This document shows positions 1 to 64,000 of a stretch of DNA of 64,000 bases, one piece after another (positions within the stretch are counted from its first letter, which is position 1; every line of letters starts with the position of its first letter). Position numbers and translations under genes: made by a program. This DNA is from a virus. Below the pieces are notes generated by a model. That model saw nothing but the letters and a program-made list of their open reading frames with translations, was not told where the DNA came from and searched no databases. Where the stretch lies: positions 30,958-94,957 of IMG/VR virus record IMGVR_UViG_3300031705_000002; one strand, 5' to 3'.

Positions 1-3000
1 GGATACAGTACCCGCAGTACAATTCTGTACCGTGAATGTTAGAAGACGCCTATCGCCTATAGAAGATTGTGTATTTTGTGAGAAGTACCCATCAGATGTA
101 CCATCATTGGTAATCTTATAATCTCTTATACTCCAACCTGCATCTAACTCCCATACCGGGTGGGCAACCCTTTGTAGGGAAGTGCCTGATAAGTATAGAT
201 CAGAAGTTGATATAGAAGTTCCATGTATTCGTAATTCATATACCTTTGTCGTAGGAACACTGAAATTCTCGCTAACAGTTGTTAAGGTGCCTTCTACAGC
301 ATTAGTTGTAAGTATAGAGCCTACACCTACTACCTCTACTGTCACCCCATTTGTTCCTTTCCATGTTAATTCAAACGTGTGTAGAACGCCTGTTTCAAGG
401 GTAAAGTATTGATATATATACCCTTTAGTAGAGTAGTTAATCTTTAACTCGTTACTTGTCAAAGTACGTACAAGATCTGAAGATCCTAACCAGAAGAAAG
501 AACTTGGAAAATTATCGCCGGCTGTGAAATCAGTATGAATAAAAGATGTATTCTCTACAAGTTCATTACCGTGTGAGAAATCTCCATTAGAGATTAAATT
601 CATGGACGGCTTAAATAGTAAGCTGTACACATCTGTACTCTCATTATATACAATCCCCCCAGGAATATTCCTACCTCCCTTACGTCGTAAGAAAGTACCA
701 CGATCTGTGAAAAGTAAAGCTCGTTTAGTTAATAGAATTCTTTGGTATTTCTCATCCCATACACTTACAAAACCTTTCCCAACTATAGGACTATCTTTAT
801 ATGGAGAGGTTCTGAACCCCCACGCACTGATATACTGCTCGTCATCCACTAAGGTCTGAGCGTAATCAAATTCTAAAGTACTAAACGAATCCTTATCGTT
901 TGAAAGGTTATTGTAGAACCACTTTTCCATACCAAGATTACTGATCTCAGTCATCTTATCCGTAGTCATGAATATCTTTTTATTCCTCTCATCAACAGAG
1001 AAATAGCCATACTTAGTAACAAGTGTAGAATACTGTGATTGTGTACCTCCATACCCGTGCTCTGTCTGTACTAGTTCATCCGGATCTTGTTGGAATATAT
1101 CCCCACTACCAATGAACGCCTCTGACCCATCCTTCATAGCCATAGTCTGCTTACCTTTTGTAACCAGTAAACTATCTTCCATGTGGATATATAAAAGGTT
1201 ATTGAAAGTAGATAACTTCCATAACTCTCCTCTGTTCTTAGGCATGTCCATCTGTTCTCGGGATAGATATATTCTAAAGTTATCTATTAGAGATGTACGA
1301 CTAGCTTTTGTAGACCTTTGTATTCTAGTTGTGAATACAGAAGGAGCTGTAATTAAGTTAGGGAGTACAAATGCAGGACGCACATTATTTACTATCGAGT
1401 AGTCTGGATTGTATTTTATTTTGTCCTCCCCTGTAAAATCAAACAGGTTTAAAAGATCAAAGTTTTTTCCATCCCTATCAACCAGTGCAACCTTTTGCAT
1501 AGGCGATCCTGGGAAGTATGAAGTACTTACATCCTCTTCATGTCTAAAGTTTACATTATCTGTTGACTCAATTATAGAGTACAAAACACTAACTTGATCC
1601 GATGGAAGGTAGGTACTTATCCTAGGAGTAAGACTTTGTCTGAACCCATACTTACATATGAATGTATCACCACCAAGTATAACAGTAGCATCCCCTGTAG
1701 GGCTATCATCTATATAGTCGTCACAATCTATCTCCACTACCTCATACTCACAAGCACCATCATCTACCGTTGCGGTAGGATCATAGTTTAATGCACCAGA
1801 ATCTGTACACCCAAACACAGTGTCATCAACTGGGGGAACTAGAAAATGCTGTCGTATACCTTTTAGCCTAGCATATCTAGGTGCTATATAAAGTTCTGAA
1901 AGATTTCTATATGGGTACAAGACGCTACTACTAGGAGTTAGAGACATATCTCTAAAATTAGTATTCCCCGAAGTATCTCCAGGCTCTAAAATAGAATTAC
2001 ACACTGACGCCGCATTAGCCAACCCAGCGTTTTGATACCATCCGAATTGTGGGTGTACAGGGTGATTCTCTCCTCCTGACGAAGCATATTCAGTGTATCC
2101 TGTTAGGTTTATCGTTGGGTTATCCGGCCCATCCCCTGAAATCGCATGAGGGTGTGAATCATAAGTTGTCCCACATGATAGGGTAACACTAGACATAGGC
2201 CCCACCATACTAAAAGGTGTTATATATGCAACAGGACTTAAATGTCCTGATCGTGCAGTATATGCATACACACCGAAGGGTGTGCCCAAATCAAGCCAAG
2301 ACAGGTCTGTTAACCCGTCCCATATAGTTACTTGTTGTACTCCAATATAATTGTGATTTTTAATTGTAGATATACCAAGATTTACAGTATTAGCTACATA
2401 GGGAAATCCTGAGCCATCCCAATCAGGGACAACATCCATACTAAAGTAATCGGAAGCTACATCGTGAAAGTCAGAGCCCACTTGTAAGAATCCATCACTC
2501 CACCCACCTAGAGCAACCGAGTCAGGAACTACCCAATCCGTATGCCCTGTTAAGGATAACGCCGTCCCACTACTATTGAATGCAGTTATACCTAAAAGTG
2601 CTGACGCAGGACTGTAGAAGTATGTATAATCTAGAGTTCCTGGATCTCCTGAGACCTGTCCACTAGATAAGCCTTCTGAGTTATGTATATCTTCCTTTGT
2701 GAAAACCCAATAGGAAAATCCTTGATTCACAGGATCGTACTCATGAGCGTATACTATACCTCCAGCTTCCGCAGAGTATTCTCCTATCTCAGGCATAGTA
2801 GACCTAAACTTGCCTTTCCCTTTCCTTCCAGGTAAAGATCTACCACCAGACAGAGATCCTATCGCGTAGTCCCCTCCACCATCTTCGATGAAGTTCTCTA
2901 AGTTCTTTCCTTTTATTTCAAACCCTGTCCATATAAGATTTTGACTGTCTACTGTGTTGTAAACGTCTGTTTTAAATGCTTCTAAGTTTACTGTGTATGT

Positions 3001-5958
3001 AGAAGATTGTACTCCCAGATAATCACTAGGATTATCAACCATAGGAATTACGTTGTTATTATCTCCATCGTTTATTTTAGGTAAGAATCCTGAATTATCC
3101 TCATTACCTGCAAGCCCTAAAGCTATATGGGTTTCTCCTCCTTGATTGTAAAGTTTATATCCAAATCCATGTCCAGAGGCATCTAAAATAGAATCACCAT
3201 TAACATAAGTTTTACACCTTTCTTTTAATAGTTTATATCTATCTCTAAAGTTGAATGCATATGACTCTGCCACAAAGAATTTAGAGTTTATTATCTCTAC
3301 ATCACAAGGGTCATTACTATTCTCATGGTGAGCTCCAGGCCCTTTAAACGTGTGGTATGTTGTTACCCACTGTGTAGAGATATGTGTAGCCGGAGAAATA
3401 CTTTTTTGAGTTCTAAGGAGTTCAAAATTATAAAACGCAAGCATTTGATAGTCCCTCCCATTATCAGGAGAAGTTGCTGTTAGATAGGAATCATTATATG
3501 TGAGTGGAGTTTTTATCCAAAAGTTTTGTAGAATACCTTCAGTACCGTCCGCATTTACTAAACACCCACCAAGCTGTCCTCTTACTTTATCATAAGGAGT
3601 TACTACTCCCTGGCCTAAAATTCTTTTATCCTCATGCTGTCTGTCCGCATAGTATATTCTAAACCCTTGAACTTTTTTAGCTATACTAGCTGGTATTTTT
3701 ATATTATCTAATGTGAACCCTAAAATCCGAATAGAGTCTGAGGTAGTACCTCCAGAAACAATTGCCTCTGAAGCTCCTGCTGTAGGGCTACTATATATAG
3801 TACCCTCCATATTATCGTCATTGTAAAAATTTAAATCGTTTGGAAAATTTGAATCTGTTTGGTGATACCCATAATCAGTATGTGTACCACTAAACCCAGC
3901 TTCTCCTAGGAATCCCCCCATCTGGGATTGACTATGATCAAATAAAGCCCACCCAGAATCTACATCTATTGCAATACATTCCGCTAAATATGTCCCTCCA
4001 GGATCTCCAAGCCAATTGGGTATTAGTAATGCGTCTACTTCCCATGCAATTACATATGTAGACCCCACTACTAAACCTCCAACATTACTTACATGATATG
4101 CTTCATGTTCGTTGGAAAAATCATTGCTGTCAGGTCCTAATAATGTACCATCTGCTAATACCCATACTATCTCAGTGTCCTCAATATTATTATTATTTGA
4201 GGCACCTCCAGAAATCTCAAATTCTATTTCCGGAAGTAGTATAGTCGCCGTAGTTATAGTAGACGTAGTACTGCCAGAGATAACTCTAAACGCTTCATTA
4301 TCATTTTTAGGAAAACGGTGATGTCTTACCTGTGCGGCAGACCCATTTGGATTCTTGTATACATCAGAGCTGAATGCCTCTGTATTAGGGTAGGTCTCAT
4401 GGGAGTTTTCCCAGTATTCCATATCGTTACTTCCGTCCTCTTCACTGTAACTTTTAAAATGGTAACTTTTTACTTCTCCTAAATTATTTAAATTACCAGC
4501 ATTGTATAACCCCGAATTTTCTAAGGGCCCTAACTCGGTTGAAATACTTTCACGTCCGGGTATGTGATAGGCATATGACATGCTACCATCATTTAAAATA
4601 AAAGATATGTAAAAGGCATAAACCTCACCTCTTGTGTACCCTCTCTTTTTATATGCATTATACGGGTCTCTATATCCGTTTGATTTATCTGCTACAAGAG
4701 GAGGCATTTCTATAAAGCCATGCTCCAAGTTATCGGAGATTAATGAGAACTCATCAAAATTAGAAACATCAATAATTTTAGGTCTAAGCTTAATATTCCC
4801 CGCACTCCTCTGGTACCCTACATCTAGATTTCTTGTTAGGTTACCTAGGTATAAAACATTATCTAATTGTGTGATTGTCTTAACAGTGTCGTACGATACA
4901 GTATCTATCACAATCTCATCCACTGATGAACTTGTGTACCCCTCTGTACCAGAGAACGTTAGCTCAAAGTCTGGACCATTTAGTTCTATCTCTATATCAT
5001 GCAGTTGAAAAGCAAATCTATTACCATCTAAATGTTGAATGATAGCAGGTCTTATATAATCATAATCCGTATTGTAATCGGAGATATTCCAAACGATAGA
5101 CTTACCTGTTTGTGTTCCGGGAGGTGCTCCATCATACCTTTCTATTGGTAGTACACTTTCTATATCGTCAACGATAGATACAGGATTATCCACTACTACA
5201 TAGTTAGTGGCAACTAAATCTTTATCTACATACGCTAAAGCTAAAGCATACGATCCCGACACTAGTCCTCCCCCAGAGATTACTTTCTGTAAATCTATCG
5301 TAGGAACTGGGCCTGCGTGTGGGAATAAGTTAAGTCTATCTATAAAATTCTTATTAATAGAATTCGCAGGGTACTTACCATAAAGTTGTTCGTAAGAACC
5401 TGTATCTGCAACCGCCTCTTCCTGTCTAGTTATGTTTAACGATCTTGGAGGATTAAAATTATCCGTCCAGTACACAACTAAATTCTCATTAGCATCAATT
5501 TTATATGTCCCTGATATAGGGTTCTTAGGAAGGAATTTTAAACTTACATCTATGATTTTACAGTTCTGGCCTTCAATCTCTATTGTAGGAAAGTTTAATA
5601 GAGTTTTGTATAGTAGCTCCTGATTCTCTCCGCCTGAAGGGGATAGCACACCTACTTCAGATCTTCCGTACTCTAAGGATTGAGATTCTGCAGGGTTAGC
5701 GGCAACAGAGAATACTACGATTCTATCATCAGTAATCTCTATGGTCCCTATAACTTTATACCCCTTGATAAAAGTGCCCGGACCACCACCAATCCTTTTA
5801 GCAGTTCTTCCAATAGGAGGACCTGCCTTATTACCTTCTTCGTTTCCAACTGTGCCATCTACTCTATTAACGACAGCATTTCTAGCATATCTCCACGACC
5901 CTTCAGGTTGATCAGAAGGAGAAGTGTCTCTTATAAGCCCTTTTATATATCTACTCAT
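1..5958 (-). CDS. Giant tail nozzle/hub-like structural protein (3' end outside window)
   Basis: The frame is open from the ATG at 5958 to base 1 (1,986 codons, no stop), so the C-terminus lies beyond the window. The ATG overlaps the stop of the upstream gene by one base (TAATG). The protein begins MSRYIKGLIRD and soon has DQPEGSWRYARNA; around residues 1,585-1,680 it has LLYIHMEDSLLVT, GYFSVDERNKKIF and ISNLGMEKWF. From memory, these patterns recur in the large propeller-like nozzle (muzzle) proteins of crAss-like phages, so I infer a tail nozzle or hub role. Near residue 1,380 sits one copy of the Cys module 'GCTD...NYDP...DDGAC', shared with the adhesion proteins of this genome. Last gene of a tail operon that begins with the ring-like proteins. 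Confidence 0.75.
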   Translation of the reverse strand, partial: MSRYIKGLIRDTSPSDQPEGSWRYARNAVVNRVDGTVGNEEGNKAGPPIGRTAKRIGGGPGTFIKGYKVIGTIEITDDRIVVFSVAANPAESQSLEYGRSEVGVLSPSGGENQELLYKTLLNFPTIEIEGQNCKIIDVSLKFLPKNPISGTYKIDANENLVVYWTDNFNPPRSLNITRQEEAVADTGSYEQLYGKYPANSINKNFIDRLNLFPHAGPVPTIDLQKVISGGGLVSGSYALALAYVDKDLVATNYVVVDNPVSIVDDIESVLPIERYDGAPPGTQTGKSIVWNISDYNTDYDYIRPAIIQHLDGNRFAFQLHDIEIELNGPDFELTFSGTEGYTSSSVDEIVIDTVSYDTVKTITQLDNVLYLGNLTRNLDVGYQRSAGNIKLRPKIIDVSNFDEFSLISDNLEHGFIEMPPLVADKSNGYRDPYNAYKKRGYTRGEVYAFYISFILNDGSMSYAYHIPGRESISTELGPLENSGLYNAGNLNNLGEVKSYHFKSYSEEDGSNDMEYWENSHETYPNTEAFSSDVYKNPNGSAAQVRHHRFPKNDNEAFRVISGSTTSTITTATILLPEIEFEISGGASNNNNIEDTEIVWVLADGTLLGPDSNDFSNEHEAYHVSNVGGLVVGSTYVIAWEVDALLIPNWLGDPGGTYLAECIAIDVDSGWALFDHSQSQMGGFLGEAGFSGTHTDYGYHQTDSNFPNDLNFYNDDNMEGTIYSSPTAGASEAIVSGGTTSDSIRILGFTLDNIKIPASIAKKVQGFRIYYADRQHEDKRILGQGVVTPYDKVRGQLGGCLVNADGTEGILQNFWIKTPLTYNDSYLTATSPDNGRDYQMLAFYNFELLRTQKSISPATHISTQWVTTYHTFKGPGAHHENSNDPCDVEIINSKFFVAESYAFNFRDRYKLLKERCKTYVNGDSILDASGHGFGYKLYNQGGETHIALGLAGNEDNSGFLPKINDGDNNNVIPMVDNPSDYLGVQSSTYTVNLEAFKTDVYNTVDSQNLIWTGFEIKGKNLENFIEDGGGDYAIGSLSGGRSLPGRKGKGKFRSTMPEIGEYSAEAGGIVYAHEYDPVNQGFSYWVFTKEDIHNSEGLSSGQVSGDPGTLDYTYFYSPASALLGITAFNSSGTALSLTGHTDWVVPDSVALGGWSDGFLQVGSDFHDVASDYFSMDVVPDWDGSGFPYVANTVNLGISTIKNHNYIGVQQVTIWDGLTDLSWLDLGTPFGVYAYTARSGHLSPVAYITPFSMVGPMSSVTLSCGTTYDSHPHAISGDGPDNPTINLTGYTEYASSGGENHPVHPQFGWYQNAGLANAASVCNSILEPGDTSGNTNFRDMSLTPSSSVLYPYRNLSELYIAPRYARLKGIRQHFLVPPVDDTVFGCTDSGALNYDPTATVDDGACEYEVVEIDCDDYIDDSPTGDATVILGGDTFICKYGFRQSLTPRISTYLPSDQVSVLYSIIESTDNVNFRHEEDVSTSYFPGSPMQKVALVDRDGKNFDLLNLFDFTGEDKIKYNPDYSIVNNVRPAFVLPNLITAPSVFTTRIQRSTKASRTSLIDNFRIYLSREQMDMPKNRGELWKLSTFNNLLYIHMEDSLLVTKGKQTMAMKDGSEAFIGSGDIFQQDPDELVQTEHGYGGTQSQYSTLVTKYGYFSVDERNKKIFMTTDKMTEISNLGMEKWFYNNLSNDKDSFSTLEFDYAQTLVDDEQYISAWGFRTSPYKDSPIVGKGFVSVWDEKYQRILLTKRALLFTDRGTFLRRKGGRNIPGGIVYNESTDVYSLLFKPSMNLISNGDFSHGNELVENTSFIHTDFTAGDNFPSSFFWLGSSDLVRTLTSNELKINYSTKGYIYQYFTLETGVLHTFELTWKGTNGVTVEVVGVGSILTTNAVEGTLTTVSENFSVPTTKVYELRIHGTSISTSDLYLSGTSLQRVAHPVWELDAGWSIRDYKITNDGTSDGYFSQNTQSSIGDRRLLTFTVQNCTAGTVS

Positions 5959-6878
5959 TATGCTCTATCGTTTAAGTCCTCAAAGAATGATGCCCCACTG
6001 TCCATGTTTGGTATTAATCTCACCCATTGATTCATGAATGATTCATACTTAGCTATGTCTGGGTAGTTAGCTGCGTTCCTAGCTTGTGTACAATAGTACT
6101 GCCATTTTTGATCTGCAAAGCCGTAATCAATTTTGTTTGTCGGTTTATCAAATCCACCTAATAATAATTTTTTAAAGATGTACCAAAACATGGCTTCTTT
6201 AAAACTAATGTCATCCGGGATCATAGGATAGTTATCCTTATCCGTAGGGAATGCCATATAACTTAAACATACCTGACCAGAAGCGAAGGATGTTTTAAGG
6301 TATCCATCATCAATAATGTATGAAGCTATACTGCTTGCAAATTCATTACTGCACCCATCTGCATGCATACTCTTGTGAAAAGTACCTGAACCGTATTTTA
6401 AAGGTTTTAAAGCAGCAGAGTTTCCAAAGTATATATTTTCAAGTACTACTATTCTATTAGTAAGTTCTCGAAGTTCTAGTACATTGGATTTATATTGAGT
6501 ATCAAATTGATTTAAATCAGCAGTAACTAAGTTTGAAGATGTTAGAGCTTCTACGTTCTCATTGTACTCTACAATGTCCGCTTTTAAACTATTTACCTTC
6601 TCTAGAATATTACGAAGCTCGTTACTAGTTCCTGGAGAGGTTGACTCGTTTAAGGCTACTTGGTTTATGTAGTATAAATCTGCGGGTAGTACATACCTAT
6701 GATTCTCTATAATACACACTGTTTGTTTATTGACAAGTTGTGCAGAAGCCCCGATATGCTCCAGCGCTTCTCCTATCCATTCTACGGCGTCTATAACCCA
6801 GTCCGCATTATTAGGTTTAAGATCTCGCATGATCTTTCTAATAATGGGTTTACATGAAATATGCTTATATACTGCCAT
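5958..6878 (-). CDS. Tail/head-completion (ring-type) structural protein
   Basis: 306 residues. Features include an N-terminal helical part with WIGEALEHIG, a central probable coiled coil (about residues 85-150) and a C-terminal segment with LSYMAFPTDKDNYPMIPDD followed by FWYIFKKLLLGG and QKWQYYCTQARN. The 'LSYxAxPxDxxxxPxIPD' plus 'WQYYCxxAR' combination is, from memory, typical of a conserved connector protein of crAss-like phages that acts between portal and tail. It lies directly between a small conserved gene and the giant nozzle-like gene with a one-base overlap, which fits co-assembly. No enzymatic motif is visible. Function is inferred from family memory and position. Confidence 0.65.
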   Translation of the reverse strand: MAVYKHISCKPIIRKIMRDLKPNNADWVIDAVEWIGEALEHIGASAQLVNKQTVCIIENHRYVLPADLYYINQVALNESTSPGTSNELRNILEKVNSLKADIVEYNENVEALTSSNLVTADLNQFDTQYKSNVLELRELTNRIVVLENIYFGNSAALKPLKYGSGTFHKSMHADGCSNEFASSIASYIIDDGYLKTSFASGQVCLSYMAFPTDKDNYPMIPDDISFKEAMFWYIFKKLLLGGFDKPTNKIDYGFADQKWQYYCTQARNAANYPDIAKYESFMNQWVRLIPNMDSGASFFEDLNDRA

Positions 6879-6879
6879 A

Positions 6880-7353
6880 CTAATTTTTTTTAAATTTTAA
6901 ATACGCCAAATCATCTGTTCTTAAAAGATGAATCAATTTTTCTTTATTTCCCTTTATTCCTCGTGTTAGGTCAAACCTATACACGGACTTATTAGGTATT
7001 AAGCATTTTCCTTTTCTCCAATAATATCTACAGTACTCAGCATTAGTATGGTATATGTACCATTTTATTCCCTTACCTGTTTCGGAGTTATATAGGGCTA
7101 TACCCTTAGTTTCTAGCTCTTTTTTATACTTCAAGCTTTCCCCCCAATCTATTTTAGGGAACGAAGGATTTGTTTCTACTCTCACAATCGACAGTGAAGA
7201 TAGTTTATTTCCCATATTAAACGTGCCTCCATCTAAGATATAATCAATCATATCTATGTTGAACTCAGAGCATATAGCTGTAAAAGTTTTCTTATCCACA
7301 TATTCCTTCTCAGAAATATATTTTATATATATATCTTTTAAAGTGTATCCCAT
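6880..7353 (-). CDS. Conserved small phage protein, copy A
   Basis: 157 residues, paralogue of the gene at 13116-13580. Shared marks are an ILDG/MLDG segment, an 'IDWxxSxxxKK' segment (IDWGESLKYKK here) and an aromatic 'RYYWRKG' segment (YRFYWKKG in the other copy). It starts at the ATG at 7353, sharing one base with the end of the ring-like gene. No catalytic motif, signal peptide or membrane segment is visible. Position in the tail operon suggests a structural or assembly role. I do not recognise a defined function. Confidence 0.6.
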   Translation of the reverse strand: MGYTLKDIYIKYISEKEYVDKKTFTAICSEFNIDMIDYILDGGTFNMGNKLSSLSIVRVETNPSFPKIDWGESLKYKKELETKGIALYNSETGKGIKWYIYHTNAEYCRYYWRKGKCLIPNKSVYRFDLTRGIKGNKEKLIHLLRTDDLAYLKFKKN

Positions 7354-8051
7354 TATCTGGCAGGTCCTCTACTAGGTGAAGGCGGTGCTGAAACATCCTG
7401 TGCATTATCATTAGTGGTGTCACTTGGAGTGGTCGCCAACAACTGTAATTCCTTAGAAGCAATCCCTTCTGTAATAGCTTGTATCATATCCATAGGTATT
7501 GGGTAGTCATCAGTGCTATTATAACAATCGTTACCCTCACAGTCGAACGTAGCTAATGACTCAGGGTCTTCAAATATACCTCTTATATTTATATAGGATA
7601 GACCATTAGCGTTATAAATATAGATATGGTCCTCAATCATATACGCTCGCCTCTCATGATTAGTATACTTATCATAAGGAAGCCACTGTACAGTTATAGG
7701 GTCTACAATAGGAATAGTCTCTAGCCCTGTTATATCTCCTACATGTGTGATAGCGTCTTTAAAGTTTAACCTAACTGTTTTAGGGATAGGCTCTACAGAC
7801 TTGTATACAGAAGCTCTGGCAGGTAATCTACAGCATTTAGTAGCATCAACTTTCTCTACTTTAATACATTTTAAATCCTGCTCAAGGTGCCTAGTTATAT
7901 TACCATTTCTAGCATAGTCCCTACGTATCAGCATTGCTCGGTAATACTTAATGTTAAATTTAATTTGAGCCAGAGATATATGTTCACTCACATTAGATCT
8001 ACCTCCTCTAACTAAATTTAAAATGTTGTATGCTATTTCATCTAGTGTCAT
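7353..8051 (-). CDS. Tail ring/collar-like structural protein, copy A
   Basis: 232 residues. Begins MTLDEIAYNILNLVRGG, then ISLAQIKFNIKYYRAMLIRRD, a Cys-containing 'DLKCIKV...CCRLP' part, 'HVGDITG', 'YDKYTNHERRAYMIEDHIYI' and 'IRGIFEDPESL', ending in a Pro/Ser-rich tail. The same series of motifs is present in the paralogue at 13580-14275. From memory this is a conserved virion protein of crAss-like phages, probably one of the ring proteins between portal and tail. It sits in a four-gene block that occurs twice in this window. Role inferred. Confidence 0.6.
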   Translation of the reverse strand: MTLDEIAYNILNLVRGGRSNVSEHISLAQIKFNIKYYRAMLIRRDYARNGNITRHLEQDLKCIKVEKVDATKCCRLPARASVYKSVEPIPKTVRLNFKDAITHVGDITGLETIPIVDPITVQWLPYDKYTNHERRAYMIEDHIYIYNANGLSYINIRGIFEDPESLATFDCEGNDCYNSTDDYPIPMDMIQAITEGIASKELQLLATTPSDTTNDNAQDVSAPPSPSRGPAR

Positions 8052-8057
8052 ATCTTT

Positions 8058-9209
8058 CTACACATTAGTTTGTAAATATCCTTCGTATCCTCGTTGTTTG
8101 TTCCATATATGTGCCTGACCTGTTCTTTTAGCCTCATACCCCATCATCTTATGCCAATCATCATTCTTGCATATAGAAGGTATGAACCTAACTTTAATCC
8201 CTCTGTACTCATTTACCATTTCTTTGTGTACATGGCCACAGTGCGCTTCTCTTGAGGTCGTACGAGCAAACATAACAGGTTGCTCAGTAGCCATTATTAA
8301 TGGCATGTCAGCTGCCTTAACTTTGTCTCCGTGTGTAAACATAATCATGTTGATCCCGTACTCGTAGTACTTACGGTGCTCAAATGAATTATCTATTAAC
8401 ACTTGACCATCATTTGTGAAGTACGCATTTAAGTACTCACCGGCGTAGAACATACGTTCATAGTCGTGATTCCCCTGTATAACTACTACGTCAACTGGAG
8501 CATATTGAGATAGATACTGGATTGCTCTTACGATTAATGCGCAGTATCCTACAAATGTTTCTTTCCAATCTGCTGAATCAAATTGAGGTGTACCCTTAGT
8601 GGTAGCCCTACTTAACCCTTCAGAATTCATACCATCATTACCTATTGGTAAGAGTATTTTTTCAATATCTAAACCTTTAGATTTAATCATAAGGTCCTCA
8701 ATCACATTCATATACTCTTCCTCAGCTTGTTTTAAAGTTTGACCTGTATACTTTCCATAGTGAATATCAGGCAAAGATACCTCGTATGTAACGGGATCTT
8801 TTGCTTTGCTAGGTTCTACTCTTGCACGTATCGGGCTGTGGTTCTTAAGGATCTCAATGATTTCAGCCTTAGTGTTATCTATGACTTCATCTTCCCCCTT
8901 AACGACAACAGAGAATCTTTTTTCTCCTCCCATATTCTGCCAGAATTTAACTGACTGAATATCATTCTTATCTATATCGTTCTCTTGTACGAATCTATCA
9001 AAATCATTTAACTCGCTTTGGTCTATGTTTATGTTAGCGTTTGAGAGGACCATACTAGTAAAGCCTCCCATTGCTTCTATCCGCGCTTCCTTCAATGCTT
9101 CTTTACAAAGGTCTACATCGCATTCTAATTTTAAAGCTAATCTCCCTGAGCCCTCTTTAAGGTATCCAGGCTTGAGATGTAAAAACTCTTTAATTTCAGA
9201 CTTCGTCAT
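8058..9209 (-). CDS. Calcineurin-like metallophosphoesterase, copy A
   Basis: 383 residues. The metal-binding motifs are in order: D148-x-H150, G190-N-D192, G246-N-H-D249, H293-G-D295 and G325-H-V-H328, the layout of the calcineurin-like phosphoesterase superfamily (two-metal phosphoesterase or nuclease). The first 50 residues (KPGYLKEGSGRLALKLECD, then a helix with KEALKEARIEA) look like a small helix-turn-helix. Copy B at 14276-15454 has a different N-terminal domain. The start at 9209 overlaps the end of the holin-like gene by four bases (ATGA). Substrate unknown; DNA or RNA ends are plausible given the putative DNA-binding domain, but this is inference. Confidence 0.85.
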   Translation of the reverse strand: MTKSEIKEFLHLKPGYLKEGSGRLALKLECDVDLCKEALKEARIEAMGGFTSMVLSNANINIDQSELNDFDRFVQENDIDKNDIQSVKFWQNMGGEKRFSVVVKGEDEVIDNTKAEIIEILKNHSPIRARVEPSKAKDPVTYEVSLPDIHYGKYTGQTLKQAEEEYMNVIEDLMIKSKGLDIEKILLPIGNDGMNSEGLSRATTKGTPQFDSADWKETFVGYCALIVRAIQYLSQYAPVDVVVIQGNHDYERMFYAGEYLNAYFTNDGQVLIDNSFEHRKYYEYGINMIMFTHGDKVKAADMPLIMATEQPVMFARTTSREAHCGHVHKEMVNEYRGIKVRFIPSICKNDDWHKMMGYEAKRTGQAHIWNKQRGYEGYLQTNV

Positions 9210-9592
9210 GATTTTTTAATTTTCTCTATGGATCGTCCAGCGAAGTACGCTCCATAAACGGTTATCAATAAGGTTTGGTAAATTGGTTTGTACGCATCAT
9301 CCATTACAAATTCCCCCACATTACCGTCTACAAAAGACATCAGTACGAGAATTATAGTTAAAAAAGAAAGTATTAAAGGTCGTATATTTTTTGGTAGCCA
9401 TGCATCAGATTTCATATCTGCTTCCCATCGCTTGCTAACTTGTTCTTGAGCTTGTGCCTCAGCTCTCATGAAGACTTCTTCAATCTTCTGCTTTGCTTCC
9501 AGCTTCTCTTCTTTAGAAGTAGTTAAATTATCAAGTACATCGCCGACTTGCTTAATTAATCCTCCACCTAGTAAGTCTAATATCTTATTCAT
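9206..9592 (-). CDS. Holin-like membrane protein (3TM holin family), copy A
   Basis: 128 residues. N-terminal amphipathic part with LDLLGGGLIKQVGDVLDNLTT, a charged probable coiled coil (residues 28-60), then hydrophobic segments at about 70-90 (IRPLILSFLTIILVLMSFVD) and 103-118 (IYQTLLITVYGAYFAG), ending in a Lys-rich tail. The pattern 'SKxxLPKNIRPLxLxxLT' matches the gene-transfer-agent/phage 3TM holin family. A near-identical paralogue lies at 15451-15837 next to the endolysin. This copy is not beside an endolysin, so it may be a redundant or repurposed holin. The four-base overlap with the phosphoesterase gene is kept in both copies. Confidence 0.7.
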   Translation of the reverse strand: MNKILDLLGGGLIKQVGDVLDNLTTSKEEKLEAKQKIEEVFMRAEAQAQEQVSKRWEADMKSDAWLPKNIRPLILSFLTIILVLMSFVDGNVGEFVMDDAYKPIYQTLLITVYGAYFAGRSIEKIKKS

Positions 9593-9953
9593 AATTTACA
9601 ATTATATCTCCTGTCATAGTACTTGCACCATTAACTTGCACAACTAAATCATATTCAGAGCTATACGTGAAAGGGGTATCACCCAAAGGTAATAAACTAG
9701 CACTAACAGGAATGTTAACACTTTTTAAAAGATAATACTTTTTATGCTCAAGAATTTGATTTCTGTTACCTATAACTTTTCTAATGTATATATCACAAAG
9801 TAGGGTGACCGATGCTGAAGTATTAGATATTAAAACATGTGTTAAGTTTATATCTGTACTCCTACCTCCAACCTTCGCCACAACTTTACTAAGCATTGTA
9901 TATACATGATCGCTAGTAGAGTTACCTTTTATATTTTTATATATCTTTGCCAT
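9585..9953 (-). CDS. Small beta-rich structural protein
   Basis: 122 residues, no membrane segment. Alternating hydrophobic and polar stretches (VLISNTSASVTLLCDIYI, ASLLPLGDTPFTY, YDLVVQVNG) suggest a small beta-sandwich of the type found in phage decoration or fibre-associated proteins. It follows the fibre gene and a small gene in the leftward operon and overlaps the start of the holin-like gene by eight bases. I do not recognise the family; a virion role is inferred from context. Confidence 0.5.
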   Translation of the reverse strand: MAKIYKNIKGNSTSDHVYTMLSKVVAKVGGRSTDINLTHVLISNTSASVTLLCDIYIRKVIGNRNQILEHKKYYLLKSVNIPVSASLLPLGDTPFTYSSEYDLVVQVNGASTMTGDIIVNYE

Positions 9954-9954
9954 C

Positions 9955-10248
9955 CTATCCTATTGTTACTACTCCTCTATTATTCCAAAGCAATCCAGAA
10001 CCTCTAGTTGTAGCCCTTGTTGGTAAACTACCTCCTGTAGATACAACTAACAACTCTGCACTAACTATGTAGCGTCTAAGCTCATCTATATCTTCTTGCA
10101 TCTGTTGCATTTGATATAACATTGCTGCTTCAGGGGGGTATGCTTCTAACTCTGAGTGTTTAGTATTATCAAAACTTGATTTTAAAGCTGCTTTTTCACT
10201 TCCTGTTTTTCTGTGTACTGCTTCTGATTTTTTACTTGCTAGTGCCAT
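9955..10248 (-). CDS. Small tail-associated protein, coiled coil
   Basis: 97 residues. The first 35 residues are Lys/Ser-rich, the middle (AAMLYQMQQMQEDIDELRRYI) is a clear helical or coiled-coil segment, and the end is Gly/Thr-rich (GSLPTRATTRGSGLLWNNRG). It lies immediately after the fibre gene (3-base gap). It could be a fibre chaperone or a short structural protein. No family recognised. Confidence 0.5.
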   Translation of the reverse strand: MALASKKSEAVHRKTGSEKAALKSSFDNTKHSELEAYPPEAAMLYQMQQMQEDIDELRRYIVSAELLVVSTGGSLPTRATTRGSGLLWNNRGVVTIG

Positions 10249-10251
10249 ATC

Positions 10252-13116
10252 TTATACTGCTGCTATTGTCATTATTCCTCCGTTAACTTGATCTCCAGAC
10301 GCTTGAGCTAATTCTATCAGTATATAGTTGGTGGCATCTGCAGTCACGTCCGTTATATTTATACTGGCCCCTACGTTACCTGTACCTTTACTTGTTACAG
10401 CTCTAGCATCTACGTTAGCCTCATATACGGTTATTGCTGGAGATCCAGTACCATATATGTGCACATCAGTTGCTTTAAACCCTGCGGGAATCTCTGCAGA
10501 AGCAAACATAGTATTAGCACCGTGACTTTCTACCCACCTATCACTAGTTGTATCATCTATTGCTAGAGGTCTACCTCCGTCATCCGCTATAAAGTCACTT
10601 GGTAGGATTTTTATATATAACTCTTGAGTTTTTATCCTAGCTCCTTCTATTGTAACCTTACCTGCTGCAGTTCTTGCTATAGTAGTGTCTGAAGCGTCAC
10701 CTAATTCTATTGCTCCTTCTACAGTTAAAGACTTGTCTTGCCCTACAGTAAGAGCAAGAGCAATAGCACTAGTAGTATTAGGTGTAACATAGAACTCAAT
10801 CTTACTTCCACCATTAGCATCATCTGCATGATTTTCAGTTGCTACACCTCTCATTTGCAAGGTTGTACTTGTATCATCGTCATTTTGCCAAGCTATTACA
10901 CCTATATTATCTCCGTCAGCAACTGTAGTACTAGAGTCTTTTAAAATAAGGCCAGGTGTTGTTCCTTCTATAAAACAAGCATCAGCTAAATATATATAAT
11001 CTAAATTTCTTTTTATATACAGTTGTTTTAGATACGAATTGTTTTGTATAGTACCTAAACTAAATGTGTCATCATCTTCATTGTAAGCTATTTTAGCTCC
11101 ATATTGAGGAGTATCTACATCATAACTTCCTGTTTCAAAAAATGATATACCACCACCTGTAGTATCACTACCATTTCGACAATCTATAGAAATCCAATTG
11201 TTACTAGTACTAGTGTCTCCACCAATTCGCATGTTAGCAGTGTAAGTCTTTAAAGAGGTTACAGTTTGTGCAACGTTTAAGTGCATTGTATCTGCATCTA
11301 AGTTTGCGTTTGGTAACACTCCTGTAACTTCTGCAGTCAAATCTACACCACCGTCTTTTATTGTTACAGCACCTGAAGAAACTGCAAAGTTGTCAGAACT
11401 AAAACTAGCTTTACCTTTTGCAGATGTAGAAGCGTCTGTAACTATAGCTGTAGCATTACCTGTGTCAAGAGTACCTACAGTAGTTATAGCAAGTCCGTGT
11501 ATATCAGCCTGTGTTTGGTCAGCAGTAGCTCCATCTTCTACATTAATAATTGTACGAAGATTAGTTGCAGATATTTCTTCTACTACTCCTGCACCTGCAG
11601 AGTCTCTACCTAATACTACGTTAGTAGCTGATACGTTTTGCATCTTAGCATATGTAACTGCGTCTGCAGCTATTGTTGTAGCCCTATTACTAGAGGTTAC
11701 ATCTCCTGTTAAATTACCTATAGAAGCTACACCTGCCGCTAATGTAGCAGCGTCTGCAGTAGATGCATTACCTGTTGTATCTTCATTCTGTAAAGCTAAT
11801 GTTCCTGTAGACGCAGGTAAAGTTACTGTTATATCAGAGCCTGGATTACCTCCCGACAATGTTGCTTCGTGTACATCATCTGAAGTACCTTCAAATATAA
11901 TATCATTACCAAATACAGTTGCATCTCCTGTAGTAAAAATAGTACCAAGTATATTTAAGTTTCCACTTATAGTAGTGTCTCCGTCTGCGTCTACTTTAAG
12001 TCTAGGTAAAACCCCAAACCCATTAAGACTACTTCCTGAAGTTCCGTCAGCGGCTGTCCAAAATTCTATATCTCCACCATCTCCAGTTCCTGTACCTTGA
12101 CCTCCGTAGAACTTTAAAGATCCTCCTTGCTGGTCTGTACCTGTTCCATTAGCCCCCTCTAACTTAAGAGTTCCTCCTACACCTGCACCGTCTTGCCGCT
12201 TTATGCCTATGACTGTTGTGTTTGTTGGTCCTATTGTCAGCCTGTTTGACGCAAAGGATAACTGTGTCTCCGCTTGAATAGCAGATGCCCCATTACCTGT
12301 AAGAAGAGAGTTGGAAGTTAAACTAGTTGCCCCAGTACCTCCTTTACTAACTGGAACCGTGTCTGATAAAGTTGACCCTGCAGCCGTAACAGTTATGTCT
12401 GCGCTACCATCAAAATCTTCCCCGTTAATCGCCCTAGCTGTAGTGAGTATTGTAGCTGATGCGGAAGTGGTGGCGGTTATTGAGGCACTCCCAAGAGCTG
12501 CTAAGTTATTAGAGCTTGATGTCCACTTAAGGGCACTAGAAGAAGTGTCCCCAAATATATACATATCACTACCATTTCCATTAATACCGAAACTTAACGT
12601 ATTTGAGGAATGGGAGAGTATTGCGTCTCCATCTCCCCAACCTATAGAAGCTCCAGTGGCTAGATATAAATTAGCCCAACTTTTTGTGGGTGACCCTAAA
12701 CCTATTCCATCATTACTCGTAGGGGAAAGGTAGTTGGCATTTAAGCTTATCTCAGTAACATTGTTTATTTTAAAATCAATCTCATCGGCAGTACCAAAAT
12801 CTATACAAGTCTCAGCATCCTCACCAATGATTAAGTCAGTGACTAATATAGACGATGGATTTAAGGGCATAGCGGCTATATCAGAAATAACTTCTGCACC
12901 TGTTCTGTATTTTACTACATTACTAGCATCGATTGTAAGGAATTTATCAGGGTCAGTGGTATCGTTTTGTAAACCCTCTATCTTAATAGGGTCTAATTTA
13001 TCCTTCACATGAAATTTATGTGTAGGAACTTTAACTCCGATACCCACTCTAAACAGAGTAAACATATCGGAGGACTTTTCCTTAACCTGTTTCCAAAAAG
13101 ATACTAATTTTTTCAT
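10252..13116 (-). CDS. Phage tail fibre
   Basis: 954 residues. Begins with a short N-terminal anchor-like part (MKKLVSFWKQVKEKSS) followed by IGVKVPTHKFHVKDKL, then long Ser/Thr/Gly/Ala/Asp-rich repetitive beta stretches. The segment PVSKGGTGATSLTSNSLL near residue 260 is a hallmark of phage fibre shafts. Distal parts have jelly-roll-like spacing. No C-terminal chaperone or peptidase motif is obvious. The gene separates the two copies of the duplicated four-gene block. It probably mediates host recognition and may have been part of the segment that moved or duplicated. Starts with a one-base overlap with the preceding gene. Confidence 0.85.
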   Translation of the reverse strand: MKKLVSFWKQVKEKSSDMFTLFRVGIGVKVPTHKFHVKDKLDPIKIEGLQNDTTDPDKFLTIDASNVVKYRTGAEVISDIAAMPLNPSSILVTDLIIGEDAETCIDFGTADEIDFKINNVTEISLNANYLSPTSNDGIGLGSPTKSWANLYLATGASIGWGDGDAILSHSSNTLSFGINGNGSDMYIFGDTSSSALKWTSSSNNLAALGSASITATTSASATILTTARAINGEDFDGSADITVTAAGSTLSDTVPVSKGGTGATSLTSNSLLTGNGASAIQAETQLSFASNRLTIGPTNTTVIGIKRQDGAGVGGTLKLEGANGTGTDQQGGSLKFYGGQGTGTGDGGDIEFWTAADGTSGSSLNGFGVLPRLKVDADGDTTISGNLNILGTIFTTGDATVFGNDIIFEGTSDDVHEATLSGGNPGSDITVTLPASTGTLALQNEDTTGNASTADAATLAAGVASIGNLTGDVTSSNRATTIAADAVTYAKMQNVSATNVVLGRDSAGAGVVEEISATNLRTIINVEDGATADQTQADIHGLAITTVGTLDTGNATAIVTDASTSAKGKASFSSDNFAVSSGAVTIKDGGVDLTAEVTGVLPNANLDADTMHLNVAQTVTSLKTYTANMRIGGDTSTSNNWISIDCRNGSDTTGGGISFFETGSYDVDTPQYGAKIAYNEDDDTFSLGTIQNNSYLKQLYIKRNLDYIYLADACFIEGTTPGLILKDSSTTVADGDNIGVIAWQNDDDTSTTLQMRGVATENHADDANGGSKIEFYVTPNTTSAIALALTVGQDKSLTVEGAIELGDASDTTIARTAAGKVTIEGARIKTQELYIKILPSDFIADDGGRPLAIDDTTSDRWVESHGANTMFASAEIPAGFKATDVHIYGTGSPAITVYEANVDARAVTSKGTGNVGASINITDVTADATNYILIELAQASGDQVNGGIMTIAAV

Positions 13117-13580
13117 TACATAAAATAATCTAGTTCTCTATCTTCATCTTTTAATATACCCGCCAACCTTCTAGCGTTAGTTCTGGTTGGTATGAAAGCG
13201 TATGCAGTTATATTCTTAACTGCCCCCTTCTTCCAATAGAACCTGTATTTATATCCTCCTGTATGAGCGTTCATATGATAGATACGCTTCTTCAGTTCTT
13301 TAGATTTTTGCCAATCTATCCTGAGGGTATTCTTGTCTGCAAAATTCATCTTAGTCTTTTTGACTCTCATGAACCCTAGCCTAACAAGAAGTTTAATCTC
13401 AGCACTGCCGTCTAACATCTTGTCTACCAGTGCTTTATTATATTCATCACAAACCTTTCTGAATACTTTGTACTCTGCTTGCAATTCTTTTATTGTATTC
13501 TTCTTGTAGAACTTGTAAATATCTCTACATCCATTATCTATTTTGTAAACTCCGTCTCCTCGTTTGCTGTTTTCGTACAC
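13116..13580 (-). CDS. Conserved small phage protein, copy B
   Basis: 154 residues. Paralogue of the gene at 6880-7353, with MLDGSAEIKL, RIDWQKSKELKKR and YRFYWKKG at matching places. Basic overall. It follows the ring-like copy B gene with a one-base overlap, the same order and spacing as in block A. No enzymatic signature is seen and the function is unknown. Confidence 0.6.
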   Translation of the reverse strand: MYENSKRGDGVYKIDNGCRDIYKFYKKNTIKELQAEYKVFRKVCDEYNKALVDKMLDGSAEIKLLVRLGFMRVKKTKMNFADKNTLRIDWQKSKELKKRIYHMNAHTGGYKYRFYWKKGAVKNITAYAFIPTRTNARRLAGILKDEDRELDYFM

Positions 13581-14275
13581 TATTTCTGAGCGTTAGGTTG
13601 TAGGTCTGAGTTAGCATTATTTGATCTATCTGTCTGCATCTGAATCATAGGCTGCATATTCTGAGCCATCATAGCTTGCTTAATTAGATCTAGCATTGAA
13701 GTAGATAAAGGGTATTCATCAGTTTCTACATCGTAGCAAAGGCTATCATCTGATTTTGTGTACTCTCCTATCCTAGTAGGATCCTGCCAAACACCCTCTA
13801 CTTTAATCTCTTCTAATAACTCTGCTTCTGGGCCTAAGATATATACGAATCCGTCTAGCAAGAATGCAAATGTCATCCTCTGAGTATATCTATTATTTCC
13901 TGCCCAGGGAGCTCTGTTGTAAGGGATCATGTGGAAGTTGGCTGAGAGAATTCCTGTAGGCCCAATAGCTGTTACCAAATTTTGGTGAGCAGTTTCTACT
14001 GAACTAGGTATCTTCTTCTTAGATCTAACGATCATAACTTCATCTGAAAGACCACAAGTAGTCCCACTTACAGGCTCTACCTCTAGACAGTATATTAATT
14101 GTTTAATATTATCAGATATACTCCTACGCTTATTAATATCCTGACGGATATACTGCGCTCTTAGGGTGTGTATCTGAAACTCGATCTGACGATCTGATAT
14201 AATATCATCATCAGATTGAACCCCACCACGAATGATGTTCTTAATGTCGTAAACAATTTCTTTTAATAGTGCCAT
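13580..14275 (-). CDS. Tail ring/collar-like structural protein, copy B
   Basis: 231 residues. It shares with the copy at 7353-8051 the opening (EIVYDIKNIIRGG), the ISDRQIEFQIHTLRAQYIRQD helix, a Cys pair, 'LVTAIGPTG', 'RYTQRMTFAFLLDGFVYI' and 'VEGVWQDPTRI', and ends in an Asn/Gln-rich tail. This version is closer to the family pattern I remember from crAss-like phages than copy A. The start codon at 14275 directly abuts the end of the phosphoesterase gene. Likely a virion ring protein; having two versions suggests a layered connector. Confidence 0.6.
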   Translation of the reverse strand: MALLKEIVYDIKNIIRGGVQSDDDIISDRQIEFQIHTLRAQYIRQDINKRRSISDNIKQLIYCLEVEPVSGTTCGLSDEVMIVRSKKKIPSSVETAHQNLVTAIGPTGILSANFHMIPYNRAPWAGNNRYTQRMTFAFLLDGFVYILGPEAELLEEIKVEGVWQDPTRIGEYTKSDDSLCYDVETDEYPLSTSMLDLIKQAMMAQNMQPMIQMQTDRSNNANSDLQPNAQK

Positions 14276-15454
14276 CTAGTCTAAATTTACTTGTAAGTGC
14301 CCTTCACACCCTTTACTTTTATTCCATATATACGCCTGAGCTTCTCTCATGGCCCCGTAACCCATCACCTTATGCCAAGTATCGTTAGGGCAAATACTAG
14401 GCAGGAACCTTACTTTAATCCCTCCTGTGTACGTGTTAACAATCTCTCTATGTTGATGTCCACAGTGTATCTCTCTATATTTACATTTAGCAAATTTTAC
14501 AGGTTGCTCTGTAGCCATTATTATAGGCATGACTGCAGGTTTTTCTTTGTCTCCGTGGGTAAACATTATAAGGTTTGTTCCGTACACATAGTACTTCCTA
14601 GACTCATAACTATTATCCACTTCTACTACTGTAGAATCTCTATACCAAGATTCAATAACTTCACCTATGTAGAACATACGTTCGAAGTCATGATTACCTT
14701 GTATTACTATAACGTCTACTGGTGCGAATGCTGCTAAATAATCTATAGCTAACACTAACAACTTCCAATATCCTCTAAAGGTCTCCTGCCATTCCTCAGA
14801 ATCATGCTGAGGAGTTCCCTTAGTTGTTGCTCGGCTGTACCCTTCAGAGTTTAAACCATCATTACCAATAGGAAGGATAAACCTTTCTATGTTAAGTCCA
14901 GTTGCTTTTCGATGTAACTCCTTAATAGTATTAAGGTATATTCGATTAGCTTTCTCTTGGGATACTCCCGTTATCTTACCATAATGAAAATCAGGTAAAG
15001 ATATTTCGTATGCTACTGGATCCCCTATCTTAAAATCATAGGCTGGATCTGGATGCTCGGGTACGTATTCCTGCATCTCTTTAAAGAACTCTTCTTTAAA
15101 CTCAATTAAGTTTGCTGCCTGCGGTTTAGTTACCACAGAGAACCTAGAGTCTCCCTTAACTGTTTGCCAGTGTTTAACCGACGTTACCTCTTTTTGATTT
15201 ATACCTTTTTCCTTCAGGTGTATATCTAGTTCGGGAAGGTACGCATTCTCAGCTGAACTGTAGTCTTTCGTGTCATTTTCATTAGAGTTTTTATCTGACT
15301 CCTGCCCTGACCACTTAAATCCTCCTGCGGAATTCCTAGCTCCTAATAATACTTTTCTTATACTACTGTCGTTTACTCCCGACTCTCGCATAGCTTCCAT
15401 GATTGTTGCGTACTCCCCTACAATATTGCCTTGGCTATCAATTTGTAAAATCAT
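14276..15454 (-). CDS. Metallophosphoesterase copy B with NUMOD1-like N-terminal domain
   Basis: 392 residues. The catalytic domain carries D155-x-H157, G197-N-D199, G253-N-H-D256, H300-G-D302 and G332-H-Q-H335, all ligands of the calcineurin-like fold. The N-terminal 48 residues (QIDSQGNIVGEYATI, then AMRESGVNDSSIRKVLLGAR and SAGGFKW) look like a NUMOD1 domain, the small DNA-binding helix-turn-helix usually attached to homing endonucleases. Copy A has a different N-terminus here, so the two paralogues share core and order but not the targeting domain. Starts with a four-base overlap (ATGA) with the holin gene. Nuclease or phosphatase activity on DNA is inferred. Confidence 0.85.
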   Translation of the reverse strand: MILQIDSQGNIVGEYATIMEAMRESGVNDSSIRKVLLGARNSAGGFKWSGQESDKNSNENDTKDYSSAENAYLPELDIHLKEKGINQKEVTSVKHWQTVKGDSRFSVVTKPQAANLIEFKEEFFKEMQEYVPEHPDPAYDFKIGDPVAYEISLPDFHYGKITGVSQEKANRIYLNTIKELHRKATGLNIERFILPIGNDGLNSEGYSRATTKGTPQHDSEEWQETFRGYWKLLVLAIDYLAAFAPVDVIVIQGNHDFERMFYIGEVIESWYRDSTVVEVDNSYESRKYYVYGTNLIMFTHGDKEKPAVMPIIMATEQPVKFAKCKYREIHCGHQHREIVNTYTGGIKVRFLPSICPNDTWHKVMGYGAMREAQAYIWNKSKGCEGHLQVNLD

Positions 15455-15837
15455 TTCTTTTTTATTTTTTCAATACTCCTCCCTGCAAAATAAGCTCCGT
15501 ACACGGTGATTAGTAAAGTTTGGTAGATTGGTTTATAAGCTGCGTCCATTACGAATCCTCCTAGATTACCATCTAAGAAAGACAGTACGACTAGGATTAA
15601 AGTTAAAAAAGCGAGAGCCAAAGGTCTTATGTTCTTGGATAACCAGTTGTCAGACTTCATGTCTGCCTCCCATCTCCTAGAAACTTGTTCCTGGGCATTC
15701 GCTTCAGCTTGCATTAGCACTTCCTCTATCTTTTGACGGGCAGCTAACTTCTCTTCTTTAGAGGTGGTTAGATTATCAAGTACATCTCCTACTTGCTTAA
15801 TCACTCCACCTCCTAATAGGTCTAGTAGTTTACTCAT
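15451..15837 (-). CDS. Holin-like membrane protein (3TM holin family), copy B
   Basis: 128 residues, very similar to the copy at 9206-9592 along its whole length (LLGGGVIKQVGDVLDNLTT, then RPLALAFLTLILVVLSFLD and YQTLLITVYGAYFAGRS). Hydrophobic segments lie at about residues 70-90 and 103-118. It lies directly downstream of the M15 endolysin gene with a four-base overlap, so this is the better candidate for the lysis holin that lets the endolysin reach the wall. Confidence 0.75.
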   Translation of the reverse strand: MSKLLDLLGGGVIKQVGDVLDNLTTSKEEKLAARQKIEEVLMQAEANAQEQVSRRWEADMKSDNWLSKNIRPLALAFLTLILVVLSFLDGNLGGFVMDAAYKPIYQTLLITVYGAYFAGRSIEKIKKK

Positions 15838-16292
15838 GATAAGTCTGCATATTTATATTTAGTGTCATTGTCTTCATCCTTGTAGGCTTCCAACACTTGC
15901 TTTCTATTACCTTCCTTAATCAACGATATGTGTATCCAAGCGAAGTCGAATTCGTTAATCATTTGGTCGAACTCAATACCACTTTCTAATACCCAGTCGT
16001 AGATTTCTTTGTTCGATATTTTACCATCGTTCCAAAATTGCAAATCCAAAGCCTCACCTTTACAATGCTGGCTTTTGTTACTTCCACCGATAGCCCTGTT
16101 GAGGGCTGGGTTGCGATAACCACTACTGATCCTGATAGGACCAAGAGCTTCTCGCATAGGTTGAACAAGGTTAGTAATAATCCTTTGAATACTTCGTAGG
16201 TGTTCTTTGTTGGGGCCATTATCTATCCCCAACCGTTTAGCTGCATTGCTTCGAGTAATCTCAGACAATACAAAATTATCGCTTAATCTCAT
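15834..16292 (-). CDS. Endolysin, peptidase M15 (D-Ala-D-Ala-type carboxypeptidase/endopeptidase)
   Basis: 152 residues, single catalytic domain, no signal peptide. The motif SSGYRNPALNRAIGG followed by SQH76-xxGxAxD83 and WIH121 gives the three zinc ligands of the M15_3 family, which cuts peptidoglycan peptide cross-links. The length is normal for phage M15 endolysins without a binding domain. It is followed by the holin-like gene (four-base overlap) and preceded by a secreted-protein gene whose end overlaps its start by 17 bases. Part of the lysis cassette. Confidence 0.9.
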   Translation of the reverse strand: MRLSDNFVLSEITRSNAAKRLGIDNGPNKEHLRSIQRIITNLVQPMREALGPIRISSGYRNPALNRAIGGSNKSQHCKGEALDLQFWNDGKISNKEIYDWVLESGIEFDQMINEFDFAWIHISLIKEGNRKQVLEAYKDEDNDTKYKYADLS

Positions 16293-16785
16293 CTATGTAC
16301 ACCTTTCTAGTTAATATTCCGTTACTTGCTATATAGAAACCTCTTACAGGTTTTACTTCTCTGCCTAAAATATCGTAATAGTGAGTTGGGATGAAGGGTG
16401 TATTATCAACCTCTTCTATTCCTATAGTCAAGCATCCTACATCTACTAGTTGCTCTTTGAATTCTTGCGGCCAAGTACCAAGCGAATCGATCCAATCTAC
16501 ATCAGATAAGAAGTCATACTCTGTTTGACCTACATATAAGTATGCACCATTCCATCCGTCTCCGTAAGAGTCCATCATGTTTATCTGGTAATACTCTGGT
16601 AATACAACTGCACCTAAATAAGGAGCTATACCTTCTAATAATATACCACCATTACAGGTTAGAATCTGCCAAGTTATCTCATCAGGGTATTCTCCTGTTG
16701 TACACTCTACAAATACTTGTTGCTGCTGTGCTGAAGATGTTAACGACATCAATGTCACGAACACTAAAAATAATAGTTTTTTCAT
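16276..16785 (-). CDS. Secreted protein with DSYGDGWNG motif and T9SS-like C-terminal sorting domain
   Basis: 169 residues. N-terminal signal peptide (MKKLLFLVFVTLMSLTSSAQ). The middle has MMDSYGDGWNGAYLYV, a motif frequent in marine Bacteroidetes secreted proteins. The last 35 residues (YYDILGREVKPVRGFYIASN, then GILTRKVYI) look like a type A T9SS C-terminal domain: Tyr-Asp-xx-Gly-Arg, Gly-xx-Tyr-Ile, and a Lys-Val-x-Ile end. This suggests export across the inner membrane by Sec and then surface display or release by the host type IX system. It sits in a cassette of envelope-directed proteins next to the endolysin. Possible roles are blocking receptors after infection or assisting lysis; both are inference. 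Confidence 0.75.
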   Translation of the reverse strand: MKKLLFLVFVTLMSLTSSAQQQQVFVECTTGEYPDEITWQILTCNGGILLEGIAPYLGAVVLPEYYQINMMDSYGDGWNGAYLYVGQTEYDFLSDVDWIDSLGTWPQEFKEQLVDVGCLTIGIEEVDNTPFIPTHYYDILGREVKPVRGFYIASNGILTRKVYIDEIKR

Positions 16786-17153
16786 TATTGGAATTTGTTA
16801 AATGTTATTTCGTCTATAACAGACTGTACTTCTTTTTTGGTAGCATTCAACTCCATCATAATGTTGGGGTTAAATCTGTTCTGCTCCACACCATTATCGA
16901 AGACAATAATGGTGGGAACTGAGGTTACTTTGTATTTACTCTGAAGGTCGGAGCTCTTGATAATACACACTCTATACGAGGAACAATCTTTTAGAGCCTC
17001 TAGGAATTCAACTTCGTTTCCTTGATTCCATTCTACCCAGAATTCTACGACTACTATACCTTTAGCTGTCTTGGGTCCAAATGAGCTAGAAGTGACAAAC
17101 TCTTGAGCTACAATATTTGTAGTAAGGAGTAGTAATAATAATAAGTATTTCAT
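16785..17153 (-). CDS. Exported thioredoxin-fold protein lacking the CxxC active site
   Basis: 122 residues. Signal peptide MKYLLLLLLLTTNIVAQ. The body follows a thioredoxin fold: VVVEFWVEW (strand before the active site), then QGN where WCxxC would be, and YKVTSVPTIIVFDNG with the conserved cis-proline region. Both active-site cysteines are absent (WNQGN), so it cannot do dithiol exchange in the usual way. It starts with a four-base overlap with the DUF2279-like gene and ends one base into the T9SS-cargo gene. It may be a binding or chaperone protein in the periplasm; function unknown. Confidence 0.7.
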   Translation of the reverse strand: MKYLLLLLLLTTNIVAQEFVTSSSFGPKTAKGIVVVEFWVEWNQGNEVEFLEALKDCSSYRVCIIKSSDLQSKYKVTSVPTIIVFDNGVEQNRFNPNIMMELNATKKEVQSVIDEITFNKFQ

Positions 17154-17452
17154 ATTGCTATTCGTATTGTAACAACTCCTAGCACCGATCCCACTGCGTC
17201 TGCAGCTAAATCACTCCACTCAGGTTGTCCGTGTTTAATGTCATAAATTTCTTTAATACTTCCAGCTAAGACGGCTGCGCATAATCCTATCAGTATCGCT
17301 TTCTTCTTGTCGTTGGTTTTATTGTAAACTACAGCACTAATAGTAGAACTAATTACATAACTCCCACCAAGATGTAGAAGCTTGTCCTGTGGTACTAGTT
17401 GTGCACACACATTACTTGTAATCAATAACGCTATCAAAAGTAGTTTACTCAT
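17150..17452 (-). CDS. Small periplasmic/membrane protein, DUF2279 (YfiM)-like
   Basis: 100 residues. Signal-like N-terminus (MSKLLLIALLITSNVCAQ), then DKLLHLGGSYVISST, a hydrophobic helix (KAILIGLCAAVLAGSIKEIYD) and HGQPEWSDLAADAVGSVLGV. The 'DKxxHxxxS...KExxD...SxxDxxxxxxG' layout matches YfiM/DUF2279 proteins. In Bacteroidetes phages such genes occur near lysis genes and might contribute to outer-membrane disruption. It overlaps neighbours on both sides by four and eight bases, so it is co-translated with the envelope cassette. Confidence 0.6.
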   Translation of the reverse strand: MSKLLLIALLITSNVCAQLVPQDKLLHLGGSYVISSTISAVVYNKTNDKKKAILIGLCAAVLAGSIKEIYDIKHGQPEWSDLAADAVGSVLGVVTIRIAI

Positions 17453-17723
17453 AAAGCTTTTGTTTAATAAGCTTCATGTCTTCTTTCATCTCAGAAACAT
17501 CTTCCTGAGTATTCATGATAGTCTGACGTATCAGCTTATCTTTCATATCGAACTCCATTCGAGTAATAACAGGGTCTATCGGTTCAGGTAACTCCCTAGC
17601 TTCTGCTATATCGTTCTGTAGTGTAAACCACATCCCCACCAATGTTGCTATTAAGAATGCTATACCTCCTAAAGTCTTGAGACTTATCTGTACTGCACTG
17701 TCTTCACTTAATTCTTTAGCCAT
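17445..17723 (-). CDS. Single-pass membrane protein with periplasmic or cytoplasmic coiled coil
   Basis: 92 residues. One transmembrane segment (GGIAFLIATLVGMWFTLQ, about residues 19-36), followed by a Pro-rich linker and a charged coiled coil (TQEDVSEMKEDMKLIKQKL) to the end. The topology resembles inner-membrane spanin or Rz-like subunits, and the position in the lysis/envelope cassette fits that, but no spanin signature can be proved. Overlaps the next gene by eight bases. Confidence 0.55.
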   Translation of the reverse strand: MAKELSEDSAVQISLKTLGGIAFLIATLVGMWFTLQNDIAEARELPEPIDPVITRMEFDMKDKLIRQTIMNTQEDVSEMKEDMKLIKQKLYE

Positions 17724-17726
17724 CTA

Positions 17727-18755
17727 TTAAAATATTAAATAATTTATTCCCGTTTGCATATTATAAGATCTTATATCCCAGTACTTAAGGTGTCTTCCTT
17801 CTACGAAGATACTAAAATGTTTGTTAAATTTAACACCAAACACCACACCAATATCCCATTCCGTCGTTACCCCAGGGTATGAGTAGGAATATTCACTCAA
17901 ACCTTTATGTGCAGGATACACAGAACCCCATGCATGCATCCAAGACTTGCTTGAATAATGATAATAATCGGCTCCTACAACCATAGAAACTTCTTGTTGA
18001 AGACCCAAATCATTAAGTTGCTGATTGTTGTATTCGTTTACAGCATCCCCAAAATGATACGAGTAAAACTCAGGGTCTGACTCAGCGATAACTTCCCCTT
18101 CATGAGACCACACATGATTGTCATCATCAGTGTATCCAAACTCATTAGCTAGCTGCCACCAGTGTTTGTTCTCAGGCTTAGAGAACCATTCCTCTATTGG
18201 AGAGTATCCGTACACAGGGTGAGAACGATGGGCTACGCCTAAAGTAAGGTCGATATTACCAAAACTTTTACGTAGCCTAACCTCGCCCAGAGTATATTTA
18301 AGATTAATTAATCCGTCATCCACATACGAAGCTTTCGATGTTAGGTGATCAGATATGTATCTAACCTTATATTCTTGCTGTTTAAATTTCATCCCTCTAT
18401 TACGAATGGATGAGTACTTAAACAAGTACTCTAAACCAGGTGCGTTAGATATTGTAGCGTAATCGCTACTCTCGTCTTCTGAACCCGTGTAAAAATTACC
18501 CTGTTTTACCTGGTAATCAAAACGTGCTATCTTTCTAAGCCCTATTGTTATGTTATAATTAGGAGCGCTGACCTCAGTCATCTCAACAAGCTGTCCAGAG
18601 CCTGCAATCCCATCAACTATAAAAGCTTGATTCTCTGAGAAGGGTGCTGCCGTAGACATACTTGCATAGAATGTAGCAAACCTAAATAGGGAGAACCCCA
18701 TCTGAGCATTAGCAACCGTGCTAACAAACAGTAATATGTATAATAACTTCTTCAT
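17727..18755 (-). CDS. Outer-membrane beta-barrel-like protein encoded by the phage
   Basis: 342 residues. Signal peptide MKKLLYILLFVSTVANAQ; the mature part has many amphipathic beta strands with aromatic girdles (YNITIGLRKIARFDYQV, YKVRYISDHL, EVRLRKSFGNIDLTLGVAHR, WDIGVVFGVKFNKHFSIFVEG) and ends in Phe (GINYLIF), as outer-membrane barrels often do. A large hydrophilic insertion (residues 185-245) could be an extracellular loop. Overlaps the upstream small membrane-protein gene by four bases. A phage outer-membrane protein could block superinfection or weaken the envelope; this is inference. Confidence 0.65.
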   Translation of the reverse strand: MKKLLYILLFVSTVANAQMGFSLFRFATFYASMSTAAPFSENQAFIVDGIAGSGQLVEMTEVSAPNYNITIGLRKIARFDYQVKQGNFYTGSEDESSDYATISNAPGLEYLFKYSSIRNRGMKFKQQEYKVRYISDHLTSKASYVDDGLINLKYTLGEVRLRKSFGNIDLTLGVAHRSHPVYGYSPIEEWFSKPENKHWWQLANEFGYTDDDNHVWSHEGEVIAESDPEFYSYHFGDAVNEYNNQQLNDLGLQQEVSMVVGADYYHYSSKSWMHAWGSVYPAHKGLSEYSYSYPGVTTEWDIGVVFGVKFNKHFSIFVEGRHLKYWDIRSYNMQTGINYLIF

Positions 18756-18964
18756 TTCTTAGCAAATTTCTCTACCCCTGAAATACCAAAGCATCCTAAG
18801 ACAACCCAAACAAAGGCTTCGTAAACAAATTCGTTTACTACTAGTTCAGCTCCAAGCCACCCCGTAACAAGATCAGCTACCATGATAAGACACATTATAG
18901 CAAATGCTATAAAACCTACAATAGCTTTCTCGTTCCAATTATTATCGTTCTTAAATATTTCCAT
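18752..18964 (-). CDS. Small two-helix membrane protein (possible holin)
   Basis: 70 residues with two hydrophobic segments (AIVGFIAFAIMCLIMVADLV at 14-33 and VYEAFVWVVLGCFGISGV at 47-64) and a short Lys-rich tail (EKFAKK). Size, topology and location at the head of the envelope/lysis cassette make it a candidate second holin or antiholin. No sequence family is recognised. Confidence 0.55.
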   Translation of the reverse strand: MEIFKNDNNWNEKAIVGFIAFAIMCLIMVADLVTGWLGAELVVNEFVYEAFVWVVLGCFGISGVEKFAKK

Positions 18965-18978
18965 TTTAGTCTTTTTTA

Positions 18979-19284
18979 TTATGCACTAAACGTTAATAAG
19001 TGAGCTCCCCTAGAAACGCTCTGACTGGTGATGTACGGAAGCTTAAATCTAATTACAGTTCTACCGTCATCGGATGTAAACACTGCATAAGGGCTTCCAA
19101 TTCTATAAGTCATTACACCGTCTGCAGCTCTTAACCTCCTTGGTGCGCAGGTAACTTTACAGTTACCTCTAGTCGAAAGAACGTTGGCAGCAAAAACTTT
19201 GAATTGCTTCTTATACCTCCCTATTCTTTTAGCGGGTTTTAAGCCAAGTTGCTTTCCCCCGCCCGATCCATTTCCGTACCCCAT
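18979..19284 (-). CDS. Small basic Gly-rich protein, unknown
   Basis: 101 residues. Starts with a Gly-rich stretch (MGYGNGSGGGKQLG), then basic segments (KPAKRIGRYKKQFKV), two Cys (NCKVTCAPRRLR) and a beta-rich C-terminal half (MTYRIGSPYAVFTSDDGRTV). Not recognised. Position between the adhesion module and the envelope cassette suggests a minor virion protein. Confidence 0.5.
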   Translation of the reverse strand: MGYGNGSGGGKQLGLKPAKRIGRYKKQFKVFAANVLSTRGNCKVTCAPRRLRAADGVMTYRIGSPYAVFTSDDGRTVIRFKLPYITSQSVSRGAHLLTFSA

Positions 19285-19287
19285 AAC

Positions 19288-19647
19288 TTATACAACTGTT
19301 ACTTCAAAAGTTGCTCCATGTCCTTTTTTATGTAAAAGTATAGCATTACCACTACCTCCTGTAGCTAAAAGAATAGAAGTTATGTTTCCATAAAACACAT
19401 CTCCAGCGGTTAACGTTAAGTCGGTTGCTATAACTGTACCGTCTACAGTTATAGACGCTATTATAACCCCCGCATCATCAAGCCCATCAGCTTTTACAGC
19501 ATAGAAGCTACCTGTTACTGCTGTAGAAGTTGCTTTACCCTCAGGTACTATAGTTACTCCGTGGCGAGCATAATCTAAATCCATCTGTTCGTCAAGTCTT
19601 TTCTGTACGTTTACTAGCTGGTTAGCTAAATCTCTATTTCTGTCCAT
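19288..19647 (-). CDS. Small structural protein with N-terminal coiled coil
   Basis: 119 residues. A helical N-terminus (DLANQLVNVQKRLDEQMDLD) is followed by a beta-rich domain (GSFYAVKADGLDDAGVIIAS, VTLTAGDVFYGNITSI-type strands, ILLATGGSGNAILLHK). This architecture is common for phage head or tail decoration proteins. It directly follows the giant Cys-rich gene (11-base gap). No family recognised. Confidence 0.5.
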   Translation of the reverse strand: MDRNRDLANQLVNVQKRLDEQMDLDYARHGVTIVPEGKATSTAVTGSFYAVKADGLDDAGVIIASITVDGTVIATDLTLTAGDVFYGNITSILLATGGSGNAILLHKKGHGATFEVTVV

Positions 19648-19658
19648 TTTGTTTTATT

Positions 19659-22600
19659 TTAACATGTTTTACAATTACAAAGATCAGCTAACTTCTCTTT
19701 GTACATTTCTATTTTAATTTGATTACCTTCTTTTAAGGACGCTACATACGCCTGGTATATGGCATATACTTTAAGAGCCTTCAATTGACTCTCTGTGTCT
19801 TCCTTTAAAAGATTAACAGCTGTCATAGAGTTCTCTATACAGTTATGTAACTCCGTTGAAACACAAGACCCATCATCATAAAGAGCATCAATATCATAAT
19901 TGAAAGACCCTATAGTAGTACATCCAGGTTTAATTAGATTTAAAGTGAATGGCTCAAAGTAAGTTGAGTTGTACACAGTCTTAGTTTGTAGTGTATTTCC
20001 ATACTCATCCTTTAGTACATACACAACCATATTATCAGATAAAACCTTAACCCCTATAGGAGTGGATTCTGCTAAAGTAAAGCCCTCACTTACAGAGGCT
20101 CCCTCCGTAAGCGCCCCCGAAAGATCCACTAACTTCTCTCCTGTAGCTACATTGTAGATAACAAAAGCAGTGTCAGAGTAATCCGATACTGGAGACTCCT
20201 CAGTTATTACCTCTACAGTAAAACTAGTGAATTCTCCTTCATCCTCCTTAACATCTCTAGAACACCCTAGGGTATTTATAGCTAATGGAGAGCACCCTAT
20301 AGAGCAGCTTCCTGGTCCAGTTTTTAAAACTATACTACCATCTGCAGTTGTAGACGATCCATGATCTAATACATGTAAAACATTCTCCCCTTTTCTTAAA
20401 GTTAAAGTTAAATCAACCCAAGAATTTAAATAGTTAAACCCTATAGGCATAAACCCTACACAATCAGGAGAGTTTAAAATAGTAGTTATCCCTGAAGCAG
20501 TAACAGTGTTAAGGATAGTCCCTGATATAGTATACAGTATGTAGTCTATATTAGCTTCCGCCCCTTCAGGTTCTACAGTAATAGTGTAAACACCTGATAA
20601 ATCCTCAGTACCTTCAACGTCTTCAAGCTCTATTAGGGTTTGACATAACGACATATCAGGAGTCCAGTAAGTAGGATCCGAAGTTGCCTCAGGGTTAAAC
20701 TCCAAGTAGTCAGTGTTAGGACAGTATGATGTAGGCACTATGTACTCACATACACTGTTATCAGATATTTCACAATCCCCAAGTATCTCTGAAAAGGAAA
20801 CAGCTACTGTATCAGTACACACTGATAAATATCCCCCACTAGTTATACAAGGATCTACACAGGCTCCACACACCCCTGCATCAGGAATGTATAAAGTGCT
20901 TGTAGGAGCAGTAGTAAGATTCCCTACACTAGTAACAATACTTACTACGCCTCCCGTAGACAGTGTTTGAGCTTGACTTTGACTTATAGCTCCTGAGGTT
21001 AGTAAGAACATTACGTTATTACTTTCCGTACCCCAATCCTCATACTGACAAACTCCTGTACATACATATACCGTAGTCACATTAGAGTCTAAGTCTGGGA
21101 AATAAGGAGCAAACGAGATGCCCTGAGTAAGTTCCGCTATAGTTCCGTCAGGATCTAAAGCCATTAAAACTCTATATACATGGTAATTAGTTTCATAAAA
21201 GTTTTGAGGTGTAGCGGTTGTTTCGTCCTGATACACAGCTAAGTGCACAAACCCCTCTATAGTTCCGTGCTCTATAACGTCTGTGTCTACATCTAGTTTA
21301 GTTACAGATATTATATTAGAACCAATATAAGAACCAAATACATCTTCAATATAAACATTATCTATTAGTTCATCCGTCACTCGGAAGTAGAAGGAAACCG
21401 CCTTACCTATAACTGTTGATACAGTGTTTGAGTCTATAGAGCTTACACTTCCTAACACCCCCGTAATAGTATTAACGGAAGGATTAGTTATAGAGTATGA
21501 GAACGTAACCTCCGCATTTTCATCAGCTCCTGCTAAAGTAAGGGTAGGGTTAAGTCTAGTTATATTTTGACATCTTTTAGTTATATACGGATTATCCCTC
21601 GTATAAACTACCTCCCCAGGTATAGGTAGGAGTTCAGATATTACATCGTTAAGTCCTACCTCTAAATCATAATAACCTATAGTATAAGTATCTTCCCCGT
21701 TAACATTAGAGTAGGTACCTGTATGATGAGTAATTATTGGATTACCACTAAAGTATACAGCGTCTACAGAAGAATCTAGAACAGTAAAGTCCTCAGGGTT
21801 TGTGATACCGAAGTATTCACAATTACCCCCCTCCACTAAAGCGGTAGGGTCATGATTGTACGCCTGTGGGTCTGTACATCCCGTACAAGTACTGTTGTTC
21901 CCGTCACACACTCCACACAGATCTACTGTAGAACCTTGACAATCACATACATCGCCAGGAGTAGTAGTGCCTATTACAAACGTAGTCGCATTGTTACACT
22001 CACATTGAGGCACAACCTCATTAGGGCCATTACAAATGAGACAAGCATCAAGCGTTGAAGTACCTCCCTGAACGCCTGCACAGTCCGTATCCGTCTCTGT
22101 TCCTAAAAGAACACAAGCACCAACAAATTCGTCATACACATACCCTGAGCAACACTCGCCGAAAGCAAGTGGGGCTAAACTGGCATAACTCGAGCACCCA
22201 CCTGGAGCACAGTATTGGTTGCCAGCTAAAGTGTATATAGTAGTAGCTTCATCATAAACTGCTCCTACCACAAATTCTGTTGTAGACACCATGCAGTCAT
22301 CAAATGTAACAGTGTTGTCACAGGAATTAGAGATCCCTCCAGGGGAGTATTCTACGGTATATGAGGGAGCTGCAGCTCCGTCAACGCACCCACAGTTAGG
22401 TGAAGCGAAAGGGATATTCCCCTCACAGTCGCAGTAACCTTCAGGTATATCAGCACACGCACATTCATATTCTGTAGCCTCAACTGTAGGGTCGAAGCAT
22501 CCGCACTCTCCCATCTCGAAAGGTGTGGAAGTAAGAACGCCCTCCACGCCATGCGGAATACATTCATTACACTCGTCACTAAAACCTTCGCAGCCATCCA

Positions 22601-25600
22601 CCCCTAAAGACTCAGTTAAAGGTATCCACATCGGAGTCCCTGCATAATTTAATTCTTGCAGGGTAGGGTCTCCAGGGCATATCGCAGAGCTTGAATATGA
22701 TGCATGATACCCGTCGCCGTCTATGTCTAACACATATAGAGACGTCGTATCACTACATATTATCGCCCCTTCAGCATCGTAGCACTGTTGGTTGAAGTCC
22801 GCTATATTACTCTCTCCAGCGCAATCGCAATACTGTCCATGTACCTCTGTAGAGTTTTGTCCCGCACAGTTACATAAAGAATTGTCTATAAAGTTTCCAC
22901 CACAATCACAGTTAACATCCAGTTGGCCTGTACCGCCATCACAGTCACATACACCGTATGCCTGTAAGTATGTTATGGTATTTTGATCTAAATTCCCCGC
23001 TAAGTGGTCTGTGTACTGATCACAATTGCAGTACCCGTTACTATCAGAAATAACAGTGTCAGGGTTGTTAGTACAATCCGTACAATTAGATATACCTGCC
23101 CCTAAATAAGAGGGAGTCAAACCTCCTGCACCATCACAGTTGCAAGCATTCGTAGGATTTACACAAAGACTCTCTAAGTGTTCAGAAGGATAAAGGTCGT
23201 CACCAGAGTTTAGAAGTAAACCATCCTCCACAAAAGATCCTGAAGTTCCGTATCCGTTACAGTTAGTAGTATCTGTTAATAAATCTGAGCATCCATAGAA
23301 GGTGCATGCAGATAAATCTTCTACACAATCAGTGACGCCTTGGCACCCTGCTGCAGAAGTGTTATTTCCTAGGTTTGTCCCCTGAGGACATTCATAGCAT
23401 GCGGTTGTTTGGGTTCCTGTGCCTTCTAGGTATACAGCGCCAGACCCTGCACCAGTTACATCGCCATTGGTATGGCAAACCCCACACTGATCCACGTGAG
23501 TAACTCTGTAATCTCCCATACATACATCACAGGCATCCCCAAAGGTGCCTTCATCAAACGGGGGAGTCGTACAGCTACCATCATTGACGTTAGCTAGGGG
23601 ATTAAAATTACAACACCAGTCATACGTACATCCAAATATAGGAAGAATGTAACCTAGATCCTCTCCTATATCAGTTACAATTCCCCCAAACTCTCCTTTA
23701 GCGGGTAGTAATGGGTAGGCTCCAAGGGAATCCCCCTTATAGAGATCTATACCAAACGCAATGCGAACCGCGTCAAAGTCTTCAGGGTTAACTAATCTAG
23801 ATATTCTAGAGTGGAAGTTAGTACCTATATATATATGCCCATTAGGCAACTTTAAAATATTGTTTATAAGTCCTGCAGCGTTTACATCCTCTACATCAAG
23901 AAGATTCCGTTTTATGTCGTTCGCCGAAATAACAGTACCAGCAGGTAGGTGGGTAAGGGGTGAAAAACCAACCTGCCCTCGTTTATATTTTCTTATACCT
24001 CGAATATCCCCCGCTCCATCCGCAACAGTAACATATACGATGTCTACTGCCAGTTCCATAGAAGCTATAGAACCATATACTGAATCAAATAGCTCTGATA
24101 AAGACATAGTTATTACAGTCGTCGACCCACTAGTTGGAAGTGTAGCCAAAGAGGGAGCGCCGTTGTTGCTTGTATAACTAAGTGCATACAAGGCTTCAGA
24201 TACTTTTAGTATCCCCCCATCAAACGTACCTGACGTACCTGATAAATCTGTAGACAAATGCTCTGTTAAAGTAGATGTAGAAATATCGTTAACAATAGGA
24301 AACGATTGTAGTTTCATTGTAACACCTATATGGGTATAAACATATATAACAGTTCTGTTACCTAGACCTGTATTTATAACACAAGTATCTACTATTACTT
24401 CTGATTCAGGTATAGTTAATATCTCTCCCTCCAAAACTACTGTACCTAAACACATACCCCAAGGAGCTGTGAAGGAGGTACATCCTATACCAAAAGTCAA
24501 CTTATAACTTTTAAATACATTGCCATCTAAGGTTATTATTTTATAGTGAAAATCATCTAATCCTGTGTAAGTTTCCACAGAAATAACCTCTCCCTCTATA
24601 ACGCTTAGTGTGTCTCCTATTCTATTCAGCACAGTGTATGCCTCCTCGCCGTTTATTTTCGCTACAACTGCAACTAAAACTCCGTTAGATGACACTATCC
24701 TAGCTCCCTCTACGGATAAGTCAATATTTTTATTATTTATATAATATTCAAAAGAAGAAACGTCAGCAGGTAAAGATAAATCTTTAAGATTTACTGCTTC
24801 TCTCCCTACATTTGTAGCTACATACATATATTCCTCACTATCCCCTATAGGTAAAAAAGCTCCTGGAGGTGTAGGGGTTATTATATTTAATTGCCTGTGG
24901 TTGTTCGGGTCTCTCCATTCGAGGGAGTGCGTTAGCAAAAATTCTTCATAAGAATTAAAACTTACAGCTACTCCTAGACCTGTTTCTAAGCTAATTTTTG
25001 CAGTATCTATGACTAGCGAATTGTTGTGACCCTCTAATGGGAGAGGCAACTCCTTGATAAGTATGTCAGGCAAATTAATCAAAGTGTCTACAGATGTCTG
25101 AAGGTCAGGGGTAGGTATAACTATATACTCTGTACTACCTTTGGCGTACACATGTATAGCTCCATCCTTACTTAATGAAATATCTGTTATAGTACTAGAT
25201 AAAGGATTGCTTATAGATACGATACTAGACCTTATTTCTCCGTGTATTTCATTCTCAAAGAATTCCTCGGAATTAAGTCTGGTTAAATTGTATACTGTTA
25301 TATACTGATCTCCGCTACTAGCGTCTTCCGATATAGTATATAGAAAATTATCATGAGGAGATAGAACTGCTTTTTTAAATAAAACGCCATAATCTCCTTC
25401 AGTAAGATTGTGATCTGTGTTTGGTGCTGCAGCGTACATATGTATTTCTAATCCGTCCACTTCGGTGGGGGCTAGTAACGCTCCACTTATATTATCTACA
25501 TACGTAAGTATAAACCCAAACTTCCCGCCTATAACTACCAGTTTTTTACCTATCCCTAAGTCTGTTGCACCAGAGTTAAGTAGTGTCGTTACCTGGGATG

Positions 25601-27527
25601 ACACTAGATGCCCTGAGCGTAATCTACTAGATATAATAAAAGGAATATCATTAAGTTTAGCACTATCGTAATCTCCGCTCCCATAATCCACCCCCGTGTA
25701 AACCTCAGTTTCTAAGTCTAAGATAGCATCTAAACCGTCTCCATCCGTTATACCTAGTGTACTAAAATCTAAATATCCCTCCTCGTCTGTAAGGAATTTT
25801 ACTCCAGGTATGTTATACATCCTAGATAAACTTTTTGAAAGACCTCTAGAATCAAGTCCGTCGGACTCGAAGAAACTGTACCCTTTGAAGGTTATTGTAT
25901 AGGCTTTAGCGTCCCCCATACCATCAGTCATCAGTCTTGCAGACATTCCAGTTCCCCCTCCCACTATGTCACCACCCTGCTCTACATATTGGTTTCTAGC
26001 ACTTCTAATATTTACTACATCACTCTGCTGTATACTAACATCTAACAACTCTAAATCTCTATATACCGTATAACTGTCTTGTACAGGAGATAATGCCAAT
26101 GTGAGTGTTCTAGGAAGAGTCATCCCTATAAATGAGGTACCAGCATCCTGTGTACGCGATGAGAGTATTGAGGCAACCCTACCATGAAAAGCTTTAGATT
26201 TACCTACAGAATTCTCTGCATAGTATATAGTACTTTCGTCTTCAAAAAGACCTGAACTCTCTATAATACCCCCTACAAACTCTCCTCCTATAACAATACC
26301 TGGAGTATCTATATGGAAAGTATTTACAATCTCCCCTAATTCTACGTCAGGGTTGTCGCAGTCTATCCCTGGGTAATCCGCAGGGGTTCTATCTAAAATA
26401 GTCTTAACAGATAGGTACGCGCCAGAGGTAAAAAATATATTGGTATATTCCTCCCCTACATCTGTAACACTTCGAACAGAGAGAAACTTCTCCTTAGCCA
26501 CAAACTCTGAGGGCTCTAAATCTGTGTGAAGACCTGTACCATGGTAAAAGTTCGCCATAGAGGTTCCAAGCCTATCTGAAATGGATGCCACCCATTTACC
26601 ATCTAAAATACCAATAAATATATAGTTTAAAACTATAGAGTTTTCTTCTAATATTGAAGAGGATGTTACGTAGTCTAGGGTATCACTCTTAACGGGGGAA
26701 ACATAAGAAGCCCCACTCATCAAATCAACATAATTAAACATATCCTCAAACGCCCCTAAGAGTATATAGTTGTGGGTAGGTACCACAAACCTTGAAGCAT
26801 CTATATCATGGAAGGTTTTTGTTTTAACAACTTTGGCGCAAGATCCATCATCTACGTTAGCATTAGAATTAAAGTTAGAAGATAAAGAATTAGTACACCC
26901 ATAAACCCAAGGGTTAGTGCTATTTGTACCTCCGTATAGTTTAAAAATATGTGACTTTAAAATCTTATATCTATTCAGCACATAAGTAGTAATATCTCCT
27001 TCGGGAGATGTTCTGATGCCGTGTTTACTATGAAACACGTTCCCGTGGTATGAAACGTTAACTACTGTATCTCCCTTCTGATCTCCTAACCCTAAAAGGT
27101 TACCTATGTAATGTAAGGTAGCGGGCATCATGTTTACCCTCTTAGGTAATAGTGTAGTACCCCAAGAAGTGGAATTACTGTATGTGATTGAAGTCTTAGT
27201 AACTTTTGTATCAGTAATTGCAGAAGAAAAGTCAAACAAAATGTCTGCCTCCTTTTTGCTTACCTCCTTAAACTTAACAAGTAGATTCCCGTCCAGGTGC
27301 ATATTATTACTATACAAGTCTGTCAATAGGGACTCCCATTGAAATAATGCATTATGTATATCTATGACAATACCTCCTATATCACTAGGAACTTTAGACG
27401 AATCCTGGAAATAGTTTGTATCTATATGGTAACCCAACTCTAATATATCAGAACTTCCCGCTTTAACATTGTTAATAGCAGTAAGTAACGGTTGGAATAT
27501 CTTTAATGAGTTTAATTTATAAGCCAT
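19659..27527 (-). CDS. Giant Cys-rich adhesin/tail protein (2,622 residues)
   Basis: The largest complete gene in the window. The N-terminal half (about residues 1-1,290) is beta-rich with propeller-like repeats. It holds one early Cys module near residue 210 (GCTNSLSSNF...DDGSC). Residues about 1,295-1,900 are very rich in Cys, with many 'CDCxG' and 'CGVCxG' units, a calcium-site-like LDIDGDGY and full modules such as CTGCTDPQAYNHDP. Another module (GCTTIGSFNYDID, then DDGSC) lies near 2,535, and the C-terminus ends LADLCNCKTC. Such modules are typical of cell-surface proteins of marine Bacteroidetes. No signal peptide is seen, so it is probably a virion adhesin rather than a secreted protein. 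Confidence 0.75.
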   Translation of the reverse strand: MAYKLNSLKIFQPLLTAINNVKAGSSDILELGYHIDTNYFQDSSKVPSDIGGIVIDIHNALFQWESLLTDLYSNNMHLDGNLLVKFKEVSKKEADILFDFSSAITDTKVTKTSITYSNSTSWGTTLLPKRVNMMPATLHYIGNLLGLGDQKGDTVVNVSYHGNVFHSKHGIRTSPEGDITTYVLNRYKILKSHIFKLYGGTNSTNPWVYGCTNSLSSNFNSNANVDDGSCAKVVKTKTFHDIDASRFVVPTHNYILLGAFEDMFNYVDLMSGASYVSPVKSDTLDYVTSSSILEENSIVLNYIFIGILDGKWVASISDRLGTSMANFYHGTGLHTDLEPSEFVAKEKFLSVRSVTDVGEEYTNIFFTSGAYLSVKTILDRTPADYPGIDCDNPDVELGEIVNTFHIDTPGIVIGGEFVGGIIESSGLFEDESTIYYAENSVGKSKAFHGRVASILSSRTQDAGTSFIGMTLPRTLTLALSPVQDSYTVYRDLELLDVSIQQSDVVNIRSARNQYVEQGGDIVGGGTGMSARLMTDGMGDAKAYTITFKGYSFFESDGLDSRGLSKSLSRMYNIPGVKFLTDEEGYLDFSTLGITDGDGLDAILDLETEVYTGVDYGSGDYDSAKLNDIPFIISSRLRSGHLVSSQVTTLLNSGATDLGIGKKLVVIGGKFGFILTYVDNISGALLAPTEVDGLEIHMYAAAPNTDHNLTEGDYGVLFKKAVLSPHDNFLYTISEDASSGDQYITVYNLTRLNSEEFFENEIHGEIRSSIVSISNPLSSTITDISLSKDGAIHVYAKGSTEYIVIPTPDLQTSVDTLINLPDILIKELPLPLEGHNNSLVIDTAKISLETGLGVAVSFNSYEEFLLTHSLEWRDPNNHRQLNIITPTPPGAFLPIGDSEEYMYVATNVGREAVNLKDLSLPADVSSFEYYINNKNIDLSVEGARIVSSNGVLVAVVAKINGEEAYTVLNRIGDTLSVIEGEVISVETYTGLDDFHYKIITLDGNVFKSYKLTFGIGCTSFTAPWGMCLGTVVLEGEILTIPESEVIVDTCVINTGLGNRTVIYVYTHIGVTMKLQSFPIVNDISTSTLTEHLSTDLSGTSGTFDGGILKVSEALYALSYTSNNGAPSLATLPTSGSTTVITMSLSELFDSVYGSIASMELAVDIVYVTVADGAGDIRGIRKYKRGQVGFSPLTHLPAGTVISANDIKRNLLDVEDVNAAGLINNILKLPNGHIYIGTNFHSRISRLVNPEDFDAVRIAFGIDLYKGDSLGAYPLLPAKGEFGGIVTDIGEDLGYILPIFGCTYDWCCNFNPLANVNDGSCTTPPFDEGTFGDACDVCMGDYRVTHVDQCGVCHTNGDVTGAGSGAVYLEGTGTQTTACYECPQGTNLGNNTSAAGCQGVTDCVEDLSACTFYGCSDLLTDTTNCNGYGTSGSFVEDGLLLNSGDDLYPSEHLESLCVNPTNACNCDGAGGLTPSYLGAGISNCTDCTNNPDTVISDSNGYCNCDQYTDHLAGNLDQNTITYLQAYGVCDCDGGTGQLDVNCDCGGNFIDNSLCNCAGQNSTEVHGQYCDCAGESNIADFNQQCYDAEGAIICSDTTSLYVLDIDGDGYHASYSSSAICPGDPTLQELNYAGTPMWIPLTESLGVDGCEGFSDECNECIPHGVEGVLTSTPFEMGECGCFDPTVEATEYECACADIPEGYCDCEGNIPFASPNCGCVDGAAAPSYTVEYSPGGISNSCDNTVTFDDCMVSTTEFVVGAVYDEATTIYTLAGNQYCAPGGCSSYASLAPLAFGECCSGYVYDEFVGACVLLGTETDTDCAGVQGGTSTLDACLICNGPNEVVPQCECNNATTFVIGTTTPGDVCDCQGSTVDLCGVCDGNNSTCTGCTDPQAYNHDPTALVEGGNCEYFGITNPEDFTVLDSSVDAVYFSGNPIITHHTGTYSNVNGEDTYTIGYYDLEVGLNDVISELLPIPGEVVYTRDNPYITKRCQNITRLNPTLTLAGADENAEVTFSYSITNPSVNTITGVLGSVSSIDSNTVSTVIGKAVSFYFRVTDELIDNVYIEDVFGSYIGSNIISVTKLDVDTDVIEHGTIEGFVHLAVYQDETTATPQNFYETNYHVYRVLMALDPDGTIAELTQGISFAPYFPDLDSNVTTVYVCTGVCQYEDWGTESNNVMFLLTSGAISQSQAQTLSTGGVVSIVTSVGNLTTAPTSTLYIPDAGVCGACVDPCITSGGYLSVCTDTVAVSFSEILGDCEISDNSVCEYIVPTSYCPNTDYLEFNPEATSDPTYWTPDMSLCQTLIELEDVEGTEDLSGVYTITVEPEGAEANIDYILYTISGTILNTVTASGITTILNSPDCVGFMPIGFNYLNSWVDLTLTLRKGENVLHVLDHGSSTTADGSIVLKTGPGSCSIGCSPLAINTLGCSRDVKEDEGEFTSFTVEVITEESPVSDYSDTAFVIYNVATGEKLVDLSGALTEGASVSEGFTLAESTPIGVKVLSDNMVVYVLKDEYGNTLQTKTVYNSTYFEPFTLNLIKPGCTTIGSFNYDIDALYDDGSCVSTELHNCIENSMTAVNLLKEDTESQLKALKVYAIYQAYVASLKEGNQIKIEMYKEKLADLCNCKTC

Positions 27528-27538
27528 CTGTATTTATC

Positions 27539-29050
27539 TTATTTTAAAGGTTTTACTATAAACATATGACCTAGGGCGTCATTTAAAGCTGTCGCGCACT
27601 TTAGAGTCCCCTGCACAGAAAAAGTACTAAGCCAGTTATCTAAATCTACACTTGCAAAATTATTATTAACAACTACCCCGTCTACTGCAATAGAAGATAC
27701 AATATACGCCCGAAGATCAGAAGACTTAAGAACAGTAGCAGTTAATTTAAAAGTTCCTACGGCTGATATAGTCCCAGTAGTAGCTATTGACACACTATTA
27801 ATCATAATGTCTGCTGAATTATTAGTAGTATCACTGAAGCTGCCATAGTATTCTATCTCAAACCCTTCATTTACATCGTACTCTGATAGATCTATATCAA
27901 AAGAATATATAGGATCATCAGCATTTAAAACTAAAGCGTACTTTTTGGCCGCACTTTTTAAAATACCTGAACCTGAACCTGAAGATATGTTCTCTCTTTT
28001 ATTATGAGTATTACTTTCTATATAATAATCCTTTCCATCGTTATAGATAGAAACAGCTTGATACTTTTGGTTTAAAGTTAATGTAGGAGCAGACTCTATA
28101 GTATCCTGAGAACTAGTGCTCACAACTATATTATTTATATCTGCATATCCATACTCGTCTTTTATTACAAACTTAGTAAGCTTGGGATTTTGTAAAGACT
28201 TTACACTAGGTAATGTAATAGATACAGACCCTCTTCTGGAATCCGCAGCTATAATACCTCTATCGCTTTCCTTAGCTATGAATGCATTAAAATCAACTAA
28301 CCTTCTATTAAACATACTACTACCTTCTAAAACCTCTCTAATACTTCTAGGAGACATAGCGGATAAAGAGCTGGTTAGGTTTTGAGAGTCCTCCGATGAG
28401 GATAACTTTAATATACCTGCCACCTCTTCTGTGGCGAATACTACGTTAGTATTTATAATAGCAAACTGAGTCCCCACCTCTCCATGCGTTCCTCCAGCAC
28501 TTCCTGCTGTACATATTATAATATCCCCTTTCTGCACGCTAGGACCATTAAGGGCGAACTTAGGGTACTCTTTCATGGAGATATAAGTATCTCCTGCTGC
28601 AGACCTAGGGTAGACACTCCCATCAAGTTCTTTTATTGTCTTTAAAGATGCAACCAAGAGAGAGTCTGCATACCTTTTGTTAATTAAATCGTCATTGCTA
28701 AACATCGTCACCTTATCATACGTTAAGGGGGCAGATATTTTAGAAGATCCATCTACCTTAATTAGGTGAGCAACCTTAGTGTCTACATAAGATTTATTTG
28801 AAGCATCTCCTCCTACCTTAGGTGAGGGTACCTTTAAAGGTTTAACTAATACTGGGTTGTTTTTATTTAAAGTGTTCTTTTGTATATCCTTCTTTAGCGT
28901 CCTTAACTCTGCAGCCAGCTTATCGCCACTCAGAGTCAGGACCTTAGTAAGATCACTCACACTTATATTCTTAACTTTGCCTCCCTGTACTATAGTTAAA
29001 AGATCAGAACTGGTAGGTTTGGTCGTTTTAGGTAAATTCGATATTTTCAT
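27539..29050 (-). CDS. Tail fibre/spike-type protein
   Basis: 503 residues. N-terminal MKISNLPKTTKPTSSDLLTI is a typical tail-fibre opening; KVGGDASNKSYVDTKV and NDDLINKRYADSLL are the 'NKxYVD/NKRYAD' repeats of phage fibre shafts; SLSAMSPRSIREVL also fits. The C-terminal 150 residues are beta-rich with YSFDIDLSEYDVNEGFEIEY. It lies inside the adhesion module between the 238-residue protein and the giant Cys-rich protein, so it probably belongs to the same host-contact structure. Confidence 0.7.
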   Translation of the reverse strand: MKISNLPKTTKPTSSDLLTIVQGGKVKNISVSDLTKVLTLSGDKLAAELRTLKKDIQKNTLNKNNPVLVKPLKVPSPKVGGDASNKSYVDTKVAHLIKVDGSSKISAPLTYDKVTMFSNDDLINKRYADSLLVASLKTIKELDGSVYPRSAAGDTYISMKEYPKFALNGPSVQKGDIIICTAGSAGGTHGEVGTQFAIINTNVVFATEEVAGILKLSSSEDSQNLTSSLSAMSPRSIREVLEGSSMFNRRLVDFNAFIAKESDRGIIAADSRRGSVSITLPSVKSLQNPKLTKFVIKDEYGYADINNIVVSTSSQDTIESAPTLTLNQKYQAVSIYNDGKDYYIESNTHNKRENISSGSGSGILKSAAKKYALVLNADDPIYSFDIDLSEYDVNEGFEIEYYGSFSDTTNNSADIMINSVSIATTGTISAVGTFKLTATVLKSSDLRAYIVSSIAVDGVVVNNNFASVDLDNWLSTFSVQGTLKCATALNDALGHMFIVKPLK

Positions 29051-29060
29051 TATTCGTTAT

Positions 29061-29777
29061 TTATACATCTAATGGACGACCATCTTCAGTAGTTAGTGAC
29101 TTATTATCATTTAATCTTAGAACCTCTCTCTCTTGAGGCGTTTTCTTGAACTCTGCCTTCACCTCTAAGTACTTATTATTAGAGTATGAGATACCCATCT
29201 CTACCGCCACCTTATCTAGAAGAGCATCCCAGTGTTTAATAGCGTTGACACTTAGTGGTTGAGTAGGGGATACGTAATAATCAACCCCACCCGACACTCT
29301 AGGGTGCGCAGACACAGAGGCATTAGAGATAGTTACACTACCTCCATTATATTTAGACCCCTTAGGGAAGGTAAACGACAGAGAATTATTTTGCACGTCT
29401 AATGTAGCCCCTATTGTAGGGTGAAATACATCTATATTTAGTAAAGATTGATTTTCTTCTATATTAAGTTTTCCTATTAACTCCCTAAAACCCTCTAATG
29501 TGGTTATAAATACATTAACGGTTGCAGGGTAGGTTACCATAGACGACGAGGACACCACAACCGATATAGGGTTAGGTGTGCGGGATGTTATATTTATAGG
29601 CTCCTTTATTGTGTCCCCTAAAAGATCTAACCATGAGGCCAATACATTATATGTAGACTCCATCTTCCTGTTACTTCTTCCTGAGGACAGCTTAGATATT
29701 ATTTTAAAGGAGTATTCCCTAAAGGAATACCTAGCCTGTATATATTTCTTATATATAGATAGTTGTGTAGCAGTCAT
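29061..29777 (-). CDS. Adhesion-module structural protein, unknown
   Basis: 238 residues. A helical N-terminus (QLSIYKKYIQARYSFREYSF) is followed by a beta-rich part (PISVVVSSSSMVTYPATVNV, NNSLSFTFPKG) and a polar C-terminus. No enzyme motif or signal peptide. It starts six bases after the end of the larger metalloprotease cluster and is co-oriented with it. I do not recognise the family; probably a virion protein. Confidence 0.5.
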   Translation of the reverse strand: MTATQLSIYKKYIQARYSFREYSFKIISKLSSGRSNRKMESTYNVLASWLDLLGDTIKEPINITSRTPNPISVVVSSSSMVTYPATVNVFITTLEGFRELIGKLNIEENQSLLNIDVFHPTIGATLDVQNNSLSFTFPKGSKYNGGSVTISNASVSAHPRVSGGVDYYVSPTQPLSVNAIKHWDALLDKVAVEMGISYSNNKYLEVKAEFKKTPQEREVLRLNDNKSLTTEDGRPLDV

Positions 29778-29783
29778 GTTATA

Positions 29784-32700
29784 TTATAATTTTACAAATT
29801 TACAAATATTTTCTATATTTTCTTTGATTTTAAAGAACTTTTTCGCATATTCAAGCGCGATAGGTGTTTTTATATTCACAGCCTTTAACTGTTCTGAGGT
29901 ATACAGTCTGAATAAGATACTCCCGAGAGTGCCTGCCCAAACCATCTCCCCTAACCTACGTACGTAAGGTCCCGAATAAGACTCCCCAGAAGCTGAGTAG
30001 TATACTCCTCCCAAGGTAAATAACTTAGAAGTTAGTGTGAAGTTTAAGGAATCTCTTGGGAGAGGTTCTTCGACATACTCCCCGCAGTCTACTTCATATT
30101 CCACGCCAGAATCTAGGATTATCTGATTAATCGTCTCATCGGAGGCTCCGCCCCCTATAAAGCACCCCTCCGATGTAAGAACACCCGAAAGACATGCATC
30201 GTCACTAAGTACGTACTGGTAACCCCCACCCGCACATTCTTGGCCTTCAGTGTCATACAAAGGGTATTCATCGTTATATAGTACAGGGCTCTCTGTAGCT
30301 CCCTCCTCAAAGTATTCAAGGTATTCCTCTAAGTATAGGGCGTCTCCGCAATCTGTAGGTGAGACAACTTCACATATCTCTATTATATGTGTAGGGACTA
30401 CACAGCCTTCTTCCCCTAAAAATATACAGTGTCTCCAGTCATATATAGATGCATCAGGGTTGTAATTAAGAGCCTCTATATCCATACACCCTACAAGTGA
30501 GGTGGTATCTATAGCCTCTATGTACTCTACAATTTCCGTAAAAATAGGAGTAAAAAGATCCACAGTAGATACATATGTTTTTAAGTCTAATAAGTCTGCA
30601 AACACCTTCATGGGAGCGAAGGTTCCTGCGCCTGAATCCAGAACCTCCTCAATAATAGCTATCTGAGAAGGGCTATAGGCCTGCCTAGTTCCTGAATATA
30701 TTACATTGTCTAGGGTCTTATACCCCTCTCCGTACCCGTAAGACCTAACACCAGTACCAAGACTGTAATTCATAGGATCCGCTAGTGTATTGAATGTATA
30801 GGTGTACCCGTTAAACGTCATTCCGTGTAGATACAACTCCGTACTTTCTCCCTTAAGATAGCTCTTATAGCTATCTATATCTAAGTCTACTATTTTATAA
30901 GGATTGTAGTATTCAGAGTACATTTCAGTGCTTCCCGTAATAACTCTATTTAACATCGTCCCTGCACTTCGACGTGAATAGTCCATAGGCATTACATCAG
31001 GGTACGAGTATATATCCGAGATGTCTACGTATGTACCCCCTCCTACCGCAAAAGTTTGGTACGTAAGGGTTTGACCTAAGGCAAGCTCGTAGGGCAACTT
31101 ACTCTCAGGCCCTGCTATACCATAATAACCAAAAGTAGGTAAATGCCCATTATATGTGCTGAAAGCCGCAACATTCCCTTTAAAATATTTTGTAGCCAGA
31201 AGTGAGTTAAACACAAGTAAATTCCTCAAAGTTTGACTGTGTTCATTTACGGCGCCGTCAAAGACGCTCCTCATAACTCTTGCGTAAAGCTCTTGAGCCT
31301 CCCCAATAACGTATCCTACAAAATCACCATCAATATCTCTGTACGTTTGGGGGGTATGTAGACAGGGACAAAACTCTGCATTGTATAAATCATCTGTAGG
31401 AGTATTGTCAGGATAAGGAGGGTAGGCAGTGTTAGCCCAATTACCGTTAACTTCCCAAAACTCATCGTATATATCTGTAGGGGCACCGTCCCCGTCCAAC
31501 TTACAGAAGGACGCCCTTGTAATAAAATCTATAGGAGAAATCCGCGTATAATTAGTGGCAGTAGTAGTAGTTATTACTATATTAGAAAAAACCCCTCCAG
31601 ACGTTGAATCAATAGTTAGGTCAAAGTTTTCGGGGGATGTACTCCACGGAGATATAGTAATGCTTGCTCCGACACTCCCGTTATCTACAATAGTACTCCC
31701 AAACATACCTCCCTCGTGGTGCAGGTTTACATAACCTCCCCCAAATTGCGAAGAAAGGGTTACAGTAAAGCTTATAGATTCAAACCTCCCCTCTATGGGG
31801 ATAATTATAGGCGAACCCCCCATAGTAGTTACACTTCCAGTGGTCTCATTTATATATATAGAGCCATCCATAGATGTATGTATCTTAGCAAAAATTGGAG
31901 TGTAACTTCCCGTAACACCCGAAGTTACATCTTCGTAGTGAGACTTATTAACAACAAATTTAGGGAACCCTTCCTCCGTGACAGCAGTGTCAGACAAGTG
32001 CCCTCCCCAAGGGGCCCCGTGATCTACTGCTGCGGTAGAATATTTAACCTGTAATTTTAGGGCTGAAATCTCCTCGGACGAGAGGTCGAAAGGAGAGCCT
32101 GCTATAGTTTCAGGTATTATTTTTATAGTTACCCCATCTTCCACAACAGTATCATACCCTAAAGTAGGTTTGTTAGGGGAAGAGTGCATGTCCTTTAGGT
32201 GCCTAAACAGCCCACTTAAATACTGACTATCTGTAGTACTTAAGCCTCCAGCACTTTCTGCAGTAAACGTAAATATAGGCTTATATGAATCTACAAGCCC
32301 TCCCTCAAAAGAATGCTTCAAAGCGAAGGTATGCCCAAGCTCATGTGTAAGTATACTCACAAAAGTGTTAAACTTAAACTCAGAAAAAGCACCTATAGGG
32401 GTAGCCATCATAAGCTCCCCGTGCCCCATAAAAGAGTTATTACTCGAGTAACGCGACGTAGGCATAGAGGCTCTACCTGAAAAGTCAACTCTACGGCCAA
32501 ACTTCCCTGAGGGACCCGACAACACTATTATATTTAAAAAAGGATAGCCAGCTTTCCCCGTGTTTTTGTAATATTGGTAAGCTTCGTTTTCAGAGTAATC
32601 AGCTAAGCGCCCATAACGGACATTAATATCCCCGATATTAAATCTAGGGGTTTCGCTAAGAGTTTGGTGCCTATACTTAGCGGACAGTCCTGGGGCCCCA

Positions 32701-33491
32701 AAACCTTCTAAGGTAGAGGCAGCAAGCATTTCAGACCCTTTCAATTTACTCTGGTCTTGAATAAATATAGCCCCCTCAGGTCCGCAATCTATAAATCCTC
32801 CTAAATCTGCTATATGTCTAAGCCGTACTAAGTTTATGTATTCTGGGGTTAACTCCAAAGCAGCCCCCACGCCCCCTGGATCTCCCACCCACTCGCTCTC
32901 AAAGGTAGATGAAAATATAAGAAACTCCTCCTCTGCTGCCTCTCGCTGAGCAAGTGCTTCGTCACTTATAGTGTTTAGGGTGTCAGATGCTGTGTATGAA
33001 AAATAAGGGGAATCAGAGTCTGCCGCAACTTTAAAATCCACTACCGCCCTATCCGAGGCCGCTGAACTTCTGTTAAACTCCTTTAGCATGTTAACTGGGA
33101 GTTTATTGGGTAGCTTTAGTCTTATCTTAGATTCCACTCCGTGGTCTACATTATCTATAGCTGCACCTATCAATACCCCAGGAGGTACATATGTGCCTGC
33201 ATACACCTCATTAAGTTTCTCTAGAGCGTCTATATAAAACTGTTTTCCGTAATGAAAAACCTCCCCTGTCTCTGAATTCTCAAGGAGTGTAAATACCACT
33301 GGCAAGTAAACCAACTCCGCTTCCGTGTAGGGTATGGTCCGTGTAGTTTCTAAGTCTGTGGATCGACCTGCAGCCCTCTTAAGTGTACGGGCTATGTTAG
33401 GTATATCATTAAACTCAGAGTCATCAACTGTGCATTCCTCTACGAATCCCTGTATCTTTTTAGGGTTTTTATTTATAAACTTCTTTGCCAT
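29784..33491 (-). CDS. Virion-associated M43-like (pappalysin/cytophagalysin) metalloprotease, paralogue 1
   Basis: 1,235 residues. N-terminal tag MAKKFINKNPKK, then LVYLPVVFTLLEN, an M43-type lead-in strand. The zinc motif H383-E-L-G-H387-TFALK-H393 is followed by SF and a region with DNVIYSGTRQAYSPSQIAII that resembles the Met-turn segment of M43 enzymes, although the usual Met is not obvious. Near residue 1,000 there is a degenerate Cys module (GCMDIEALNYNPDAS). The C-terminus ends KENIENICKFVKL. It is paralogous to the next gene upstream. No signal peptide, so most likely carried on the virion to cut host surface protein during adsorption; substrate unknown. Confidence 0.8.
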   Translation of the reverse strand: MAKKFINKNPKKIQGFVEECTVDDSEFNDIPNIARTLKRAAGRSTDLETTRTIPYTEAELVYLPVVFTLLENSETGEVFHYGKQFYIDALEKLNEVYAGTYVPPGVLIGAAIDNVDHGVESKIRLKLPNKLPVNMLKEFNRSSAASDRAVVDFKVAADSDSPYFSYTASDTLNTISDEALAQREAAEEEFLIFSSTFESEWVGDPGGVGAALELTPEYINLVRLRHIADLGGFIDCGPEGAIFIQDQSKLKGSEMLAASTLEGFGAPGLSAKYRHQTLSETPRFNIGDINVRYGRLADYSENEAYQYYKNTGKAGYPFLNIIVLSGPSGKFGRRVDFSGRASMPTSRYSSNNSFMGHGELMMATPIGAFSEFKFNTFVSILTHELGHTFALKHSFEGGLVDSYKPIFTFTAESAGGLSTTDSQYLSGLFRHLKDMHSSPNKPTLGYDTVVEDGVTIKIIPETIAGSPFDLSSEEISALKLQVKYSTAAVDHGAPWGGHLSDTAVTEEGFPKFVVNKSHYEDVTSGVTGSYTPIFAKIHTSMDGSIYINETTGSVTTMGGSPIIIPIEGRFESISFTVTLSSQFGGGYVNLHHEGGMFGSTIVDNGSVGASITISPWSTSPENFDLTIDSTSGGVFSNIVITTTTATNYTRISPIDFITRASFCKLDGDGAPTDIYDEFWEVNGNWANTAYPPYPDNTPTDDLYNAEFCPCLHTPQTYRDIDGDFVGYVIGEAQELYARVMRSVFDGAVNEHSQTLRNLLVFNSLLATKYFKGNVAAFSTYNGHLPTFGYYGIAGPESKLPYELALGQTLTYQTFAVGGGTYVDISDIYSYPDVMPMDYSRRSAGTMLNRVITGSTEMYSEYYNPYKIVDLDIDSYKSYLKGESTELYLHGMTFNGYTYTFNTLADPMNYSLGTGVRSYGYGEGYKTLDNVIYSGTRQAYSPSQIAIIEEVLDSGAGTFAPMKVFADLLDLKTYVSTVDLFTPIFTEIVEYIEAIDTTSLVGCMDIEALNYNPDASIYDWRHCIFLGEEGCVVPTHIIEICEVVSPTDCGDALYLEEYLEYFEEGATESPVLYNDEYPLYDTEGQECAGGGYQYVLSDDACLSGVLTSEGCFIGGGASDETINQIILDSGVEYEVDCGEYVEEPLPRDSLNFTLTSKLFTLGGVYYSASGESYSGPYVRRLGEMVWAGTLGSILFRLYTSEQLKAVNIKTPIALEYAKKFFKIKENIENICKFVKL

Positions 33492-36400
33492 TATTTCACG
33501 AATTTACAGATATTTTCTATACTCTCTTTAACTTTAAAGAATTTTTCAGCAGCAACTAGAGTGGGGGTGGTTTTTAAGTTTAGAGCGCTTAGTTGTTCCG
33601 AGGTATACAACCTAAAGGATGTATTACCTATACTACCTGCCCATACGATACCTCCAGTTCTGTACACATAAGGCCCTGAGTAATACTCTCCCTTTGAGGA
33701 GAAATACATTCCTCCAGATGTAAATAGGTTAGGATATATCAAATCTCTAGTGTCTGCAGATTCCCCGCAATTTAAGGTATACTCCGAACTATTAGTGGTT
33801 AGTAATTCTACTAACTCCTCTTCTGAGGTATTCCCCACAAAACAATCCGTGTCTATTGTTCCGTACACACACCCATTATTATCTAATACATATTTAAACC
33901 CTCCACCCCCATCTCCCTCTTCGCAGTCGGGGTCGCCAGGATACTCCTCACTATACAACACAACACTCTCTGTATTCGTACCGTCAAAATATTCTAAAAA
34001 ATCAGCAGGGGGAAGTAGAAACCCACAAATTAATGGAGAGTCTTCTAAGCATACATTTATAATATGTGGGAGTTTGTCACAAATAGGCACTGGGTATATA
34101 CATACTCTATCGTCCCCTATATAACCGTTAGCACTACTAGCTGAGGCAATGTCGTAGTTTAGACCGTTAGTGTCGTTGCACACTATATATTGATCTAAGG
34201 ATGGGTCCGCTATAAGAGTTACTATATCCTCATATATAGGAGTAAATAAATCTGTAGTAGATTCATATGTTCCCAACTCTATAAGATCCCCAAACCTCTT
34301 AGCCCTCTTATACATACCTAGCTCTAAGTCAACCGCTGCTTCCGCAATAGCTATTTGTGCGGGAGAGAAACTAACTCTGCATGTACCGATCTGACCGCTA
34401 CCTCTCGAGAATCCCCCAGACGTAGGGTCTGTATCTAGTAGGGAGCTTGTCAGATATGAAGAGATCGTCCTCCTGTATTGCATACATTCATATATTGACG
34501 TATAATTAAGATTAAACCCTAAAAGATCTTTGTTGTAAAAAACGTTATCTGCCTGTGTAGTTAATCCTGAGAGGGAGTCAGACCAATTCGAAAGTAGATA
34601 GGGGTTGTAATATCGGGAATTTATATTTGAGTTTCCCGTCATAAAACGCTGTTGTATGGGGTACGTCACTTTAAATTCCGCGTGCGCAGTCATTTGAGGG
34701 GCTGTATCCGAAACCCTAGAAGTAGAGGGATCCTCCTTAATATAAGTATTCCCCGAATATAGAGTACTAGGAGTCCCTAAAAGGGCATGCACTTTCCCTA
34801 TAGGGGGCATACCACAAAACCCTATGATAGGTAAAACTCCGTTAGGGCACGGGAGTACATACCCTCTAGTAGCATTTAGAGGGAAGAAATAACTCACCCC
34901 CATCTGCATCGCATTTACAACAGAACTCTTTGAGCTTTTTGCATTAGAAGACGATATATCGGTAACTACATCATCCATTAAGTTATACATATCTCGCATC
35001 CCCTGCGAATCGCTTATAGGGGTAAAAGAACTTATTACTCCATCTGCATCCCTATACAACTGAGGGGTATGTAGACAAGGGCAGTATGTCGCGTCATACA
35101 TAAAATCTGTAGGCATATTATCAGGGTAAGGAGGAAAATCTTCATTAACCCAATTCCCATTTAAAGCCCAAAATTCATCATAAATATTAGTTATAGCACC
35201 ATTACTATCTAGCTTACAGAAGGGTATTCTTGTTACATGATCTACTGCTCTCAGTGTCTCATTTGATACTACCGCCGTAGTATTAACTACTATAGAATGT
35301 ATATAAATAGACGCGGTTGAGGTAGTAGACCTACCTATAACTATATCTGTAACCCCATCCAACTCTGCTGCGGTAAAGGATATTGTAAAAATTTGGTCAG
35401 GATATAGATCCCCCAATATAGCACTACCATATAGTACATTGAAGAGTTGGTCATGCACTTTAACAACAACGTTAGCATTTACCTTAAAAGAAATTACACA
35501 GGAATTAATAATCCCTGCATTCTCAATATTGAATCCTACTCCTCCTCCCAATGCATATGTAGCATTAGTAAACTCTACATACGCCCCGTGATTAATGGGC
35601 GTATTACTATAAGAAGAGGGAGTGAGAAGATCTAAATATATATCCCCACTTATACCATAGGTAACCTGCCCATAAGAAGCTTTATTAATTATAAGTCTCG
35701 GAAACCCCTCTGAAGTAAATTCTGTTTCCGACAGACTGCCTCCCCAAACCACAGTAGTGTTCATTGCGTACTCTAATATTCTCGATTTGTATGTAATCGT
35801 ATTACTGTCGTATAGGTTAAAAAATCCTAAGGAGTCTGCAGTAGGTAGGATCTTTATAGTAACCCCATCCTCCACAACAGTATCCATGTGCATAAAAATG
35901 TTCCCAGGTAAATCTGAAGCAACTAAATCTGCGGCTAGGTTTATTCTACCTTCAACGAAAAGCTTGTCATCATTTGAAAGCGTATTCAGAACTGCTGCAT
36001 CCCCCGTAAAAGGTAGCGAGGTAACATTGTATATATCCGTAAACATATCAGTTGTACGTCCTCCCGTAAAGGTGTGGGATAAAGTAAAGGAGTGCCCTAA
36101 TTCATGTAATAATACATGACAGTACTGTACCATATCCTTGAGTGTGTACATCTCAACTATACCATGTGGTTGCATAGCGAAAGCAGTAGCATCTAATGCT
36201 GTAGGGAAGGGGGATTTACCTGAAAACCCCATACTATTAGCCCAACGAGTTCTCTCATCCCCAGTTCCTCTATAATTAAATACATGTATAGCAGGGATAC
36301 GTAACTGTCTCTGATACTTAGTCCAATACTTCGATGGGCCCAGTGAGGGCTCCATTTTTGTACCATTGTTATTGGCGGGCATCACAAAATCTTTACTGTT

Positions 36401-37309
36401 CCCTCTATCAACACTGGCTGGAGGCGGGTATATCTCTGAGTACTGATTTACGGCTAACGAGTAACCATGTTGATACCCATAGGCAGTCATCCTAGACCCT
36501 TTAAGGTCATTTACATCTCTTATAAATATAGCCCCTGTAGGGCCGCAGTCTATAAAACCTCCCAATTGGTTTATATGGTCAGTACGTTCATACTCAATAA
36601 ACTCAGGAGAAGTAGCCAACAGATTGGTAGCTTCCGTCTCTGAATTACCTACAGATACAGTGTAATTAAATAGAGTGTTATATGCTGCTTCCGCAACAGT
36701 AAAGTCAGCTAAGGCGTCTGCTTGAGCGGTATTCAATACAGAAGAATCATTGTATTTAAAAATACCGTATAAAGACAGATGTGACGAACTTGCCTCTACC
36801 ACATGGTCATGATACCCAAAATCCATAACAGACATAGCATTCGTACTAACAGGGTAGTTGAAATTTTTAAGGACACCTGCGGGAAGTTGCTGAGGTAGTT
36901 TATACCTTATCTTACATTCAACTCCGTGGTCTGTGTGATACTTAGCCGCCCCCATAGTAACTTCGTCAGGGACAACAAAAGTCCCCTCAAGCATAGAGTT
37001 GATTGTATCTATAACATCTATATAAAACTGCATCCCGTTATGGTAAACCGCCTCCTTCTCCCTATCCTCGAATAGATGAAAAACTATTGGAATATAAACA
37101 AGTTCACTTGCAGTGTATTCTGTATAAGGAGCGGCTCGAGAGTTTCTTAGTTCTTTTAGTTTTTCACCCCGCTCTGCGGCTATTTTAGTGACCTCTTTAT
37201 GTCCTGGAATATCTTCATACTTAACCTCCTCCGTGCCGCACGATTCTTCACCGTCTTCTATATCCCTTAAATCTACTTTAGGGCTCTTATTTATAAACTT
37301 TTTTGCCAT
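33491..37309 (-). CDS. Virion-associated M43-like metalloprotease, paralogue 2
   Basis: 1,272 residues. It shares with its neighbour the tag MAKKFINKSPK, the LVYIPIVFHLFED strand, HTDHGVECKIRYKLP, GGFIDCGPTGAIFI, and the zinc motif H402-E-L-G-H406-SFTLS-H412. It also shares the FCKLDxxGxxxxIYDEFW segment and the C-terminal KESIENICKFVK. The segment VSFSPAQIAIAEAAV matches the end of the catalytic region. A divergent Cys module (CNDTNGLNYD) lies near residue 1,050. The gene starts with a one-base overlap with the pseudoprotease gene upstream and ends one base into the next. Probably a tandem duplicate that has diverged to a different substrate. Confidence 0.8.
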   Translation of the reverse strand: MAKKFINKSPKVDLRDIEDGEESCGTEEVKYEDIPGHKEVTKIAAERGEKLKELRNSRAAPYTEYTASELVYIPIVFHLFEDREKEAVYHNGMQFYIDVIDTINSMLEGTFVVPDEVTMGAAKYHTDHGVECKIRYKLPQQLPAGVLKNFNYPVSTNAMSVMDFGYHDHVVEASSSHLSLYGIFKYNDSSVLNTAQADALADFTVAEAAYNTLFNYTVSVGNSETEATNLLATSPEFIEYERTDHINQLGGFIDCGPTGAIFIRDVNDLKGSRMTAYGYQHGYSLAVNQYSEIYPPPASVDRGNSKDFVMPANNNGTKMEPSLGPSKYWTKYQRQLRIPAIHVFNYRGTGDERTRWANSMGFSGKSPFPTALDATAFAMQPHGIVEMYTLKDMVQYCHVLLHELGHSFTLSHTFTGGRTTDMFTDIYNVTSLPFTGDAAVLNTLSNDDKLFVEGRINLAADLVASDLPGNIFMHMDTVVEDGVTIKILPTADSLGFFNLYDSNTITYKSRILEYAMNTTVVWGGSLSETEFTSEGFPRLIINKASYGQVTYGISGDIYLDLLTPSSYSNTPINHGAYVEFTNATYALGGGVGFNIENAGIINSCVISFKVNANVVVKVHDQLFNVLYGSAILGDLYPDQIFTISFTAAELDGVTDIVIGRSTTSTASIYIHSIVVNTTAVVSNETLRAVDHVTRIPFCKLDSNGAITNIYDEFWALNGNWVNEDFPPYPDNMPTDFMYDATYCPCLHTPQLYRDADGVISSFTPISDSQGMRDMYNLMDDVVTDISSSNAKSSKSSVVNAMQMGVSYFFPLNATRGYVLPCPNGVLPIIGFCGMPPIGKVHALLGTPSTLYSGNTYIKEDPSTSRVSDTAPQMTAHAEFKVTYPIQQRFMTGNSNINSRYYNPYLLSNWSDSLSGLTTQADNVFYNKDLLGFNLNYTSIYECMQYRRTISSYLTSSLLDTDPTSGGFSRGSGQIGTCRVSFSPAQIAIAEAAVDLELGMYKRAKRFGDLIELGTYESTTDLFTPIYEDIVTLIADPSLDQYIVCNDTNGLNYDIASASSANGYIGDDRVCIYPVPICDKLPHIINVCLEDSPLICGFLLPPADFLEYFDGTNTESVVLYSEEYPGDPDCEEGDGGGGFKYVLDNNGCVYGTIDTDCFVGNTSEEELVELLTTNSSEYTLNCGESADTRDLIYPNLFTSGGMYFSSKGEYYSGPYVYRTGGIVWAGSIGNTSFRLYTSEQLSALNLKTTPTLVAAEKFFKVKESIENICKFVK

Positions 37310-38613
37310 TACCTATTTAATATGTTATTACATAATAACTGTATCTTCTTAATAATAGCTAAGATACTAGAAGCTTCTAGGGACATATCTTGAGTTTTCT
37401 CTGTGTATATCCTTACAACTGAAGCCCGTACCACCTCTGCACAAGGGTCTACCTCTTCTATAACAGGTATAGTAGTGTACTCTAGGGCAGTAGATGCAAA
37501 CGAATTCCAAGGGCTACCCGTGGTAGCTAAAGATCCTCTTATAAAACTTATCTGGGCAGGAGACCAAATAGATCTTCTCATATCCACCCTTAAAGACATT
37601 ACGTTATCCCCTGATACATAGTGGCCTGTAAGTGTCGGATGAGCGGTGTCTCCACAAGTAGATGCATGACTTTCTGCATTATCTAGAAGCAATGTGCTCC
37701 ATAAAGTTGTCTCTCCTACATAAGGGGTTATATCTGACATACAATCCCCAGCCCCTCCAGTTGACACACACCCAGTATCGTTGCACTCAGCAAGCCCAGT
37801 GTCTCCCTTTAAACTTGCATAATCACTTACGTAAGTAGGCAGCAACCCTAACATACTTCCTATAAGATTTACATAAATCATATGCCTATGCCCCGCCCCG
37901 CCTTCATACGTAGGGACGGTTATATTAGAGTTCTCATAATTTATACCTAAAATACTTTGATTTCCATCTGTTAAAGAATAGAAAGGCAGGAAACCTACAG
38001 ATGGACGATCTGTCCCTGGGTAAGGTCCTTGACTTAATGGGAAAATAGGTGTCCCTCCAAGATGTGTATTATTTAACGCACTAACAAGAACAATAGTTAA
38101 TATACTATTAATATCTACGGTGTTTTTTAGGAGATCTAAGAAGTCTTCCTGATGAACCCCTATGGTTGGTTTTCTATTTCCATTTTCCGTTGAAGCTCTA
38201 AACCCCTCTGTAGCTACAGAGTAGTGTATAGGTAGACCCATAGGGTTAGGTAACGAATCTACAAATGGGGTTGTGTCTATACCAATAACTCCCCCACTAT
38301 CGGTTGAAGTAGCTGATATTTTATTGGTGAGTACGAATTTAAGATTGGCCGTCTTATATGCCCTATTAAGGTTAAAAACTATATCCTTAGCTACCTCTAC
38401 ACTGAAACTATGTTTATACTCGATAACACTATCGGGCCCCATATCATTAGCCACAACAAACAATATAGGTATAATTACCTCTGTTGTTGTGTCGTTGGAC
38501 CCCTGTAAACACGCTAAAGTATAACTCTTAATGCTTTCGAAACTAGCTGGTACGCCTAAGTCGTTTATTAAAACGTCTATGGAAGCGGTTATATTCCCCT
38601 TTTTAAAAATCAT
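37309..38613 (-). CDS. M43-like pseudoprotease with degenerate zinc motif
   Basis: 434 residues. The scaffold follows M43: VIIPILFVVANDMG, FNLNRAYKTANLKFVL, a central region, then 'GDCMSDITP' (equivalent to GDxxxDTP) and NVMSLRVDMRRS plus IWSPAQISFIRG (equivalent to NxMxY...FxxxQ). At the position of HExGHxxGLxH the sequence is N249-L-I-G252-S253-MLGLL-P259: the three His and the Glu are gone, while Gly and the LGL core remain. Hence catalytically dead, if the alignment is right. It may be a binding or assembly partner of the two active paralogues that follow directly. It ends with KIQLLCNNILNR, similar to the C-terminal tails of its neighbours. Confidence 0.75.
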   Translation of the reverse strand: MIFKKGNITASIDVLINDLGVPASFESIKSYTLACLQGSNDTTTEVIIPILFVVANDMGPDSVIEYKHSFSVEVAKDIVFNLNRAYKTANLKFVLTNKISATSTDSGGVIGIDTTPFVDSLPNPMGLPIHYSVATEGFRASTENGNRKPTIGVHQEDFLDLLKNTVDINSILTIVLVSALNNTHLGGTPIFPLSQGPYPGTDRPSVGFLPFYSLTDGNQSILGINYENSNITVPTYEGGAGHRHMIYVNLIGSMLGLLPTYVSDYASLKGDTGLAECNDTGCVSTGGAGDCMSDITPYVGETTLWSTLLLDNAESHASTCGDTAHPTLTGHYVSGDNVMSLRVDMRRSIWSPAQISFIRGSLATTGSPWNSFASTALEYTTIPVIEEVDPCAEVVRASVVRIYTEKTQDMSLEASSILAIIKKIQLLCNNILNR

Positions 38614-38615
38614 AT

Positions 38616-39170
38616 TTAATTTTCTAAACTCTCTAGTAGACTCTTAGCTAACAATGCTTTCTCCAGCGCATCTTCCTCGCAATCATCTGCAAGTAGGTTT
38701 ATAGACGAAAGTGTCTTAGACACCAAGGCAGAGGTCATGCAGGTATTTTTGAAGGGCATTGTGTACTCTCCGTGCATATCTGTTAAATCATTCAAGGCAT
38801 ATACCCTTATGTTGACCTGATATAAAGTATCGTCTAAGGTACTTAATTCTGACGATATTCCCAACTCCTGGTTAAATGTTTCTGCAGGTATTGAAAGTTT
38901 AAATCCTTTAAAACTTTCCTCACTTGGAGTAAACATAAATCCCTGGAAGGTGTCTAAGGAGAAAGTGCCTTCATGTATGGTTATATTCTCAGATGTACCC
39001 ATATAAGCTTGAACACTTATATCAATAGATATATCTTCTTTGTAGGGGTAAATATTGATAGTCCCCCACCCACCTAAATTGTCTTCAGAATAATTTCCTG
39101 TTACATCTTCTATAACAAGATTTCTACAATCATCTGTAGTATGTACTTCTAATCTTAAATCTAAAGCCAT
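38616..39170 (-). CDS. Adhesion-module protein, unknown
   Basis: 184 residues. Beta-rich first part (LRLEVHTTDDCRNLVIEDVTG, cut here; GTINIYPYKEDISIDISV), then a helical C-terminus (SSINLLADDCEEDALEKALL) resembling the terminal helices of the metalloprotease proteins downstream. First gene after the terminator at 39183-39212. Not recognised; a virion role is inferred from the module. Confidence 0.5.
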   Translation of the reverse strand: MALDLRLEVHTTDDCRNLVIEDVTGNYSEDNLGGWGTINIYPYKEDISIDISVQAYMGTSENITIHEGTFSLDTFQGFMFTPSEESFKGFKLSIPAETFNQELGISSELSTLDDTLYQVNIRVYALNDLTDMHGEYTMPFKNTCMTSALVSKTLSSINLLADDCEEDALEKALLAKSLLESLEN

Positions 39171-39182
39171 TTTTTGGGTATT

Positions 39183-39212
39183 AAAAAAGGGCAGACAATA
39201 TGCCTGCCCTTT
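39183..39212 (-). terminator. Rho-independent-type terminator after the head genes
   Basis: Nine-base-pair inverted repeat AAAGGGCAG (39186-39194) and CTGCCCTTT (39204-39212) with a nine-base loop. Read leftward, the stem ends in a run of T (39183-39188). It lies just after the 307-residue structural gene and before the adhesion module, so it should limit read-through from head to adhesion genes. Confidence 0.8.
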
Positions 39213-39234
39213 GGTTATATAAGTAAGTTAGTTA

Positions 39235-40158
39235 CTATGAAGAGAATATGTTAGCTGCATCAGCAAAGCCTAAAACTTTATCAAGCTCTACACCGCCTGT
39301 TGCTTTAGGCATTGCAATAATAATCTGACATCTTCCTACACCTGCTCCTGCAACTGCATGAGAAGGTCCTGGAATAACACAATCTAAAGACGCTACATCA
39401 TAATCACTACCAGCTAATGCGTTTAAAACTACTAAATCCCCATTATTAGGAACTGTACCGTGACGGTAAGGAGCTCCTGAAGAACCTACACCAAACCACT
39501 CTAGCTCTGCAACCTCTCTCCCGTGACCACTTCCGCGATCAGCACCAGAAACAACGTTTGTTGCTGCTGCTACAAATCCAGTAATGGTTACATCAAACAA
39601 AACCATAGTGTCTGCGTGAAGACCTAAAGACCATGTTTGAGGTTGTCCTACGATAGTCATACCATCATTACCCGCCGTGTGTGCTGCAGATACCTTATCT
39701 TTAGTACCTCCTGCAAGGTTAATCTGAGTCTCAAAATTCTCTAAAACCTCTCCAGCTGTAACTGTATTACCAGTTGTATACTCAAAGAAGTATTGATCTG
39801 ATTGATTTGAAAACAACTCTACATTATGCTTAAAGTTGATTCTTAAAGTATAACGAGTATTTGGAGTGTCATCACATAAATCTAACGTAGTTGTTTGCTC
39901 TACTCTAAGTACATACGCCTTACCTGTAACATTAGCTGCTTTAAATTCTACTAAAGGAGAGAAACGAGCGTTACCGTCTGCATCTTTCATACCAAATTGA
40001 ACAAGTGTTCCGTCAACAATAGCTGCGCCAGTAGGAACTACTGCGCCGTTTTTGTCTAAAATAACTAGCTCGCCAACCTCACTGGCTGCCAAGTTTTCGC
40101 TTATATCTGGATCTACCGTAGATACAAATACGTGCATTGAATTATCTGCTTTATACAT
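39235..40158 (-). CDS. Head-module structural protein, abundant-type
   Basis: 307 residues. A beta-rich protein with no membrane segment: ADNSMHVFVSTVDPD, GELVILDKNGAVVPTG, YTLRINFKHNVELFSNQ, DQYFFEYTTGNTVTAGEVLE, and CQIIIAMPKATGG near the end. It follows the capsid and connector genes and is the last gene before a strong terminator, which fits a highly expressed virion protein such as a capsid auxiliary or tail component. Family not recognised. Confidence 0.6.
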   Translation of the reverse strand: MYKADNSMHVFVSTVDPDISENLAASEVGELVILDKNGAVVPTGAAIVDGTLVQFGMKDADGNARFSPLVEFKAANVTGKAYVLRVEQTTTLDLCDDTPNTRYTLRINFKHNVELFSNQSDQYFFEYTTGNTVTAGEVLENFETQINLAGGTKDKVSAAHTAGNDGMTIVGQPQTWSLGLHADTMVLFDVTITGFVAAATNVVSGADRGSGHGREVAELEWFGVGSSGAPYRHGTVPNNGDLVVLNALAGSDYDVASLDCVIPGPSHAVAGAGVGRCQIIIAMPKATGGVELDKVLGFADAANIFSS

Positions 40159-40189
40159 TTTTTTCTATTTAAAAATTAATTAATTGTTG

Positions 40190-40837
40190 TTAAGATAAAC
40201 GGTATGTAACACATGATCCGTCTACATTTGTTAGTCTGGTCATGAACATAGCACTTGAAGATCCCCCTGCAGTTGCAGTTTCATTGTCAGCAGCATTTGC
40301 TGCAACAGCCCCACTACCGAACAGCGAACAGTCCGCAGTTCCTGTAACTACAGAATTATGATTAACTGTTGTTGCGATATTTATTACATACCACACAAAG
40401 CTATCTCCTATTGCTTTATTTGCACCAAACAAACCAGCTATAACTGCCTTTGCAGGCATTGTTATAGTATCAGTAGAAGCGTGGTTAGGAGTAGCAACTA
40501 CTATTCCATTTGCAAGCATTGCTGCTGTTAATACAAAAGCTGCATTACCATTAGTACCTAAAGGGGCAGGCGATGTAATTACAGTTGCGTGATTTAAAAT
40601 ACCCGTATCAACTTTTGATGTAAGTACTCCTGCTGCCTGCGCTTTATCTCCTAAACTTAATGCACTAGTAATTGCTATCGCACCTGTGATTGATTGAGCT
40701 ACCGAGTCAGTTTTACTGACATAATCTCCCACAAGACTATTATAGTCTTGAGCTCTAACGAGAGTGTTACCAACCGATCCTCCTTTATTACTAAGAGGGC
40801 CAACGTTAGCATTTGTTATTTTTAATATTCTTGCCAT
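40190..40837 (-). CDS. Small-residue-rich structural protein (head fibre/auxiliary type)
   Basis: 215 residues, very rich in Ala, Gly, Thr, Ser and Val (GSVGNTLVRAQDYNSLVGDY, ALSLGDKAQAAGVLTS, GNAAFVLTAAMLANGIVVAT). Such composition is usual in phage head fibres and auxiliary capsid proteins. It lies between the connector gene and the 307-residue gene. No further motif recognised. Confidence 0.55.
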   Translation of the reverse strand: MARILKITNANVGPLSNKGGSVGNTLVRAQDYNSLVGDYVSKTDSVAQSITGAIAITSALSLGDKAQAAGVLTSKVDTGILNHATVITSPAPLGTNGNAAFVLTAAMLANGIVVATPNHASTDTITMPAKAVIAGLFGANKAIGDSFVWYVINIATTVNHNSVVTGTADCSLFGSGAVAANAADNETATAGGSSSAMFMTRLTNVDGSCVTYRLS

Positions 40838-40843
40838 TTTATT

Positions 40844-41512
40844 TTATTCTATTTCGTTAAGTTCAGTTTTACTTGACTGGTATCTTGGGTCTTCTATATT
40901 TTCCAAAGCCTCAAGAACAGCCATCCTTACAATCTCTCTATGTGTGTATTCTGCTAAAGAGCAATCTACAGACACTCCGTCTCCTGTGTTTAAAATAACA
41001 GAGGTAGGAGTTGAGACGTATCTTAAGTGGTACTTGTGTACAGTCCCTAAAGCGATTATCTCAAACGTATCCCCTGAATAATCCAACCTATAGGCTATTT
41101 TATTAGAGATCCGTTTAAAAGGATCATCCATAACTTTAGTGTATCTATCGTAAGTCAAAGGTTGTACAGGAATTCTGGGGTCTCCATAATTTAATGTACA
41201 CTCCTCACTTAAGGCATGCCTATAATCATCGGGGAGTCCTATAAATTGGCCTCCGTCTTTGTTGTCAGAGGTAGCAACGTTAGGTGTTTCCGCGTAGTCT
41301 TTTATAAGATTACGCAAATCATCCCTCCGCTTCTGATCCTCTTCAAATCCTGTCTTACGAACATTATTACCAAACATACGTTTAGTGATAAATCTATCGA
41401 TAGCAGCATTTAAAAACAAATCTACTTCAGCTGAAAGAAAGGCTGGGGCGGACCCAGAGTCCGCCTTATCCATTAACACCCTAAATTCTCTATGCATTTC
41501 TCCTATAGTCAT
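40844..41512 (-). CDS. Head-tail connector (ring) protein
   Basis: 222 residues. Opening MTIGEMHREFRVLMDKADSG, then FLSAEVDLFLNAAIDRFITK, FEEDQKRRDDLRNLI, FIGLPDDYRHALSEECTL, YHLRYVSTPTSVIL and THREIVRMAVLEALENIEDP. This series matches, from memory, a conserved connector protein of crAss-like phages that has the helical fold of gp6/gp4-type connectors. Position right after capsid genes agrees. It starts one base after the 296-residue gene ends. Confidence 0.7.
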   Translation of the reverse strand: MTIGEMHREFRVLMDKADSGSAPAFLSAEVDLFLNAAIDRFITKRMFGNNVRKTGFEEDQKRRDDLRNLIKDYAETPNVATSDNKDGGQFIGLPDDYRHALSEECTLNYGDPRIPVQPLTYDRYTKVMDDPFKRISNKIAYRLDYSGDTFEIIALGTVHKYHLRYVSTPTSVILNTGDGVSVDCSLAEYTHREIVRMAVLEALENIEDPRYQSSKTELNEIE

Positions 41513-41513
41513 A

Positions 41514-42404
41514 CTACTTACTTATAGAAAGTTTACCTTTTAAGTCAATATACACTTCCTGATTGTCAGGATTTTGTAAGTATTCTACAGTCTGTTCTCT
41601 AGTAAATCCTACAACATCCCCACCTGGTAAGGTGAATTTAGTACCACTTTTAACCAAAATTCTTTCTGTTAAGCAGTCATCAATGAATGCTCTCATTTCG
41701 AATGTTGGGTCTTCAATAGTATCTAAGAAGTCTTTAGGATTCTCGGTTACGATTCTATCAAGCTGTGCTTCAATAAAATCTACAGATGCAGCATCTCCTG
41801 CACGTTTACCCATTACCTTAAGAACATTAGACATCTCTGTTGTAGACATGTTACTAAATCGTTTGTAAGCCTTACGTTTAAGTTTAGACTTCTTATTTTC
41901 TACCTTGGCTTCTTGCTCGACCGAAGTCATTATGTATTCCGCGAATGGAGAGTCGAATCGCTCTAATTCCGAGTTCGCAACGCGCTGATGCGCTTTAAGC
42001 ACTAAGTAGACTAACTCATCATCTGGGTTTGCCATTATAAGTTGCTTTCCATCTTTAGGGACGTCTATGAAAAATTTATTCCAATAGTCACCATTGTATC
42101 TAGAAAGTGTTCCCGAAGACATATTCATCTTCTTTTCAAGGCGACGTTCGTCTACCTCTGTAAGCCCAGTATTCAGAATTCCAGTTCCACGCTGAGATTG
42201 AACTGTCAATCTCTCAAAACATCTAGAGTAACGAATACTCCCGTCGTGATCGTCGGGAAGCCATCCGTGCTTCTTGATTGGTTTTAACGTTACTTTATCT
42301 AAAACTGCATTAGAAACACCATCTCCCTCCATCGCTATAGTGGTAGAGGTGTTACCCTCTACCGCTGAAGCATTCTTTGCTTTCGCCATCTTTTGTGTTT
42401 TCAA
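41514..42404 (-). CDS. Conserved head-module protein, unknown
   Basis: 296 residues. Contains LPDDHDGSIRYSRCFERLTV, GLTEVDERRLEKKMNM, GDYWNKFFIDVPKDG, a Lys-rich middle (KKSKLKRKAYKRFSNMS) and a C-terminus ending NQEVYIDLKGKLSISK. The order capsid, this gene, connector is conserved in related phages as I recall, which suggests a capsid-assembly role. The start could also be the second Met (residue 6, 42389). Confidence 0.6.
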   Translation of the reverse strand: MKTQKMAKAKNASAVEGNTSTTIAMEGDGVSNAVLDKVTLKPIKKHGWLPDDHDGSIRYSRCFERLTVQSQRGTGILNTGLTEVDERRLEKKMNMSSGTLSRYNGDYWNKFFIDVPKDGKQLIMANPDDELVYLVLKAHQRVANSELERFDSPFAEYIMTSVEQEAKVENKKSKLKRKAYKRFSNMSTTEMSNVLKVMGKRAGDAASVDFIEAQLDRIVTENPKDFLDTIEDPTFEMRAFIDDCLTERILVKSGTKFTLPGGDVVGFTREQTVEYLQNPDNQEVYIDLKGKLSISK

Positions 42405-42419
42405 ATTAGTTCTTTATTT

Positions 42420-43853
42420 TTAAATTGTAGAGTTGTAGATTAATTCACAACACGACATAGGGTTTGCGATAAGTACACCTTGTTGCGCTTGTGCGAACAA
42501 TTGGTAACCATCTACCGAAGACGCTGATCCTTTTGAGAACGACGTGTTAGGTCCTAGTGGTGATGTAGATCCAGCTACGTGCCACATAAGTTCCTTACGG
42601 CCCTTAGGATATACTCTTTTGATGTTCTTCTCTCCACCTGACGTACCCATGTTAAGGATAGTGTAACGGTAAGATTCAGTATAACCACCTTTTGGGTGAG
42701 CAATACGGTTACGAACTTCATTATCATATAATGGTAAATGTACTAAAGTAAATCGGATACCTTGTGGTCCCATGTACTCTTTATATTGACCTTGGAATGA
42801 TAAGTTTTGACCAGAACCTCCTACACGCTTAGAATCCAATGGTTGGAAACGAGCTGCATGATTTTCTAATGCTCTGTGGAATTGTACCATACCACGCTCT
42901 CCTGTAAAGGCAACGAAGTGACGTTGGTCTTCTGGAAGAATGTTGATAGATAAATTCAATAATACATCTTCTAAGAAGTCAATTGTAAACTCGTTATAAT
43001 TGAATTTGTAAGAAGGTGAAATTTGCTCACGGATACCTGCACCCTCGATGATTGGAGTACCAGACTCACCCATCATGTTGTAAGTACCATTCGCTTGTTT
43101 GTTAGATTTAGAGAACCATAACATACGTTCTTTCTCCTTAGCCCATTGACAAATGAATTCCCATTCAGCATATTGAGTCCAAATCTTAGAAGTCTTGTTA
43201 GACTTAGGATCTAGCATTTCAATAACTAACGGACGTTGGTGCATGTTTCCAGGCACTGTATAAGTCTTAGACATGAAAGATAGAGAGTTTCTCATTTTGA
43301 ACGGAGAAGTATAGCTTGTTTCACCATAAGTTCTGTTTAATGTTCTTTCCTGTGGAGAGTACTCTTTACTTACTTTAGCTCCTGCAACCATCAAAGCGGG
43401 CGCAATATCACTAGTAGTAAATACCATTGGTTGACAAGGGTATATCCAGTGAGTTCCTGACATATAAGGTTCTTGCATTACACGTAAAGCTGTCTCACCA
43501 TCATCTAAGATAAGTTTATCAGTTTTAGCGAAATACTTTTCCCCTAAAGTTAAAAGGATTATTGTACCGCTAGCACCCCCTGTAGAATCAACTATAATAG
43601 GTAAAGCTTTCTCATCATCCCCTTTCAATAACCACTCGAAGTCGTTATCATCTGGAAGTTCTTGTTCACCACCACCTATTGAAAGGAAGTAGTCCATACC
43701 AGCGTACTGGTTTAGCCCGAACACTCTACTAATGATATTGGATACCAATGTAGGTTCTTGAGCGAATACACTTCCTAAGTGGTTTTCAGTTGTTAAACCA
43801 GACCAACTCTTCGGAGCGTACAATTGTAAATTACTAATTGCGTTTGTTGCCAT
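42420..43853 (-). CDS. Major capsid protein (HK97-type, crAss-like)
   Basis: 477 residues. Begins MATNAISNLQLYAPKSWSGL, has DYFLSIGGGEQELPDDNDFE, SLSFMSKTYTVPGNM, WEFICQWAKEKERMLWFSKS, NILPEDQRHFVAFTGERGM, then VQFHRALENHAARF and FTLVHLPLYDNEVRNR. The 'FTGExGMxQFHxAL' and 'PLYDNE' patterns are those of crAss-like capsid proteins as I remember them. It directly follows the scaffold gene, as usual. The start has an A/T-rich upstream (TTAATTAAAAATGG) without a Shine-Dalgarno site, normal for Bacteroidota. Confidence 0.85.
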   Translation of the reverse strand: MATNAISNLQLYAPKSWSGLTTENHLGSVFAQEPTLVSNIISRVFGLNQYAGMDYFLSIGGGEQELPDDNDFEWLLKGDDEKALPIIVDSTGGASGTIILLTLGEKYFAKTDKLILDDGETALRVMQEPYMSGTHWIYPCQPMVFTTSDIAPALMVAGAKVSKEYSPQERTLNRTYGETSYTSPFKMRNSLSFMSKTYTVPGNMHQRPLVIEMLDPKSNKTSKIWTQYAEWEFICQWAKEKERMLWFSKSNKQANGTYNMMGESGTPIIEGAGIREQISPSYKFNYNEFTIDFLEDVLLNLSINILPEDQRHFVAFTGERGMVQFHRALENHAARFQPLDSKRVGGSGQNLSFQGQYKEYMGPQGIRFTLVHLPLYDNEVRNRIAHPKGGYTESYRYTILNMGTSGGEKNIKRVYPKGRKELMWHVAGSTSPLGPNTSFSKGSASSVDGYQLFAQAQQGVLIANPMSCCELIYNSTI

Positions 43854-43903
43854 TTTTAATTAATTTTAATTAATCGATTGTTTATATAAATATTAAGCAT
43901 TTC

Positions 43904-45055
43904 CTAGGTAATAGATTTTCTCATTGTGCCAAAGTCGACATTTTTTGAGGTTCCTCTACTTGGTCTGGATCCCGCTTTCTTGGTACTCTTAATTGCGTCT
44001 GATAACTTTTTAGTTGCCTTAGTCGTTGACTGGCGTTCAAAAGCTGAAAAGTCCCACTTAAGTATTGTTGCTAAATAAGCTATCTTTAGATCGAACTCAG
44101 GATCAGTTTCCCTAGCTCGCATTATTTCATTTTTACCATTTCTGTCTAGCTTGGTAATACCCTTATACAGCTCTTCCTTATCTTTAACGGATAATTCAAA
44201 TCCAGGGATTATTTCCTCTTTAACAGATATATGCTCTTTAAGGTCACCCAACCATTGGGTATGTGCCTCTGCTTTTTGCTTTTGAGCATTCTTCTGAGTA
44301 ACTATCAGATTCTCTTTCTCTACTGCTTGCATCTCCTTCAAAGAATCTAAAGCGTCTTCAGCTTCTTCTAATAAAACACCTGTATCTTCATATCGGTTAA
44401 GCTTCTTAGCTATACGGTCCTCAGACCATCCGCTTCTAGATAATAAATCCTTAACAAGCATTTTCTGCATGTTAACGTTTTCTTCTAAGCCTTCTCTAGA
44501 CACATTACCATAAGACTGCTCGTTAGCGCTTAGGTTTATAAGATCGTGCATCGAAACTCCAGCCTCGTAGTTGTCTAATAAATACTTAACTTCCTCTGGA
44601 AGGGAGTCTTTATATTCAACCACTTTATTATCTATTGTTTCCTGTACTTTATTAAGAACCCATTCCTCAGAGTCTTCGAAGTCTTCATCCTTGAAGTCTA
44701 TAAGACCGCTTTCTCTTTGCAATTCAGCAAAGACTTTTAAAACATTAACATCTTCTTCAGCGTCTTCTGTTTCTTTAGCTGCCTCAGGAGCTTCCTCCTC
44801 AGGGTCTTCTTTTTCTTCTTCCTTCTCTGCTTTAGGCTCTTCCTCTTCTTTACCCTCTTCAATAGGGTCTTCTAAGGGAAGTTCGTCCACTTCTTTGATT
44901 GCAAGGCCAGGCTGAAATATCCCTGGTTCTACCTCTACTTCTAAAGCGTCGGTACCTTCTTCTTTTTTAGCAGCAGCTCCTTCTGGGGCAGTAGCTATAC
45001 CTTCCAGTACGCTTAAATCTAACCCTCCTAAAATATCATCCTCTCCAAATGCCAT
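43904..45055 (-). CDS. Capsid scaffold protein
   Basis: 383 residues. The first 110 residues are extremely acidic (runs such as EEGKEEEEPKAEKEEEKEDP), followed by a helical part with coiled-coil character (LLEEAEDALDSLKEMQAVEK) and a Lys/Arg/Ser-rich basic tail (KKLSDAIKSTKKAGSRPSRG). Acidic, helical proteins with a basic capsid-binding tail immediately before the capsid gene are typical scaffolds. A promoter matching the Bacteroidota consensus lies just upstream at 45078-45108. Confidence 0.8.
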   Translation of the reverse strand: MAFGEDDILGGLDLSVLEGIATAPEGAAAKKEEGTDALEVEVEPGIFQPGLAIKEVDELPLEDPIEEGKEEEEPKAEKEEEKEDPEEEAPEAAKETEDAEEDVNVLKVFAELQRESGLIDFKDEDFEDSEEWVLNKVQETIDNKVVEYKDSLPEEVKYLLDNYEAGVSMHDLINLSANEQSYGNVSREGLEENVNMQKMLVKDLLSRSGWSEDRIAKKLNRYEDTGVLLEEAEDALDSLKEMQAVEKENLIVTQKNAQKQKAEAHTQWLGDLKEHISVKEEIIPGFELSVKDKEELYKGITKLDRNGKNEIMRARETDPEFDLKIAYLATILKWDFSAFERQSTTKATKKLSDAIKSTKKAGSRPSRGTSKNVDFGTMRKSIT

Positions 45056-45077
45056 ACTAATTTATTTAATGGTTTAA

Positions 45078-45108
45078 CAAAAATATACATACATTCCCAC
45101 ATACACAA
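45078..45108 (-). promoter_or_regulatory. Promoter for scaffold-capsid genes (TTG-N20-TAnnTTTG)
   Basis: Read leftward: TTG (45106-45108), 20 bases, then TATTTTTG (45078-45085). This matches the Bacteroidota vegetative promoter form (-33 TTG, -7 TAnnTTTG). It lies 23 bases before the scaffold start. Highly expressed capsid genes would benefit from this extra promoter. A hairpin (45104-45130) overlaps the -33 element. Confidence 0.7.
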
Positions 45109-45155
45109 CCCTTTTTACTAGGGTTTGTGGAATATTGTCTGAGTTTTATAGCTAA

Positions 45156-45180
45156 AACATAATCTTATAGATTATGTTTT
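45156..45180 (-). terminator. Hairpin at the end of the portal gene
   Basis: Perfect ten-base inverted repeat AAACATAATC (45156-45165) and GATTATGTTT (45171-45180) with a five-base loop, overlapping the portal stop codon (45172-45174). The T tail on the leftward strand is short, so termination may be partial. It separates the portal transcript from the scaffold-capsid promoter. Confidence 0.5.
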
Positions 45181-47625
45181 GCTACCACCCTTTCTTATCT
45201 TCTCTCTTTCTATAGTCTCTTTAGACTTTAGCTTTTCTCTCTCTAAGTCGCGCTTAGCCTTGTTTTCTTCTCGAGCGTTGTCAACCTTTACCCTGTCTAA
45301 AGATAATTTAGCCAAATCAATACTATCTCTAATTCCGTTGTCATTAACGTCATTATCCACAGCTTTAGCCATGATATTCATCTGAGCTATCTCTAGCTTC
45401 GTACGATTATCTTCAGAATTTCTAGCATCTTCTCTACCTTCTTTCTCTTGCTCTAATTGGAGCTTAGCGTGTTCAAGGTCTAGTTTAGCTTGCTCAGACT
45501 GCTGCTGCATTTGAACTGCCTCTTGCTGCTGTTGCATTTGCATTTGCTGCATCTGTTGTGCTCTTTGTTCTGCTTCGGCCTCAGCTTGTTTAAGACCTTG
45601 TCTAAGATCCGCAAGAGAGGTTGCGTTATATACTTGTGCAACATCTGATAAAGTCATTTTGTCGTTCTGAAGAGCCGCATGCGTAAGCTGCTTGAGCGCT
45701 TCGATTGCCATATTATCTTTAGCGGAGTTAGATACAAATAATCCATACTCTGAATTACTGAAGTCTGTTCCGTTAATCTTAAAGAATATGTTAGCCATAT
45801 CGTCAGTCATATACTGAAGACGTTTAGTCTTCCCTTTATAAACATCCTTAGCTACGTTAAGTAAAGTTTCCATAACTCTAACCTTAGTCTGGTTATGAAC
45901 CTCGAACCATTTCTCTGTAATGTGAGAAGACTGTACAACAGCTCTCTCTACGTTACCTACTAACTCGCTAGTAGATACTGCACCCATACGCTGAGGTGTT
46001 ACCCCTGCAAGATTACCTATCTTCTGTTCTACAAAATCTAGTAACCCTATGTGTTGTTGTATGAAATTACCAGTCTCCATATCAATAACCTTATTCTGGT
46101 TAGATATGTTACCTGCAAGTTTCCCTGCGGACTGTCCTTTCTTACCTTCGTTGAATGAATCAACAAAACCAAACTTCATAGACTGCGCGTAGTACATCCA
46201 CTTCTCTATCTCCCATCCGTCAGGAATAAGTGATAAATCTATTAAAGCTATTTTACCTTGGTTGGCTGCCATAGCTAACTCTAGTCTATACCATAAAGTA
46301 ATGTATAGATAAATCCAAGGGACTAATCTATCCATCAATGATACCGACTGAGTGTTGTTGGCGTTATATATAGTACCTACATAACCAGAACTACATGTAG
46401 ATAAATTATCCATGTGTCTGAATTGCTGCGGGCGTACACGTATGTTTATGTACGTGCTTTCTCCAATTTTAGTTCCTTCCCAGTACTCACTAACCCAAAG
46501 CCATTTAATTGACTCTCCAGCAGAACCGTCTAGTTTGTAAGCTTCAGAAACAACTGCTTCCTGAGGCATCCCTAACTCATCCATGTAAGTTAGATTTCCG
46601 ATCTTACGCATAGATTTCCAAACAACCTTAGTTACCCTGATGTTTCCATCTCTATCGTAGTAATTATTCATAGCATCTCCATTCTCTTCGGAGCTGTCTT
46701 GAATCATTAACTTTTCTGCGGGGTAGTTTAATAGACTCTTACTTTCGATAGAAGAACGGTTTCCGTTCTCTTTTTCTAGGTCGTCTATTTGTTTTGCGGT
46801 AAGGTCCTCATAGAAATTATCTAAAACAGAGTTAACCGACATATAAGTGTCTTCCACTATTACGTCAGCCTTATCTACATAATCTTCGTTGTGAGGTAAA
46901 AGACAATAAAACTCCAAAGGGTTTATTCTCCTTACAGTGGGTTCGTTAGATATTTCTTCTACACAGTAGATCTCCTCTCCTGCGATAAGAGCATCTTCCC
47001 ACCCTTTAGCAAACTTAATCTTTAGAGATTGTTCTCTCTCTAAGTAGTTAAGAAGCTTATTTGCTACGGACTCATTAATATCCTGAAAATCGTAGCTAAA
47101 ATACTTTTGTATGCGCTTAAGTTCTTCAGGGATATTCTCCTGAGCTTCTTGAAACATTTTTTGAGCTTCTTCCTCACTCTCAGGTTTACCAGCACCCTGA
47201 AGCATTTGCTCAGTAGATTGCTTGATTAACCCTTGAAAATAAGAAGTTACTGCTTGCTTTTTTTCGCTTTCTTTAGAAGATATAGCACCTTCATTTATAG
47301 AGCGCACCATAACAGTGAATGCTCTTTTTGCTTCCTCTCCAAATAATAAATTAAATATAGGGGATACAACGTCATAGTATTGTAATGACGCAGGCATCTC
47401 TACAGTATCTCCCAAACCTAAAGGGTCTGTTACATACTCTAAATCTTCTTTATTAAATTTACCATTATACAAGTCATAGTTCCTCTTCTTTTTACTCCGA
47501 GGGCTACGTCTTGTATTATCGTATATACCTATAAGGGAAAGGCCTGATTCAATACAGTCCTCTCCCCATTTGGTAGTTTTTTTTAGAAAGCTTAATTTTT
47601 GTCTAGGAAACTCTTTAAGCGCCAT
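45172..47625 (-). CDS. Portal protein
   Basis: 817 residues. N-terminal part with TRRSPRSKKKRNYDLYNGKF, LQYYDVVSPIFNLLFGEEAK and FTVMVRS, which matches crAss-like portals (YYDxVSPxxNxLxGEExKR) from memory. It has a central wing/stem region (NLTYMDELGMPQE, VGNVERAVVQSSHITEKWFE), then a long Gln/Glu/Lys-rich coiled coil from about residue 660 with DNDVNDNGIRDSIDLAKL. It follows the terminase and decoration genes and precedes the scaffold, the usual packaging-to-head order. It forms the dodecameric DNA channel at one capsid vertex. Confidence 0.85.
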   Translation of the reverse strand: MALKEFPRQKLSFLKKTTKWGEDCIESGLSLIGIYDNTRRSPRSKKKRNYDLYNGKFNKEDLEYVTDPLGLGDTVEMPASLQYYDVVSPIFNLLFGEEAKRAFTVMVRSINEGAISSKESEKKQAVTSYFQGLIKQSTEQMLQGAGKPESEEEAQKMFQEAQENIPEELKRIQKYFSYDFQDINESVANKLLNYLEREQSLKIKFAKGWEDALIAGEEIYCVEEISNEPTVRRINPLEFYCLLPHNEDYVDKADVIVEDTYMSVNSVLDNFYEDLTAKQIDDLEKENGNRSSIESKSLLNYPAEKLMIQDSSEENGDAMNNYYDRDGNIRVTKVVWKSMRKIGNLTYMDELGMPQEAVVSEAYKLDGSAGESIKWLWVSEYWEGTKIGESTYINIRVRPQQFRHMDNLSTCSSGYVGTIYNANNTQSVSLMDRLVPWIYLYITLWYRLELAMAANQGKIALIDLSLIPDGWEIEKWMYYAQSMKFGFVDSFNEGKKGQSAGKLAGNISNQNKVIDMETGNFIQQHIGLLDFVEQKIGNLAGVTPQRMGAVSTSELVGNVERAVVQSSHITEKWFEVHNQTKVRVMETLLNVAKDVYKGKTKRLQYMTDDMANIFFKINGTDFSNSEYGLFVSNSAKDNMAIEALKQLTHAALQNDKMTLSDVAQVYNATSLADLRQGLKQAEAEAEQRAQQMQQMQMQQQQEAVQMQQQSEQAKLDLEHAKLQLEQEKEGREDARNSEDNRTKLEIAQMNIMAKAVDNDVNDNGIRDSIDLAKLSLDRVKVDNAREENKAKRDLEREKLKSKETIEREKIRKGGSKT

Positions 47626-47637
47626 ATGAAAGTTGTA

Positions 47638-48018
47638 TTATGCTACCTCAAGTATCAAATATTCTAAAAGTGGGGTGTTAGCAGATGATTTTACTTTAAT
47701 AGTCGTGTTGTCTGCGCTTGGGTAGAATAAAAATTCTTCTGGCCCTAACATTGCAAACTCTTGACCACCATCATCAAAAAAGATGATGTCATCTACTAGG
47801 TCTAAGTTTTTAGCGTATACATACGCTTTTTCATCAACTGCTCCAGATAAAGCTTCCACAGTTAATTCTAAGAATGCTCCTGCAGCAGTTTTAACCACTG
47901 TTAACCCTTGACGGTTATCCCCGTCTATAGTTAAAGAGTCAGTTACCGTCTTGGATATATTTACAGTATCGAACAAGTCTGTACTTGAGATACTAAAGGT
48001 TGTTTTTAAAGTTGCCAT
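47638..48018 (-). CDS. Decoration/head-fibre-like protein, paralogue 1
   Basis: 126 residues, beta-rich. It shares with the next gene upstream SISSTDLF near the N-terminus, LGPEEFLFYP in the middle and a PLLEYLILE end, so the two arose by tandem duplication. The fold is probably a small beta-sandwich. Location between terminase and portal and high Thr/Val/Asp content suggest a capsid decoration role. Confidence 0.6.
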   Translation of the reverse strand: MATLKTTFSISSTDLFDTVNISKTVTDSLTIDGDNRQGLTVVKTAAGAFLELTVEALSGAVDEKAYVYAKNLDLVDDIIFFDDGGQEFAMLGPEEFLFYPSADNTTIKVKSSANTPLLEYLILEVA

Positions 48019-48035
48019 GTTTTATGTATTAAAGA

Positions 48036-48470
48036 TTATGCTCCTAAAGCTTTTTCCATTAAAATAAATTCCACTACAGGGTTTCCTGTTTTAGGTTCAA
48101 GATCCACCGTCTGCATGTGAGCTATAGGAATAAATAAGAATTCCCCTGGCCCTAGTTGAGCAAAGTAGTCACCTGTAGTACCAATACTACCAACAGCTTC
48201 TCTTAATCTAATCATTAATATCTCTCCTGAGACAGAACTTAGGTTGTGTAAAAATAAGTAAGCCCTATCTAAAGTACCTGCTAAAGGTCTGATAGCTGTT
48301 CCTGTACCTAAAGTTAAGCAGTCTACAGTACCATTACCTGATGTTATTATTCGTCCCATTACCTGGGTGTCTCCCGCAGGAGATAGTACGTCTGTCTCTG
48401 TAAAACTAAGCGCTTGCTTTGCAAACAGGTCAGTACTAGAAAGAGACAAAGTTACGTTTACTTTTGCCAT
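48036..48470 (-). CDS. Decoration/head-fibre-like protein, paralogue 2
   Basis: 144 residues. Matches the downstream paralogue at SLSSTDLF, LGPGEFLFIP and PVVEFILME. It has its own consensus promoter at 48505-48534, about 35 bases upstream of the ATG, implying high expression. That agrees with an abundant capsid-surface protein. Exact role unproven. Confidence 0.6.
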   Translation of the reverse strand: MAKVNVTLSLSSTDLFAKQALSFTETDVLSPAGDTQVMGRIITSGNGTVDCLTLGTGTAIRPLAGTLDRAYLFLHNLSSVSGEILMIRLREAVGSIGTTGDYFAQLGPGEFLFIPIAHMQTVDLEPKTGNPVVEFILMEKALGA

Positions 48471-48504
48471 GTTATTGTTTTTTTTAAATTCGCGAATTAA
48501 AGTA

Positions 48505-48534
48505 CAAAAATATACAATTATTTAGACTACACAA
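48505..48534 (-). promoter_or_regulatory. Promoter upstream of the decoration-portal genes (TTG-N19-TAnnTTTG)
   Basis: Read leftward: TTG (48532-48534), 19 bases, TATTTTTG (48505-48512). Perfect match to the Bacteroidota consensus and spacing, in the 107-base gap between terminase and the decoration gene. Confidence 0.8.
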
Positions 48535-48577
48535 CATCTAACCTAACTACTTAGTAATTAAGTTTAATATTTTATAG

Positions 48578-50713
48578 CTAAAAGGACTTTCTTTTTTTTC
48601 TTTTAAAGATAGTCTTATTCCAGAAATCCTGGTCATGTATAGTAGTTATTTTCTTTTCTTTCTCTACGGTATGCTTCTTAACCTCCTCTAAATGGTACAT
48701 AACCATCATGAATGCCATAACCCTATCAAAGTTATCGTTATCATTATAGGCTATCAATTCCTTTAGAAGTCCTTGGCTCCGTATCTTATGGAGATTCATA
48801 AGACTTTCGTCTTGTCCGTAGTTATCTAATAACCACATCTTTATGAGTTCCTCTCCGTAATTCTTTAAGGGTTTAGACATATGCATACCCTTACCTCTAC
48901 TCACTTTACTGTTCTGAACAATATCCTTTATTATCTCAGGTTGGTCCAGAAGTAAGTGGGTTTCATGCTTGTGTTCTAAGTATTGATACAAACCCTTTCG
49001 CTCGTTCTCGTAGAGACACTTAGCGTTGTAAAACTTTAACAGTCGTCTTACTACCTCGTAGTACTTGTTAGCTGTCTCTGGTCTACCAGTATATTCAGCC
49101 ACAATCCTATTGGTGAGCTTATTTAATACTATTAATGAACCTAAAGAAGCTGTAGTAGCTTCGTCATGATCATAAGGGTCACACCCTGCAACATACATGC
49201 CATAAGGAATTTCCTCTTCTCCGTTCTCGTAAGGCATCTCATGTATAATAACACACCCCTCGATCTCATCGCTTATTCTTAAAGGGTAGTCATATATGGG
49301 GCTCAACTTAGCATCGGGCTTCCATTCTATCTTACCTTCCGTGGTTACAAATAACTTTCCTATGTAATCTAAATTAGCGCTAGCATTCTCTACTTCAAGA
49401 TTAGCTAACGTATCCATAAGATCAGCAGTAGGGAAATGGTTCCCAGTCTTCGTTAGGAAGACTTCTGACGGCTTTAAAGGCCTGTTCTGGAGCTCTGCAT
49501 TCAATGCGCTTCTAGAGTTCTTCCCAGAGCGTAATTTGTCTCTAAATTTATCTAGGTATGCTTTAGCTGGAGCTTCGTCTGTAAATCCATTCTTATCCTT
49601 ATACTGATTCAATCCCATGTACGCGGGAACGAAGTAGGAGATCTTTCCTTTATCTTCCCAAGTATCGTCAAATGATATTAAGTCATATACATCAGGATTG
49701 TAGAACATATCTCTTGCATCTACGGTACCTCCACCTTCCATATCACCACCAGTACCTAAGTACATACAGCTACCGAATTTGTAAGAACCATTCTTCATAC
49801 ACTCCACCGAAGCTTCGTGTGCTGCTTTAAGATTAGAGAACATACCAATCTCCTCCATCACCATTACAGCGGGACGCGTACCATTGGCAGCGAATGCGTT
49901 ATCTCTAAATGTTCTGTGCTTGATCTTGGACCCACTACCTCTAGTTTGCCAAGTACCCCCAAGTTTCTTTTTGTATTCAGCTCTAATCTCTTTACCTGAC
50001 ATCCAAGAGCCTGCGTACTGCTTAGCAAAAGGAGAGGGGTAGAATTTATCTTCTAACTCAACATACCCAGGAAGATTATCTAAACCAAACTTAGTTTTAG
50101 CTAGAATATCTGCAGAGAATTTAGCATCACCTGCAGCAGCTACGATTTCTGTAGATGGTGGTTTTGCTATATATGCTGGGTCGTACTCTTTCATTCCGTC
50201 GAACAAGAACTCATGACCAATAACCCCACCAGCAACCCCATAGGACTTACCAAAACCACGACTACCCATCATCATCATATTCTTAGCCTCATTCTCAAAC
50301 AAAGGCTTACCCATGTTCTTAGAAAAGGTTTTACGCATATACTCACGCGCAGGTACATATATTTTACCGTCCTTATCTACTCCAGCTTCTTCAAACTCTC
50401 TATCACAAGTAAAAGTCTTGTCCTCAGAGAACCCAGAGAAACCCCTAGCCTCAGTCCAGTTATAAAAGAAATCCCACTCCAAGTCACGAAGAAACGGCTT
50501 TCCAGGTTCCTTGGTCTTAGAATGGGCTGACTTATTCAGTAGTATAGTCCAAAAATTAACATAGAAGTATAGGGAACCTGGCATCCAAACACCACCAACC
50601 CAACACCCCTCTATACTCCTCTGCTTCTGTTCTCGCCAAAATAGCAAGTACTGTTCACTAGCAGGGTGGTACTGAGGGATTTCCTCTAAGATAAAATTTA
50701 ATCTATTTATCAT
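48578..50713 (-). CDS. terL: Terminase large subunit
   Basis: 711 residues. ATPase domain with Walker A G150-SRGFGKSY158 and Walker B VMVMEEIG (283-290). The nuclease domain follows with YVAGCDPYDHDEA (first acidic ligand), CLYENERKG and a late acidic FDRVMAFMMVM. The GSRGFGKSY form is that of crAss-like and related terminases. It packages DNA into the prohead through the portal. The start overlaps the preceding gene by four bases. Complete, with no intron or frameshift seen. Confidence 0.95.
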   Translation of the reverse strand: MINRLNFILEEIPQYHPASEQYLLFWREQKQRSIEGCWVGGVWMPGSLYFYVNFWTILLNKSAHSKTKEPGKPFLRDLEWDFFYNWTEARGFSGFSEDKTFTCDREFEEAGVDKDGKIYVPAREYMRKTFSKNMGKPLFENEAKNMMMMGSRGFGKSYGVAGGVIGHEFLFDGMKEYDPAYIAKPPSTEIVAAAGDAKFSADILAKTKFGLDNLPGYVELEDKFYPSPFAKQYAGSWMSGKEIRAEYKKKLGGTWQTRGSGSKIKHRTFRDNAFAANGTRPAVMVMEEIGMFSNLKAAHEASVECMKNGSYKFGSCMYLGTGGDMEGGGTVDARDMFYNPDVYDLISFDDTWEDKGKISYFVPAYMGLNQYKDKNGFTDEAPAKAYLDKFRDKLRSGKNSRSALNAELQNRPLKPSEVFLTKTGNHFPTADLMDTLANLEVENASANLDYIGKLFVTTEGKIEWKPDAKLSPIYDYPLRISDEIEGCVIIHEMPYENGEEEIPYGMYVAGCDPYDHDEATTASLGSLIVLNKLTNRIVAEYTGRPETANKYYEVVRRLLKFYNAKCLYENERKGLYQYLEHKHETHLLLDQPEIIKDIVQNSKVSRGKGMHMSKPLKNYGEELIKMWLLDNYGQDESLMNLHKIRSQGLLKELIAYNDNDNFDRVMAFMMVMYHLEEVKKHTVEKEKKITTIHDQDFWNKTIFKRKKRKSF

Positions 50714-51231
50714 ATAAGTCCAGTCTCCGAGGCAGACTCTACTGCACCACCTTTAGTGGCACCTTCGTCTTTCTCTTTTTCCACCATTCTCAATAGTCTT
50801 TCGTAATCTTCGAACAACTTGATGTTGGTGGAGAGTAATTTTTCAATTGTTGTAGAATCCTCTTCGTAGGTAAGCTCCGCTAAGTAGATAGACTTCTCAT
50901 CCATCTTCTGTTTCCAGACAGACAGTTGTCGTTTAGTAGGAGTGATCAGCATACTTTCGTAATACTGACATGCTGCCTTGACGTCTGCCCATTTAAACTT
51001 AGCGTCCTTAAGGTAATCCTCTGCTATCATCCTCTTCCTATTCCCAAGGGATATATTAGAAAACTTAGAGTCAGGATCCACTAAAAGCGCAATAGCCCAC
51101 ATTATCTGTGAGCTTTTGCTTTTACCTTTACTTTTATCCTTATTCAGAATATCAGCAAAGGGCTGGGGTACCTTCAATTGCGGGTTAGCTCTCCAGAAGT
51201 TAACCTCTACGTCAAACCCGTTTAATATCAT
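50710..51231 (-). CDS. Possible terminase small subunit or packaging-associated protein
   Basis: 173 residues, helical and charged: FADILNKDKSKGKSKSSQIM, YLKDAKFKWADVKAACQYYE, LYKQKM-like helices and an acidic end. Immediately upstream of the large terminase with a four-base overlap, which is the usual place of the small subunit, but no typical helix-turn-helix is evident. The assignment is from position only. Confidence 0.45.
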   Translation of the reverse strand: MILNGFDVEVNFWRANPQLKVPQPFADILNKDKSKGKSKSSQIMWAIALLVDPDSKFSNISLGNRKRMIAEDYLKDAKFKWADVKAACQYYESMLITPTKRQLSVWKQKMDEKSIYLAELTYEEDSTTIEKLLSTNIKLFEDYERLLRMVEKEKDEGATKGGAVESASETGLI

Positions 51232-51509
51232 CCTACTATACCTAGTACGTTATACATATCCATTTGGAAATATTCAACGTCGCCTATCTTAACCATAAAG
51301 CCTTGACCCTTAGGTATAACGGTGTCTCCTACTTTAATCTCCGTCACCTCAGTTCCAACAGCAACAACTAAAGCTTCTCCGCTTTTGTTCTCTTGCTCTT
51401 CCTTGACCATGGATTCAGATTTAATAATTCCAGAGGTTGTCTCAACTTCTGTTGCGGGGATCTCTACTACAATAGTTCTCCCGATTGGTGTGTACTTAAG
51501 TGCTTTCAT
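51228..51509 (-). CDS. GroES-like co-chaperonin
   Basis: 93 residues following the Cpn10 pattern: YTPIGRTIVVEIPATEVETT, SGIIKSES, EEQENKSGEALVVAVGTEV, EIKVGDTVIPKGQGFMVKIG, EYFQMDMYNVLGIV. The mobile loop (ETTSGIIKSES) and the roof/base strands are recognisable. Phage co-chaperonins such as T4 gp31 adapt host GroEL to fold the capsid protein; location just ahead of packaging and head genes fits that role. The partner would be host GroEL. Confidence 0.85.
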   Translation of the reverse strand: MKALKYTPIGRTIVVEIPATEVETTSGIIKSESMVKEEQENKSGEALVVAVGTEVTEIKVGDTVIPKGQGFMVKIGDVEYFQMDMYNVLGIVG

Positions 51510-51518
51510 AATTTTTGT

Positions 51519-51734
51519 TTACATTCCTAATGAGATTGTGTCATCTCTCCTTCTAGCCATTTCTGAGCTATAGTGTTTACTAATATTCTCTCCTTGAGAT
51601 AGTTCATACATCAATACACTGTCCGCCATTGAGTTTCCTGCGATATTGACTTCTGTTACTATCCTTCGTAACTGTTCTGTGTCTGTCCTTAAGTAAACGG
51701 TCTCGCCCAACTTAAACTCCACATTTATTACCAT
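51519..51734 (-). CDS. Small beta-barrel-like protein, unknown
   Basis: 71 residues. VEFKLGETVYLRTDTEQLRR and IVTEVNIAGNSMADSVLMYE suggest a short KOW/SH3-like barrel that handles RNA or protein. Overlaps the zinc-ribbon gene by seven bases. Function not recognised. Confidence 0.5.
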   Translation of the reverse strand: MVINVEFKLGETVYLRTDTEQLRRIVTEVNIAGNSMADSVLMYELSQGENISKHYSSEMARRRDDTISLGM

Positions 51735-51955
51735 TTCTTAATAGGACAGTGTGATTGCATTGACCTAGTCTTTGCGACTAGTGGACATCCACACTTCTTG
51801 CACCTACTCTTTATGTTGAACTCACATCCTGCGCATATATTTGCTCTAGCTTCTGCTATCTTTTCTACATGCTCATTAGGGAATACTACATTCTTCCATC
51901 CGTCAAGGATTTCAGACATCTTCGCTTTCGCTCCCTTCTTCTCTTCTTCCGCCAT
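51728..51955 (-). CDS. Small zinc-ribbon-like Cys protein
   Basis: 75 residues with six Cys (C41, C44, C52, C55, C57, C70) in the pattern CAGCEFNIKSRCKKCGC... HCPIKKW, enough for one or two zinc sites. The N-terminus is charged. A second possible start is Met13, which would reduce the 44-base overlap with the HU-like gene. Phage proteins of this type often bind DNA or RNA polymerase, but that is inference. Confidence 0.6.
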   Translation of the reverse strand: MAEEEKKGAKAKMSEILDGWKNVVFPNEHVEKIAEARANICAGCEFNIKSRCKKCGCPLVAKTRSMQSHCPIKKW

Positions 51956-52139
51956 CTTTATAGTATTTTAAACGATTCTTCTTTACAGTAAATAACCCCA
52001 AATGTTTTAATCTCACAGATTTGAAATCTCCATCCTCTATAACATTCTTTATAAAGCTGAATTGAGACTTAACTATCTGCTCAACTTCAAATACGGTGAG
52101 TTTATATTTCTTTGCAAGTTCTTTTACTATTTTGTCCAT
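51912..52139 (-). CDS. HU/IHF-like DNA-binding protein, short
   Basis: 75 residues. IVKELAKKYKLTVFEVEQIV, SQFSFIKNVIEDGDF, KSVRLKHLGLFTVKKNRLKY give the helix-helix-beta layout of the N-terminal HU/IHF domain, with 'LGxFTVKxxR' at the strand turn. It lacks the long DNA-wrapping arm of full HU, so it may only dimerise. crAss-like phages encode IHF-like subunits, as I recall. Confidence 0.6.
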   Translation of the reverse strand: MDKIVKELAKKYKLTVFEVEQIVKSQFSFIKNVIEDGDFKSVRLKHLGLFTVKKNRLKYYKDGGRREEGSESEDV

Positions 52140-52474
52140 GACAATTTATAGGTGACCTCTACATCTTCTTCCCTCAAGTGGGTTAGTATAGAAGGATTAA
52201 TAAGTCTACCTTGAATTATCTTCTTCTTACGAAGGGACGTGATGTGATTATTAAACGAAGCTTCTGAGATACCTACAGACTTACGTACCATCTTTCTCAC
52301 CTTAGTGGAGAACAGTAGAGTCTCTATATCTTCTCGATCCTTATTAGGATACCAAACCATTAAGAATGCAGCTAATACTTCCACTTCCTTATCCTTCAGC
52401 TTTAACACTGGGTTAAGTACGGTGAGGTATCCGCTAAGAAATCCTCTCAGGGTTGATTGTATAGGTATTATCAT
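52127..52474 (-). CDS. Winged-helix-like phage protein
   Basis: 115 residues. VLAAFLMVWYPNKDREDIET, then KMVRKSVGISEASFNNHITS and LRKKKIIQGRLINPSILTHL resemble a winged helix (helix-turn-helix plus a wing). Similar small proteins near terminase genes of Bacteroidetes phages are thought to regulate or recognise DNA. Overlaps both neighbours by four and thirteen bases. Confidence 0.55.
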   Translation of the reverse strand: MIIPIQSTLRGFLSGYLTVLNPVLKLKDKEVEVLAAFLMVWYPNKDREDIETLLFSTKVRKMVRKSVGISEASFNNHITSLRKKKIIQGRLINPSILTHLREEDVEVTYKLSWTK

Positions 52475-52776
52475 AGTTTCTCTCCTAAATACGCTGCGGG
52501 AGGTAACGAGTTTAAGTCTATTTCTGGGAAGGTTGACTCAGCAAACTTTATATCTATGTTCGCTATAGCTTCTTTAGCATGTCTAGCTACATAGTAGGCT
52601 GCTGCCCTATCCTCAGAGTTTGACTCTGTACCTATCTTAGCCTGAGCGATAGCATTCATCTCTAAGGCCTTATTGATAAGCATCTTGTTTGTGAACTTCC
52701 GTATACACGCGTCGCACAACTTACCCTCTTCGGGTAGGTCGAACATCTTTCTTAAGTCTCTTTCATATTCACTCAT
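52471..52776 (-). CDS. Small conserved helical protein, unknown
   Basis: 101 residues, mostly helical (INKALEMNAIAQAKIGTESN, RAAAYYVARHAKEAIANIDI), with one Cys pair (LCDAC) near residue 22. No signal or membrane segment. It lies between the nuclease and winged-helix genes in the leftward operon. Not recognised. Confidence 0.5.
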   Translation of the reverse strand: MSEYERDLRKMFDLPEEGKLCDACIRKFTNKMLINKALEMNAIAQAKIGTESNSEDRAAAYYVARHAKEAIANIDIKFAESTFPEIDLNSLPPAAYLGEKL

Positions 52777-52794
52777 ACTGCAAATATAATAAAA

Positions 52795-53532
52795 TTAATT
52801 ATAACTTAGCATTTCTTTTACTAAATTTCTATAATCTTCGCAGGGTACAAGTTCATATGAGTCATTCTTCTCATTAAACCATACTATATAGGTTGAATGA
52901 AACTTAAGATTGGTTACGTATTCTATTATGTATCTGTATGTGGATAATTGTAGGGAGTATGTAGACATTTCACATTCATCTAAGTGAGAACATGGTCCTA
53001 GCATCTTATTCTTGAATCTACTCTTCTTATTAAGTGCTTTGTTTGTCTTCCAGTCAAATATTACTAGGGAGTCTAGTTTGGTGGAGTAGTATAGTTGATC
53101 AACCATACCACATAGCCCAAGCTCAGGGGATCCAACAACCAATTCTGATATGATTGGTATAAGTGTATCCTTTGTGTCTTCGTAGAACTTTAAAAAATGG
53201 GACTCGATCTTGTCATAAGCCTTAGTATCTATAGGCTCATATATAACATTATCGATTATCTTATTGTTGATGTAATTTTCAGCAAAGTTATGCAACTTGC
53301 TTCCTTTATTAGTCGCGTACAACGCGATCGACTCCCACTTAGCTAATATCTCTTCCTGTGATACCCCTTCCTTCTGTGCGGTCTTATACGACCAGAACTC
53401 CTTCTCAAAGGGTTTCTTAAACTTACCTATAAAGGTAGTTACAGAGGTTAGGCTTTCACCATTCAATTTATAAGTGTGGTCACTGTCTTTAAAAACAATG
53501 TTGTTAAACTTGTTTAGCTCTTGAAATATCAT
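52795..53532 (-). CDS. PD-(D/E)XK nuclease (RecB/Cas4-like)
   Basis: 245 residues. Pattern of the RecB-like nuclease family: GSKLHNFAE (H81, E85), ISELVVG with E130, GLCGMVDQL with D145, IFDWKTNK with D160 and K162, then a YSLQLSTYRYIIE stretch as the QxxxY motif. Single-stranded DNA exonuclease or recombination role is likely. It lies beside the PhoH gene in the first genes of the leftward operon, apart from the polymerase-helicase group on the other strand. Confidence 0.85.
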   Translation of the reverse strand: MIFQELNKFNNIVFKDSDHTYKLNGESLTSVTTFIGKFKKPFEKEFWSYKTAQKEGVSQEEILAKWESIALYATNKGSKLHNFAENYINNKIIDNVIYEPIDTKAYDKIESHFLKFYEDTKDTLIPIISELVVGSPELGLCGMVDQLYYSTKLDSLVIFDWKTNKALNKKSRFKNKMLGPCSHLDECEMSTYSLQLSTYRYIIEYVTNLKFHSTYIVWFNEKNDSYELVPCEDYRNLVKEMLSYN

Positions 53533-53562
53533 GCGGTAGTTTTTGGTAAACTGGGTACTCTA

Positions 53563-54219
53563 TCAATATCCTGTAAGTCTCTTAAGGACATCATCGATAG
53601 CTTCATGTCTGTGGTTATCCTCTAGGATTACCTTATGTACAAAGTTACTGTCTTTTATCTTAGATACCTCATGTATAGCGGAGTAATTTGGATCCTTTAG
53701 GTCAATCTGCTGATTATCTCCGCAGAATATCATTATAGAGTTCTTTCCTAACCTACCTAAGGCCATTCTGAACTGAGCTCTAGTTAGATTCTGGAATTCA
53801 TCTATGATCACCACTGCATTCTCAAAGGTTCTTCCACGGAAGTGCCCTAGGGATACAAGTTCAATCTCCTCCTCGTCCACCATCTTCTGGATCTTGTCAG
53901 GCTTATTATATACCTTACGCATATTAGACATAATAGGTACAAGCCAAGGCTCCATCTTTTCCTTCTCATCTCCTGGAAGGAATCCATTGTCTTCAGTGGC
54001 TACTGTAGGGCGTGTAATAATAACCTTATTATATTCCCTCTTAAAGAACATATCTAAAGCCACCTGCACTGCTAGTAATGTTTTACCACTACCTGCTTGT
54101 CCTACTATAAAATTGAAGGGGTGTCTAATTATATTAGCTTTAGCTAGCTTCTGTTCTTCTGATAAGGTGATGTTGAACTTAACATTCCCCTTAGGTGGTT
54201 TCTTTTCTCGGTTCTCCAT
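53563..54219 (-). CDS. phoH: PhoH-like ATPase
   Basis: 218 residues, close to normal PhoH length. Walker A GQAGSGKT (40-47), the RPTVA segment, 'NGFLPGDEKEKMEPWL' signature, VVIIDEFQNL (Walker B) and GDNQQID. PhoH proteins are RNA-helicase-like ATPases found widely in marine phages; function in infection is unsettled. Preceded by the small 54-residue gene at the start of the leftward operon. Confidence 0.9.
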   Translation of the reverse strand: MENREKKPPKGNVKFNITLSEEQKLAKANIIRHPFNFIVGQAGSGKTLLAVQVALDMFFKREYNKVIITRPTVATEDNGFLPGDEKEKMEPWLVPIMSNMRKVYNKPDKIQKMVDEEEIELVSLGHFRGRTFENAVVIIDEFQNLTRAQFRMALGRLGKNSIMIFCGDNQQIDLKDPNYSAIHEVSKIKDSNFVHKVILEDNHRHEAIDDVLKRLTGY

Positions 54220-54240
54220 ATACCAAAGATAGTTAATTAT

Positions 54241-54405
54241 TTAACTTCCGCAATTCTCACAGTCTGGATTATCAATACTACATGCTTGAGGTTGTTCTTT
54301 CTCTTCCAATTCATCAAGCCATCCAGAGAACGTATCTTCAGCTATGGTCTTGGCTACTTTATCACTTTCTTTTTCAGTCATTAGGTACTCTATGTTTTTG
54401 TTCAT
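54241..54405 (-). CDS. Small Cys-tailed protein, first leftward gene
   Basis: 54 residues (MNKNIEYLMTEKES, then SGWLDELEEKEQPQAC and DNPDCENCGS). Helical, acidic, with a C-terminal CxxxxxxCxxC cluster that could bind a metal. It is the first gene after the leader of the main leftward promoter. Too short to be certain; supported by position and by a clean ATG to TAA frame. Confidence 0.5.
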   Translation of the reverse strand: MNKNIEYLMTEKESDKVAKTIAEDTFSGWLDELEEKEQPQACSIDNPDCENCGS

Positions 54406-54527
54406 TATGTATTATTTAAAAATAAATGCGCATTAAATTAAAGAAAAAGTGGGCAAAAAGAAACTAAACGAAATTCCACTAATTTTTCGAATAGGAGAGT
54501 CATTGGAAGTAAACTCTCAAACATAAG

Positions 54528-54611
54528 CTACGAAATACAAGGTATCTGTTCCAACAGTCGTCCTCTATTTATTTATCCTTTCGGTGGGTGACTGAAGTTT
54601 GTATTTCGTAG
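54528..54611 (-). promoter_or_regulatory. Structured leader of the leftward transcript (13-base inverted repeat)
   Basis: CTACGAAATACAA (54528-54540) pairs with TTGTATTTCGTAG (54599-54611). The 58-base loop contains further small stems, for example CAGTC with GACTG. Transcription from the promoter at 54617 would start near 54610, so this stem is at the very 5' end of the RNA. Downstream small stems (GAGAGT with ACTCTC, 54496-54519) continue the structured leader of about 200 bases. Confidence 0.6.
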
Positions 54612-54616
54612 TGGGG

Positions 54617-54646
54617 CAAATGTAACTAATATTTTCTTACTCACAA
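54617..54646 (-). promoter_or_regulatory. Main leftward promoter (TTG-N19-TACATTTG)
   Basis: Read leftward: TTG (54644-54646), 19 bases, TACATTTG (54617-54624), a perfect Bacteroidota-type promoter. It faces the whole leftward gene array starting with the 54-residue gene. Two overlapping inverted repeats (54649-54688) lie right behind the -33 element and may be operators. Confidence 0.8.
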
Positions 54647-54648
54647 AA

Positions 54649-54688
54649 AAATCCCCTCACTAAATTATAGATGTTGGGGATTTAGTGA
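54649..54688. promoter_or_regulatory. Two overlapping inverted repeats next to the leftward promoter
   Basis: AAATCCCC (54649-54656) pairs with GGGGATTT (54676-54683), while TCACTAAAT (54657-54665) pairs with ATTTAGTGA (54680-54688). The pairs share 54680-54683, so they are alternatives. They may be operator sites or a conformational switch. Confidence 0.5.
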
Positions 54689-54739
54689 CACCTGATAAGC
54701 GTCATTCCTTTCGTAGTAAAGGTACATATTAAAATCAGA

Positions 54740-54768
54740 AAAGTCCCCATGAAGGGGACCTTTCTTTT
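54740..54768. terminator. Bidirectional terminator-like hairpin
   Basis: GTCCCC (54743-54748) pairs with GGGGAC (54754-54759), loop ATGAA, with T-rich DNA on both sides (TTTCTTTT at 54761-54768 and TTTTCTGATTTT when read leftward). It could insulate the leftward promoter from rightward transcription. Confidence 0.5.
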
Positions 54769-54929
54769 AACCAAAAACCAAAAAACTATGAATTCACAAG
54801 AGTAGTGAAACACACAGCCGTAAGTATACAACTATTTTTTACATATACAAGGGGTTTTCAAAAAAAAAATAAAAAAAATTTATGTGCAGATGTATGAGTA
54901 GACCACTTATTAAACAGGCACCCCTACTA

Positions 54930-54955
54930 AATCGTGGGCGAAGGCCCCCCCGATT
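54930..54955. other. GC-rich hairpin upstream of the rightward gene 55002-55301
   Basis: AATCG (54930-54934) with CGATT (54951-54955) and GGGC (54936-54939) with GCCC (54944-54947). It stands out in an A/T-rich gap and is followed by a short T-rich stretch; terminator or leader structure. Confidence 0.4.
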
Positions 54956-55001
54956 GATTTTAACAATCGCTCATTTGCAATTCAAACTTAAAAAAGTTCT
55001 C

Positions 55002-55301
55002 ATGGCTACACTCACGATAGTAAAAATCAAGATTACCGAGAAATCCAACACAGTCATCGTCTTAGCAGACGATTCCCGCGCTGAATTCTGCGGTATCCAA
55101 GCACGCTTGTATGGATCGCCTAAAAGCGACAATACAAGCTGTTGGATGTGCCTCGATGGCGACCATCTCAAGCACTTCGAGTCCATAAAGGACTCTCATG
55201 CTTTCGAGGTCAACCCTCGTGACATCTCTAAGCCCGACGAAGAGTCGGGACATAGAGGTGGATTCATCCACCCTGATGACATAAAGGTCATCAAGCTGTA
55301 A
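55002..55301 (+). CDS. Unknown 99-residue protein with foreign base composition
   Basis: I take the ATG at 55002 (MATLTIVKIKITEKS) rather than the longer frame beginning at 54882, because the extra 40 codons run through the GC-rich hairpin and have no protein-like pattern. 99 residues, with ADDSRAEFCGIQARLYG, a CWMCLDGDH segment and HPDDIKVIKL at the end. The bases are visibly richer in G and C (about half) than neighbouring rightward genes, and codons such as CGC, GTC and GAC are used, suggesting recent acquisition. No family recognised. Confidence 0.6.
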   Translation: MATLTIVKIKITEKSNTVIVLADDSRAEFCGIQARLYGSPKSDNTSCWMCLDGDHLKHFESIKDSHAFEVNPRDISKPDEESGHRGGFIHPDDIKVIKL

Positions 55302-55313
55302 GAACCACAGGAC

Positions 55314-55352
55314 TAAGAGAGCGTAGCTCTCTTACTCCTTCATCAGATGAAG
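55314..55352 (+). terminator. Hairpin pair after the GC-rich gene
   Basis: TAAGAGAGC (55314-55322) and GCTCTCTTA (55326-55334), loop GTA, nine base pairs, followed at once by a second dyad CTTCATC-A-GATGAAG (55338-55352). There is no T run, so it may be a processing site or operator rather than a true terminator. Confidence 0.45.
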
Positions 55353-55401
55353 CATAATCTACGACACGATAATTAGTCTTTATTAACATAACATAGCTAA
55401 A

Positions 55402-55617
55402 ATGAAAACATCTATAACTGAAACAGAATTGTTCTACGTAACAGTATCTATAATGAATCTAGAGGCTAAGCTAAGCAGAAAGCTATGCACTGAGCATCCG
55501 TACTATAAGAAAAAGATAGAAATGATTACTGAATTAGGTAATCAAGGCTTAGACCTTGGAGACTTCATAGCTCTTGACAAGAAAGCTATTGAATACATTG
55601 CAAGACATAGTGATTAA
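55402..55617 (+). CDS. Small early-type protein, unknown
   Basis: 71 residues, helical (VTVSIMNLEAKLSRKLCTEH, YYKKKIEMITELGNQGLDLG). Starts at ATG 55402, soon after the two dyads. It belongs to the cluster of short rightward genes that usually encode host-takeover functions in phages. Not recognised. Confidence 0.55.
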   Translation: MKTSITETELFYVTVSIMNLEAKLSRKLCTEHPYYKKKIEMITELGNQGLDLGDFIALDKKAIEYIARHSD

Positions 55618-55684
55618 CATAAGATGCTCCGATGATAGCTCAGGCTTAGGAGTTAGTCTTATTAACTTAAATAACTTAGAACAT

Positions 55685-55843
55685 ATGAGTAGATTTACTC
55701 TTACAATCATAGTAATATTAGCCATAATACTAACAGTTATGGTGTACACAATGTCTCATAGCGTAGAGATTAAGGCTTTAATAACCTTAATGGATTTACC
55801 TATCATAGTATTAATTGCACATCACTTAGCAACTGAAGAATAA
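55685..55843 (+). CDS. Small membrane protein, two hydrophobic helices
   Basis: 52 residues from the ATG at 55685 (MSRFTLTIIVILAIILTVMV, then ALITLMDLPIIVLIAHHLA). The frame extends upstream to a TTG at 55574, but that part overlaps the preceding gene and reads poorly, so the internal ATG is preferred. Probably an inner-membrane peptide of the early region; function unknown. Confidence 0.5.
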   Translation: MSRFTLTIIVILAIILTVMVYTMSHSVEIKALITLMDLPIIVLIAHHLATEE

Positions 55844-55846
55844 GAT

Positions 55847-56041
55847 ATGGAAGTTACACTAGACAACTTCGTGGAAAACCTATCAACAATGGAGCTATTC
55901 TCATTCCACAAAGAATGTACAGATAGAATAGACTCAGCCAAAGAAGAAATCAAGATGGTCTCTTTACTACTACCTGCTTTAACAGCAGAGATAGAAACTC
56001 GTAAGAATGAATACGAGAAGGTTATGGATAGAGATTTATAA
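55847..56041 (+). CDS. Small coiled-coil protein, unknown
   Basis: 64 residues: VENLSTMELFSFHKECTDRI, then AKEEIKMVSLLLPALTAEIE and a charged end. Helical throughout. Starts three bases after the previous gene stops, so probably co-translated. It ends immediately before the hairpin-rich non-coding stretch. Confidence 0.5.
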   Translation: MEVTLDNFVENLSTMELFSFHKECTDRIDSAKEEIKMVSLLLPALTAEIETRKNEYEKVMDRDL

Positions 56042-56644
56042 CAATACTGCTTACATCGGAACGCGCTTGGACTTTAATTAGGTTAAGAGAGTTAAAAAAC
56101 TGAGTTCGATGTAGGTATCTTATTAATGGGAAGCAGAGTTAGTAGGATAAAGCCCCAGAAAGCTCTGCCAACCATTTGATTTACTCTTGTCCAATCAGTG
56201 GGAAAGATATTACCGTTTGTAAAATGGCTCACTGTTAACCTCAAGAGGAACTGATCTAGAAATAGTTCAACCAGAGATAACATGCCCTTAAGGTTAATTA
56301 AAGTTAGAGTTGACTCTAACAGCCGCGATATACCATATCAAGGATCACAACCTTGCAAGAGTTTTTAGCTTAACTTTCTCGTGATATAGTTAACATGGGT
56401 ACATCCCTATCATCCACCGAGTTGAAAATATTCTATATCAGTACAAATGCTAAGTGCAAGAGTCATAACACGGTTGATCTCGTGAAATGACTGATAGAGA
56501 GAGTTTTATTATTATTCACTGTCTAATCTGCCCTTGAGGTGAAGTAGACTTAAGCGTGCAAGTCGTAGGTGATTATTAATTTAGAGGTATGGGTATATTC
56601 CCCATTAAGACATCTAGCGCACCTCTTAACATTAAACACACACC
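56042..56644 (+). ncRNA. Candidate large structured non-coding RNA (about 600 bases)
   Basis: No credible gene in 603 bases, yet it is packed with inverted repeats. Examples: TACATCGGA/TTCGATGTA (56052-56060 with 56105-56113); GCAGAG/CTCTGC (56133-56138 with 56163-56168); CCATTT/AAATGG (56172-56177 with 56222-56227); GTTAGAG-TTGA-CTCTAAC (56303-56320); CAAGG/CCTTG (56339-56343 with 56351-56355). Further: AGTCATaaCACG with CGTGaaATGACT (56461-56492, symmetric internal loop); GACTT/AAGTC (56547-56551 with 56560-56564); AGAGGT/ACCTCT (56583-56588 with 56621-56626) enclosing ATGGG/CCCAT. Size and the nearby tRNA-like element recall the large phage RNAs ROOL and GOLLD, but I see no proven match. 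Confidence 0.5.
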
Positions 56645-56806
56645 ATGAAACAAGAAGCATACTTATCAGTAAAGAAAGCAATTAGAGAGTATAAACTAAG
56701 AACTAAACTAAACCCCTTCAATGGTAACAATATCAAAGGAAGTAGCGGAGTTTCAACAGCTTCAGATAAAAGCACTGCAACAAGCAATAACAGACTTAAA
56801 AGATAA
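56645..56806 (+). CDS. Small basic protein, uncertain
   Basis: 53 residues (MKQEAYLSVKKAIREYKLRT, then KLNPFNG and a Ser/Asn-rich tail). The first 26 residues look protein-like; the rest overlaps the next gene in another frame, so it may be a truncated or chance frame. Clean ATG after an A/C-rich spacer. Confidence 0.35.
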   Translation: MKQEAYLSVKKAIREYKLRTKLNPFNGNNIKGSSGVSTASDKSTATSNNRLKR

Positions 56807-56927
56807 ATTAGAAGAGCTTCACAAATATGGTGAACAGCTAATTTATGATGCAGATGGTGACAGTATGTATAATACAGGAGTAGGTATTATAAACATAATA
56901 GACAAAACCAAAGAGATAAACAAATAA
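56721..56927 (+). CDS. Small coiled-coil protein, unknown
   Basis: 68 residues: EVAEFQQLQIKALQQAITDL, KDKLEELHKYGEQLIYDADG, then GVGIINIIDKTKEINK. A clear helical heptad pattern in the first half. Ends eight bases before the next gene. Function not recognised. Confidence 0.5.
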   Translation: MVTISKEVAEFQQLQIKALQQAITDLKDKLEELHKYGEQLIYDADGDSMYNTGVGIINIIDKTKEINK

Positions 56928-56935
56928 CAAAAGAT

Positions 56936-57109
56936 ATGGCACTTACTAAATCAGATTTAAAGAAAGAGTTGGTGGCTTATAAAAGACACCTAGCACACGA
57001 AATCACTCAAAACAGAGGAGGATTATTAAAGCTAAAACTACACGATGAGGTAGAGGCTACATTCAAAGAAATACAAAACTCATTAAGTAGATTAATACTT
57101 AAACTTTAA
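56936..57109 (+). CDS. Small helical protein, unknown
   Basis: 57 residues (MALTKSDLKKELVAYKRHLA, then HEITQNRGGLLKLKLHDEVE). The ATG at 56936 follows the previous stop closely; the TAA at 57107-57109 is directly followed by the tRNA-like minihelix. Basic, helical; function unknown. Confidence 0.5.
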   Translation: MALTKSDLKKELVAYKRHLAHEITQNRGGLLKLKLHDEVEATFKEIQNSLSRLILKL

Positions 57110-57152
57110 GAAACAGATGGTCAATAGAGAGGTTCGATTCCTCTCTGTTTCA
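57110..57152 (+). ncRNA. tRNA-like minihelix: acceptor stem plus T-arm, no D or anticodon arm
   Basis: GAAACAG (57110-57116) pairs perfectly with CTGTTTC (57145-57151). The canonical T-arm AGAGG-TTCGATT-CCTCT (57128-57144) stacks directly on it, and A57152 is a normal discriminator. Only 11 bases (57117-57127) replace the D and anticodon arms; CCA is not encoded. It cannot be a decoding tRNA. Such a minihelix is the minimal substrate of RNase P, so it may be a processing signal between two mRNAs. Alternatives are a decayed tRNA or an old attachment site. Confidence 0.65.
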
Positions 57153-57189
57153 CTAACAATCAATCAATTAATAAACTAAAGTAAATCAA

Positions 57190-57789
57190 ATGAACACAAC
57201 TGCACAATCAACAGCAATCATCACTGAAACTCCAAGAGTAGTAAGTGTAATGCCAACAAAGAACACTAAAGTATTCCAATTAGTGGTACGCTCAGAACGT
57301 GAGAAACCAATGAAGGAAGGTAACGATGGTGACTTTAACATATTTATGGCAGGATTCGCTGTAAATGAACCTGAAAGATTAATTGCTTACAGAACAGTAT
57401 CAGATCAATACTTAGACGCCTACGGCATATCATATGACGCAGTAACAGGAGATATACTTTCACCAGAAGGATATACTACTCTTCAAGGTCTAAAACGTCA
57501 AAACACTGACGAAACATTTCCAGATGTACACCCAGAGTGTAAGATTTCGGTAAATGAAACATTTGAGGCTAGAACTTGGGTAGGGAATGACGGTAGTAAA
57601 AAGAGTCAAAACCCTAAGATTAACCCTAAAACAAAGGAAACACTCTACAATAAAGGTAGAGCTATCTATTTGAACAGAACACTAACGTTTGATACCACTA
57701 AAGAGGATGTATACATCACTCATGATGGTTCAACACCTACTCAAGCAGTAGAAATAGTAGGTTCTGAGTTCGGAATACTTAACGCATAG
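57190..57789 (+). CDS. Abundant early-region protein, possibly single-strand-binding, unknown
   Basis: 199 residues. The N-terminus has TEVTPR-like beta segments (VVSVMPTKNTKVFQLVVRSE), then FNIFMAGFAVNEPERLIAYR, RTWVGNDGSKKSQNPKINPK and IYLNRTLTFDTTKEDVYITH. The beta-rich pattern with aromatic and basic residues could fit an OB-like single-strand-binding protein, as expected next to the polymerase, but no signature is decisive. It is flanked by the minihelix upstream and a good hairpin downstream, so it may be a separate, stable transcript. Confidence 0.5.
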   Translation: MNTTAQSTAIITETPRVVSVMPTKNTKVFQLVVRSEREKPMKEGNDGDFNIFMAGFAVNEPERLIAYRTVSDQYLDAYGISYDAVTGDILSPEGYTTLQGLKRQNTDETFPDVHPECKISVNETFEARTWVGNDGSKKSQNPKINPKTKETLYNKGRAIYLNRTLTFDTTKEDVYITHDGSTPTQAVEIVGSEFGILNA

Positions 57790-57818
57790 TAATTAGTTTG
57801 AATGGCTAATGATAAGAA

Positions 57819-57846
57819 TGGGGAGGAATATGAGAACTCCTCCTCA
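57819..57846 (+). terminator. Hairpin after the 199-residue gene
   Basis: TGGGGAGGA (57819-57827) pairs with TCCTCCTCA (57838-57846), one G-T pair, ten-base loop, followed by CTCTTATATT. Probable terminator or 3' stability element. Confidence 0.6.
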
Positions 57847-57889
57847 CTCTTATATTAATAGCTAAAAACAACACCTAAACAAAAAACCA

Positions 57890-58147
57890 ATGGCAACTTC
57901 TACAATTGCATTAATAACGATACTAATATGTATCGTAATAATAGCTTATTTATCAGTTATAGTATCTAGCAGAATAACAAGGCTAGAAACAGAACTAAAC
58001 CAAGCAGTTTGGGCATTAAATCAGAAGATGCTTAAGAATCTAGGCTCAATACATAGACTTGAGTTCATACTTGAGCCTAAGCCTAAATTAGATAAGCCTA
58101 AAGCTAAAAGAGGTAGACCAAGAAAGAAACAACCTCTTGGAGAGTAA
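57890..58147 (+). CDS. Membrane-anchored protein with AT-hook-like tail
   Basis: 85 residues. One transmembrane segment (IALITILICIVIIAYLSVIV, residues 4-23), a coiled coil (TRLETELNQAVWALNQKML), then a basic Pro/Lys tail KAKRGRPRKKQP. RGRP flanked by Lys/Arg is the core of an AT-hook, which binds the minor groove of A/T-rich DNA. This could tie the phage DNA or replication complex to the inner membrane. It lies just before the polymerase gene; the role is inferred. Confidence 0.6.
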   Translation: MATSTIALITILICIVIIAYLSVIVSSRITRLETELNQAVWALNQKMLKNLGSIHRLEFILEPKPKLDKPKAKRGRPRKKQPLGE

Positions 58148-58475
58148 TAAAGAGTTTGTAACTCGTATGTATTTACTTACACAGGAGTTACCAAAGGATA
58201 AGATTGAGGACTATGAAAATACCCTCTCTCTTCTTTCTTTTCAACTCAAGTTAAGAGAGATGGACATAGTTAAAGAGGCTGCTGATAATTTAAGTAGACT
58301 TATATCACTATCTACCATCTATTCTAAATCTAAAAAGTACTTGTTAAATGAAATCGAATTCTTTAAAGGACAGAGTAAATATTCTATCCAGATTCCAGAC
58401 AATAACCCAAACGAGGTGGAAGAAATATTGGGCAGCACGAGAGATAAAGAAGTTGATGAAACTATTAAATCTTAA
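58137..58475 (+). CDS. Small charged protein before the polymerase, unknown
   Basis: 112 residues if started at the TTG at 58137 (overlapping the AT-hook gene by 11 bases) or 102 from the ATG at 58167. Helical and charged: DKIEDYENTLSLLSFQLKLR, EMDIVKEAADNLSRLISLST, ILGSTRDKEVDETIK. Ends five bases before the polymerase start. Not recognised; possibly an accessory replication protein. Confidence 0.5.
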   Translation: MESNKEFVTRMYLLTQELPKDKIEDYENTLSLLSFQLKLREMDIVKEAADNLSRLISLSTIYSKSKKYLLNEIEFFKGQSKYSIQIPDNNPNEVEEILGSTRDKEVDETIKS

Positions 58476-58480
58476 ACTAA

Positions 58481-60379
58481 ATGATCAAGTTCGTAGGAAA
58501 TCCAAGGTTAGTTGATTGTTGTGAAGTAAGCACAATCGATGAAGCAGTGGCATACTGTGAATCTAAATCAATACTAGGAGTAGACACAGAGACAACAGGT
58601 CTTAACTTCATGGAATCAGAGATGACCATGCTACAAATAGGTGATGAAGATACACAGTTTGTTATTGACACACGAGCTGTAAATATTATCCCCCTGAAGA
58701 AGGTACTTGAGAACAAGCATATTACAAAAGTATTGCACAATGTTAAGTTTGACTACAAATTCTTATTAAAGAATGGTATAAGACTGAACAATGTATGGGA
58801 TACTATGCTTGCCTCTCAAGTATTAAATTGTGGGAAACAAGTATCACACAGCTTAAGCAACTTAGTCTCTTCTCATCTACATATTGAAATGAGTAAAGAG
58901 ATAAGAACTACATTTATAGGTTATACTGGGGAATTCACAGAGTCTCAAATAGTATATGGAGCTAAAGATGTAGAGTATCTATTAAATTTGCAAGCGTTGC
59001 AGATTAAATACATTGAAGATTTGGACATGGTAATGCTGATGCAGTTAGAGAACGACGCATCATTAGCTTATGGTGACATAGAATTCAATGGTATTGCATT
59101 AGATATACCACGATGGAATGAGTTAGCACTAGATGCAGAGAAATCTAGAGTTGAGATGGAACACACATTAGATGACTTCGTCAAAACTAAAGAATCTCTA
59201 TCTCAATTTAATGCTACACACTTCCAAACAGACATGTTCATGGAAGACACAGACATCCGTAAGATTGATGTGAAATGGACATCACCTAAACAAGTGTTGA
59301 ATGTATTTAACACTTATGGCATTGATGTAGAAGATGTGAATGCAAATACACTACTTCCATTTAGAAAGGATGAGTTTATTGACATTTATATTAAATACAA
59401 AGAACAAGCAAAGCTATCCACAAGCTATGGAGATAAGTTCCTACAAAATGTAGACTCAGATAACAGAGTTAGAACAAACTTCAAGCAAATACTTAACACA
59501 GGTAGGATAGCTTCATCATCACCTAATATGCAACAGATACCAGCTAACAACAAGTATCGTAATTGTTTTATATCAGGTAATAGTGATTGGGTATTTGTAT
59601 CAAGTGATTATTCTTCACAAGAATTAGCAATTATAGCAACAGGTAGTAAAGATCCTGTATGGCTTAAAGCGTTAGAAGAAGGTAAGGATCTTCACAGTGT
59701 ATGTGCAGCATTAGTATATGGTGACAAATGGAGGGATGCAGCTGAAGTTGGTTGCTCTTATTATGCGTATGCTAATTTAGGTGGAGGCACAGAGCGTGCG
59801 CAACTTAAATGCAAGTGCAAGGAACACAAGAAACTCAGAACAAATGTTAAATCAATTAACTTTGGTTTAGCTTATGGTATGGGTCCAATGAAACTTGCAG
59901 ATACACTACTCATTTCAGAGAAAGCAGCAGAGAGGTTAATCAAAGACTATTTCAAAGCATTTCCCTCAATTGAGAACTTCCTTAAAAACTTAGGTACCTA
60001 CGGACTACAAACAGGACATATCAAAACATATGCTCCTTATCGTAGAATGAGATGGTTCCCAGAGTGGAGGGGTTATGAAACTCCTCAAAAGGATAAAGGT
60101 AAAATTGAACGTGCAAGTAAGAACACACCAATTCAAGGTAGTGGAGCTGATATGTGTAAATCAGCATTAGTATTAGTGCGTGATTACATATATGAGAACG
60201 ACTACCCTGCTAAAATAGTAATGACTGTACACGATCAAATTGATACTATAGTTAGAACTGATAAAGCAGAGGAGTGGTGTAGCATATTTCAAGGATTAAT
60301 GGAACAGTCTACTCTAGAGATAATACCTTCGGGTTTATTGAAAGCAGACACAAACATAAGCCAGACATGGGAAAAATAG
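58481..60379 (+). CDS. DNA polymerase, family A, with 3'-5' exonuclease
   Basis: 632 residues. Exonuclease domain: VDTETTGL (34-41, motif Exo I), HNVKFDYKFLL (86-96, Exo II) and YGAKDVEYL (159-167, Exo III). Polymerase domain: NTGRIASSSPNMQQIP, motif A SSDYSSQEL (D about 376), motif B NVKSINFGLAYG, and motif C H584-D585-Q586. The last normally reads HDE, so the second carboxylate is changed to Gln; the catalytic Asp is kept. A Cys-rich insertion (CSYYAYANLGGGTERAQLKC, then CKEHK) precedes motif B. It replicates the phage genome with the helicase downstream. Confidence 0.95.
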   Translation: MIKFVGNPRLVDCCEVSTIDEAVAYCESKSILGVDTETTGLNFMESEMTMLQIGDEDTQFVIDTRAVNIIPLKKVLENKHITKVLHNVKFDYKFLLKNGIRLNNVWDTMLASQVLNCGKQVSHSLSNLVSSHLHIEMSKEIRTTFIGYTGEFTESQIVYGAKDVEYLLNLQALQIKYIEDLDMVMLMQLENDASLAYGDIEFNGIALDIPRWNELALDAEKSRVEMEHTLDDFVKTKESLSQFNATHFQTDMFMEDTDIRKIDVKWTSPKQVLNVFNTYGIDVEDVNANTLLPFRKDEFIDIYIKYKEQAKLSTSYGDKFLQNVDSDNRVRTNFKQILNTGRIASSSPNMQQIPANNKYRNCFISGNSDWVFVSSDYSSQELAIIATGSKDPVWLKALEEGKDLHSVCAALVYGDKWRDAAEVGCSYYAYANLGGGTERAQLKCKCKEHKKLRTNVKSINFGLAYGMGPMKLADTLLISEKAAERLIKDYFKAFPSIENFLKNLGTYGLQTGHIKTYAPYRRMRWFPEWRGYETPQKDKGKIERASKNTPIQGSGADMCKSALVLVRDYIYENDYPAKIVMTVHDQIDTIVRTDKAEEWCSIFQGLMEQSTLEIIPSGLLKADTNISQTWEK

Positions 60380-60654
60380 AAGACGTGACAGGAGCAGAGC
60401 TACGCCCAGGAGATTATGTAGCAGTACAGGGGTGGCAAGGGCTAGAGATAGCGAAGGTTAGAAGGTTTTCATCCTCTTGTATGTTGTGTGATTATACACA
60501 CGTTAGAATAGATGGAACTAAATGGGATGGTAGATTACAACCCTACTTACCTAACCATCCTCACACAGCAAGCAATGAAAAATACCCTAACAGAATGCTT
60601 AAAGTATTAAAAGTAGAAAAAGAGCAATATGACAGATACTACCAGAACCTCTAA
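60367..60654 (+). CDS. Small protein between polymerase and helicase, unknown
   Basis: 95 residues. LRPGDYVAVQGWQGLEIAKV is KOW/SH3-like; two Cys (SCMLC) follow, then RIDGTKWDGRLQPYLPN. It overlaps the polymerase end by 13 bases and the helicase start by 26, so the three are translationally coupled and it may be an accessory replication factor. Not recognised. Confidence 0.55.
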   Translation: MGKIEDVTGAELRPGDYVAVQGWQGLEIAKVRRFSSSCMLCDYTHVRIDGTKWDGRLQPYLPNHPHTASNEKYPNRMLKVLKVEKEQYDRYYQNL

Positions 60655-61801
60655 GCAATTAGAGATAGTAGATACCTGGAAAGATGCTCATGGAATAGGG
60701 ACACTAGTTGGAGCTACAGGTTTTGGAAAGACACGTGTTGGAATGGTTACAATACAGAGAATGCGAGAGGTTAACCCTCAAGTCTCTGTTATTGTAATAG
60801 TACCAACACTAAATCTTAAAGACCAATGGATGGTAGAGTTAACATCTCGCAAGTTAAACAAGAACTGTGAGGTAGTAGTAATAAACACAGCATACAAGAA
60901 CAAGTACAAGTGTGATTTACTAATTCTAGATGAAATCCATTGCTATGGTGCACCATTATTTAAAAAGATATTCGAAACTATCGGATATGACTATATCTTA
61001 GGACTAACAGCTACAATTGAGAGAGCTGATGGGAAACATGATATACTTTTAGAGAGGTGCCCAATAATAGCTGAAGTGACAATAGAAGAATGCCATAAAA
61101 ATGGATGGGTTAGCCCATACACGGTATATAATCTAGCTGTCCCAATGTTACCCGAAGAAACTGCAAGTTATGCCCAAGCTAACAACAAATTTAGGTGGGC
61201 TGCGCAAGTTCTTGGAGGTAGTGGTGGCGATACATTTCGTAGAGCGCAAGCTCTTTTGAAAGGGAGTAGAGGCTCTGACAAAGAAATGGGCGCTGCTGCT
61301 ACTTATTTCTCCTCAATTAAGAAGAGAGGTGACATTTGTAAGAACTCTAAGGCTAAATTTAGTATAATCGAACAGATTATAAGTAAATATAGTGATAGAA
61401 AAGCCATTATTTTCAGTGATTCGACTGCATTTGCAGATGAATTGCAAGAAATATTAGGCGAAACGTGTTTAAGTTTCCACAGCAAGCAATCAAAAAAGGT
61501 AAGAACAGAGGTACTAAAGAAATTCAAAGACGGTAGAACTAAACAACGTGTAATAAGCGCAGTGAAGGCTCTAAATGCAGGCTTTGATGTACCAGACTGC
61601 TCATTAGGAATTGTCGCAGCAGGGAACTCCCGTAAGCTTGACAATATACAGCGAACAGGTCGTATCATTAGGTATGTACCTGGGAAGAAAGCTGTAATCA
61701 TTAACCTATACGCACCCGACACACAAGAGGTGACTTGGCTAACAAATAGACAAGAGGGACAAGAGGTAATCTGGATAGAGAGTGTAGAAGAAATCAATTA
61801 A
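60629..61801 (+). CDS. SF2 helicase (DEAD/DEAH type, UvsW/type III restriction-like)
   Basis: 390 residues. Walker A GATGFGKT (28-35), motif II D101-E-I-H104, motif III LTATIER, then KAIIFSDSTAF and motif VI QRTGRIIRY. The compact form resembles phage recombination-repair helicases such as UvsW. It probably unwinds branched DNA during replication. Overlaps the upstream gene by 26 bases. Confidence 0.9.
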   Translation: MTDTTRTSKQLEIVDTWKDAHGIGTLVGATGFGKTRVGMVTIQRMREVNPQVSVIVIVPTLNLKDQWMVELTSRKLNKNCEVVVINTAYKNKYKCDLLILDEIHCYGAPLFKKIFETIGYDYILGLTATIERADGKHDILLERCPIIAEVTIEECHKNGWVSPYTVYNLAVPMLPEETASYAQANNKFRWAAQVLGGSGGDTFRRAQALLKGSRGSDKEMGAAATYFSSIKKRGDICKNSKAKFSIIEQIISKYSDRKAIIFSDSTAFADELQEILGETCLSFHSKQSKKVRTEVLKKFKDGRTKQRVISAVKALNAGFDVPDCSLGIVAAGNSRKLDNIQRTGRIIRYVPGKKAVIINLYAPDTQEVTWLTNRQEGQEVIWIESVEEIN

Positions 61802-61811
61802 AAACAAAGAG

Positions 61812-62570
61812 ATGGGAATATTAGTAAATTTTCAAGAGTTAGGTAACTATACAGTACCTGAACAAACAGATACTTACGTACCAGTGAGTCATCAGCAGTT
61901 AGTACAAACAGTTAAAAGAATAGGTAGCGATCATTTCAATCAAGAACCTATTGACGGTAGCTTTGAAGTAAACAGAACAGGAGATCAGTTCTTCGGTTCT
62001 CTCTCTTGGCAAGGAGATGGTGAGTCTAACCTATCAATAGGATTTAGAAACTCATACAACAAGAGCCTATCAGTGGGCTTATGCGTAGGAGCAGAGATTG
62101 TAGTATGCTCTAACTTAATGTTCGCTGGAGATGTAGTAAAGATGCGTAAGCATACAGGGAATGTAATCGATGACCTTGAAACGTTAGTAACAGACCTAGT
62201 GCAACACGCAGATGGTAGTTACCACGAGATCATACAGGATACAATCTTAATGCAGAACTTTGAACTGTCTGATACAATGGTTGGAGACTTCCTTGGACAA
62301 ATGTTTGTTAATGAACAGATACTCAATGGCTCTCAAATCAAGAAAGCTAAAGACGAATGGTTCCATTCACACACATTTAAGGAAAGAACTCTTTGGTCAG
62401 CATACAATGCGTGTACAGAAGCTTTAAAGTCTGCACACACATCACATGCATTGAACAAGCATACAGACCTGCACAAGTTTACAGAGAAGTATTACTTGAA
62501 AGACTATAGAAACCATCTTGATGAGCAATATTTAGACCTTATCGAGACAGAGAACTCTCTATCTTTATAG
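61812..62570 (+). CDS. DUF932 family protein
   Basis: 252 residues. The central NLSIGFRNSYNKSLSVGLCV and VVCSNLMFAGD match the DUF932 pattern (rNSxdxSxxxxxG...VCsNlxfxGd). This family is common on phages and plasmids and lies close to replication genes; function is not established. It converges with the minus-strand membrane gene, overlapping its end by six bases. Confidence 0.8.
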   Translation: MGILVNFQELGNYTVPEQTDTYVPVSHQQLVQTVKRIGSDHFNQEPIDGSFEVNRTGDQFFGSLSWQGDGESNLSIGFRNSYNKSLSVGLCVGAEIVVCSNLMFAGDVVKMRKHTGNVIDDLETLVTDLVQHADGSYHEIIQDTILMQNFELSDTMVGDFLGQMFVNEQILNGSQIKKAKDEWFHSHTFKERTLWSAYNACTEALKSAHTSHALNKHTDLHKFTEKYYLKDYRNHLDEQYLDLIETENSLSL

Positions 62571-63041
62571 AAATAGTATAAGTAGAGCGTAGGATACTAG
62601 CTCAAATATGGGTATTGGAAGAAGTCCTGAAAGGAGTAACACCACTAGTAGAAGAAGAATAGCTCCCTTTGTTAATTCATAGGGATCTTTCTTCTTACTA
62701 TACTCTAAAAAGAATAGTGTGGGTTGACACAAGAAGAACAGCGCTGCAAACATATTATGAAATGAACTAAAATTCTTCATATCATAAATACTTACAAGCA
62801 TAAGAGAGGCTAAACCTACAAATACCAAGAAAGGTTTAACGTTTCTTCGTTTGTATAGTACAGCAAGTATGGTTGTTTGTAACACTATGAAGTAAGAGAA
62901 ATACTTCTTAGTTGCAGGGTGAGCACCCATCACAGAGAAAGGGGTGCTATAAAAACTCCACCCATCGATGGCAAGTGCCATATTCAAAAGTAAGATGATT
63001 GTGATAAGGAGTACGCCTCCCTTGGCTACTTTTACTCCCAT
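62565..63041 (-). CDS. Multi-pass membrane protein, the only leftward gene of the right arm
   Basis: 158 residues with about five hydrophobic segments: VLLITIILLLNMALAIDGW, FSYFIVLQTTILAVLY, PFLVFVGLASLMLVSIYD, FHNMFAALFFLCQPTLFFLE and GAILLLLVVLLLSGLLPIPI, plus GAHPATKKY between the first two. The pattern resembles DUF998/Frag1-type proteins, but I cannot assign it. Its opposite orientation to all neighbours suggests a separately acquired gene with its own regulation. Confidence 0.6.
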   Translation of the reverse strand: MGVKVAKGGVLLITIILLLNMALAIDGWSFYSTPFSVMGAHPATKKYFSYFIVLQTTILAVLYKRRNVKPFLVFVGLASLMLVSIYDMKNFSSFHNMFAALFFLCQPTLFFLEYSKKKDPYELTKGAILLLLVVLLLSGLLPIPIFELVSYALLILFL

Positions 63042-63100
63042 TATTAAGTATTATATGATTGTATCATATAAAGGTAGGGAATTAAGAACAAGAAATTCAG

Positions 63101-63115
63101 TACATTTGTACAAAT
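63101..63115. promoter_or_regulatory. Promoter-like -7 element overlapping a 12-base palindrome
   Basis: TACATTTG (63101-63108) matches the -7 consensus on the plus strand, but no TTG stands 19-20 bases upstream. It overlaps the perfect palindrome ATTTGTACAAAT (63104-63115), a possible operator between the divergent genes at 63041 and 63139. Confidence 0.4.
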
Positions 63116-63138
63116 ATTAACTAGTAAAAAGCTATAAA

Positions 63139-63417
63139 ATGAGCGAAAAAACAGAAGAGATTGCAGAAGTAGGTGGAATATCAATACACTTGCTTGACGA
63201 GGAAATAACCATAATTGAAGGGCTTATTAAGGAGACTAAGTATCCTCATGATTTTATTACGAATCTGGATGCTATGAGTATTCCTACAGACCGTAAATTA
63301 GTTATCATGTATCATTTTGCTCAAGGGCATATGTATAGTGCTATCGGTTCATTTATGGGAGAAGCATTACCTAAAATGATGGGGTTAGCTCCTTCAGAAG
63401 AGGGATTAAAAGAATAA
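63139..63417 (+). CDS. Small protein, unknown
   Basis: 92 residues. VGGISIHLLDEEITIIEGLI, DRKLVIMYHFAQGHMYSAIG, SFMGEALPKMMGLAPSEEG. Helical with no membrane segment. It follows the promoter-like palindrome by 24 bases. Not recognised. Confidence 0.5.
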   Translation: MSEKTEEIAEVGGISIHLLDEEITIIEGLIKETKYPHDFITNLDAMSIPTDRKLVIMYHFAQGHMYSAIGSFMGEALPKMMGLAPSEEGLKE

Positions 63418-63550
63418 GAGAGCAAGCTACTTGAACGCTGCACCCAAGTCCTCGTCATTTATACATTGTTTTTGTGAATAATTACATACCTATAATTCAT
63501 CTAGACGGGGCACACCTAAAGTAAAGGACATACTTATTAAAAACCAAACT

Positions 63551-63781
63551 ATGGAAAAGAGCAGACTAAAGCATAAAAAGATTGTACGTAGAATGTATAA
63601 GGATACCCGAGAGGAAGAGAGAGCGACAGTAAGAGCGCATCTAAAAAGTATAAACGCAGTGTACAAAGGTTCGTATGAGTTAGTGATGGGATACGAAATG
63701 CCACGCTCTTATGGAAGCATAAGTAGAGAAGGTCCTAATTACAGAATGCAAGGCGCTACCCTGAACGGGCAGAAACTTTAA
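63551..63781 (+). CDS. Small basic protein, unknown
   Basis: 76 residues, rich in Arg/Lys (RLKHKKIVRRMYKDTREEER) with a Gly/Tyr-rich end (EMPRSYGSISREGPNYRMQG). Could bind nucleic acid. The 133-base gap before it contains no gene and no clear promoter. Confidence 0.45.
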   Translation: MEKSRLKHKKIVRRMYKDTREEERATVRAHLKSINAVYKGSYELVMGYEMPRSYGSISREGPNYRMQGATLNGQKL

Positions 63782-63839
63782 CGAGAGGTGACTGCGTGAG
63801 TGTTACTAAAGGAATCTTGAAATGGATTTAAAAGTCAGC

Positions 63840-63865
63840 GTGGGGACGATGGGGATTGTCCTCAC
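63840..63865 (+). other. Hairpin before the last gene
   Basis: GTGGGGAC (63840-63847) pairs with GTCCTCAC (63858-63865), one G-T pair, loop GATGGGGATT. Located in the 110-base gap before the partial gene at 63892. Confidence 0.4.
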
Positions 63866-63891
63866 CATGGACTAACTAAAACAAGACTAAG

Positions 63892-64000
63892 ATGGAACAA
63901 CCAAAAAAAGAAGGAAGCTATGTGTGTAGAATGGATAATGGTTATATAAAGATGTGCTACTACACAGGCACAGAATGGTTAGATATGTGGGAAACTACAT
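63892..64000 (+). CDS. Start of an unknown gene, cut by the window edge
   Basis: Open frame from ATG 63892 to the window end (36 codons): MEQPKKEGSYVCRMDNGYIK, then CYYTGTEWLDMWETT. Aromatic-rich; the rest is outside the window, so no function can be given. Confidence 0.4.
   Translation, partial: MEQPKKEGSYVCRMDNGYIKMCYYTGTEWLDMWETT

Follow-up and report, generated by a model that had tools for sequence, protein, structure and literature searches.

The gene studied here lies in a window of 64,000 nucleotides, the whole stretch of DNA that was analysed, which belongs to the IMG/VR virus record IMGVR_UViG_3300031705_000002. By its terminase, major capsid protein (MCP) and ring protein the phage is a member of the Crassvirales. 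Its nearest annotated terminase is that of Cellulophaga phi14:2 (38.5%), its MCP stands at 35-38% to crAss-like phages and its ring protein matches CrAss_Ring_2 (E 2.3e-38). The host is probably a marine member of the Bacteroidota, within the Flavobacteriales.

The sequence-only reading had called an open reading frame of 169 residues at 16276-16785, and this was borne out at exactly these coordinates. The coding strand is the minus strand, while the plus strand across the same positions is full of stops. Also present in the translation are the features to which that reading had pointed, namely the MKKLLF...SSAQ leader and the motifs DSYGDGWNG, YYDILGREV, GFYIASNG and KVYI. The gene, its modules and its neighbours are listed in Table 1.

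Table 1. Features of the 169-residue protein and of the surrounding late genes (CTD, C-terminal sorting domain; T9SS, type IX secretion system).
Feature	Position	Strand	Basis
CDS, 169 aa, stop codon included	16276..16785	-	ORF call; conservation in 26 viral loci
Predicted Sec signal peptide, residues 1-19, cleavage probably between A and Q	16729..16785	-	By eye, composition and hydropathy
DSYGDGW beta-sandwich domain, residues 22-118	16432..16722	-	Relatives; dN/dS; weak CBM60 likeness
DSYGDGWNG motif, residues 72-80	16546..16572	-	Near-invariant in 22 aligned viral members; S73 replaced by T in some
Linker, residues 119-130	16396..16431	-	Relaxed dN/dS
Short C-terminal T9SS-like tail (mini-CTD), residues 131-169, about 39 aa	16279..16395	-	Profile matches to cellular tails; dN/dS
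YYDILGREV, resembling CTD motif B (loop beta3-beta4, essential Gly)	16354..16380	-	Aligned with type A CTD motif
GFYIAS, resembling CTD motif D	16324..16341	-	Alignment
LTRKVYI, resembling CTD motif E (conserved Lys, last strand)	16294..16314	-	Alignment
Signal-peptide, thioredoxin-fold protein without CxxC	16785..17153	-	Pfam Thioredoxin E 3e-5; conserved neighbour in two phage groups
YfiM/DUF2279-like small envelope protein	17150..17452	-	Profile searches
92-aa membrane protein, weak Rz-spanin likeness (E 0.035)	17445..17723	-	Conserved neighbour
342-aa signal-peptide protein, predicted outer-membrane beta-barrel, about 14 strands	17727..18755	-	AF2 and VIA; conserved in cassette
Peptidase M15 endolysin	15834..16292	-	PF08291 E 3.8e-17; phrog_894 endolysin E 4.8e-32
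Holin (GTA_holin_3TM family)	15451..15837	-	PF11351 E 9.9e-7, above gathering cut-off

The late cassette

The cassette runs from the outer-membrane barrel through the small membrane proteins and the thioredoxin-like gene to the 169-residue gene, the M15 endolysin and the holin. The start of the 169-residue gene shares the last base of the stop codon of the thioredoxin-like gene upstream and its 3' end overlaps the M15 endolysin gene by 17 bp. Because of these overlaps on both sides we regard the gene as part of an operon. The neighbourhood is kept in the 26 loci inspected, as far as their flanks reach.

By its AF2 model, which is only fair (pLDDT 56), the barrel gene product clearly has the look of an outer-membrane barrel, with VIA Z 13 to barrels of this kind. 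An assignment to the known PorP/SprF or PorV proteins was rejected, as there is no Pfam or PDB sequence match and the fold match is generic: a chain of the T9SS complex (8gl6_F) reaches Z 10.1 and ranks among many unrelated barrels. Relatives of the barrel were found in at least 327 IMG/VR stretches.

A four-gene block (154-157 aa protein, CrAss_Ring_2-like protein, metallophosphatase and holin) occurs twice, at 6880-9592 and 13116-15837. The copies are 27-84% identical, with the holin at 84%. At its N-terminus the second metallophosphatase (14276-15454) shows a stretch with weak resemblance to the NUMOD domain of the homing endonuclease I-HmuI, and this stretch is absent from the matches of the other copy. 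A 2622-aa protein (19659-27527) carries several GCTDPxAxNYxxxAxxDDGSC repeats, which are also found in the tagged proteins of a second phage group described below.

Modules of the 169-residue protein

Relatives of the protein were detected in 26 IMG/VR loci with 61-98% identity. The annotated phage collection holds no relative, and a sequence search of the PDB with the family profile gave chance matches only. Scanning IMG/VR with the phage tail alone returned the same family and no other architecture, and the rest of the virus record outside the window, scanned as two loci, showed no second tailed protein. Over 22 aligned members dN/dS is 0.102 in the domain and 0.106 in the tail, compared with 0.449 in the linker and 0.440 in the leader. 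Since the ratio is low in both domain and tail and relaxed between them, we describe these as two separately constrained modules on a loose linker. The motif B glycine (G141) and the motif E lysine (K161) of the tail are invariant in the viral alignment.

The leader reads MKKLLFLVFVTLMSLTSSA and is followed by Q at the predicted cleavage site; judged by composition, equivalent leaders are found across the viral family. Other members have a longer hydrophobic leader, likewise ending in AQ. The leader (16729-16785) comes in two unrelated versions, a short MKKLLF type (window and L001) and a long MNKERLEESGW type, and these suggest recombination at the leader within this gene family.

The AF2 model of the protein (pLDDT 72.7) consists of a beta-sandwich and three predicted strands in the tail. 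The fold search with the whole protein gave no clear fold. T9SS CTD structures came up at Z around 4, and we set these matches aside as evidence because the alignment falls on the DSYGDGW domain and not on the tail. For the DSYGDGW domain the best PDB likeness is a calcium-dependent CBM60 (PDB: 2xfd) with VIA Z 5.6 and an rmsd of 3.8 over 83 residues, a match which is within the range of unrelated beta-sandwiches and too weak to rest on. The DSYGDGWNG motif may form a Ca2+ loop.

Relatives of the DSYGDGW domain occur in marine Flavobacteriales, Neomarinimicrobiota and SAR92-type genomes. There are 56 complete carriers, of which 26 have a type A CTD at the end, seven a short tail and 23 neither. 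Three host proteins (L038, L073 and L074) combine a signal peptide, the DSYGDGW domain, a PHB esterase body (in L074 a related body which was not profiled) and a short tail. In its predicted architecture the phage protein resembles a host protein of this type minus its enzyme.

It had been claimed that the end of the protein looks like a T9SS C-terminal sorting domain, and a search with T9SS profile HMMs had been named as the check. This check was negative: no T9SS type A, B or C model of Pfam or NCBIfam matches the protein. Searches of Pfam, NCBIfam and PHROG gave no useful match at all, with no type A hit at E<=10 in NCBIfam or Pfam, and none of 21 aligned relatives was recognised as T9SS by Pfam. 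A local type A profile (A3) built from 20 type A CTDs of marine Flavobacteriales also did not find the protein, and the profile-profile comparison of the viral tails with type A CTDs aligned one short motif (9%).

Type A CTDs (TIGR04183/PF18962) are characterised by a seven-strand Ig-like fold, a length of 70-100 residues and motifs A to E. The phage tail differs in each of these. It corresponds to about half of a type A CTD with the first half missing, and it has motifs B, D and E and neither motif A (YPNP) nor motif C. What the two have in common is the position at the C-terminus of a signal-peptide protein, the motifs B, D and E, and their exchange in homologous phage proteins. By the profile searches alone a chance likeness would be expected, since no T9SS profile matches; the relatives of the tail argue otherwise. 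The claimed resemblance thus stands in so far as it lies above chance and extends to short tails of host-type bacteria, and it is qualified in so far as the tail is about half a CTD and matches none of the T9SS profiles searched.

Short tails in marine bacteria and tail exchange among phages

The viral-tail profile was searched against 296 genomes from the order to which a marine Flavobacteriales genome belongs. It matches 63 of them and most matches reach a stop codon. Among the matches listed, at least about 24 short tails belong to one genome. Nearly all tail carriers in the regions retrieved from two genomes bear a signal peptide; a heuristic called 15 of 22 and by eye most of the remainder are clear. 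The carriers are unrelated to each other and include PHB depolymerases, a beta-lactamase-fold enzyme, Omp28 and an M43 protease with SprB repeats. The SprA translocon is encoded in all six tail-rich genomes tested. In a sample across the phylum (n=296) the 13 genomes with a tail-profile match all lie among the 228 with SprA, and in several of the 13 the match covers only the motif that is common to type A CTDs.

The consensus of the cellular tails (alignment A4) is LLKIvDiLGREtxPxkNtpLFYIYdDGTVEKKIIIE, for which no library family was found, and the phage form is YYDILGREVkPxxGFYIASdGiLTRKVYI. The cellular tails thus share with the phage tail the motif order, the length, the kind of carrier and in some cases the DSYGDGW partner, but their carriers are mostly enzymes and the phage tail differs in sequence. 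The tails of the proteins at L183:5230-6534 (tail at 6397-6534) and L178:3852-5093 and of A4 members in G016, G057, G029 and others go unrecognised by Pfam and NCBIfam on the proteins tested. Judged by its sequence features, the cellular short tail on proteins of SprA-bearing marine Flavobacteriales looks like an unannotated class of T9SS signal, and as such a signal it is putative in any organism. Because annotation misses this class, counts of the T9SS secretomes in ocean Flavobacteriales are probably too low.

Aligning the viral with the cellular tails by hhalign gave 96.8% (E 2.8e-10) and a score of 48.7, where 200 column shuffles reached 15.8 at most; this match is inflated, as the A4 tails were partly gathered with the phage profile. 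For this reason we repeated the comparison with PHB depolymerase tails, which were collected via the enzyme body without the viral profile. Here hhalign gave 94.5% (E 7.8e-8) and a score of 34.7 against a maximum of 24.6 in 200 shuffles. In the opposite direction, a HMMER model of the A4 tails picked the 169-residue ORF as the only one among 645 phage ORFs (E 2.5e-5, next 0.28), and a model of the PHB tails alone also ranked it first, although weakly (E 0.1).

Scanning IMG/VR with the cellular tails led to a second group of marine phages (L246-L259). Their proteins of 611-951 aa have a signal peptide, DSYGDGW-like domains, GCTDPxAxNY repeats and a short tail in the cellular style. This group has distant terminases and shares the barrel, thioredoxin-like, M15 and holin genes. 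A further IMG/VR scan with the barrel gave 80 loci. A tailed protein lies close by in 55 of them; it is of the window type in 40, bears the cellular short tail in 11 and has a type A CTD in four (L328, L341, L345 and L346). In the remaining 25 no tailed protein was seen, and in some of these the flank is cut.

The four type A CTDs score 28.4-48.7 bits against TIGR04183 (cut-off 23) and 33.4-45.4 against PF18962 (cut-off 27), and a terminase is present in all four records. We count them as three rather than four separate cases because L345 and L346 are 92% identical. The bodies are homologous across tail types; L341 with its type A CTD and L332 with a short tail are 57% identical over 500 aa. 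Homologous phage proteins therefore end in either tail, and this is the strongest argument that both tails do the same job. The tagged cargo itself looks accessory and not essential, since some phages have the barrel and no cargo in the stretch read, such as L321, in which M15 directly follows the thioredoxin-like gene.

Proposed export by the host type IX system and its alternatives

The protein had been proposed to be a phage-encoded cargo of the host T9SS. This proposal holds as the best explanation by the short tails of host-type bacteria and the tail swap, with the reservation that the signal is a short variant which no T9SS profile matches. The accompanying restriction of T9SS to Bacteroidota is too narrow, as the literature assigns the system to the Fibrobacteres-Chlorobi-Bacteroidetes superphylum (PMC7468147, PMC11205867). 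We consider it likely that the protein is exported by the host T9SS through a mini-CTD made up of motifs B, D and E only. We commit to this reading because the phage tail has exactly these three motifs, with G141 and K161 invariant. The phage probably borrows the type IX machine of its host, as its own tail is a miniature of the host tag and the full-size version occupies the corresponding position in sister phages.

A short signal of this kind can be placed against what has been published on type A CTDs. Contacts with PorV are predicted for motifs B, D and E, GFP is secreted with no more than the final 22 residues of HBP35 (motifs D and E), and the last residues and the motif E lysines are required (PMC10202324). 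The glycine of the beta3-beta4 loop is also required (PMC11285876). The CTD described there has an Ig fold with seven strands, is 70-100 residues long and is thought to need its integrity (PMC11285876), compared with about 39 residues in the phage.

In the proposed mechanism a small modular protein with a host-type export tag would be made late in infection, as the position of its gene suggests, and would leave the cytoplasm by Sec through its N-terminal signal peptide. In the periplasm the tail, with motifs B (DxLGREV), D (GFYIA) and E (RKVYI), would be recognised by the host T9SS, supposedly by the SprA translocon and a PorV-type shuttle. The protein would then cross the outer membrane and be released or anchored at the surface, with the tail cleaved or kept. 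Superinfection exclusion, or shielding of progeny against re-adsorption, would be a fitting role for a small surface protein that is made late and may bind glycans. Our best guess for the function, although a doubtful one, is that the DSYGDGW domain attaches to surface glycans and alters the surface of the infected cell, for example by hiding receptors from further phages or released progeny.

Three other readings have to be weighed against export. The protein might be a part of the lysis cassette that faces the periplasm or the outer membrane and never crosses the latter, with the tail docking to a periplasmic partner or left over as a relic of a host gene. The gene always adjoins the M15 endolysin, holin, spanin-like and thioredoxin-like genes, no T9SS profile matches and the tail is shorter than any proven CTD, all of which this reading accommodates. 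A relic would be expected to decay, however, and the tail is as constrained as the domain; moreover, the larger cargoes of the same cassette end in true type A CTDs, for which no role in the periplasm is known. We therefore regard a purely periplasmic part as unlikely. Still less probable, to the point of being very unlikely, is a virion component for decoration or host attachment, in which the beta-domain would bind glycans and the tail would be an assembly domain. The late region between tail-fibre-like genes, the adhesin-like character of the DSYGDGW domain and the GCTDPxAxNY repeats that sister cargoes share with the 2622-aa protein speak for it, but the family has signal peptides of the cleavable type, which are rare on virion proteins, and the same tail is found on secreted bacterial enzymes.

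The last reading takes the protein for an ordinary small secreted protein whose beta-hairpin end happens to resemble a CTD motif. It agrees with the curated profiles, none of which matches, and with the single short motif aligned to type A CTDs. The statistics largely refute it, as the scores lie beyond all 200 shuffles also for the independently gathered tails, and the tail swap in homologous phage cargo adds to this, so that we hold a chance likeness to be extremely improbable.

Within the preferred reading of export by the host T9SS, the late cassette might supply both the tagged cargo and a matching barrel (17727-18755), which would act as a phage-encoded shuttle or anchor and thus as the terminal branch of a T9SS of its own. 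PorP/SprF-like proteins, which are said to shuttle or anchor type B cargo, are the model for this supposed role. In type B CTD substrates with PorP/SprF-like shuttles (PMC12618676) the cargo gene lies near an outer-membrane barrel gene, as it does here; in contrast to these, the phage protein has no type B profile match and the phage barrel matches no PorP/SprF model. As the fold match is generic and a sequence match to PorP/SprF or PorV is missing, we confine any T9SS role of the barrel to this speculative proposal and consider it quite unlikely. If it were true, the phage would determine the final location of its protein on the infected cell.

Phage-encoded T9SS cargo is not a new idea. It was proposed in 2020 for Cryophage (PMC7468147), whose genes were likewise suggested to hijack the host T9SS, and a second source notes it in crAss-BACON phages (PMC6949934), crAss-like phages with T9SS-tagged proteins as here. 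In Cryophage the type A domains belong to three proteins encoded in variable islands (an endoglucanase, a GH39 and a PA14 protein), whereas in the window phage a very small protein with a putative binding domain ends in a short tail and is encoded in a conserved late cassette. The crAss-BACON phages are gut phages with BACON domains, and the part of that source available draws no link to an envelope or lysis cassette. So far as the literature searched shows, new here are the short tag missed by profile libraries, its conserved position in a cassette of envelope and lysis genes in marine phages and the swap with a type A CTD.

If the export reading is true, many marine phages decorate the outer face of the infected cell by means of the type IX system of the host. 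The tail-swapped family also offers ready constructs for asking how small a T9SS signal can be and still work (with motifs B, D and E alone), a question open since the 22-residue result with HBP35; the dialects of the CTD differ between species. Another possible tagged cargo is a phage-borne 409-aa redoxin-like protein at L340:8066-9295, which has a signal peptide and ends in YDILGRTINDLSILSPGAMYIKNGKKFIK.

Follow-up and report, generated by a model that had tools for sequence, protein, structure and literature searches.

The window, a stretch of 64,000 nucleotides, comes from a 95 kb record of a crAss-like phage (IMG/VR IMGVR_UViG_3300031705_000002). The major capsid protein places the source phage in the Crassvirales (PF23898, E=7e-128), and its portal and terminase match phrog_6547 (E=2e-139) and phrog_6681 (E=5e-119), respectively. 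Among 26 contigs of relatives, terminase phrog_6681 is found in 25 and the capsid scores above cut-off in 11. Six closely packed open reading frames (ORFs) on the minus strand, at 16276-18964, adjoin the endolysin gene, as the sequence-only reading had proposed (Table 1). From TM2 towards the endolysin the gaps between them are -4, +3, -8, -4 and -1, then -17 into the endolysin. Order and frames are kept in many relatives and the genes of the module are under strong purifying selection (dN/dS ~0.03-0.16); the ORFs are therefore genes and not chance occurrences.

Table 1. Genes of the cluster and the adjoining lysis genes (positions in the window)
Feature	Position	Strand	Evidence
TM2, 70 aa, two transmembrane (TM) segments; optional neighbour	18752-18964	-	hydropathy
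Barrel, 342 aa, signal peptide, C-terminal Phe; core	17727-18755	-	AlphaFold2 model, VIA-align
TMcc, 92 aa, one N-terminal TM segment; core	17445-17723	-	hydropathy, alignment
DUF2279-like exported/membrane protein, 100 aa; optional	17150-17452	-	PF10043 26.2 bits
Thioredoxin-fold exported protein, 122 aa; core	16785-17153	-	PF00085 24.2 bits
Exported tailed protein, 169 aa	16276-16785	-	signal peptide, beta-rich body, T9SS-like C-terminal tail
M15 endolysin	15834-16292	-	PF08291 E=4e-17; phrog_894 E=5e-32
Holin, GTA_holin_3TM family	15451-15837	-	PF11351 E=1e-6, 29.7 bits vs cut-off 24.8; phrog_3427 E=3e-29

Proteins of the cluster

The AlphaFold2 model of the barrel (pLDDT 74) is a 12-strand outer-membrane beta-barrel, with VIA-align Z scores of 15.1 to KdgM and 14-15 to NanC, EstA and NalP. 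A C-terminal Phe is present in 104 of 108 distinct homologues. Predicted fold, signal peptide (judged by eye) and C-terminal aromatic residue all support the outer-membrane barrel that had been suggested. No sequence relative of it was found in Pfam or PDB. The motif AHRSH recalls the H-x-S of OMPLA, but an OMPLA-like phospholipase was rejected, as the Ser is replaced by Ala in several type-A barrels and His and Ser are both missing in a second subfamily. An origin of the genes in the host was discarded as well: in GTDB genomes the barrel profile matches just two end fragments, both from one Maricaulis MAG. Each lies next to ORFs of great length, an arrangement also seen in phage contigs, and they are likely binned phage.

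TMcc combines its TM segment with a conserved charged helix, a putative coiled coil, in agreement with the TM-coiled-coil protein described before. Its match to the Rz-like phrog_7686 is weak (E=0.035).

The thioredoxin-fold protein passes the PF00085 cut-off (23.5 bits), and its profile matches PDB thioredoxins (E=3e-11). The redox motif CxxC is replaced by NxxN (N43, N46) in 123/123 distinct sequences, and in 96/96 homologues from loci fetched without a thioredoxin query. The cis-proline (P80) is kept in the same 96/96, and C57 is conserved. Thus the fold with its cis-Pro is retained and the CxxC site is lost. With Asn at both active-site Cys positions, dithiol chemistry at that site is precluded. 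The protein had been called Cys-less, which is incorrect, since two Cys (Cys57 and Cys63) are present; the term fits the CxxC motif only.

The beta-rich body of the tailed protein carries a DSYGDGWNG motif. Bodies vary between loci and the C-terminal tail is shared; in a distant clade, an otherwise unrelated Cys-rich protein has a homologous tail (hhalign: tails 95.6%, E=1.3e-8; bodies 0.1%). We take the tail, YYDxLGRxV...GFYI...RKxYI, to resemble the type A sorting tail of the type IX secretion system (T9SS; TIGR04183/PF18962 kind). T9SS sorting-domain models of NCBIfam and Pfam gave no match at E<=1 among 29 + 29 proteins. Of the T9SS-like cargo claimed earlier, signal peptide and T9SS-like tail consequently stand, and no curated sorting model matches in 29 homologues. 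Among the replaceable bodies there is an LDL-receptor-A-like match (E=0.005). The weak fold match of the protein to CBM60 (Z 5.4) was not exceeded by any of the chains compared, and the tail has no match in PDB.

Conservation of a core module

Comparison of more than 200 loci shows that the conserved core consists of the barrel, TMcc and the NxxN thioredoxin, usually together with an exported protein bearing the shared tail. Barrel, TMcc and thioredoxin are present or absent together, and their distances co-vary (r 0.74-0.86), far more strongly than with the endolysin (r 0.45-0.61) or the holin (r 0.10-0.25). The TMcc gene lies immediately upstream of the thioredoxin gene in 108/116 cases, most commonly with an overlap of 4 or 8 bases; in the source phage, the DUF2279-like gene intervenes. 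The tailed gene directly follows the barrel gene in 48 of 50 distant loci, and among the other ORFs of the fetched loci no credible match to the tail was detected. Genes lying between barrel and TMcc differ among loci. Co-variation and purifying selection of the core are as expected for one complex, and the three to four exported proteins, as modelled, may jointly span the whole envelope, with the inner membrane at one end and the cell surface at the other.

The two remaining genes are optional neighbours outside the core. The small two-helix membrane protein is real as described, and its gene is widespread (82 loci), at variable positions relative to the core. The DUF2279-like gene occurs in just 11 fetched loci, and its assignment is marginal (PF10043, E=1.3e-5, under the cut-off of 28.6 bits). 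It also matches phrog_26616 "lipoprotein" (E=3e-10), yet the protein of the source phage contains no lipobox. Joint conservation, named earlier as a check on the cassette, is thus strong for barrel, TMcc, thioredoxin and tailed protein and does not extend to the 2-TM and DUF2279-like genes.

The gene set occurs in hundreds of marine viral contigs, with more than 500 relatives among the matches listed. In an annotated phage collection the barrel, TMcc and the tailed protein have no match and the thioredoxin matches are generic; in the open-access literature we found no report of the module in crAss-like or flavobacterial phages. The core set corresponds to no described system.

Lysis genes and lipoproteins

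A holin is recognisable in 21 contigs (43-96 kb), and 17 of them have the module <=3 kb from it; in four of the 17 the holin is on the opposite strand. The module adjoins different cell-wall genes in different clades. One clade (L138-type) has weak holin matches only, ~40 kb from the module, and some contigs retain lysis genes and miss the module.

Phage genomes without spanin genes are a recognised open problem; Bacteroides and Croceibacter phages are listed as spanin-less, and it has been considered that an outer-membrane protein could serve as o-spanin (Kongari et al., PMC6139136). A further survey gives Bacteroidetes phages with unimolecular spanins only (PMC12596118). Our lipoprotein scan covered all frames and recovered its controls, lambda Rz1 and Bor and T1 gp11 and Cor. 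Across the 95-kb record it gave only four hits, each antisense within a long late gene, and none is a credible lipoprotein ORF. A lipoprotein spanin hidden in an alternative frame was therefore dismissed. The location in the lysis cluster is that of spanin genes and the lipobox lipoprotein is absent; having a canonical holin and endolysin but no credible lipoprotein ORF, the phage is spanin-less by published criteria. The idea that module and lipoprotein spanin are mutually exclusive found no support: lipoprotein ORFs are lacking in 53 contigs with the thioredoxin and equally in 16 without, where none occurs near the related endolysin. Lysis may thus need neither module nor lipoprotein.

Possible functions and known counterparts

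Outer-membrane disruption is favoured by the closeness of holin and endolysin and by the missing lipoprotein gene. We suggest, with a probability of roughly 0.4, that the module is a late outer-membrane-disruption system acting in place of spanins. TMcc would be an inner-membrane protein whose helix lies in the periplasm, and the redox-dead thioredoxin would be a periplasmic adaptor binding via its NxxN face. The barrel would be the outer-membrane partner, and the tailed protein would either travel to the surface or be fixed there. Once inner membrane and wall have been breached by holin and endolysin, the complex would act on the outer membrane, pulling it together or destabilising it. The weak co-variation of the module with endolysin and holin and the holin distance in the L138-type clade speak against a role in lysis, and the surface protein has no obvious part in a spanin-like act.

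Superinfection exclusion or surface remodelling is the main rival, and it stays in contention through contigs with neither module nor lipoprotein gene and through the clade whose module is remote from any recognised lysis gene. Barrel and tailed protein might mask or block receptors late in infection; for instance, a tagged decoy could keep the type IX secretion system of the host busy. Progeny would in this way be prevented from binding again to debris or to cells already infected. We regard this as rather unlikely. An outer-membrane barrel would suit it when accompanied by exported proteins in which a conserved T9SS-like tail is joined to exchangeable bodies that may bind Ca, as would the absence of the module from contigs that keep lysis genes. 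Moreover, in Flavobacterium columnare T9SS and gliding mutations confer phage resistance (PMC9233685). However, the module is located by lysis genes, its core is under purifying and not diversifying selection, and the T9SS tail has no curated-model support. Also, to our knowledge no four-protein trans-envelope exclusion system is known.

Transport or display, unrelated to lysis, is unlikely: here the phage would supply the barrel as an anchor or channel serving the tailed protein or host nutrients, and TMcc and thioredoxin would be periplasmic assembly factors. Oligosaccharide porins and autotransporter translocator barrels are the best fold matches, and the tailed gene keeps to the barrel gene; yet small outer-membrane barrels look alike regardless of role, and the proximity to lysis genes is left unexplained. 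That unrelated late membrane genes merely share a permissive spot is very improbable. The DUF2279-like and 2-TM genes do behave in this way and the barrel-TMcc interval varies in content, but for the core joint presence and absence, TMcc-thioredoxin adjacency and co-varying distances contradict it. Outer-membrane disruption and exclusion or remodelling, the two functions that the sequence-only reading had put forward, are both possible.

Somewhat more tentatively, we propose that outer-membrane disruption is carried out by a spanin-independent machine of coiled coil, NxxN adaptor, barrel and tagged surface protein, widespread in marine crAss-like phages. If true, this would account for the opening of the outer membrane by some spanin-less Bacteroidota phages. 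A defined gene set, without counterpart in annotated phages, sits exactly where the missing spanin function should be. The invariant change from CxxC to NxxN offers a single-site handle on the adaptor idea. Were exclusion its role, the module would be a multi-layer surface system of an unusual kind.

Each component recalls a known one. The phage barrel shares the 12-strand outer-membrane fold of KdgM/NanC-type small porins and autotransporter translocator barrels but has ~10% identity to them, a helical insertion between strands (residues ~182-250) and a phage gene as its source. With thioredoxin the phage protein has fold and cis-Pro in common; it differs in being exported and in the Asn pair of all 123 homologues. 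Like T9SS type A sorting tails, the phage tail is a short C-terminal motif on exported proteins with differing bodies, although it comprises just ~35-45 aa and matches no curated model. Spanins (lambda Rz/Rz1; T1 gp11) share with the module the position in the lysis cluster and the supposed outer-membrane step, and TMcc may resemble an i-spanin in its N-terminal TM segment and helical C-terminal part; the phage lacks the lipoprotein and instead encodes an outer-membrane barrel, a thioredoxin-fold protein and an exported protein with a tail. The exclusion proteins Cor of T1/N15 and Llp of T5 act at the outer membrane, one possible role for the module. They are single small proteins (Cor being a lipoprotein in our scan), whereas the module is a multi-gene trans-envelope set.

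Genomic setting of the module

The window covers bases 30958-94957 of a virus record of 94957 bases. The phage is assigned to the crAss-like phages on its matches to PF23898 (major capsid, E=7e-128), phrog_6547 (portal) and phrog_6681 (terminase). The six ORFs of the sequence-only reading were correctly located. They are tightly packed (gaps of -17 to +3 bases), with a late protein of 2622 aa on one side and the lysis genes, an M15 endolysin and then a GTA-type holin, on the other. Relatives of the late protein (2000-3300 aa) are found at the same place in many contigs.

Coordinates of the six ORFs and of features in the window and in relatives (L, fetched loci; G, long contig; TMcc, TM coiled-coil protein)
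Sequence	Position	Strand	Feature
Window	14276-15454		Directly after holin gene; phosphoesterase/exonuclease-like protein (phrog_704, E=3e-50) whose start is NUMOD-like (PF22083, E=7e-4, under the cut-off)
Window	16276-18964	-	2-TM protein, outer-membrane barrel, TMcc, DUF2279-like protein, thioredoxin-like protein, tailed exported protein
Window	19659-27527		Late protein adjoining the module; many Cys-rich '..DGSC' repeats
G016 (L053 contig, 96 kb)	~5.4-6.6 kb; 92.7-93.9 kb		Thioredoxin, endolysin and holin matches at both ends
L114	10001-10519		Barrel fragment, contig end
L115	6265-6573		Barrel fragment, contig end
L138	13642-14163		Distant clade, near module; soluble PAP2-type phosphatase (PF01569, E=5e-8), without obvious signal peptide
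L158	13830-14372		ORF similar to the L138 phosphatase
L068	4765-5058		Small TM-coiled-coil protein, phage without module
L069	7695-7922		Small TM-coiled-coil protein, phage without module
L108	9364-9666		Small TM-coiled-coil protein, phage without module

Conservation of the module and its link to lysis genes

IMG/VR was queried with proteins (barrel, endolysin) as well as alignments (barrel, thioredoxin). More than 200 loci resulted, and each of the two alignment searches yielded more than 500 relatives. Gene-order tables revealed a fixed core across the fetched loci. Since loci were fetched via barrel, thioredoxin or endolysin, a count bears only on genes other than the one used for fetching: thioredoxin lay within 7 kb of the barrel in 69 of 72 distinct barrels having more than 6 kb downstream, a barrel was present for 76/80 thioredoxins having more than 6.5 kb upstream, and TMcc immediately preceded the thioredoxin gene in 108/116, typically overlapping it by 4 or 8 bases. 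Where a related endolysin has no module beside it (14 contigs), thioredoxin and barrel were both absent contig-wide; the same models do detect both genes in module-bearing contigs. A few contigs carry TMcc and thioredoxin without barrel. Across 44 contigs, without tree-based correction, pairwise distances correlated at 0.86 (barrel-thioredoxin), 0.74 (barrel-TMcc) and 0.79 (TMcc-thioredoxin), and those of module genes at 0.45-0.61 with endolysin and 0.10-0.25 with holin. Module-gene dN/dS was ~0.03-0.16 between near relatives, and similar for the endolysin. The proposed cassette is conserved as a unit in its core (barrel, TMcc, thioredoxin and usually a tailed exported protein), and not in its DUF2279-like gene (11 loci) or its 2-TM gene (82 loci, varying position). 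Two contigs with terminal barrel fragments, L114 and L115, are binned in a Maricaulis (alphaproteobacterial) MAG; they are probably phage contigs wrongly binned.

A holin match was present in 21 of 28 long contigs. In 17 of these 21 (contigs of 43-96 kb) it lay no more than 3 kb from the thioredoxin gene, or in 15/19 after dropping two contigs found only by endolysin query. In four contigs the holin is close to the module though on the opposite strand. The exceptions are three contigs with weak holin matches ~40 kb off (G001, G004, G046) and one (G020) with the holin 34 kb and an M15 endolysin 3.5 kb off. Cell-wall genes beside the module differ by clade (M15 endolysin, relatives of the phrog_33083 endolysin and phrog_822 amidase, DUF5675). 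The matches at both ends of G016 probably stem from a terminal repeat or from the assembly.

Proteins of the module

Barrel, TMcc and tailed protein had no match in 50,697 deposited phage records, and neither Pfam nor PHROGs provided a function for them. With regard to the open-access literature covered, the module is categorically new as an architecture; its function is putative.

The thioredoxin-like protein has a signal peptide and a thioredoxin fold with retained cis-Pro. Both active-site Cys positions are Asn in 123/123 distinct homologues, including all 96 whose loci were obtained by a query other than thioredoxin. For this reason it is unlikely to be a redox enzyme, but its active-site surface is under constraint. 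The protein had been called Cys-less, which is wrong. In the AlphaFold2 model (pLDDT 74) the barrel has ~12 strands plus an inserted helical stretch. VIA-align ranks KdgM best (Z 15.1, rmsd 3.2 over 163 residues), with NanC, EstA, NalP and OMPLA close behind. A C-terminal Phe is found in 104/108 distinct barrel homologues, and the unnamed BFVD viral model A0A516LKJ4 (24% identity, E=1.7e-24) is a probable homologue. TMcc has a single TM at its N-terminus, and its charged helix is strongly conserved. Even module-less phages have related TM-coiled-coil proteins upstream of their endolysin; the small ones of L068, L069 and L108 (75-100 aa, just upstream) are i-spanin-like candidates.

The tailed protein of the window is beta-rich in its body, which carries a DSYGDGWNG motif. 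In its place, the same module of a distant clade has a Cys-rich protein of 180-310 aa, weakly similar to LDL-receptor class A repeats (E=0.005) and encoded immediately after the barrel in 48/50 cases. By hhalign the two tails are homologous (95.6%, E=1.3e-8) and the bodies unrelated (0.1%); no other ORF among the fetched loci gave a credible tail match. Replaceable exported bodies thus bear one conserved C-terminal tag. The tail resembles a type IX secretion (T9SS) sorting motif. Curated T9SS sorting models did not match the tailed proteins (E<=1, 29 + 29 proteins), leaving the earlier T9SS-cargo label unconfirmed.

Function and relation to known systems

We tentatively prefer to regard the module as an outer-membrane disruption system acting at lysis (probability about 0.4). 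TMcc would be the inner-membrane component, the NxxN thioredoxin fold would serve as periplasmic adaptor, the barrel would be the outer-membrane partner and the tailed protein would be at the cell surface. The main counter-evidence comes from 16 module-less contigs whose related endolysin has no lipoprotein ORF near it, from the poor co-variation of the module with endolysin and holin, and from one clade in which no recognised lysis genes lie near the module. The chief rival, superinfection exclusion or surface remodelling, gains plausibility from Flavobacterium columnare, in which mutants in T9SS or gliding are phage-resistant (PMC9233685), and we consider it rather unlikely. A porin-like or export-channel role is less probable still.

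Concerning disruption at lysis, an all-frame lipoprotein scan, which recovered the controls lambda Rz1 and Bor and T1 gp11 and Cor, found only four ORFs in the possibly incomplete 95-kb record, each antisense within a long late gene. Judged by the criteria that Kongari et al. (PMC6139136) set out, the phage is spanin-less. Their spanin-less cases include Bacteroides and Croceibacter phages, and they consider an o-spanin role possible for an outer-membrane protein. For Bacteroidetes phages, a later survey lists no spanins other than unimolecular ones (PMC12596118). Compared with thioredoxin, the thioredoxin-like protein has the same fold but a different active site. Because the lipoprotein feature that defines spanins fails, the module is not classed as a spanin, although it shares their anatomy.

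What the first reader, a model, noticed from the sequence alone, without database searches (positions are those of the whole stretch)
29784..38613. Three tandem M43-like metalloprotease proteins on a phage, one catalytically dead
Two proteins of 1,235 and 1,272 residues carry intact zinc motifs (H383-ELGH387-TFALK-H393 and H402-ELGH406-SFTLS-H412) on an M43 (pappalysin/cytophagalysin)-like frame. The third (434 residues) keeps the frame and the LGL core but has N-L-I-G-S and Pro in place of the His and Glu residues. M43 enzymes are known secreted bacterial proteases; I know of no described phage particle that carries a trio of them. Having two active and one dead member suggests a complex that binds and cuts host surface protein during adsorption.
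Basis: partly seen in the sequence, partly recalled or inferred. Interest (0 to 1): 0.85.

Follow-up and report, generated by a model that had tools for sequence, protein, structure and literature searches.

The report
Phage protease with a dead twin
A crAssphage-like virus known only from metagenomes carries two large zinc-protease genes beside a related gene whose active site is destroyed; every close relative we could read keeps this live-plus-dead pairing although the proteins share only about 20% of their sequence, which suggests a fast-changing protein-cutting tool on the virus particle, like the sugar-cutting spikes known from other phages.

Summary
A (1,235 aa) and B (1,272 aa) are tandem paralogues, 38% identical, each with an intact metzincin zinc motif. 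C (434 aa) belongs to a family with pappalysin (M43) relatives by profile (mirolysin E=5e-6) and fold (proulilysin E=1e-6), but its zinc and catalytic residues are Asn, Leu, Ser and Pro. The window is a Crassvirales-like genome of 94,957 bp. In IMG/VR, 23 of 23 close relatives (major capsid protein at least 79% identical) carry a C-type gene downstream of the auxiliary capsid protein; the catalytic Glu is absent in 24 of 24 C-type rows, and one clade still keeps all three zinc histidines. All 19 with enough sequence have a metzincin-motif protein next, normally one. None of 16 more distant relatives has either. These genes diverge to a median 20% identity while the capsid protein stays at 89%, yet the zinc His and catalytic Glu are invariant. 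So the trio is this phage's version of a conserved protease/pseudoprotease pair with a lineage-specific protease duplication. Best explanation: a virion appendage that cuts a host-surface protein, with C as a non-catalytic partner. Virion location and proteolysis are inferred. No relative was found in 50,697 phage records.

The parts
29784..33491 (-). Protein A, 1,235 aa, tandem paralogue with intact metzincin motif
   Evidence: Pfam M43 19.5 bits, below the cut-off of 23
32313..32345 (-). Zinc/catalytic motif of A, HELGHTFALKH, residues 383-393
   Evidence: all three His and the Glu invariant in 18 of 18 aligned relatives
30765..30773 (-). Probable Met-turn of A, M907-N-Y909, about 515 residues after the zinc motif
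   Evidence: M-x-Y as in mirolysin Met284/Tyr286 (PMC6949598); Tyr in 14 of 14, Met in 10 of 14 aligned relatives
33432..33434 (-). Cys20 of A, candidate cysteine-switch residue
   Evidence: Cys at this N-terminal position in 17 of 18 relatives; role inferred from mirolysin Cys23 (PMC6949598)
33491..37309 (-). Protein B, 1,272 aa, tandem paralogue with intact metzincin motif
   Evidence: A and B are sisters with 100/100 support
36074..36106 (-). Zinc/catalytic motif of B, HELGHSFTLSH, residues 402-412
34475..34483 (-). Probable Met-turn of B, M943-Q-Y945
37238..37240 (-). Cys24 of B within SCGTEE, a Cys-Gly motif like that of M43 pro-segments
   Evidence: comparison with mirolysin (PMC6949598)
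37309..38613 (-). Protein C, 434 aa, M43-like pseudoprotease
   Evidence: profile to mirolysin E=5.1e-6; AlphaFold2 model pLDDT 67.5, pTM 0.70; Foldseek to proulilysin E=1.2e-6
37837..37869 (-). Dead active-site segment of C, N249-L-I-G-S-M-L-G-L-L-P259
   Evidence: no Glu at this position in any of 24 C-type rows
38616..39170 (-). p38616, 184 aa, always the gene before C
   Evidence: its distances track those of C (r=0.63) and the protease (r=0.43)
39235..40158 (-). Auxiliary capsid protein (crAss001 gp36 type)
   Evidence: Pfam crAss_AuxCP 41.8 bits, cut-off 27; profile to crAss001 gp36 E=1e-14
29061..29777 (-). p29061, 238 aa, conserved gene after the protease
   Evidence: its distances track those of the protease, r=0.66
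27539..29050 (-). p27539, 503 aa, conserved; weak tail collar fibre match
   Evidence: phrog_910 E=0.0015; synteny in relatives
19659..27527 (-). Giant protein of 2,622 aa, end of the conserved appendage block
   Evidence: homologues of about 2,700-3,300 aa, split in one, in the same place in relatives

Best explanation
The locus is the variable appendage block of a Crassvirales-like phage. Its core is a conserved pair: a pseudoprotease (C) descended from a pappalysin-like (M43) metzincin, and a large active-looking metzincin with a long insertion between the zinc helix and the Met-turn (A, here duplicated to give B). Most likely mechanism: the proteins are made in the cytoplasm without a signal peptide, assemble with p38616 and p29061 into an appendage on the virion, and on contact with the host the protease cuts a protein of the cell surface or surface layer so that the tail can reach its receptor, as polysaccharide-cutting tailspikes do. 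C, which cannot cut, would serve as a structural or substrate-binding subunit. The conserved N-terminal Cys may hold the zinc (cysteine switch) until then. Shown: gene order, homology, intact versus lost catalytic residues, clade-wide conservation, hypervariability and covariation. Inferred: virion location, proteolysis, substrate, complex formation and latency.
For: The genome is crAss-like: portal, terminase, capsid, ring and auxiliary capsid proteins match Crassvirales. 23 of 23 relatives with capsid protein at least 79% identical carry C, and all 19 with enough sequence carry the protease next to it; 0 of 16 more distant relatives do. Three zinc His and the Glu are invariant in 18 of 18 proteases while the protein is at 20.6% median identity and the capsid protein at 88.8%. 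The Glu is lost in 24 of 24 C-type rows. Distances of p38616, C, protease and p29061 correlate with one another (r 0.43-0.66, P about 0.001) and protease distances hardly with capsid protein (r 0.16, P 0.07). M43 fold of C. No hydrophobic N-terminal segment in A and B. In Cellulophaga phage phi14:2 the genes after the auxiliary capsid protein in the corresponding place, gp098 to gp096, are virion proteins by mass spectrometry.
Against: No virion proteomics or activity data were found for this clade. phi14:2 gp096-gp098 share position but no detectable sequence with these proteins. A and B fall below the Pfam M43 cut-off, and the fold prediction of A failed (pLDDT 38.8). Hypervariability could in part reflect exchange of modules rather than selection at the host surface. 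Gly is replaced by Ala (A) or Thr (B) in the zinc motif, though mirolysin also lacks it (PMC6949598).
Confidence: 0.6

Rival explanations
1. The protease matures the phage's own particle: it processes fibres, the giant 2,622-aa protein or itself during assembly or on release, and C is an assembly chaperone or inhibitor.
For: It is coded inside the structural block with stop/start overlaps; cysteine-switch latency and activation by cleavage of a pro-segment are known for M43 enzymes (PMC6949598, PMC8259862).
Against: It is one of the least conserved proteins of the phage (20.6% median identity) and covaries weakly with the capsid protein; maturation enzymes of a conserved capsid would be expected to be conserved. 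More distant crAss-like relatives lack it.
Confidence: 0.18
2. The metzincin domains are no longer enzymes in practice; they serve as receptor-binding scaffolds and all members of the block bind the host surface.
For: C shows that the fold is kept without catalysis in the same operon; large insertions and hypervariability suit binding proteins.
Against: The three His and the Glu are invariant in 18 of 18 proteases against a background of about 20% identity, which is hard to explain without catalysis.
Confidence: 0.12
3. The protease is a soluble enzyme released at lysis that digests surface or matrix proteins or receptor-bearing debris, and is not part of the particle.
For: Absence of a hydrophobic N-terminal signal fits release by lysis; cellular M43 enzymes are secreted (PMC11674741, PMC6949598).
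Against: Position among structural genes and covariation with p38616 and p29061.
Confidence: 0.1

Closest known systems
Lower pappalysins, M43 (ulilysin, mirolysin, cytophagalysin)
   Same: Fold of C; profile match of the C family, including the pro-segment region of mirolysin; zinc motif and a M-x-Y Met-turn followed by an F/Y-T/S-x-x-Q segment in several proteases including A and B; N-terminal Cys, in some members Cys-Gly.
   Different: Coded by a phage, no signal peptide seen, about 515 residues instead of about 50 between zinc motif and Met-turn in A, and paired with a dead paralogue family.
Tail module of Cellulophaga phage phi14:2 and Bacteroides phage crAss001 (Crassvirales)
   Same: Same core gene order up to the auxiliary capsid protein; phi14:2 genes at the corresponding place are virion proteins.
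   Different: No metzincin motif in the regions of the crAss-like phages inspected and no homologue of C, A or B there. The two crAss001/Crassvirales papers searched mention no protease; Crassvirales fibres are instead described as polysaccharide-directed.
Listeria metzincin and TIMP-like pair of phage origin (PMC8235301)
   Same: A metzincin paired with a partner protein and linked to phage genes.
   Different: That is a secreted enzyme with an inhibitor-like lipoprotein in a bacterial chromosome; here the partner is a dead protease in a structural-gene block. Only the abstract was read.
Virion-associated polysaccharide depolymerases (PMC5380687)
   Same: Proposed role: clear a surface barrier before DNA ejection.
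   Different: The proposed substrate is protein, not polysaccharide. Only the abstract was read.

Membership tests
M43 pappalysin, for C | Pappalysin fold | tested here: met
   Foldseek top ten PDB matches are all ulilysin or mirolysin, best E=1.2e-6, TM (target) 0.60
M43 pappalysin, for C | Sequence kinship to M43 | tested here: met
   C-family profile to mirolysin E=5.1e-6, PAPP-A2 E=1.4e-4
M43 pappalysin, for C | HExxHxxGxxH/D zinc and catalytic motif | tested here: not met
   N, L, S, P at the four positions; Glu absent in 24 of 24 C-type rows. Hence a pseudoprotease, not a working M43 peptidase
M43 pappalysin, for A and B | HExxHxxGxxH/D motif | tested here: met
   All three His and the Glu present; the Gly is Ala or Thr; mirolysin has Asp there (PMC6949598)
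M43 pappalysin, for A and B | Curated Pfam score | tested here: not met
   PF05572 19.5 and 14.8 bits, cut-off 23; B scores Reprolysin_5 slightly higher
M43 pappalysin, for A and B | Met-turn with downstream Tyr | tested here: inconclusive
   M-x-Y present in both and in 10 of 14 aligned relatives, but about 515 residues downstream and without a confident model
M43 pappalysin, for A and B | Metzincin fold | tested here: inconclusive
   Model of A pLDDT 38.8; family profile hits the metzincin myroilysin best (E=1.2e-6), PAPP-A at E=0.012
M43 pappalysin, for A and B | Cys-Gly pro-segment cysteine switch | tested here: inconclusive
   N-terminal Cys in 17 of 18; Cys-Gly in B and a few others, not in A
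M43 pappalysin, for A and B | Zinc- and calcium-dependent proteolysis | not testable with these tools
   needs purified protein
Crassvirales | crAss-type terminase, portal, HK97 capsid, ring and auxiliary capsid proteins in order | tested here: met
Virion structural protein | Presence in particles | not testable with these tools
   only synteny with mass-spectrometry-supported phi14:2 genes

The most novel reading that the evidence does not exclude
A clade of crAss-like phages uses a virion-borne, cysteine-switch-latent metzincin held in a complex with a dedicated pseudoprotease as its host-range device: the pseudoprotease binds and the protease cuts a host surface protein, and both diversify together under host change while the active site stays fixed.
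Probability: 0.35. Interest if true: 0.85.

Novelty: new variant of a known kind. Interest (0 to 1): 0.68.

Why it matters
Phage particles are known for enzymes that cut polysaccharides and peptidoglycan; a clade-wide protein-cutting device of the pappalysin type is not described in the papers searched here. The pair also offers a natural series of a protease that lost its active site to different degrees, with one clade that kept all zinc ligands but lost the catalytic Glu. If the protease defines host range, its substrate would point to protein receptors of the hosts, which for crAss-like phages are Bacteroidota.

Tried and rejected
Trio as the basic unit: rejected, relatives have one protease and one C. 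Chance zinc motif: rejected (conservation). Relatives in INPHARED by tblastn with A, B, one protease and one C-type protein: none relevant; the three Yersinia phage matches at E=2 are noise. Direct IMG/VR scans with B and with A/B found nothing because the proteins are too variable; scanning with the capsid protein solved this. The scan with C found only a 99.96% identical fragment of the same virus. Host from genome contigs: one distant relative binned with a Neisseriaceae MAG, 43% capsid identity, no protease; not informative. Profile-profile comparison of C with the proteases gave only a short N-terminal alignment at 29% probability, although the C profile also hits the active-site segment of two proteases (E=7e-5 and 0.003). 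Fold model of A too poor to use in a fold search.

Full report
Observation. A and B are tandem paralogues, 38% identical, each with HELGH(x5)H. Shuffles give such a motif in 2-3 of 10,000 proteins. C has no BLAST similarity to A or B and no Pfam match.

Genome. The window is most of a 94,957-bp IMG/VR virus record. Terminase, portal, capsid, ring (gp34/35 type), gp33-type and auxiliary capsid (gp36 type) proteins match crAss-like phages at about 30-38% identity or by profile. A nearly identical fragment (99.96%) occurs as IMGVR_UViG_3300031683_000105.

Relatives. Scanning IMG/VR with the capsid protein gave some 85 loci. In relatives with capsid protein at least 79% identical the order is ring, p40190, auxiliary capsid protein, p38616, C-type protein (430-630 aa, about 1,000 aa in a subclade), a large metzincin-motif protein (about 1,130-1,950 aa), p29061, p27539, giant protein. 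Of 23 such loci with at least 5.2 kb downstream, all 23 have the C-type gene and 19 the protease; in the other four the contig ends too early. None of 16 loci with capsid identity of 68% or less has either (several loci helped to build the profiles, but motif and BLAST evidence is independent of them). Among the records searched whole, the window's is the only one with two complete proteases; A and B are sisters with full support.

What C is. A profile of 18 C-type proteins matches mirolysin (E=5.1e-6, from the pro-segment onward), PAPP-A2 and ulilysin. The AlphaFold2 model of C (pLDDT 67.5, pTM 0.70) matches proulilysin and promirolysin (best E=1.2e-6, probability 1.00). The active site is lost: no Glu in 24 of 24 C-type rows. 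Three proteins that form one clade (L018, L027, L076) keep all three zinc His but have Ser or Thr for Glu, and also keep a Cys-Gly near the N terminus, the pro-segment motif of mirolysin (PMC6949598). Others lost one to three His. C is thus a true pseudoprotease family.

What A and B are. Metzincins by motif, with all zinc ligands and the Glu invariant in 18 of 18. The family profile finds myroilysin (E=1.2e-6) and, more weakly, matrixins and PAPP-A. A M-x-Y Met-turn candidate followed by a (Y/F)SPxQI segment lies about 515 residues downstream, which implies a large insertion. Pfam M43 is below cut-off and the fold prediction failed, so M43 membership is likely but not shown.

Mode of evolution. 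Median identity across 12 phages is 89% for the capsid protein, 60% for the ring protein, 38% for p38616, 20% for C and 21% for the protease. Distances of p38616, C, protease and p29061 correlate with each other (r 0.43-0.66, P about 0.001), whereas protease against capsid protein gives r 0.16, P 0.07. This suits a co-adapted module that changes with the host while the active site is preserved. Twelve phages are few, and identities near 20% are close to saturation, so these correlations are indicative only.

Mechanism. Shown: pair, homology, site conservation and loss, hypervariability, covariation. Inferred: assembly into an appendage, cleavage of a host surface protein, C as binding or structural subunit, Cys-based latency. 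The nearest experimental support for a virion location is that phi14:2 genes at the corresponding place are virion proteins by mass spectrometry, though without sequence similarity.

Known or new. No relevant relative was found among 50,697 phage records by tblastn with four different members, and paper searches for metzincin or pappalysin proteins in phage particles found no described case. The library holds open-licence papers only, so absence there is weak evidence. The enzyme kind is known; its use as a conserved phage protease/pseudoprotease module appears new.

Noticed in passing
window 6880-9592 and 13116-15837: A block appears twice: IHF-like (gp42 type) protein 30%, R2 ring (gp40 type) protein 27%, a phosphoesterase/exonuclease-like protein 55% and a 128-aa protein 84% identical between copies. 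The differing identities suggest an old duplication of the ring pair and a later exchange of the other two.
   Followed up: partly
window 14276-15454: The second phosphoesterase-like copy carries an N-terminal stretch resembling homing endonuclease DNA-binding domains (NUMOD-like, E=7e-4) for which the first copy gave no match.
   Followed up: no
window 47638-48018 and 48036-48470: Two adjacent small paralogues (126 and 144 aa, 32% identical) between terminase and portal, conserved in relatives.
   Followed up: no
window 19659-27527 and A residues 1002-1022: Cys-bounded segments with an A-x-N-Y-like core (such as GCTDPQAYNHDPTALVEGGNC and GCMDIEALNYNPDASIYDWRHC) recur in the giant protein, the stabilization-type protein at 1-5958 and protein A.
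   Followed up: no
window 15834-16292 and 16785-17153: An M15 peptidase (probable endolysin) and a thioredoxin-like protein lie beside the appendage block.
   Followed up: no
L022 7459-8640: Protease start with HEYMHGAISGNH, one residue longer between the second and third His than the usual motif.
   Followed up: no
L041, L045, L054 C-type genes: In this clade the pseudoprotease has grown to about 1,000 aa and keeps HNxxH...D, that is possible zinc ligands without the Glu.
   Followed up: partly

Follow-up and report, generated by a model that had tools for sequence, protein, structure and literature searches.

GOLLD and ROOL are large phage RNAs, each forming a single family of unknown function. 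In the cryo-EM analysis of GOLLD, ROOL and OLE, GOLLD was found to assemble into a homo-14-mer cage; its 3' domain is conserved and its 5' domain variable (PMC12286853). A sequence-only reading had compared with these RNAs a non-coding stretch at 56042-56644 (plus strand) in the 64,000-nucleotide window analysed here, which spans positions 30958-94957 of a virus record 94,957 bases long; it was regarded as a candidate large phage RNA resembling ROOL or GOLLD, or else belonging to a new class. The stretch takes up exactly the space separating ORF 55847-56041 from ORF 56645-56806 and has 14-18 stop codons in each of the six frames, in agreement with the earlier statement that no gene fits. Likewise, no frame is open across all homologues of module A or of module C (see below). 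The cluster lies among small genes that form a block, with the gene for a family A DNA polymerase (polA, 58481-60379) following some 2 kb downstream and other replication genes close by. Since the GenBank phage closest to the window's terminase is Cellulophaga phage phi14:2 (38.5% identity), which belongs to the Crassvirales, the source is probably a crAss-like phage with a marine Bacteroidota host.

With ROOL (RF03087), the stretch shares phage origin and a size of ~600 nt, but neither the window nor the 95-kb record has a match at the cut-off of 99.1 bits (in a search without a ROOL positive control), and the stretch has no single conserved fold. With GOLLD (RF02032), it has in common that a large structured phage RNA region is found near tRNA-like elements and, in relatives, in the same gene block. 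In contrast to GOLLD, its modules are separable and permuted, and sequence and covariance matches are absent (cut-off 150 bits; none in the window or the whole record, and none in the stretch up to E 10). Genuine Rfam GOLLD RNAs of 197-222 bits were found with the same library in five related phages, located in or near the gene block upstream of the polymerase: L026 (5437-5819), L061 (3910-4299), L063 (4024-4443), L068 (4040-4435) and L095 (1375-1757). GOLLD is accompanied by module X in L061, and by a tmRNA and module C in L095, so that X and C are different RNAs and not GOLLD counterparts. We also rejected an in-place replacement of GOLLD: relative to ORF 56645, the window RNA is on the upstream side, whereas GOLLD is found downstream of the homologue of this ORF in L061, L063 and L068.

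The covariance-model search that had been recommended, carried out with Rfam 15 (introns, ribozymes, riboswitches, tmRNA and rRNA included), gave no known family at the gathering score, either in the stretch or elsewhere in the window; there were only weak sub-threshold matches (15.4 bits, S4 leader, minus strand). ARAGORN found no tRNA or tmRNA in the window. Resemblances to 16S rRNA loops (AGCCGCG, GGTGAAGT) were discarded, their length being within chance and an Rfam match lacking. A CRISPR-like array or tandem repeat was rejected because the stretch contains no direct repeats, whether tandem or arranged as in CRISPR arrays; one 10-nt inverted repeat, between modules X and A, is near our estimate of chance expectation. 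Of the two identities considered earlier, ROOL/GOLLD is thus left without a match, while a new class is now backed by the covariation of module C.

The hairpins that had been singled out are present: the nested one (AGTCAT-AA-CACG..CGTG-AA-ATGACT) at 56461-56492 and a seven-bp stem with TTGA loop (GTTAGAG-TTGA-CTCTAAC) at 56303-56320. The hairpin density that had been noticed turned out to be at chance level, both against shuffles and against other parts of the window. We counted perfect stems with loops of 3-30 nt in the stretch and in 300 dinucleotide shuffles, obtaining 19 stems of at least 5 bp (shuffle mean 15.5; equalled or exceeded by 64 of 300 shuffles), five of at least 6 bp (mean 3.9; 102 of 300) and one of at least 7 bp (mean 1.1; 201 of 300). 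As many 6-bp stems as in the stretch, or more, are held by 52 of the 105 window tiles. Nor is the folding energy distinctive: the MFE z-score of the whole stretch (-2.1 to -2.6) is only mildly low, is equalled on the minus strand (-2.6) and is surpassed by several coding tiles of the window, down to -5.8. The tiles 58501-59103 and 60001-60603, in or around the polymerase gene, had z-scores of -5.8 and -5.5 (25 dinucleotide shuffles each). Judged by its single sequence, the stretch is unremarkable; the actual signal is comparative and consists of conserved, covarying modules. Single-sequence hairpin density was a poor guide, as the modules came to light by comparison and not by folding energy.

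For this comparison, the polymerase served as bait to collect related IMG/VR loci (30, then 80). Homologous pieces were detected by blastn and nhmmer in L002 (same contig as L036) and L003/L004, and patterns built on the conserved pieces added L033, L037-L043, L046 and L135-L139. Altogether, homologous pieces are present in about 15 IMG/VR phage contigs, none of which matches the stretch end to end; as several contigs are near-duplicates, contig counts do not equal lineage counts. The window carries the modules X, Y, A, B, C and D contiguously, in tandem. In L036/L038, A and C are present, but B is missing between them. In L042, the order is D, then A, B, C, with the modules side by side on one strand, and in L043 A is followed by a different element, H, which also occurs in L139 and L042. 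X is found without the other modules in L061. C is mostly found apart from the others: L003, L033, L037, L039-L041, L046, L095/L135, L136 and L137-L139 carry it but none of A, B, D and X, as far as these contigs reach; many contigs are fragments, so that the absence of a module there is weak evidence. The presence of modules singly, in other combinations or reordered points to separate units, permutation being the main reason.

Chance hairpins in an ordinary functionless spacer would account for the unremarkable stem number and MFE. We nevertheless consider this explanation highly improbable, since the shared pieces have 75-88% DNA identity in phages whose polymerases are only ~52-63% identical at the protein level, and for C it is ruled out by covariation. 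GenBank phages and plasmids gave no match to the stretch; the candidate uncultured phage MedDCM-OCT-S04-C24 was dismissed, as its weak blastn match is antisense within a gene and lacks a match to the covariance model of C (R1). The modules are not described in any title or abstract that we found in the open-access literature.

Module C (56513-56577, plus strand) is a 65-nt RNA with a predicted three-way junction. From an alignment of 12 sequences (11 distinct), RNAalifold gave a consensus structure with P1 (6 pairs), P2 (5 pairs plus a short inner hairpin) and P3 (3 pairs, UGCAAGU loop). Paired cells make up 97.5% of the alignment versus only 33-54% in slid versions, a percentage that is favoured by predicting the structure from the same alignment. 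The firm part is the two-sided changes, seen in 6 of the 18 pairs, with a covariation score reached by none of 500 shuffles; they include CAC/GTG, TAC/GTA and CGC/GCG in P1, and GTCTA and GCTTA with their partners in P2. The examination of covariation across related phages, as proposed earlier, thus revealed in C the compensatory changes preserving a common fold that are expected of a structured non-coding RNA. The copy in L095 has a long insertion in place of the tip of the inner hairpin, the core being retained. The MFE folds predicted for single C sequences, that of the window included, depart from the covariation fold, so that the structure of C rests on covariation and not on energy; we count this departure against the reading as independent units put forward below. 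On these comparative grounds, the fold of C, its plus-strand orientation and the modular permutation can be taken as demonstrated, and at least this one module is clearly conserved in evolution and new to Rfam.

The orientation follows from G-U pairs that are conserved in C and from its GU/GC exchanges, both favouring an RNA of the plus strand. They also speak against a DNA-level structure, e.g. an origin of replication close to the polymerase gene. Such an element would suit an intergenic site close to polA and other replication genes, but C is found in other places too, after the helicase gene in L041 and after polA in L137 and L138, and we give this possibility very little credence.

R1 matched 16 places in 100 sources (weakest E 1.9e-7; none further up to E 5), with at most one match per record across the 42 records searched whole. 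The cultured phages phi14:2 and FpV4 gave no match to R1, and C was not detected in 395 Bacteroidota genomes, searched with strict filters but no positive control. Pattern matches in L047-L054 (genome contigs) and L044/L045, which had been selected by the pattern itself, were taken as chance (R1 scores of at most 26 bits versus 69-95 for complete members). In L046 (8752-9854) and L139 (reverse complement, 6964-8364), C is part of non-coding stretches of at least 1 kb that resemble further RNA arrays; in the latter, a TTTCTCTTTATTAAATAG-like spacer recurs, possibly as a promoter.

The surroundings of C bear on the question of whether the modules are cis-acting intercistronic elements of an early operon mRNA, involved in processing, stability, attenuation or translation control. 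C is wedged tightly between genes, in L041 beginning at the helicase stop codon, and a terminator-like T run after C in L046 and L095/L136 leaves room for a role in cis. Most C copies lack this T run, however, and the genes directly adjoining C upstream and downstream differ from phage to phage, which speaks against a riboswitch and against cis control of one gene. Furthermore, loops and junction of C are conserved beyond the needs of a simple processing hairpin. Taken together, we regard cis elements as rather unlikely.

The other modules, all read from the plus strand, are candidates weaker than C. Module X (56044-56127), with a long closing stem (TTACATCG/CGATGTAG) and an inner arm, has a homologue of 82% identity in L061 (2555-2644), directly upstream of the ORF 56645 homologue. 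The same fold is predicted in both phages, one arm being longer in L061; the two sequences show no compensatory changes. Hairpin Y (56125-56176; AATGG/CCATT and GCAGAG/CTCTGC) is a single-sequence fold with a z-score of -3.7, reached by 0 of 500 shuffles, and has no homologue among the relatives. Module A (56184-56361), closed by CTCTTG/CAAGAG and including the TTGA-loop stem, has homologues in L036/L038, L042 and L043. Among the four distinct sequences, the closing stem shows one two-sided change and one GC-to-GU change; the core is highly conserved, leaving little room for covariation. For module B (56372-56505), which includes the nested hairpin, a homologue exists only in L042 (12302-12430), and the two sequences differ by two compensatory pairs in a variable arm. 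Module D (56583-56626), a hairpin closed by AGAGGT/ACCTCT, has its homologue in L042 (12093-12133) ahead of A, again with two compensatory pairs between the two sequences, here in the closing stem.

We propose, with a probability of roughly one half, that independent, trans-acting RNA units are clustered in tandem along the stretch, on the plus strand of a probably crAss-like marine phage. The data suggest exchangeable RNA genes of unknown job and not one giant RNA. The units X, Y, A, B, C and D would each be closed by a helix of their own, and each would constitute a cassette that is lost, gained or reordered alone, like the tRNA genes in phage tRNA arrays. Phage tRNA arrays and tmRNA genes are similar in that small structured RNA units are lined up and gained or lost singly, but the window modules are neither tRNAs nor tmRNAs. 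The units would be transcribed together with the small, presumably early genes of the block and fold separately; they may stay embedded in the early transcript or be cut out as small RNAs, and, while an infection proceeds, would work in trans on a partner from the host or the phage. A search of the window's module borders gave no promoter or terminator beyond chance, so that we can only infer a release as separate RNAs. Counted against independent units are the contiguity of the modules in the window, as expected of one RNA, and the small number of sequences on which B, D and X (two each) and Y (one) are based.

This contiguity leads to the alternative of one large ornate RNA of ~600 nt whose domains are exchangeable and which functions as a unit, e.g. 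as a homo-oligomer like GOLLD/ROOL. The modules are directly adjacent on one strand not only in the window but also in L042, GOLLD itself combines a conserved 3' with a variable 5' domain (PMC12286853), and GOLLD is found within the same gene block of related phages. Yet C and X are found where the other modules are missing, content and order vary, and an overall closing helix is not conserved, all of which makes a single RNA doubtful. Of the large phage RNA envisaged from the sequence, a structured phage non-coding RNA was retained, whereas a single 600-base molecule is not supported, given the separable modules.

Beyond this locus, the reading as independent units could tentatively be extended to a repertoire of RNA cassettes, autonomous and exchangeable, in marine crAss-like phages, comprising several new families shuffled like genes (X, A, B, C and D here; E, H and others in relatives), possibly an RNA effector panel against the host or host defences. 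We lean somewhat against so broad a view, although it is supported by module E, present at 17 loci in related phages, on the downstream side of the helicase gene (e.g. L041, 5944-6023), and adjoining C in L033, L037 and L039-L041. E covaries as a predicted pseudoknot: in an alignment from which the structure was also read off, all cells are paired, four pairs show two-sided changes, and none of 500 shuffles attained its covariation score. The loci scanned gave no Rfam match for E. A single gene neighbourhood in these related marine phages contains at least two well-covarying RNA families missing from Rfam (C in the window, E in relatives) and several candidate RNAs beside them, with modules recombining as units. 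This natural deletion and permutation series makes the role of each module testable singly.

The tRNA-like element that had been noticed close by was found at 57110-57152 (plus strand). It is minimal (~42 nt), consisting of a 7-bp acceptor, an 11-nt linker beginning with ATGGT, a T arm and a terminal A, with neither D nor anticodon arm. We treat it as a neighbour of the cluster, of which it is at most a putative member. Counterparts occur in L032 (7875-7917), L057 (4625-4667), L061 (4388-4430 and 3294-3334), L063 (4455-4497), L068 (4447-4489) and L069 (3701-3743), and longer forms in L003, L056, L062, L064, L066, L067 and L071; the aligned relatives show compensated changes in acceptor and T stem. 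In L063 and L068, the element begins 12 nt past the 3' end of the GOLLD match and may, given this spacing, mark the GOLLD 3' end for RNase P.

Further tRNAs, tmRNAs and permuted tmRNAs lie near the locus in related phages. A permuted phage tmRNA (RF04321) was identified in L007 (333-516) and L008 (468-651), the tag reading of the latter ending in LAA-stop, and an ordinary phage tmRNA (RF00023) in L095 (3402-3812). Two shared non-coding families of ~450 nt upstream of the polymerase, without Rfam match where scanned, are represented by L009 (6011-6462), L018 (2-298) and L112 (2841-3279) and by L008 (1-480), L087 (643-1060) and L113 (536-783), respectively. Finally, L041 (6413-6572) and L057 (11508-11667) encode a tRNA-Leu-like gene that was missed by a simple tRNA pattern of normal length and carries a 129-nt insert between acceptor and T arm.
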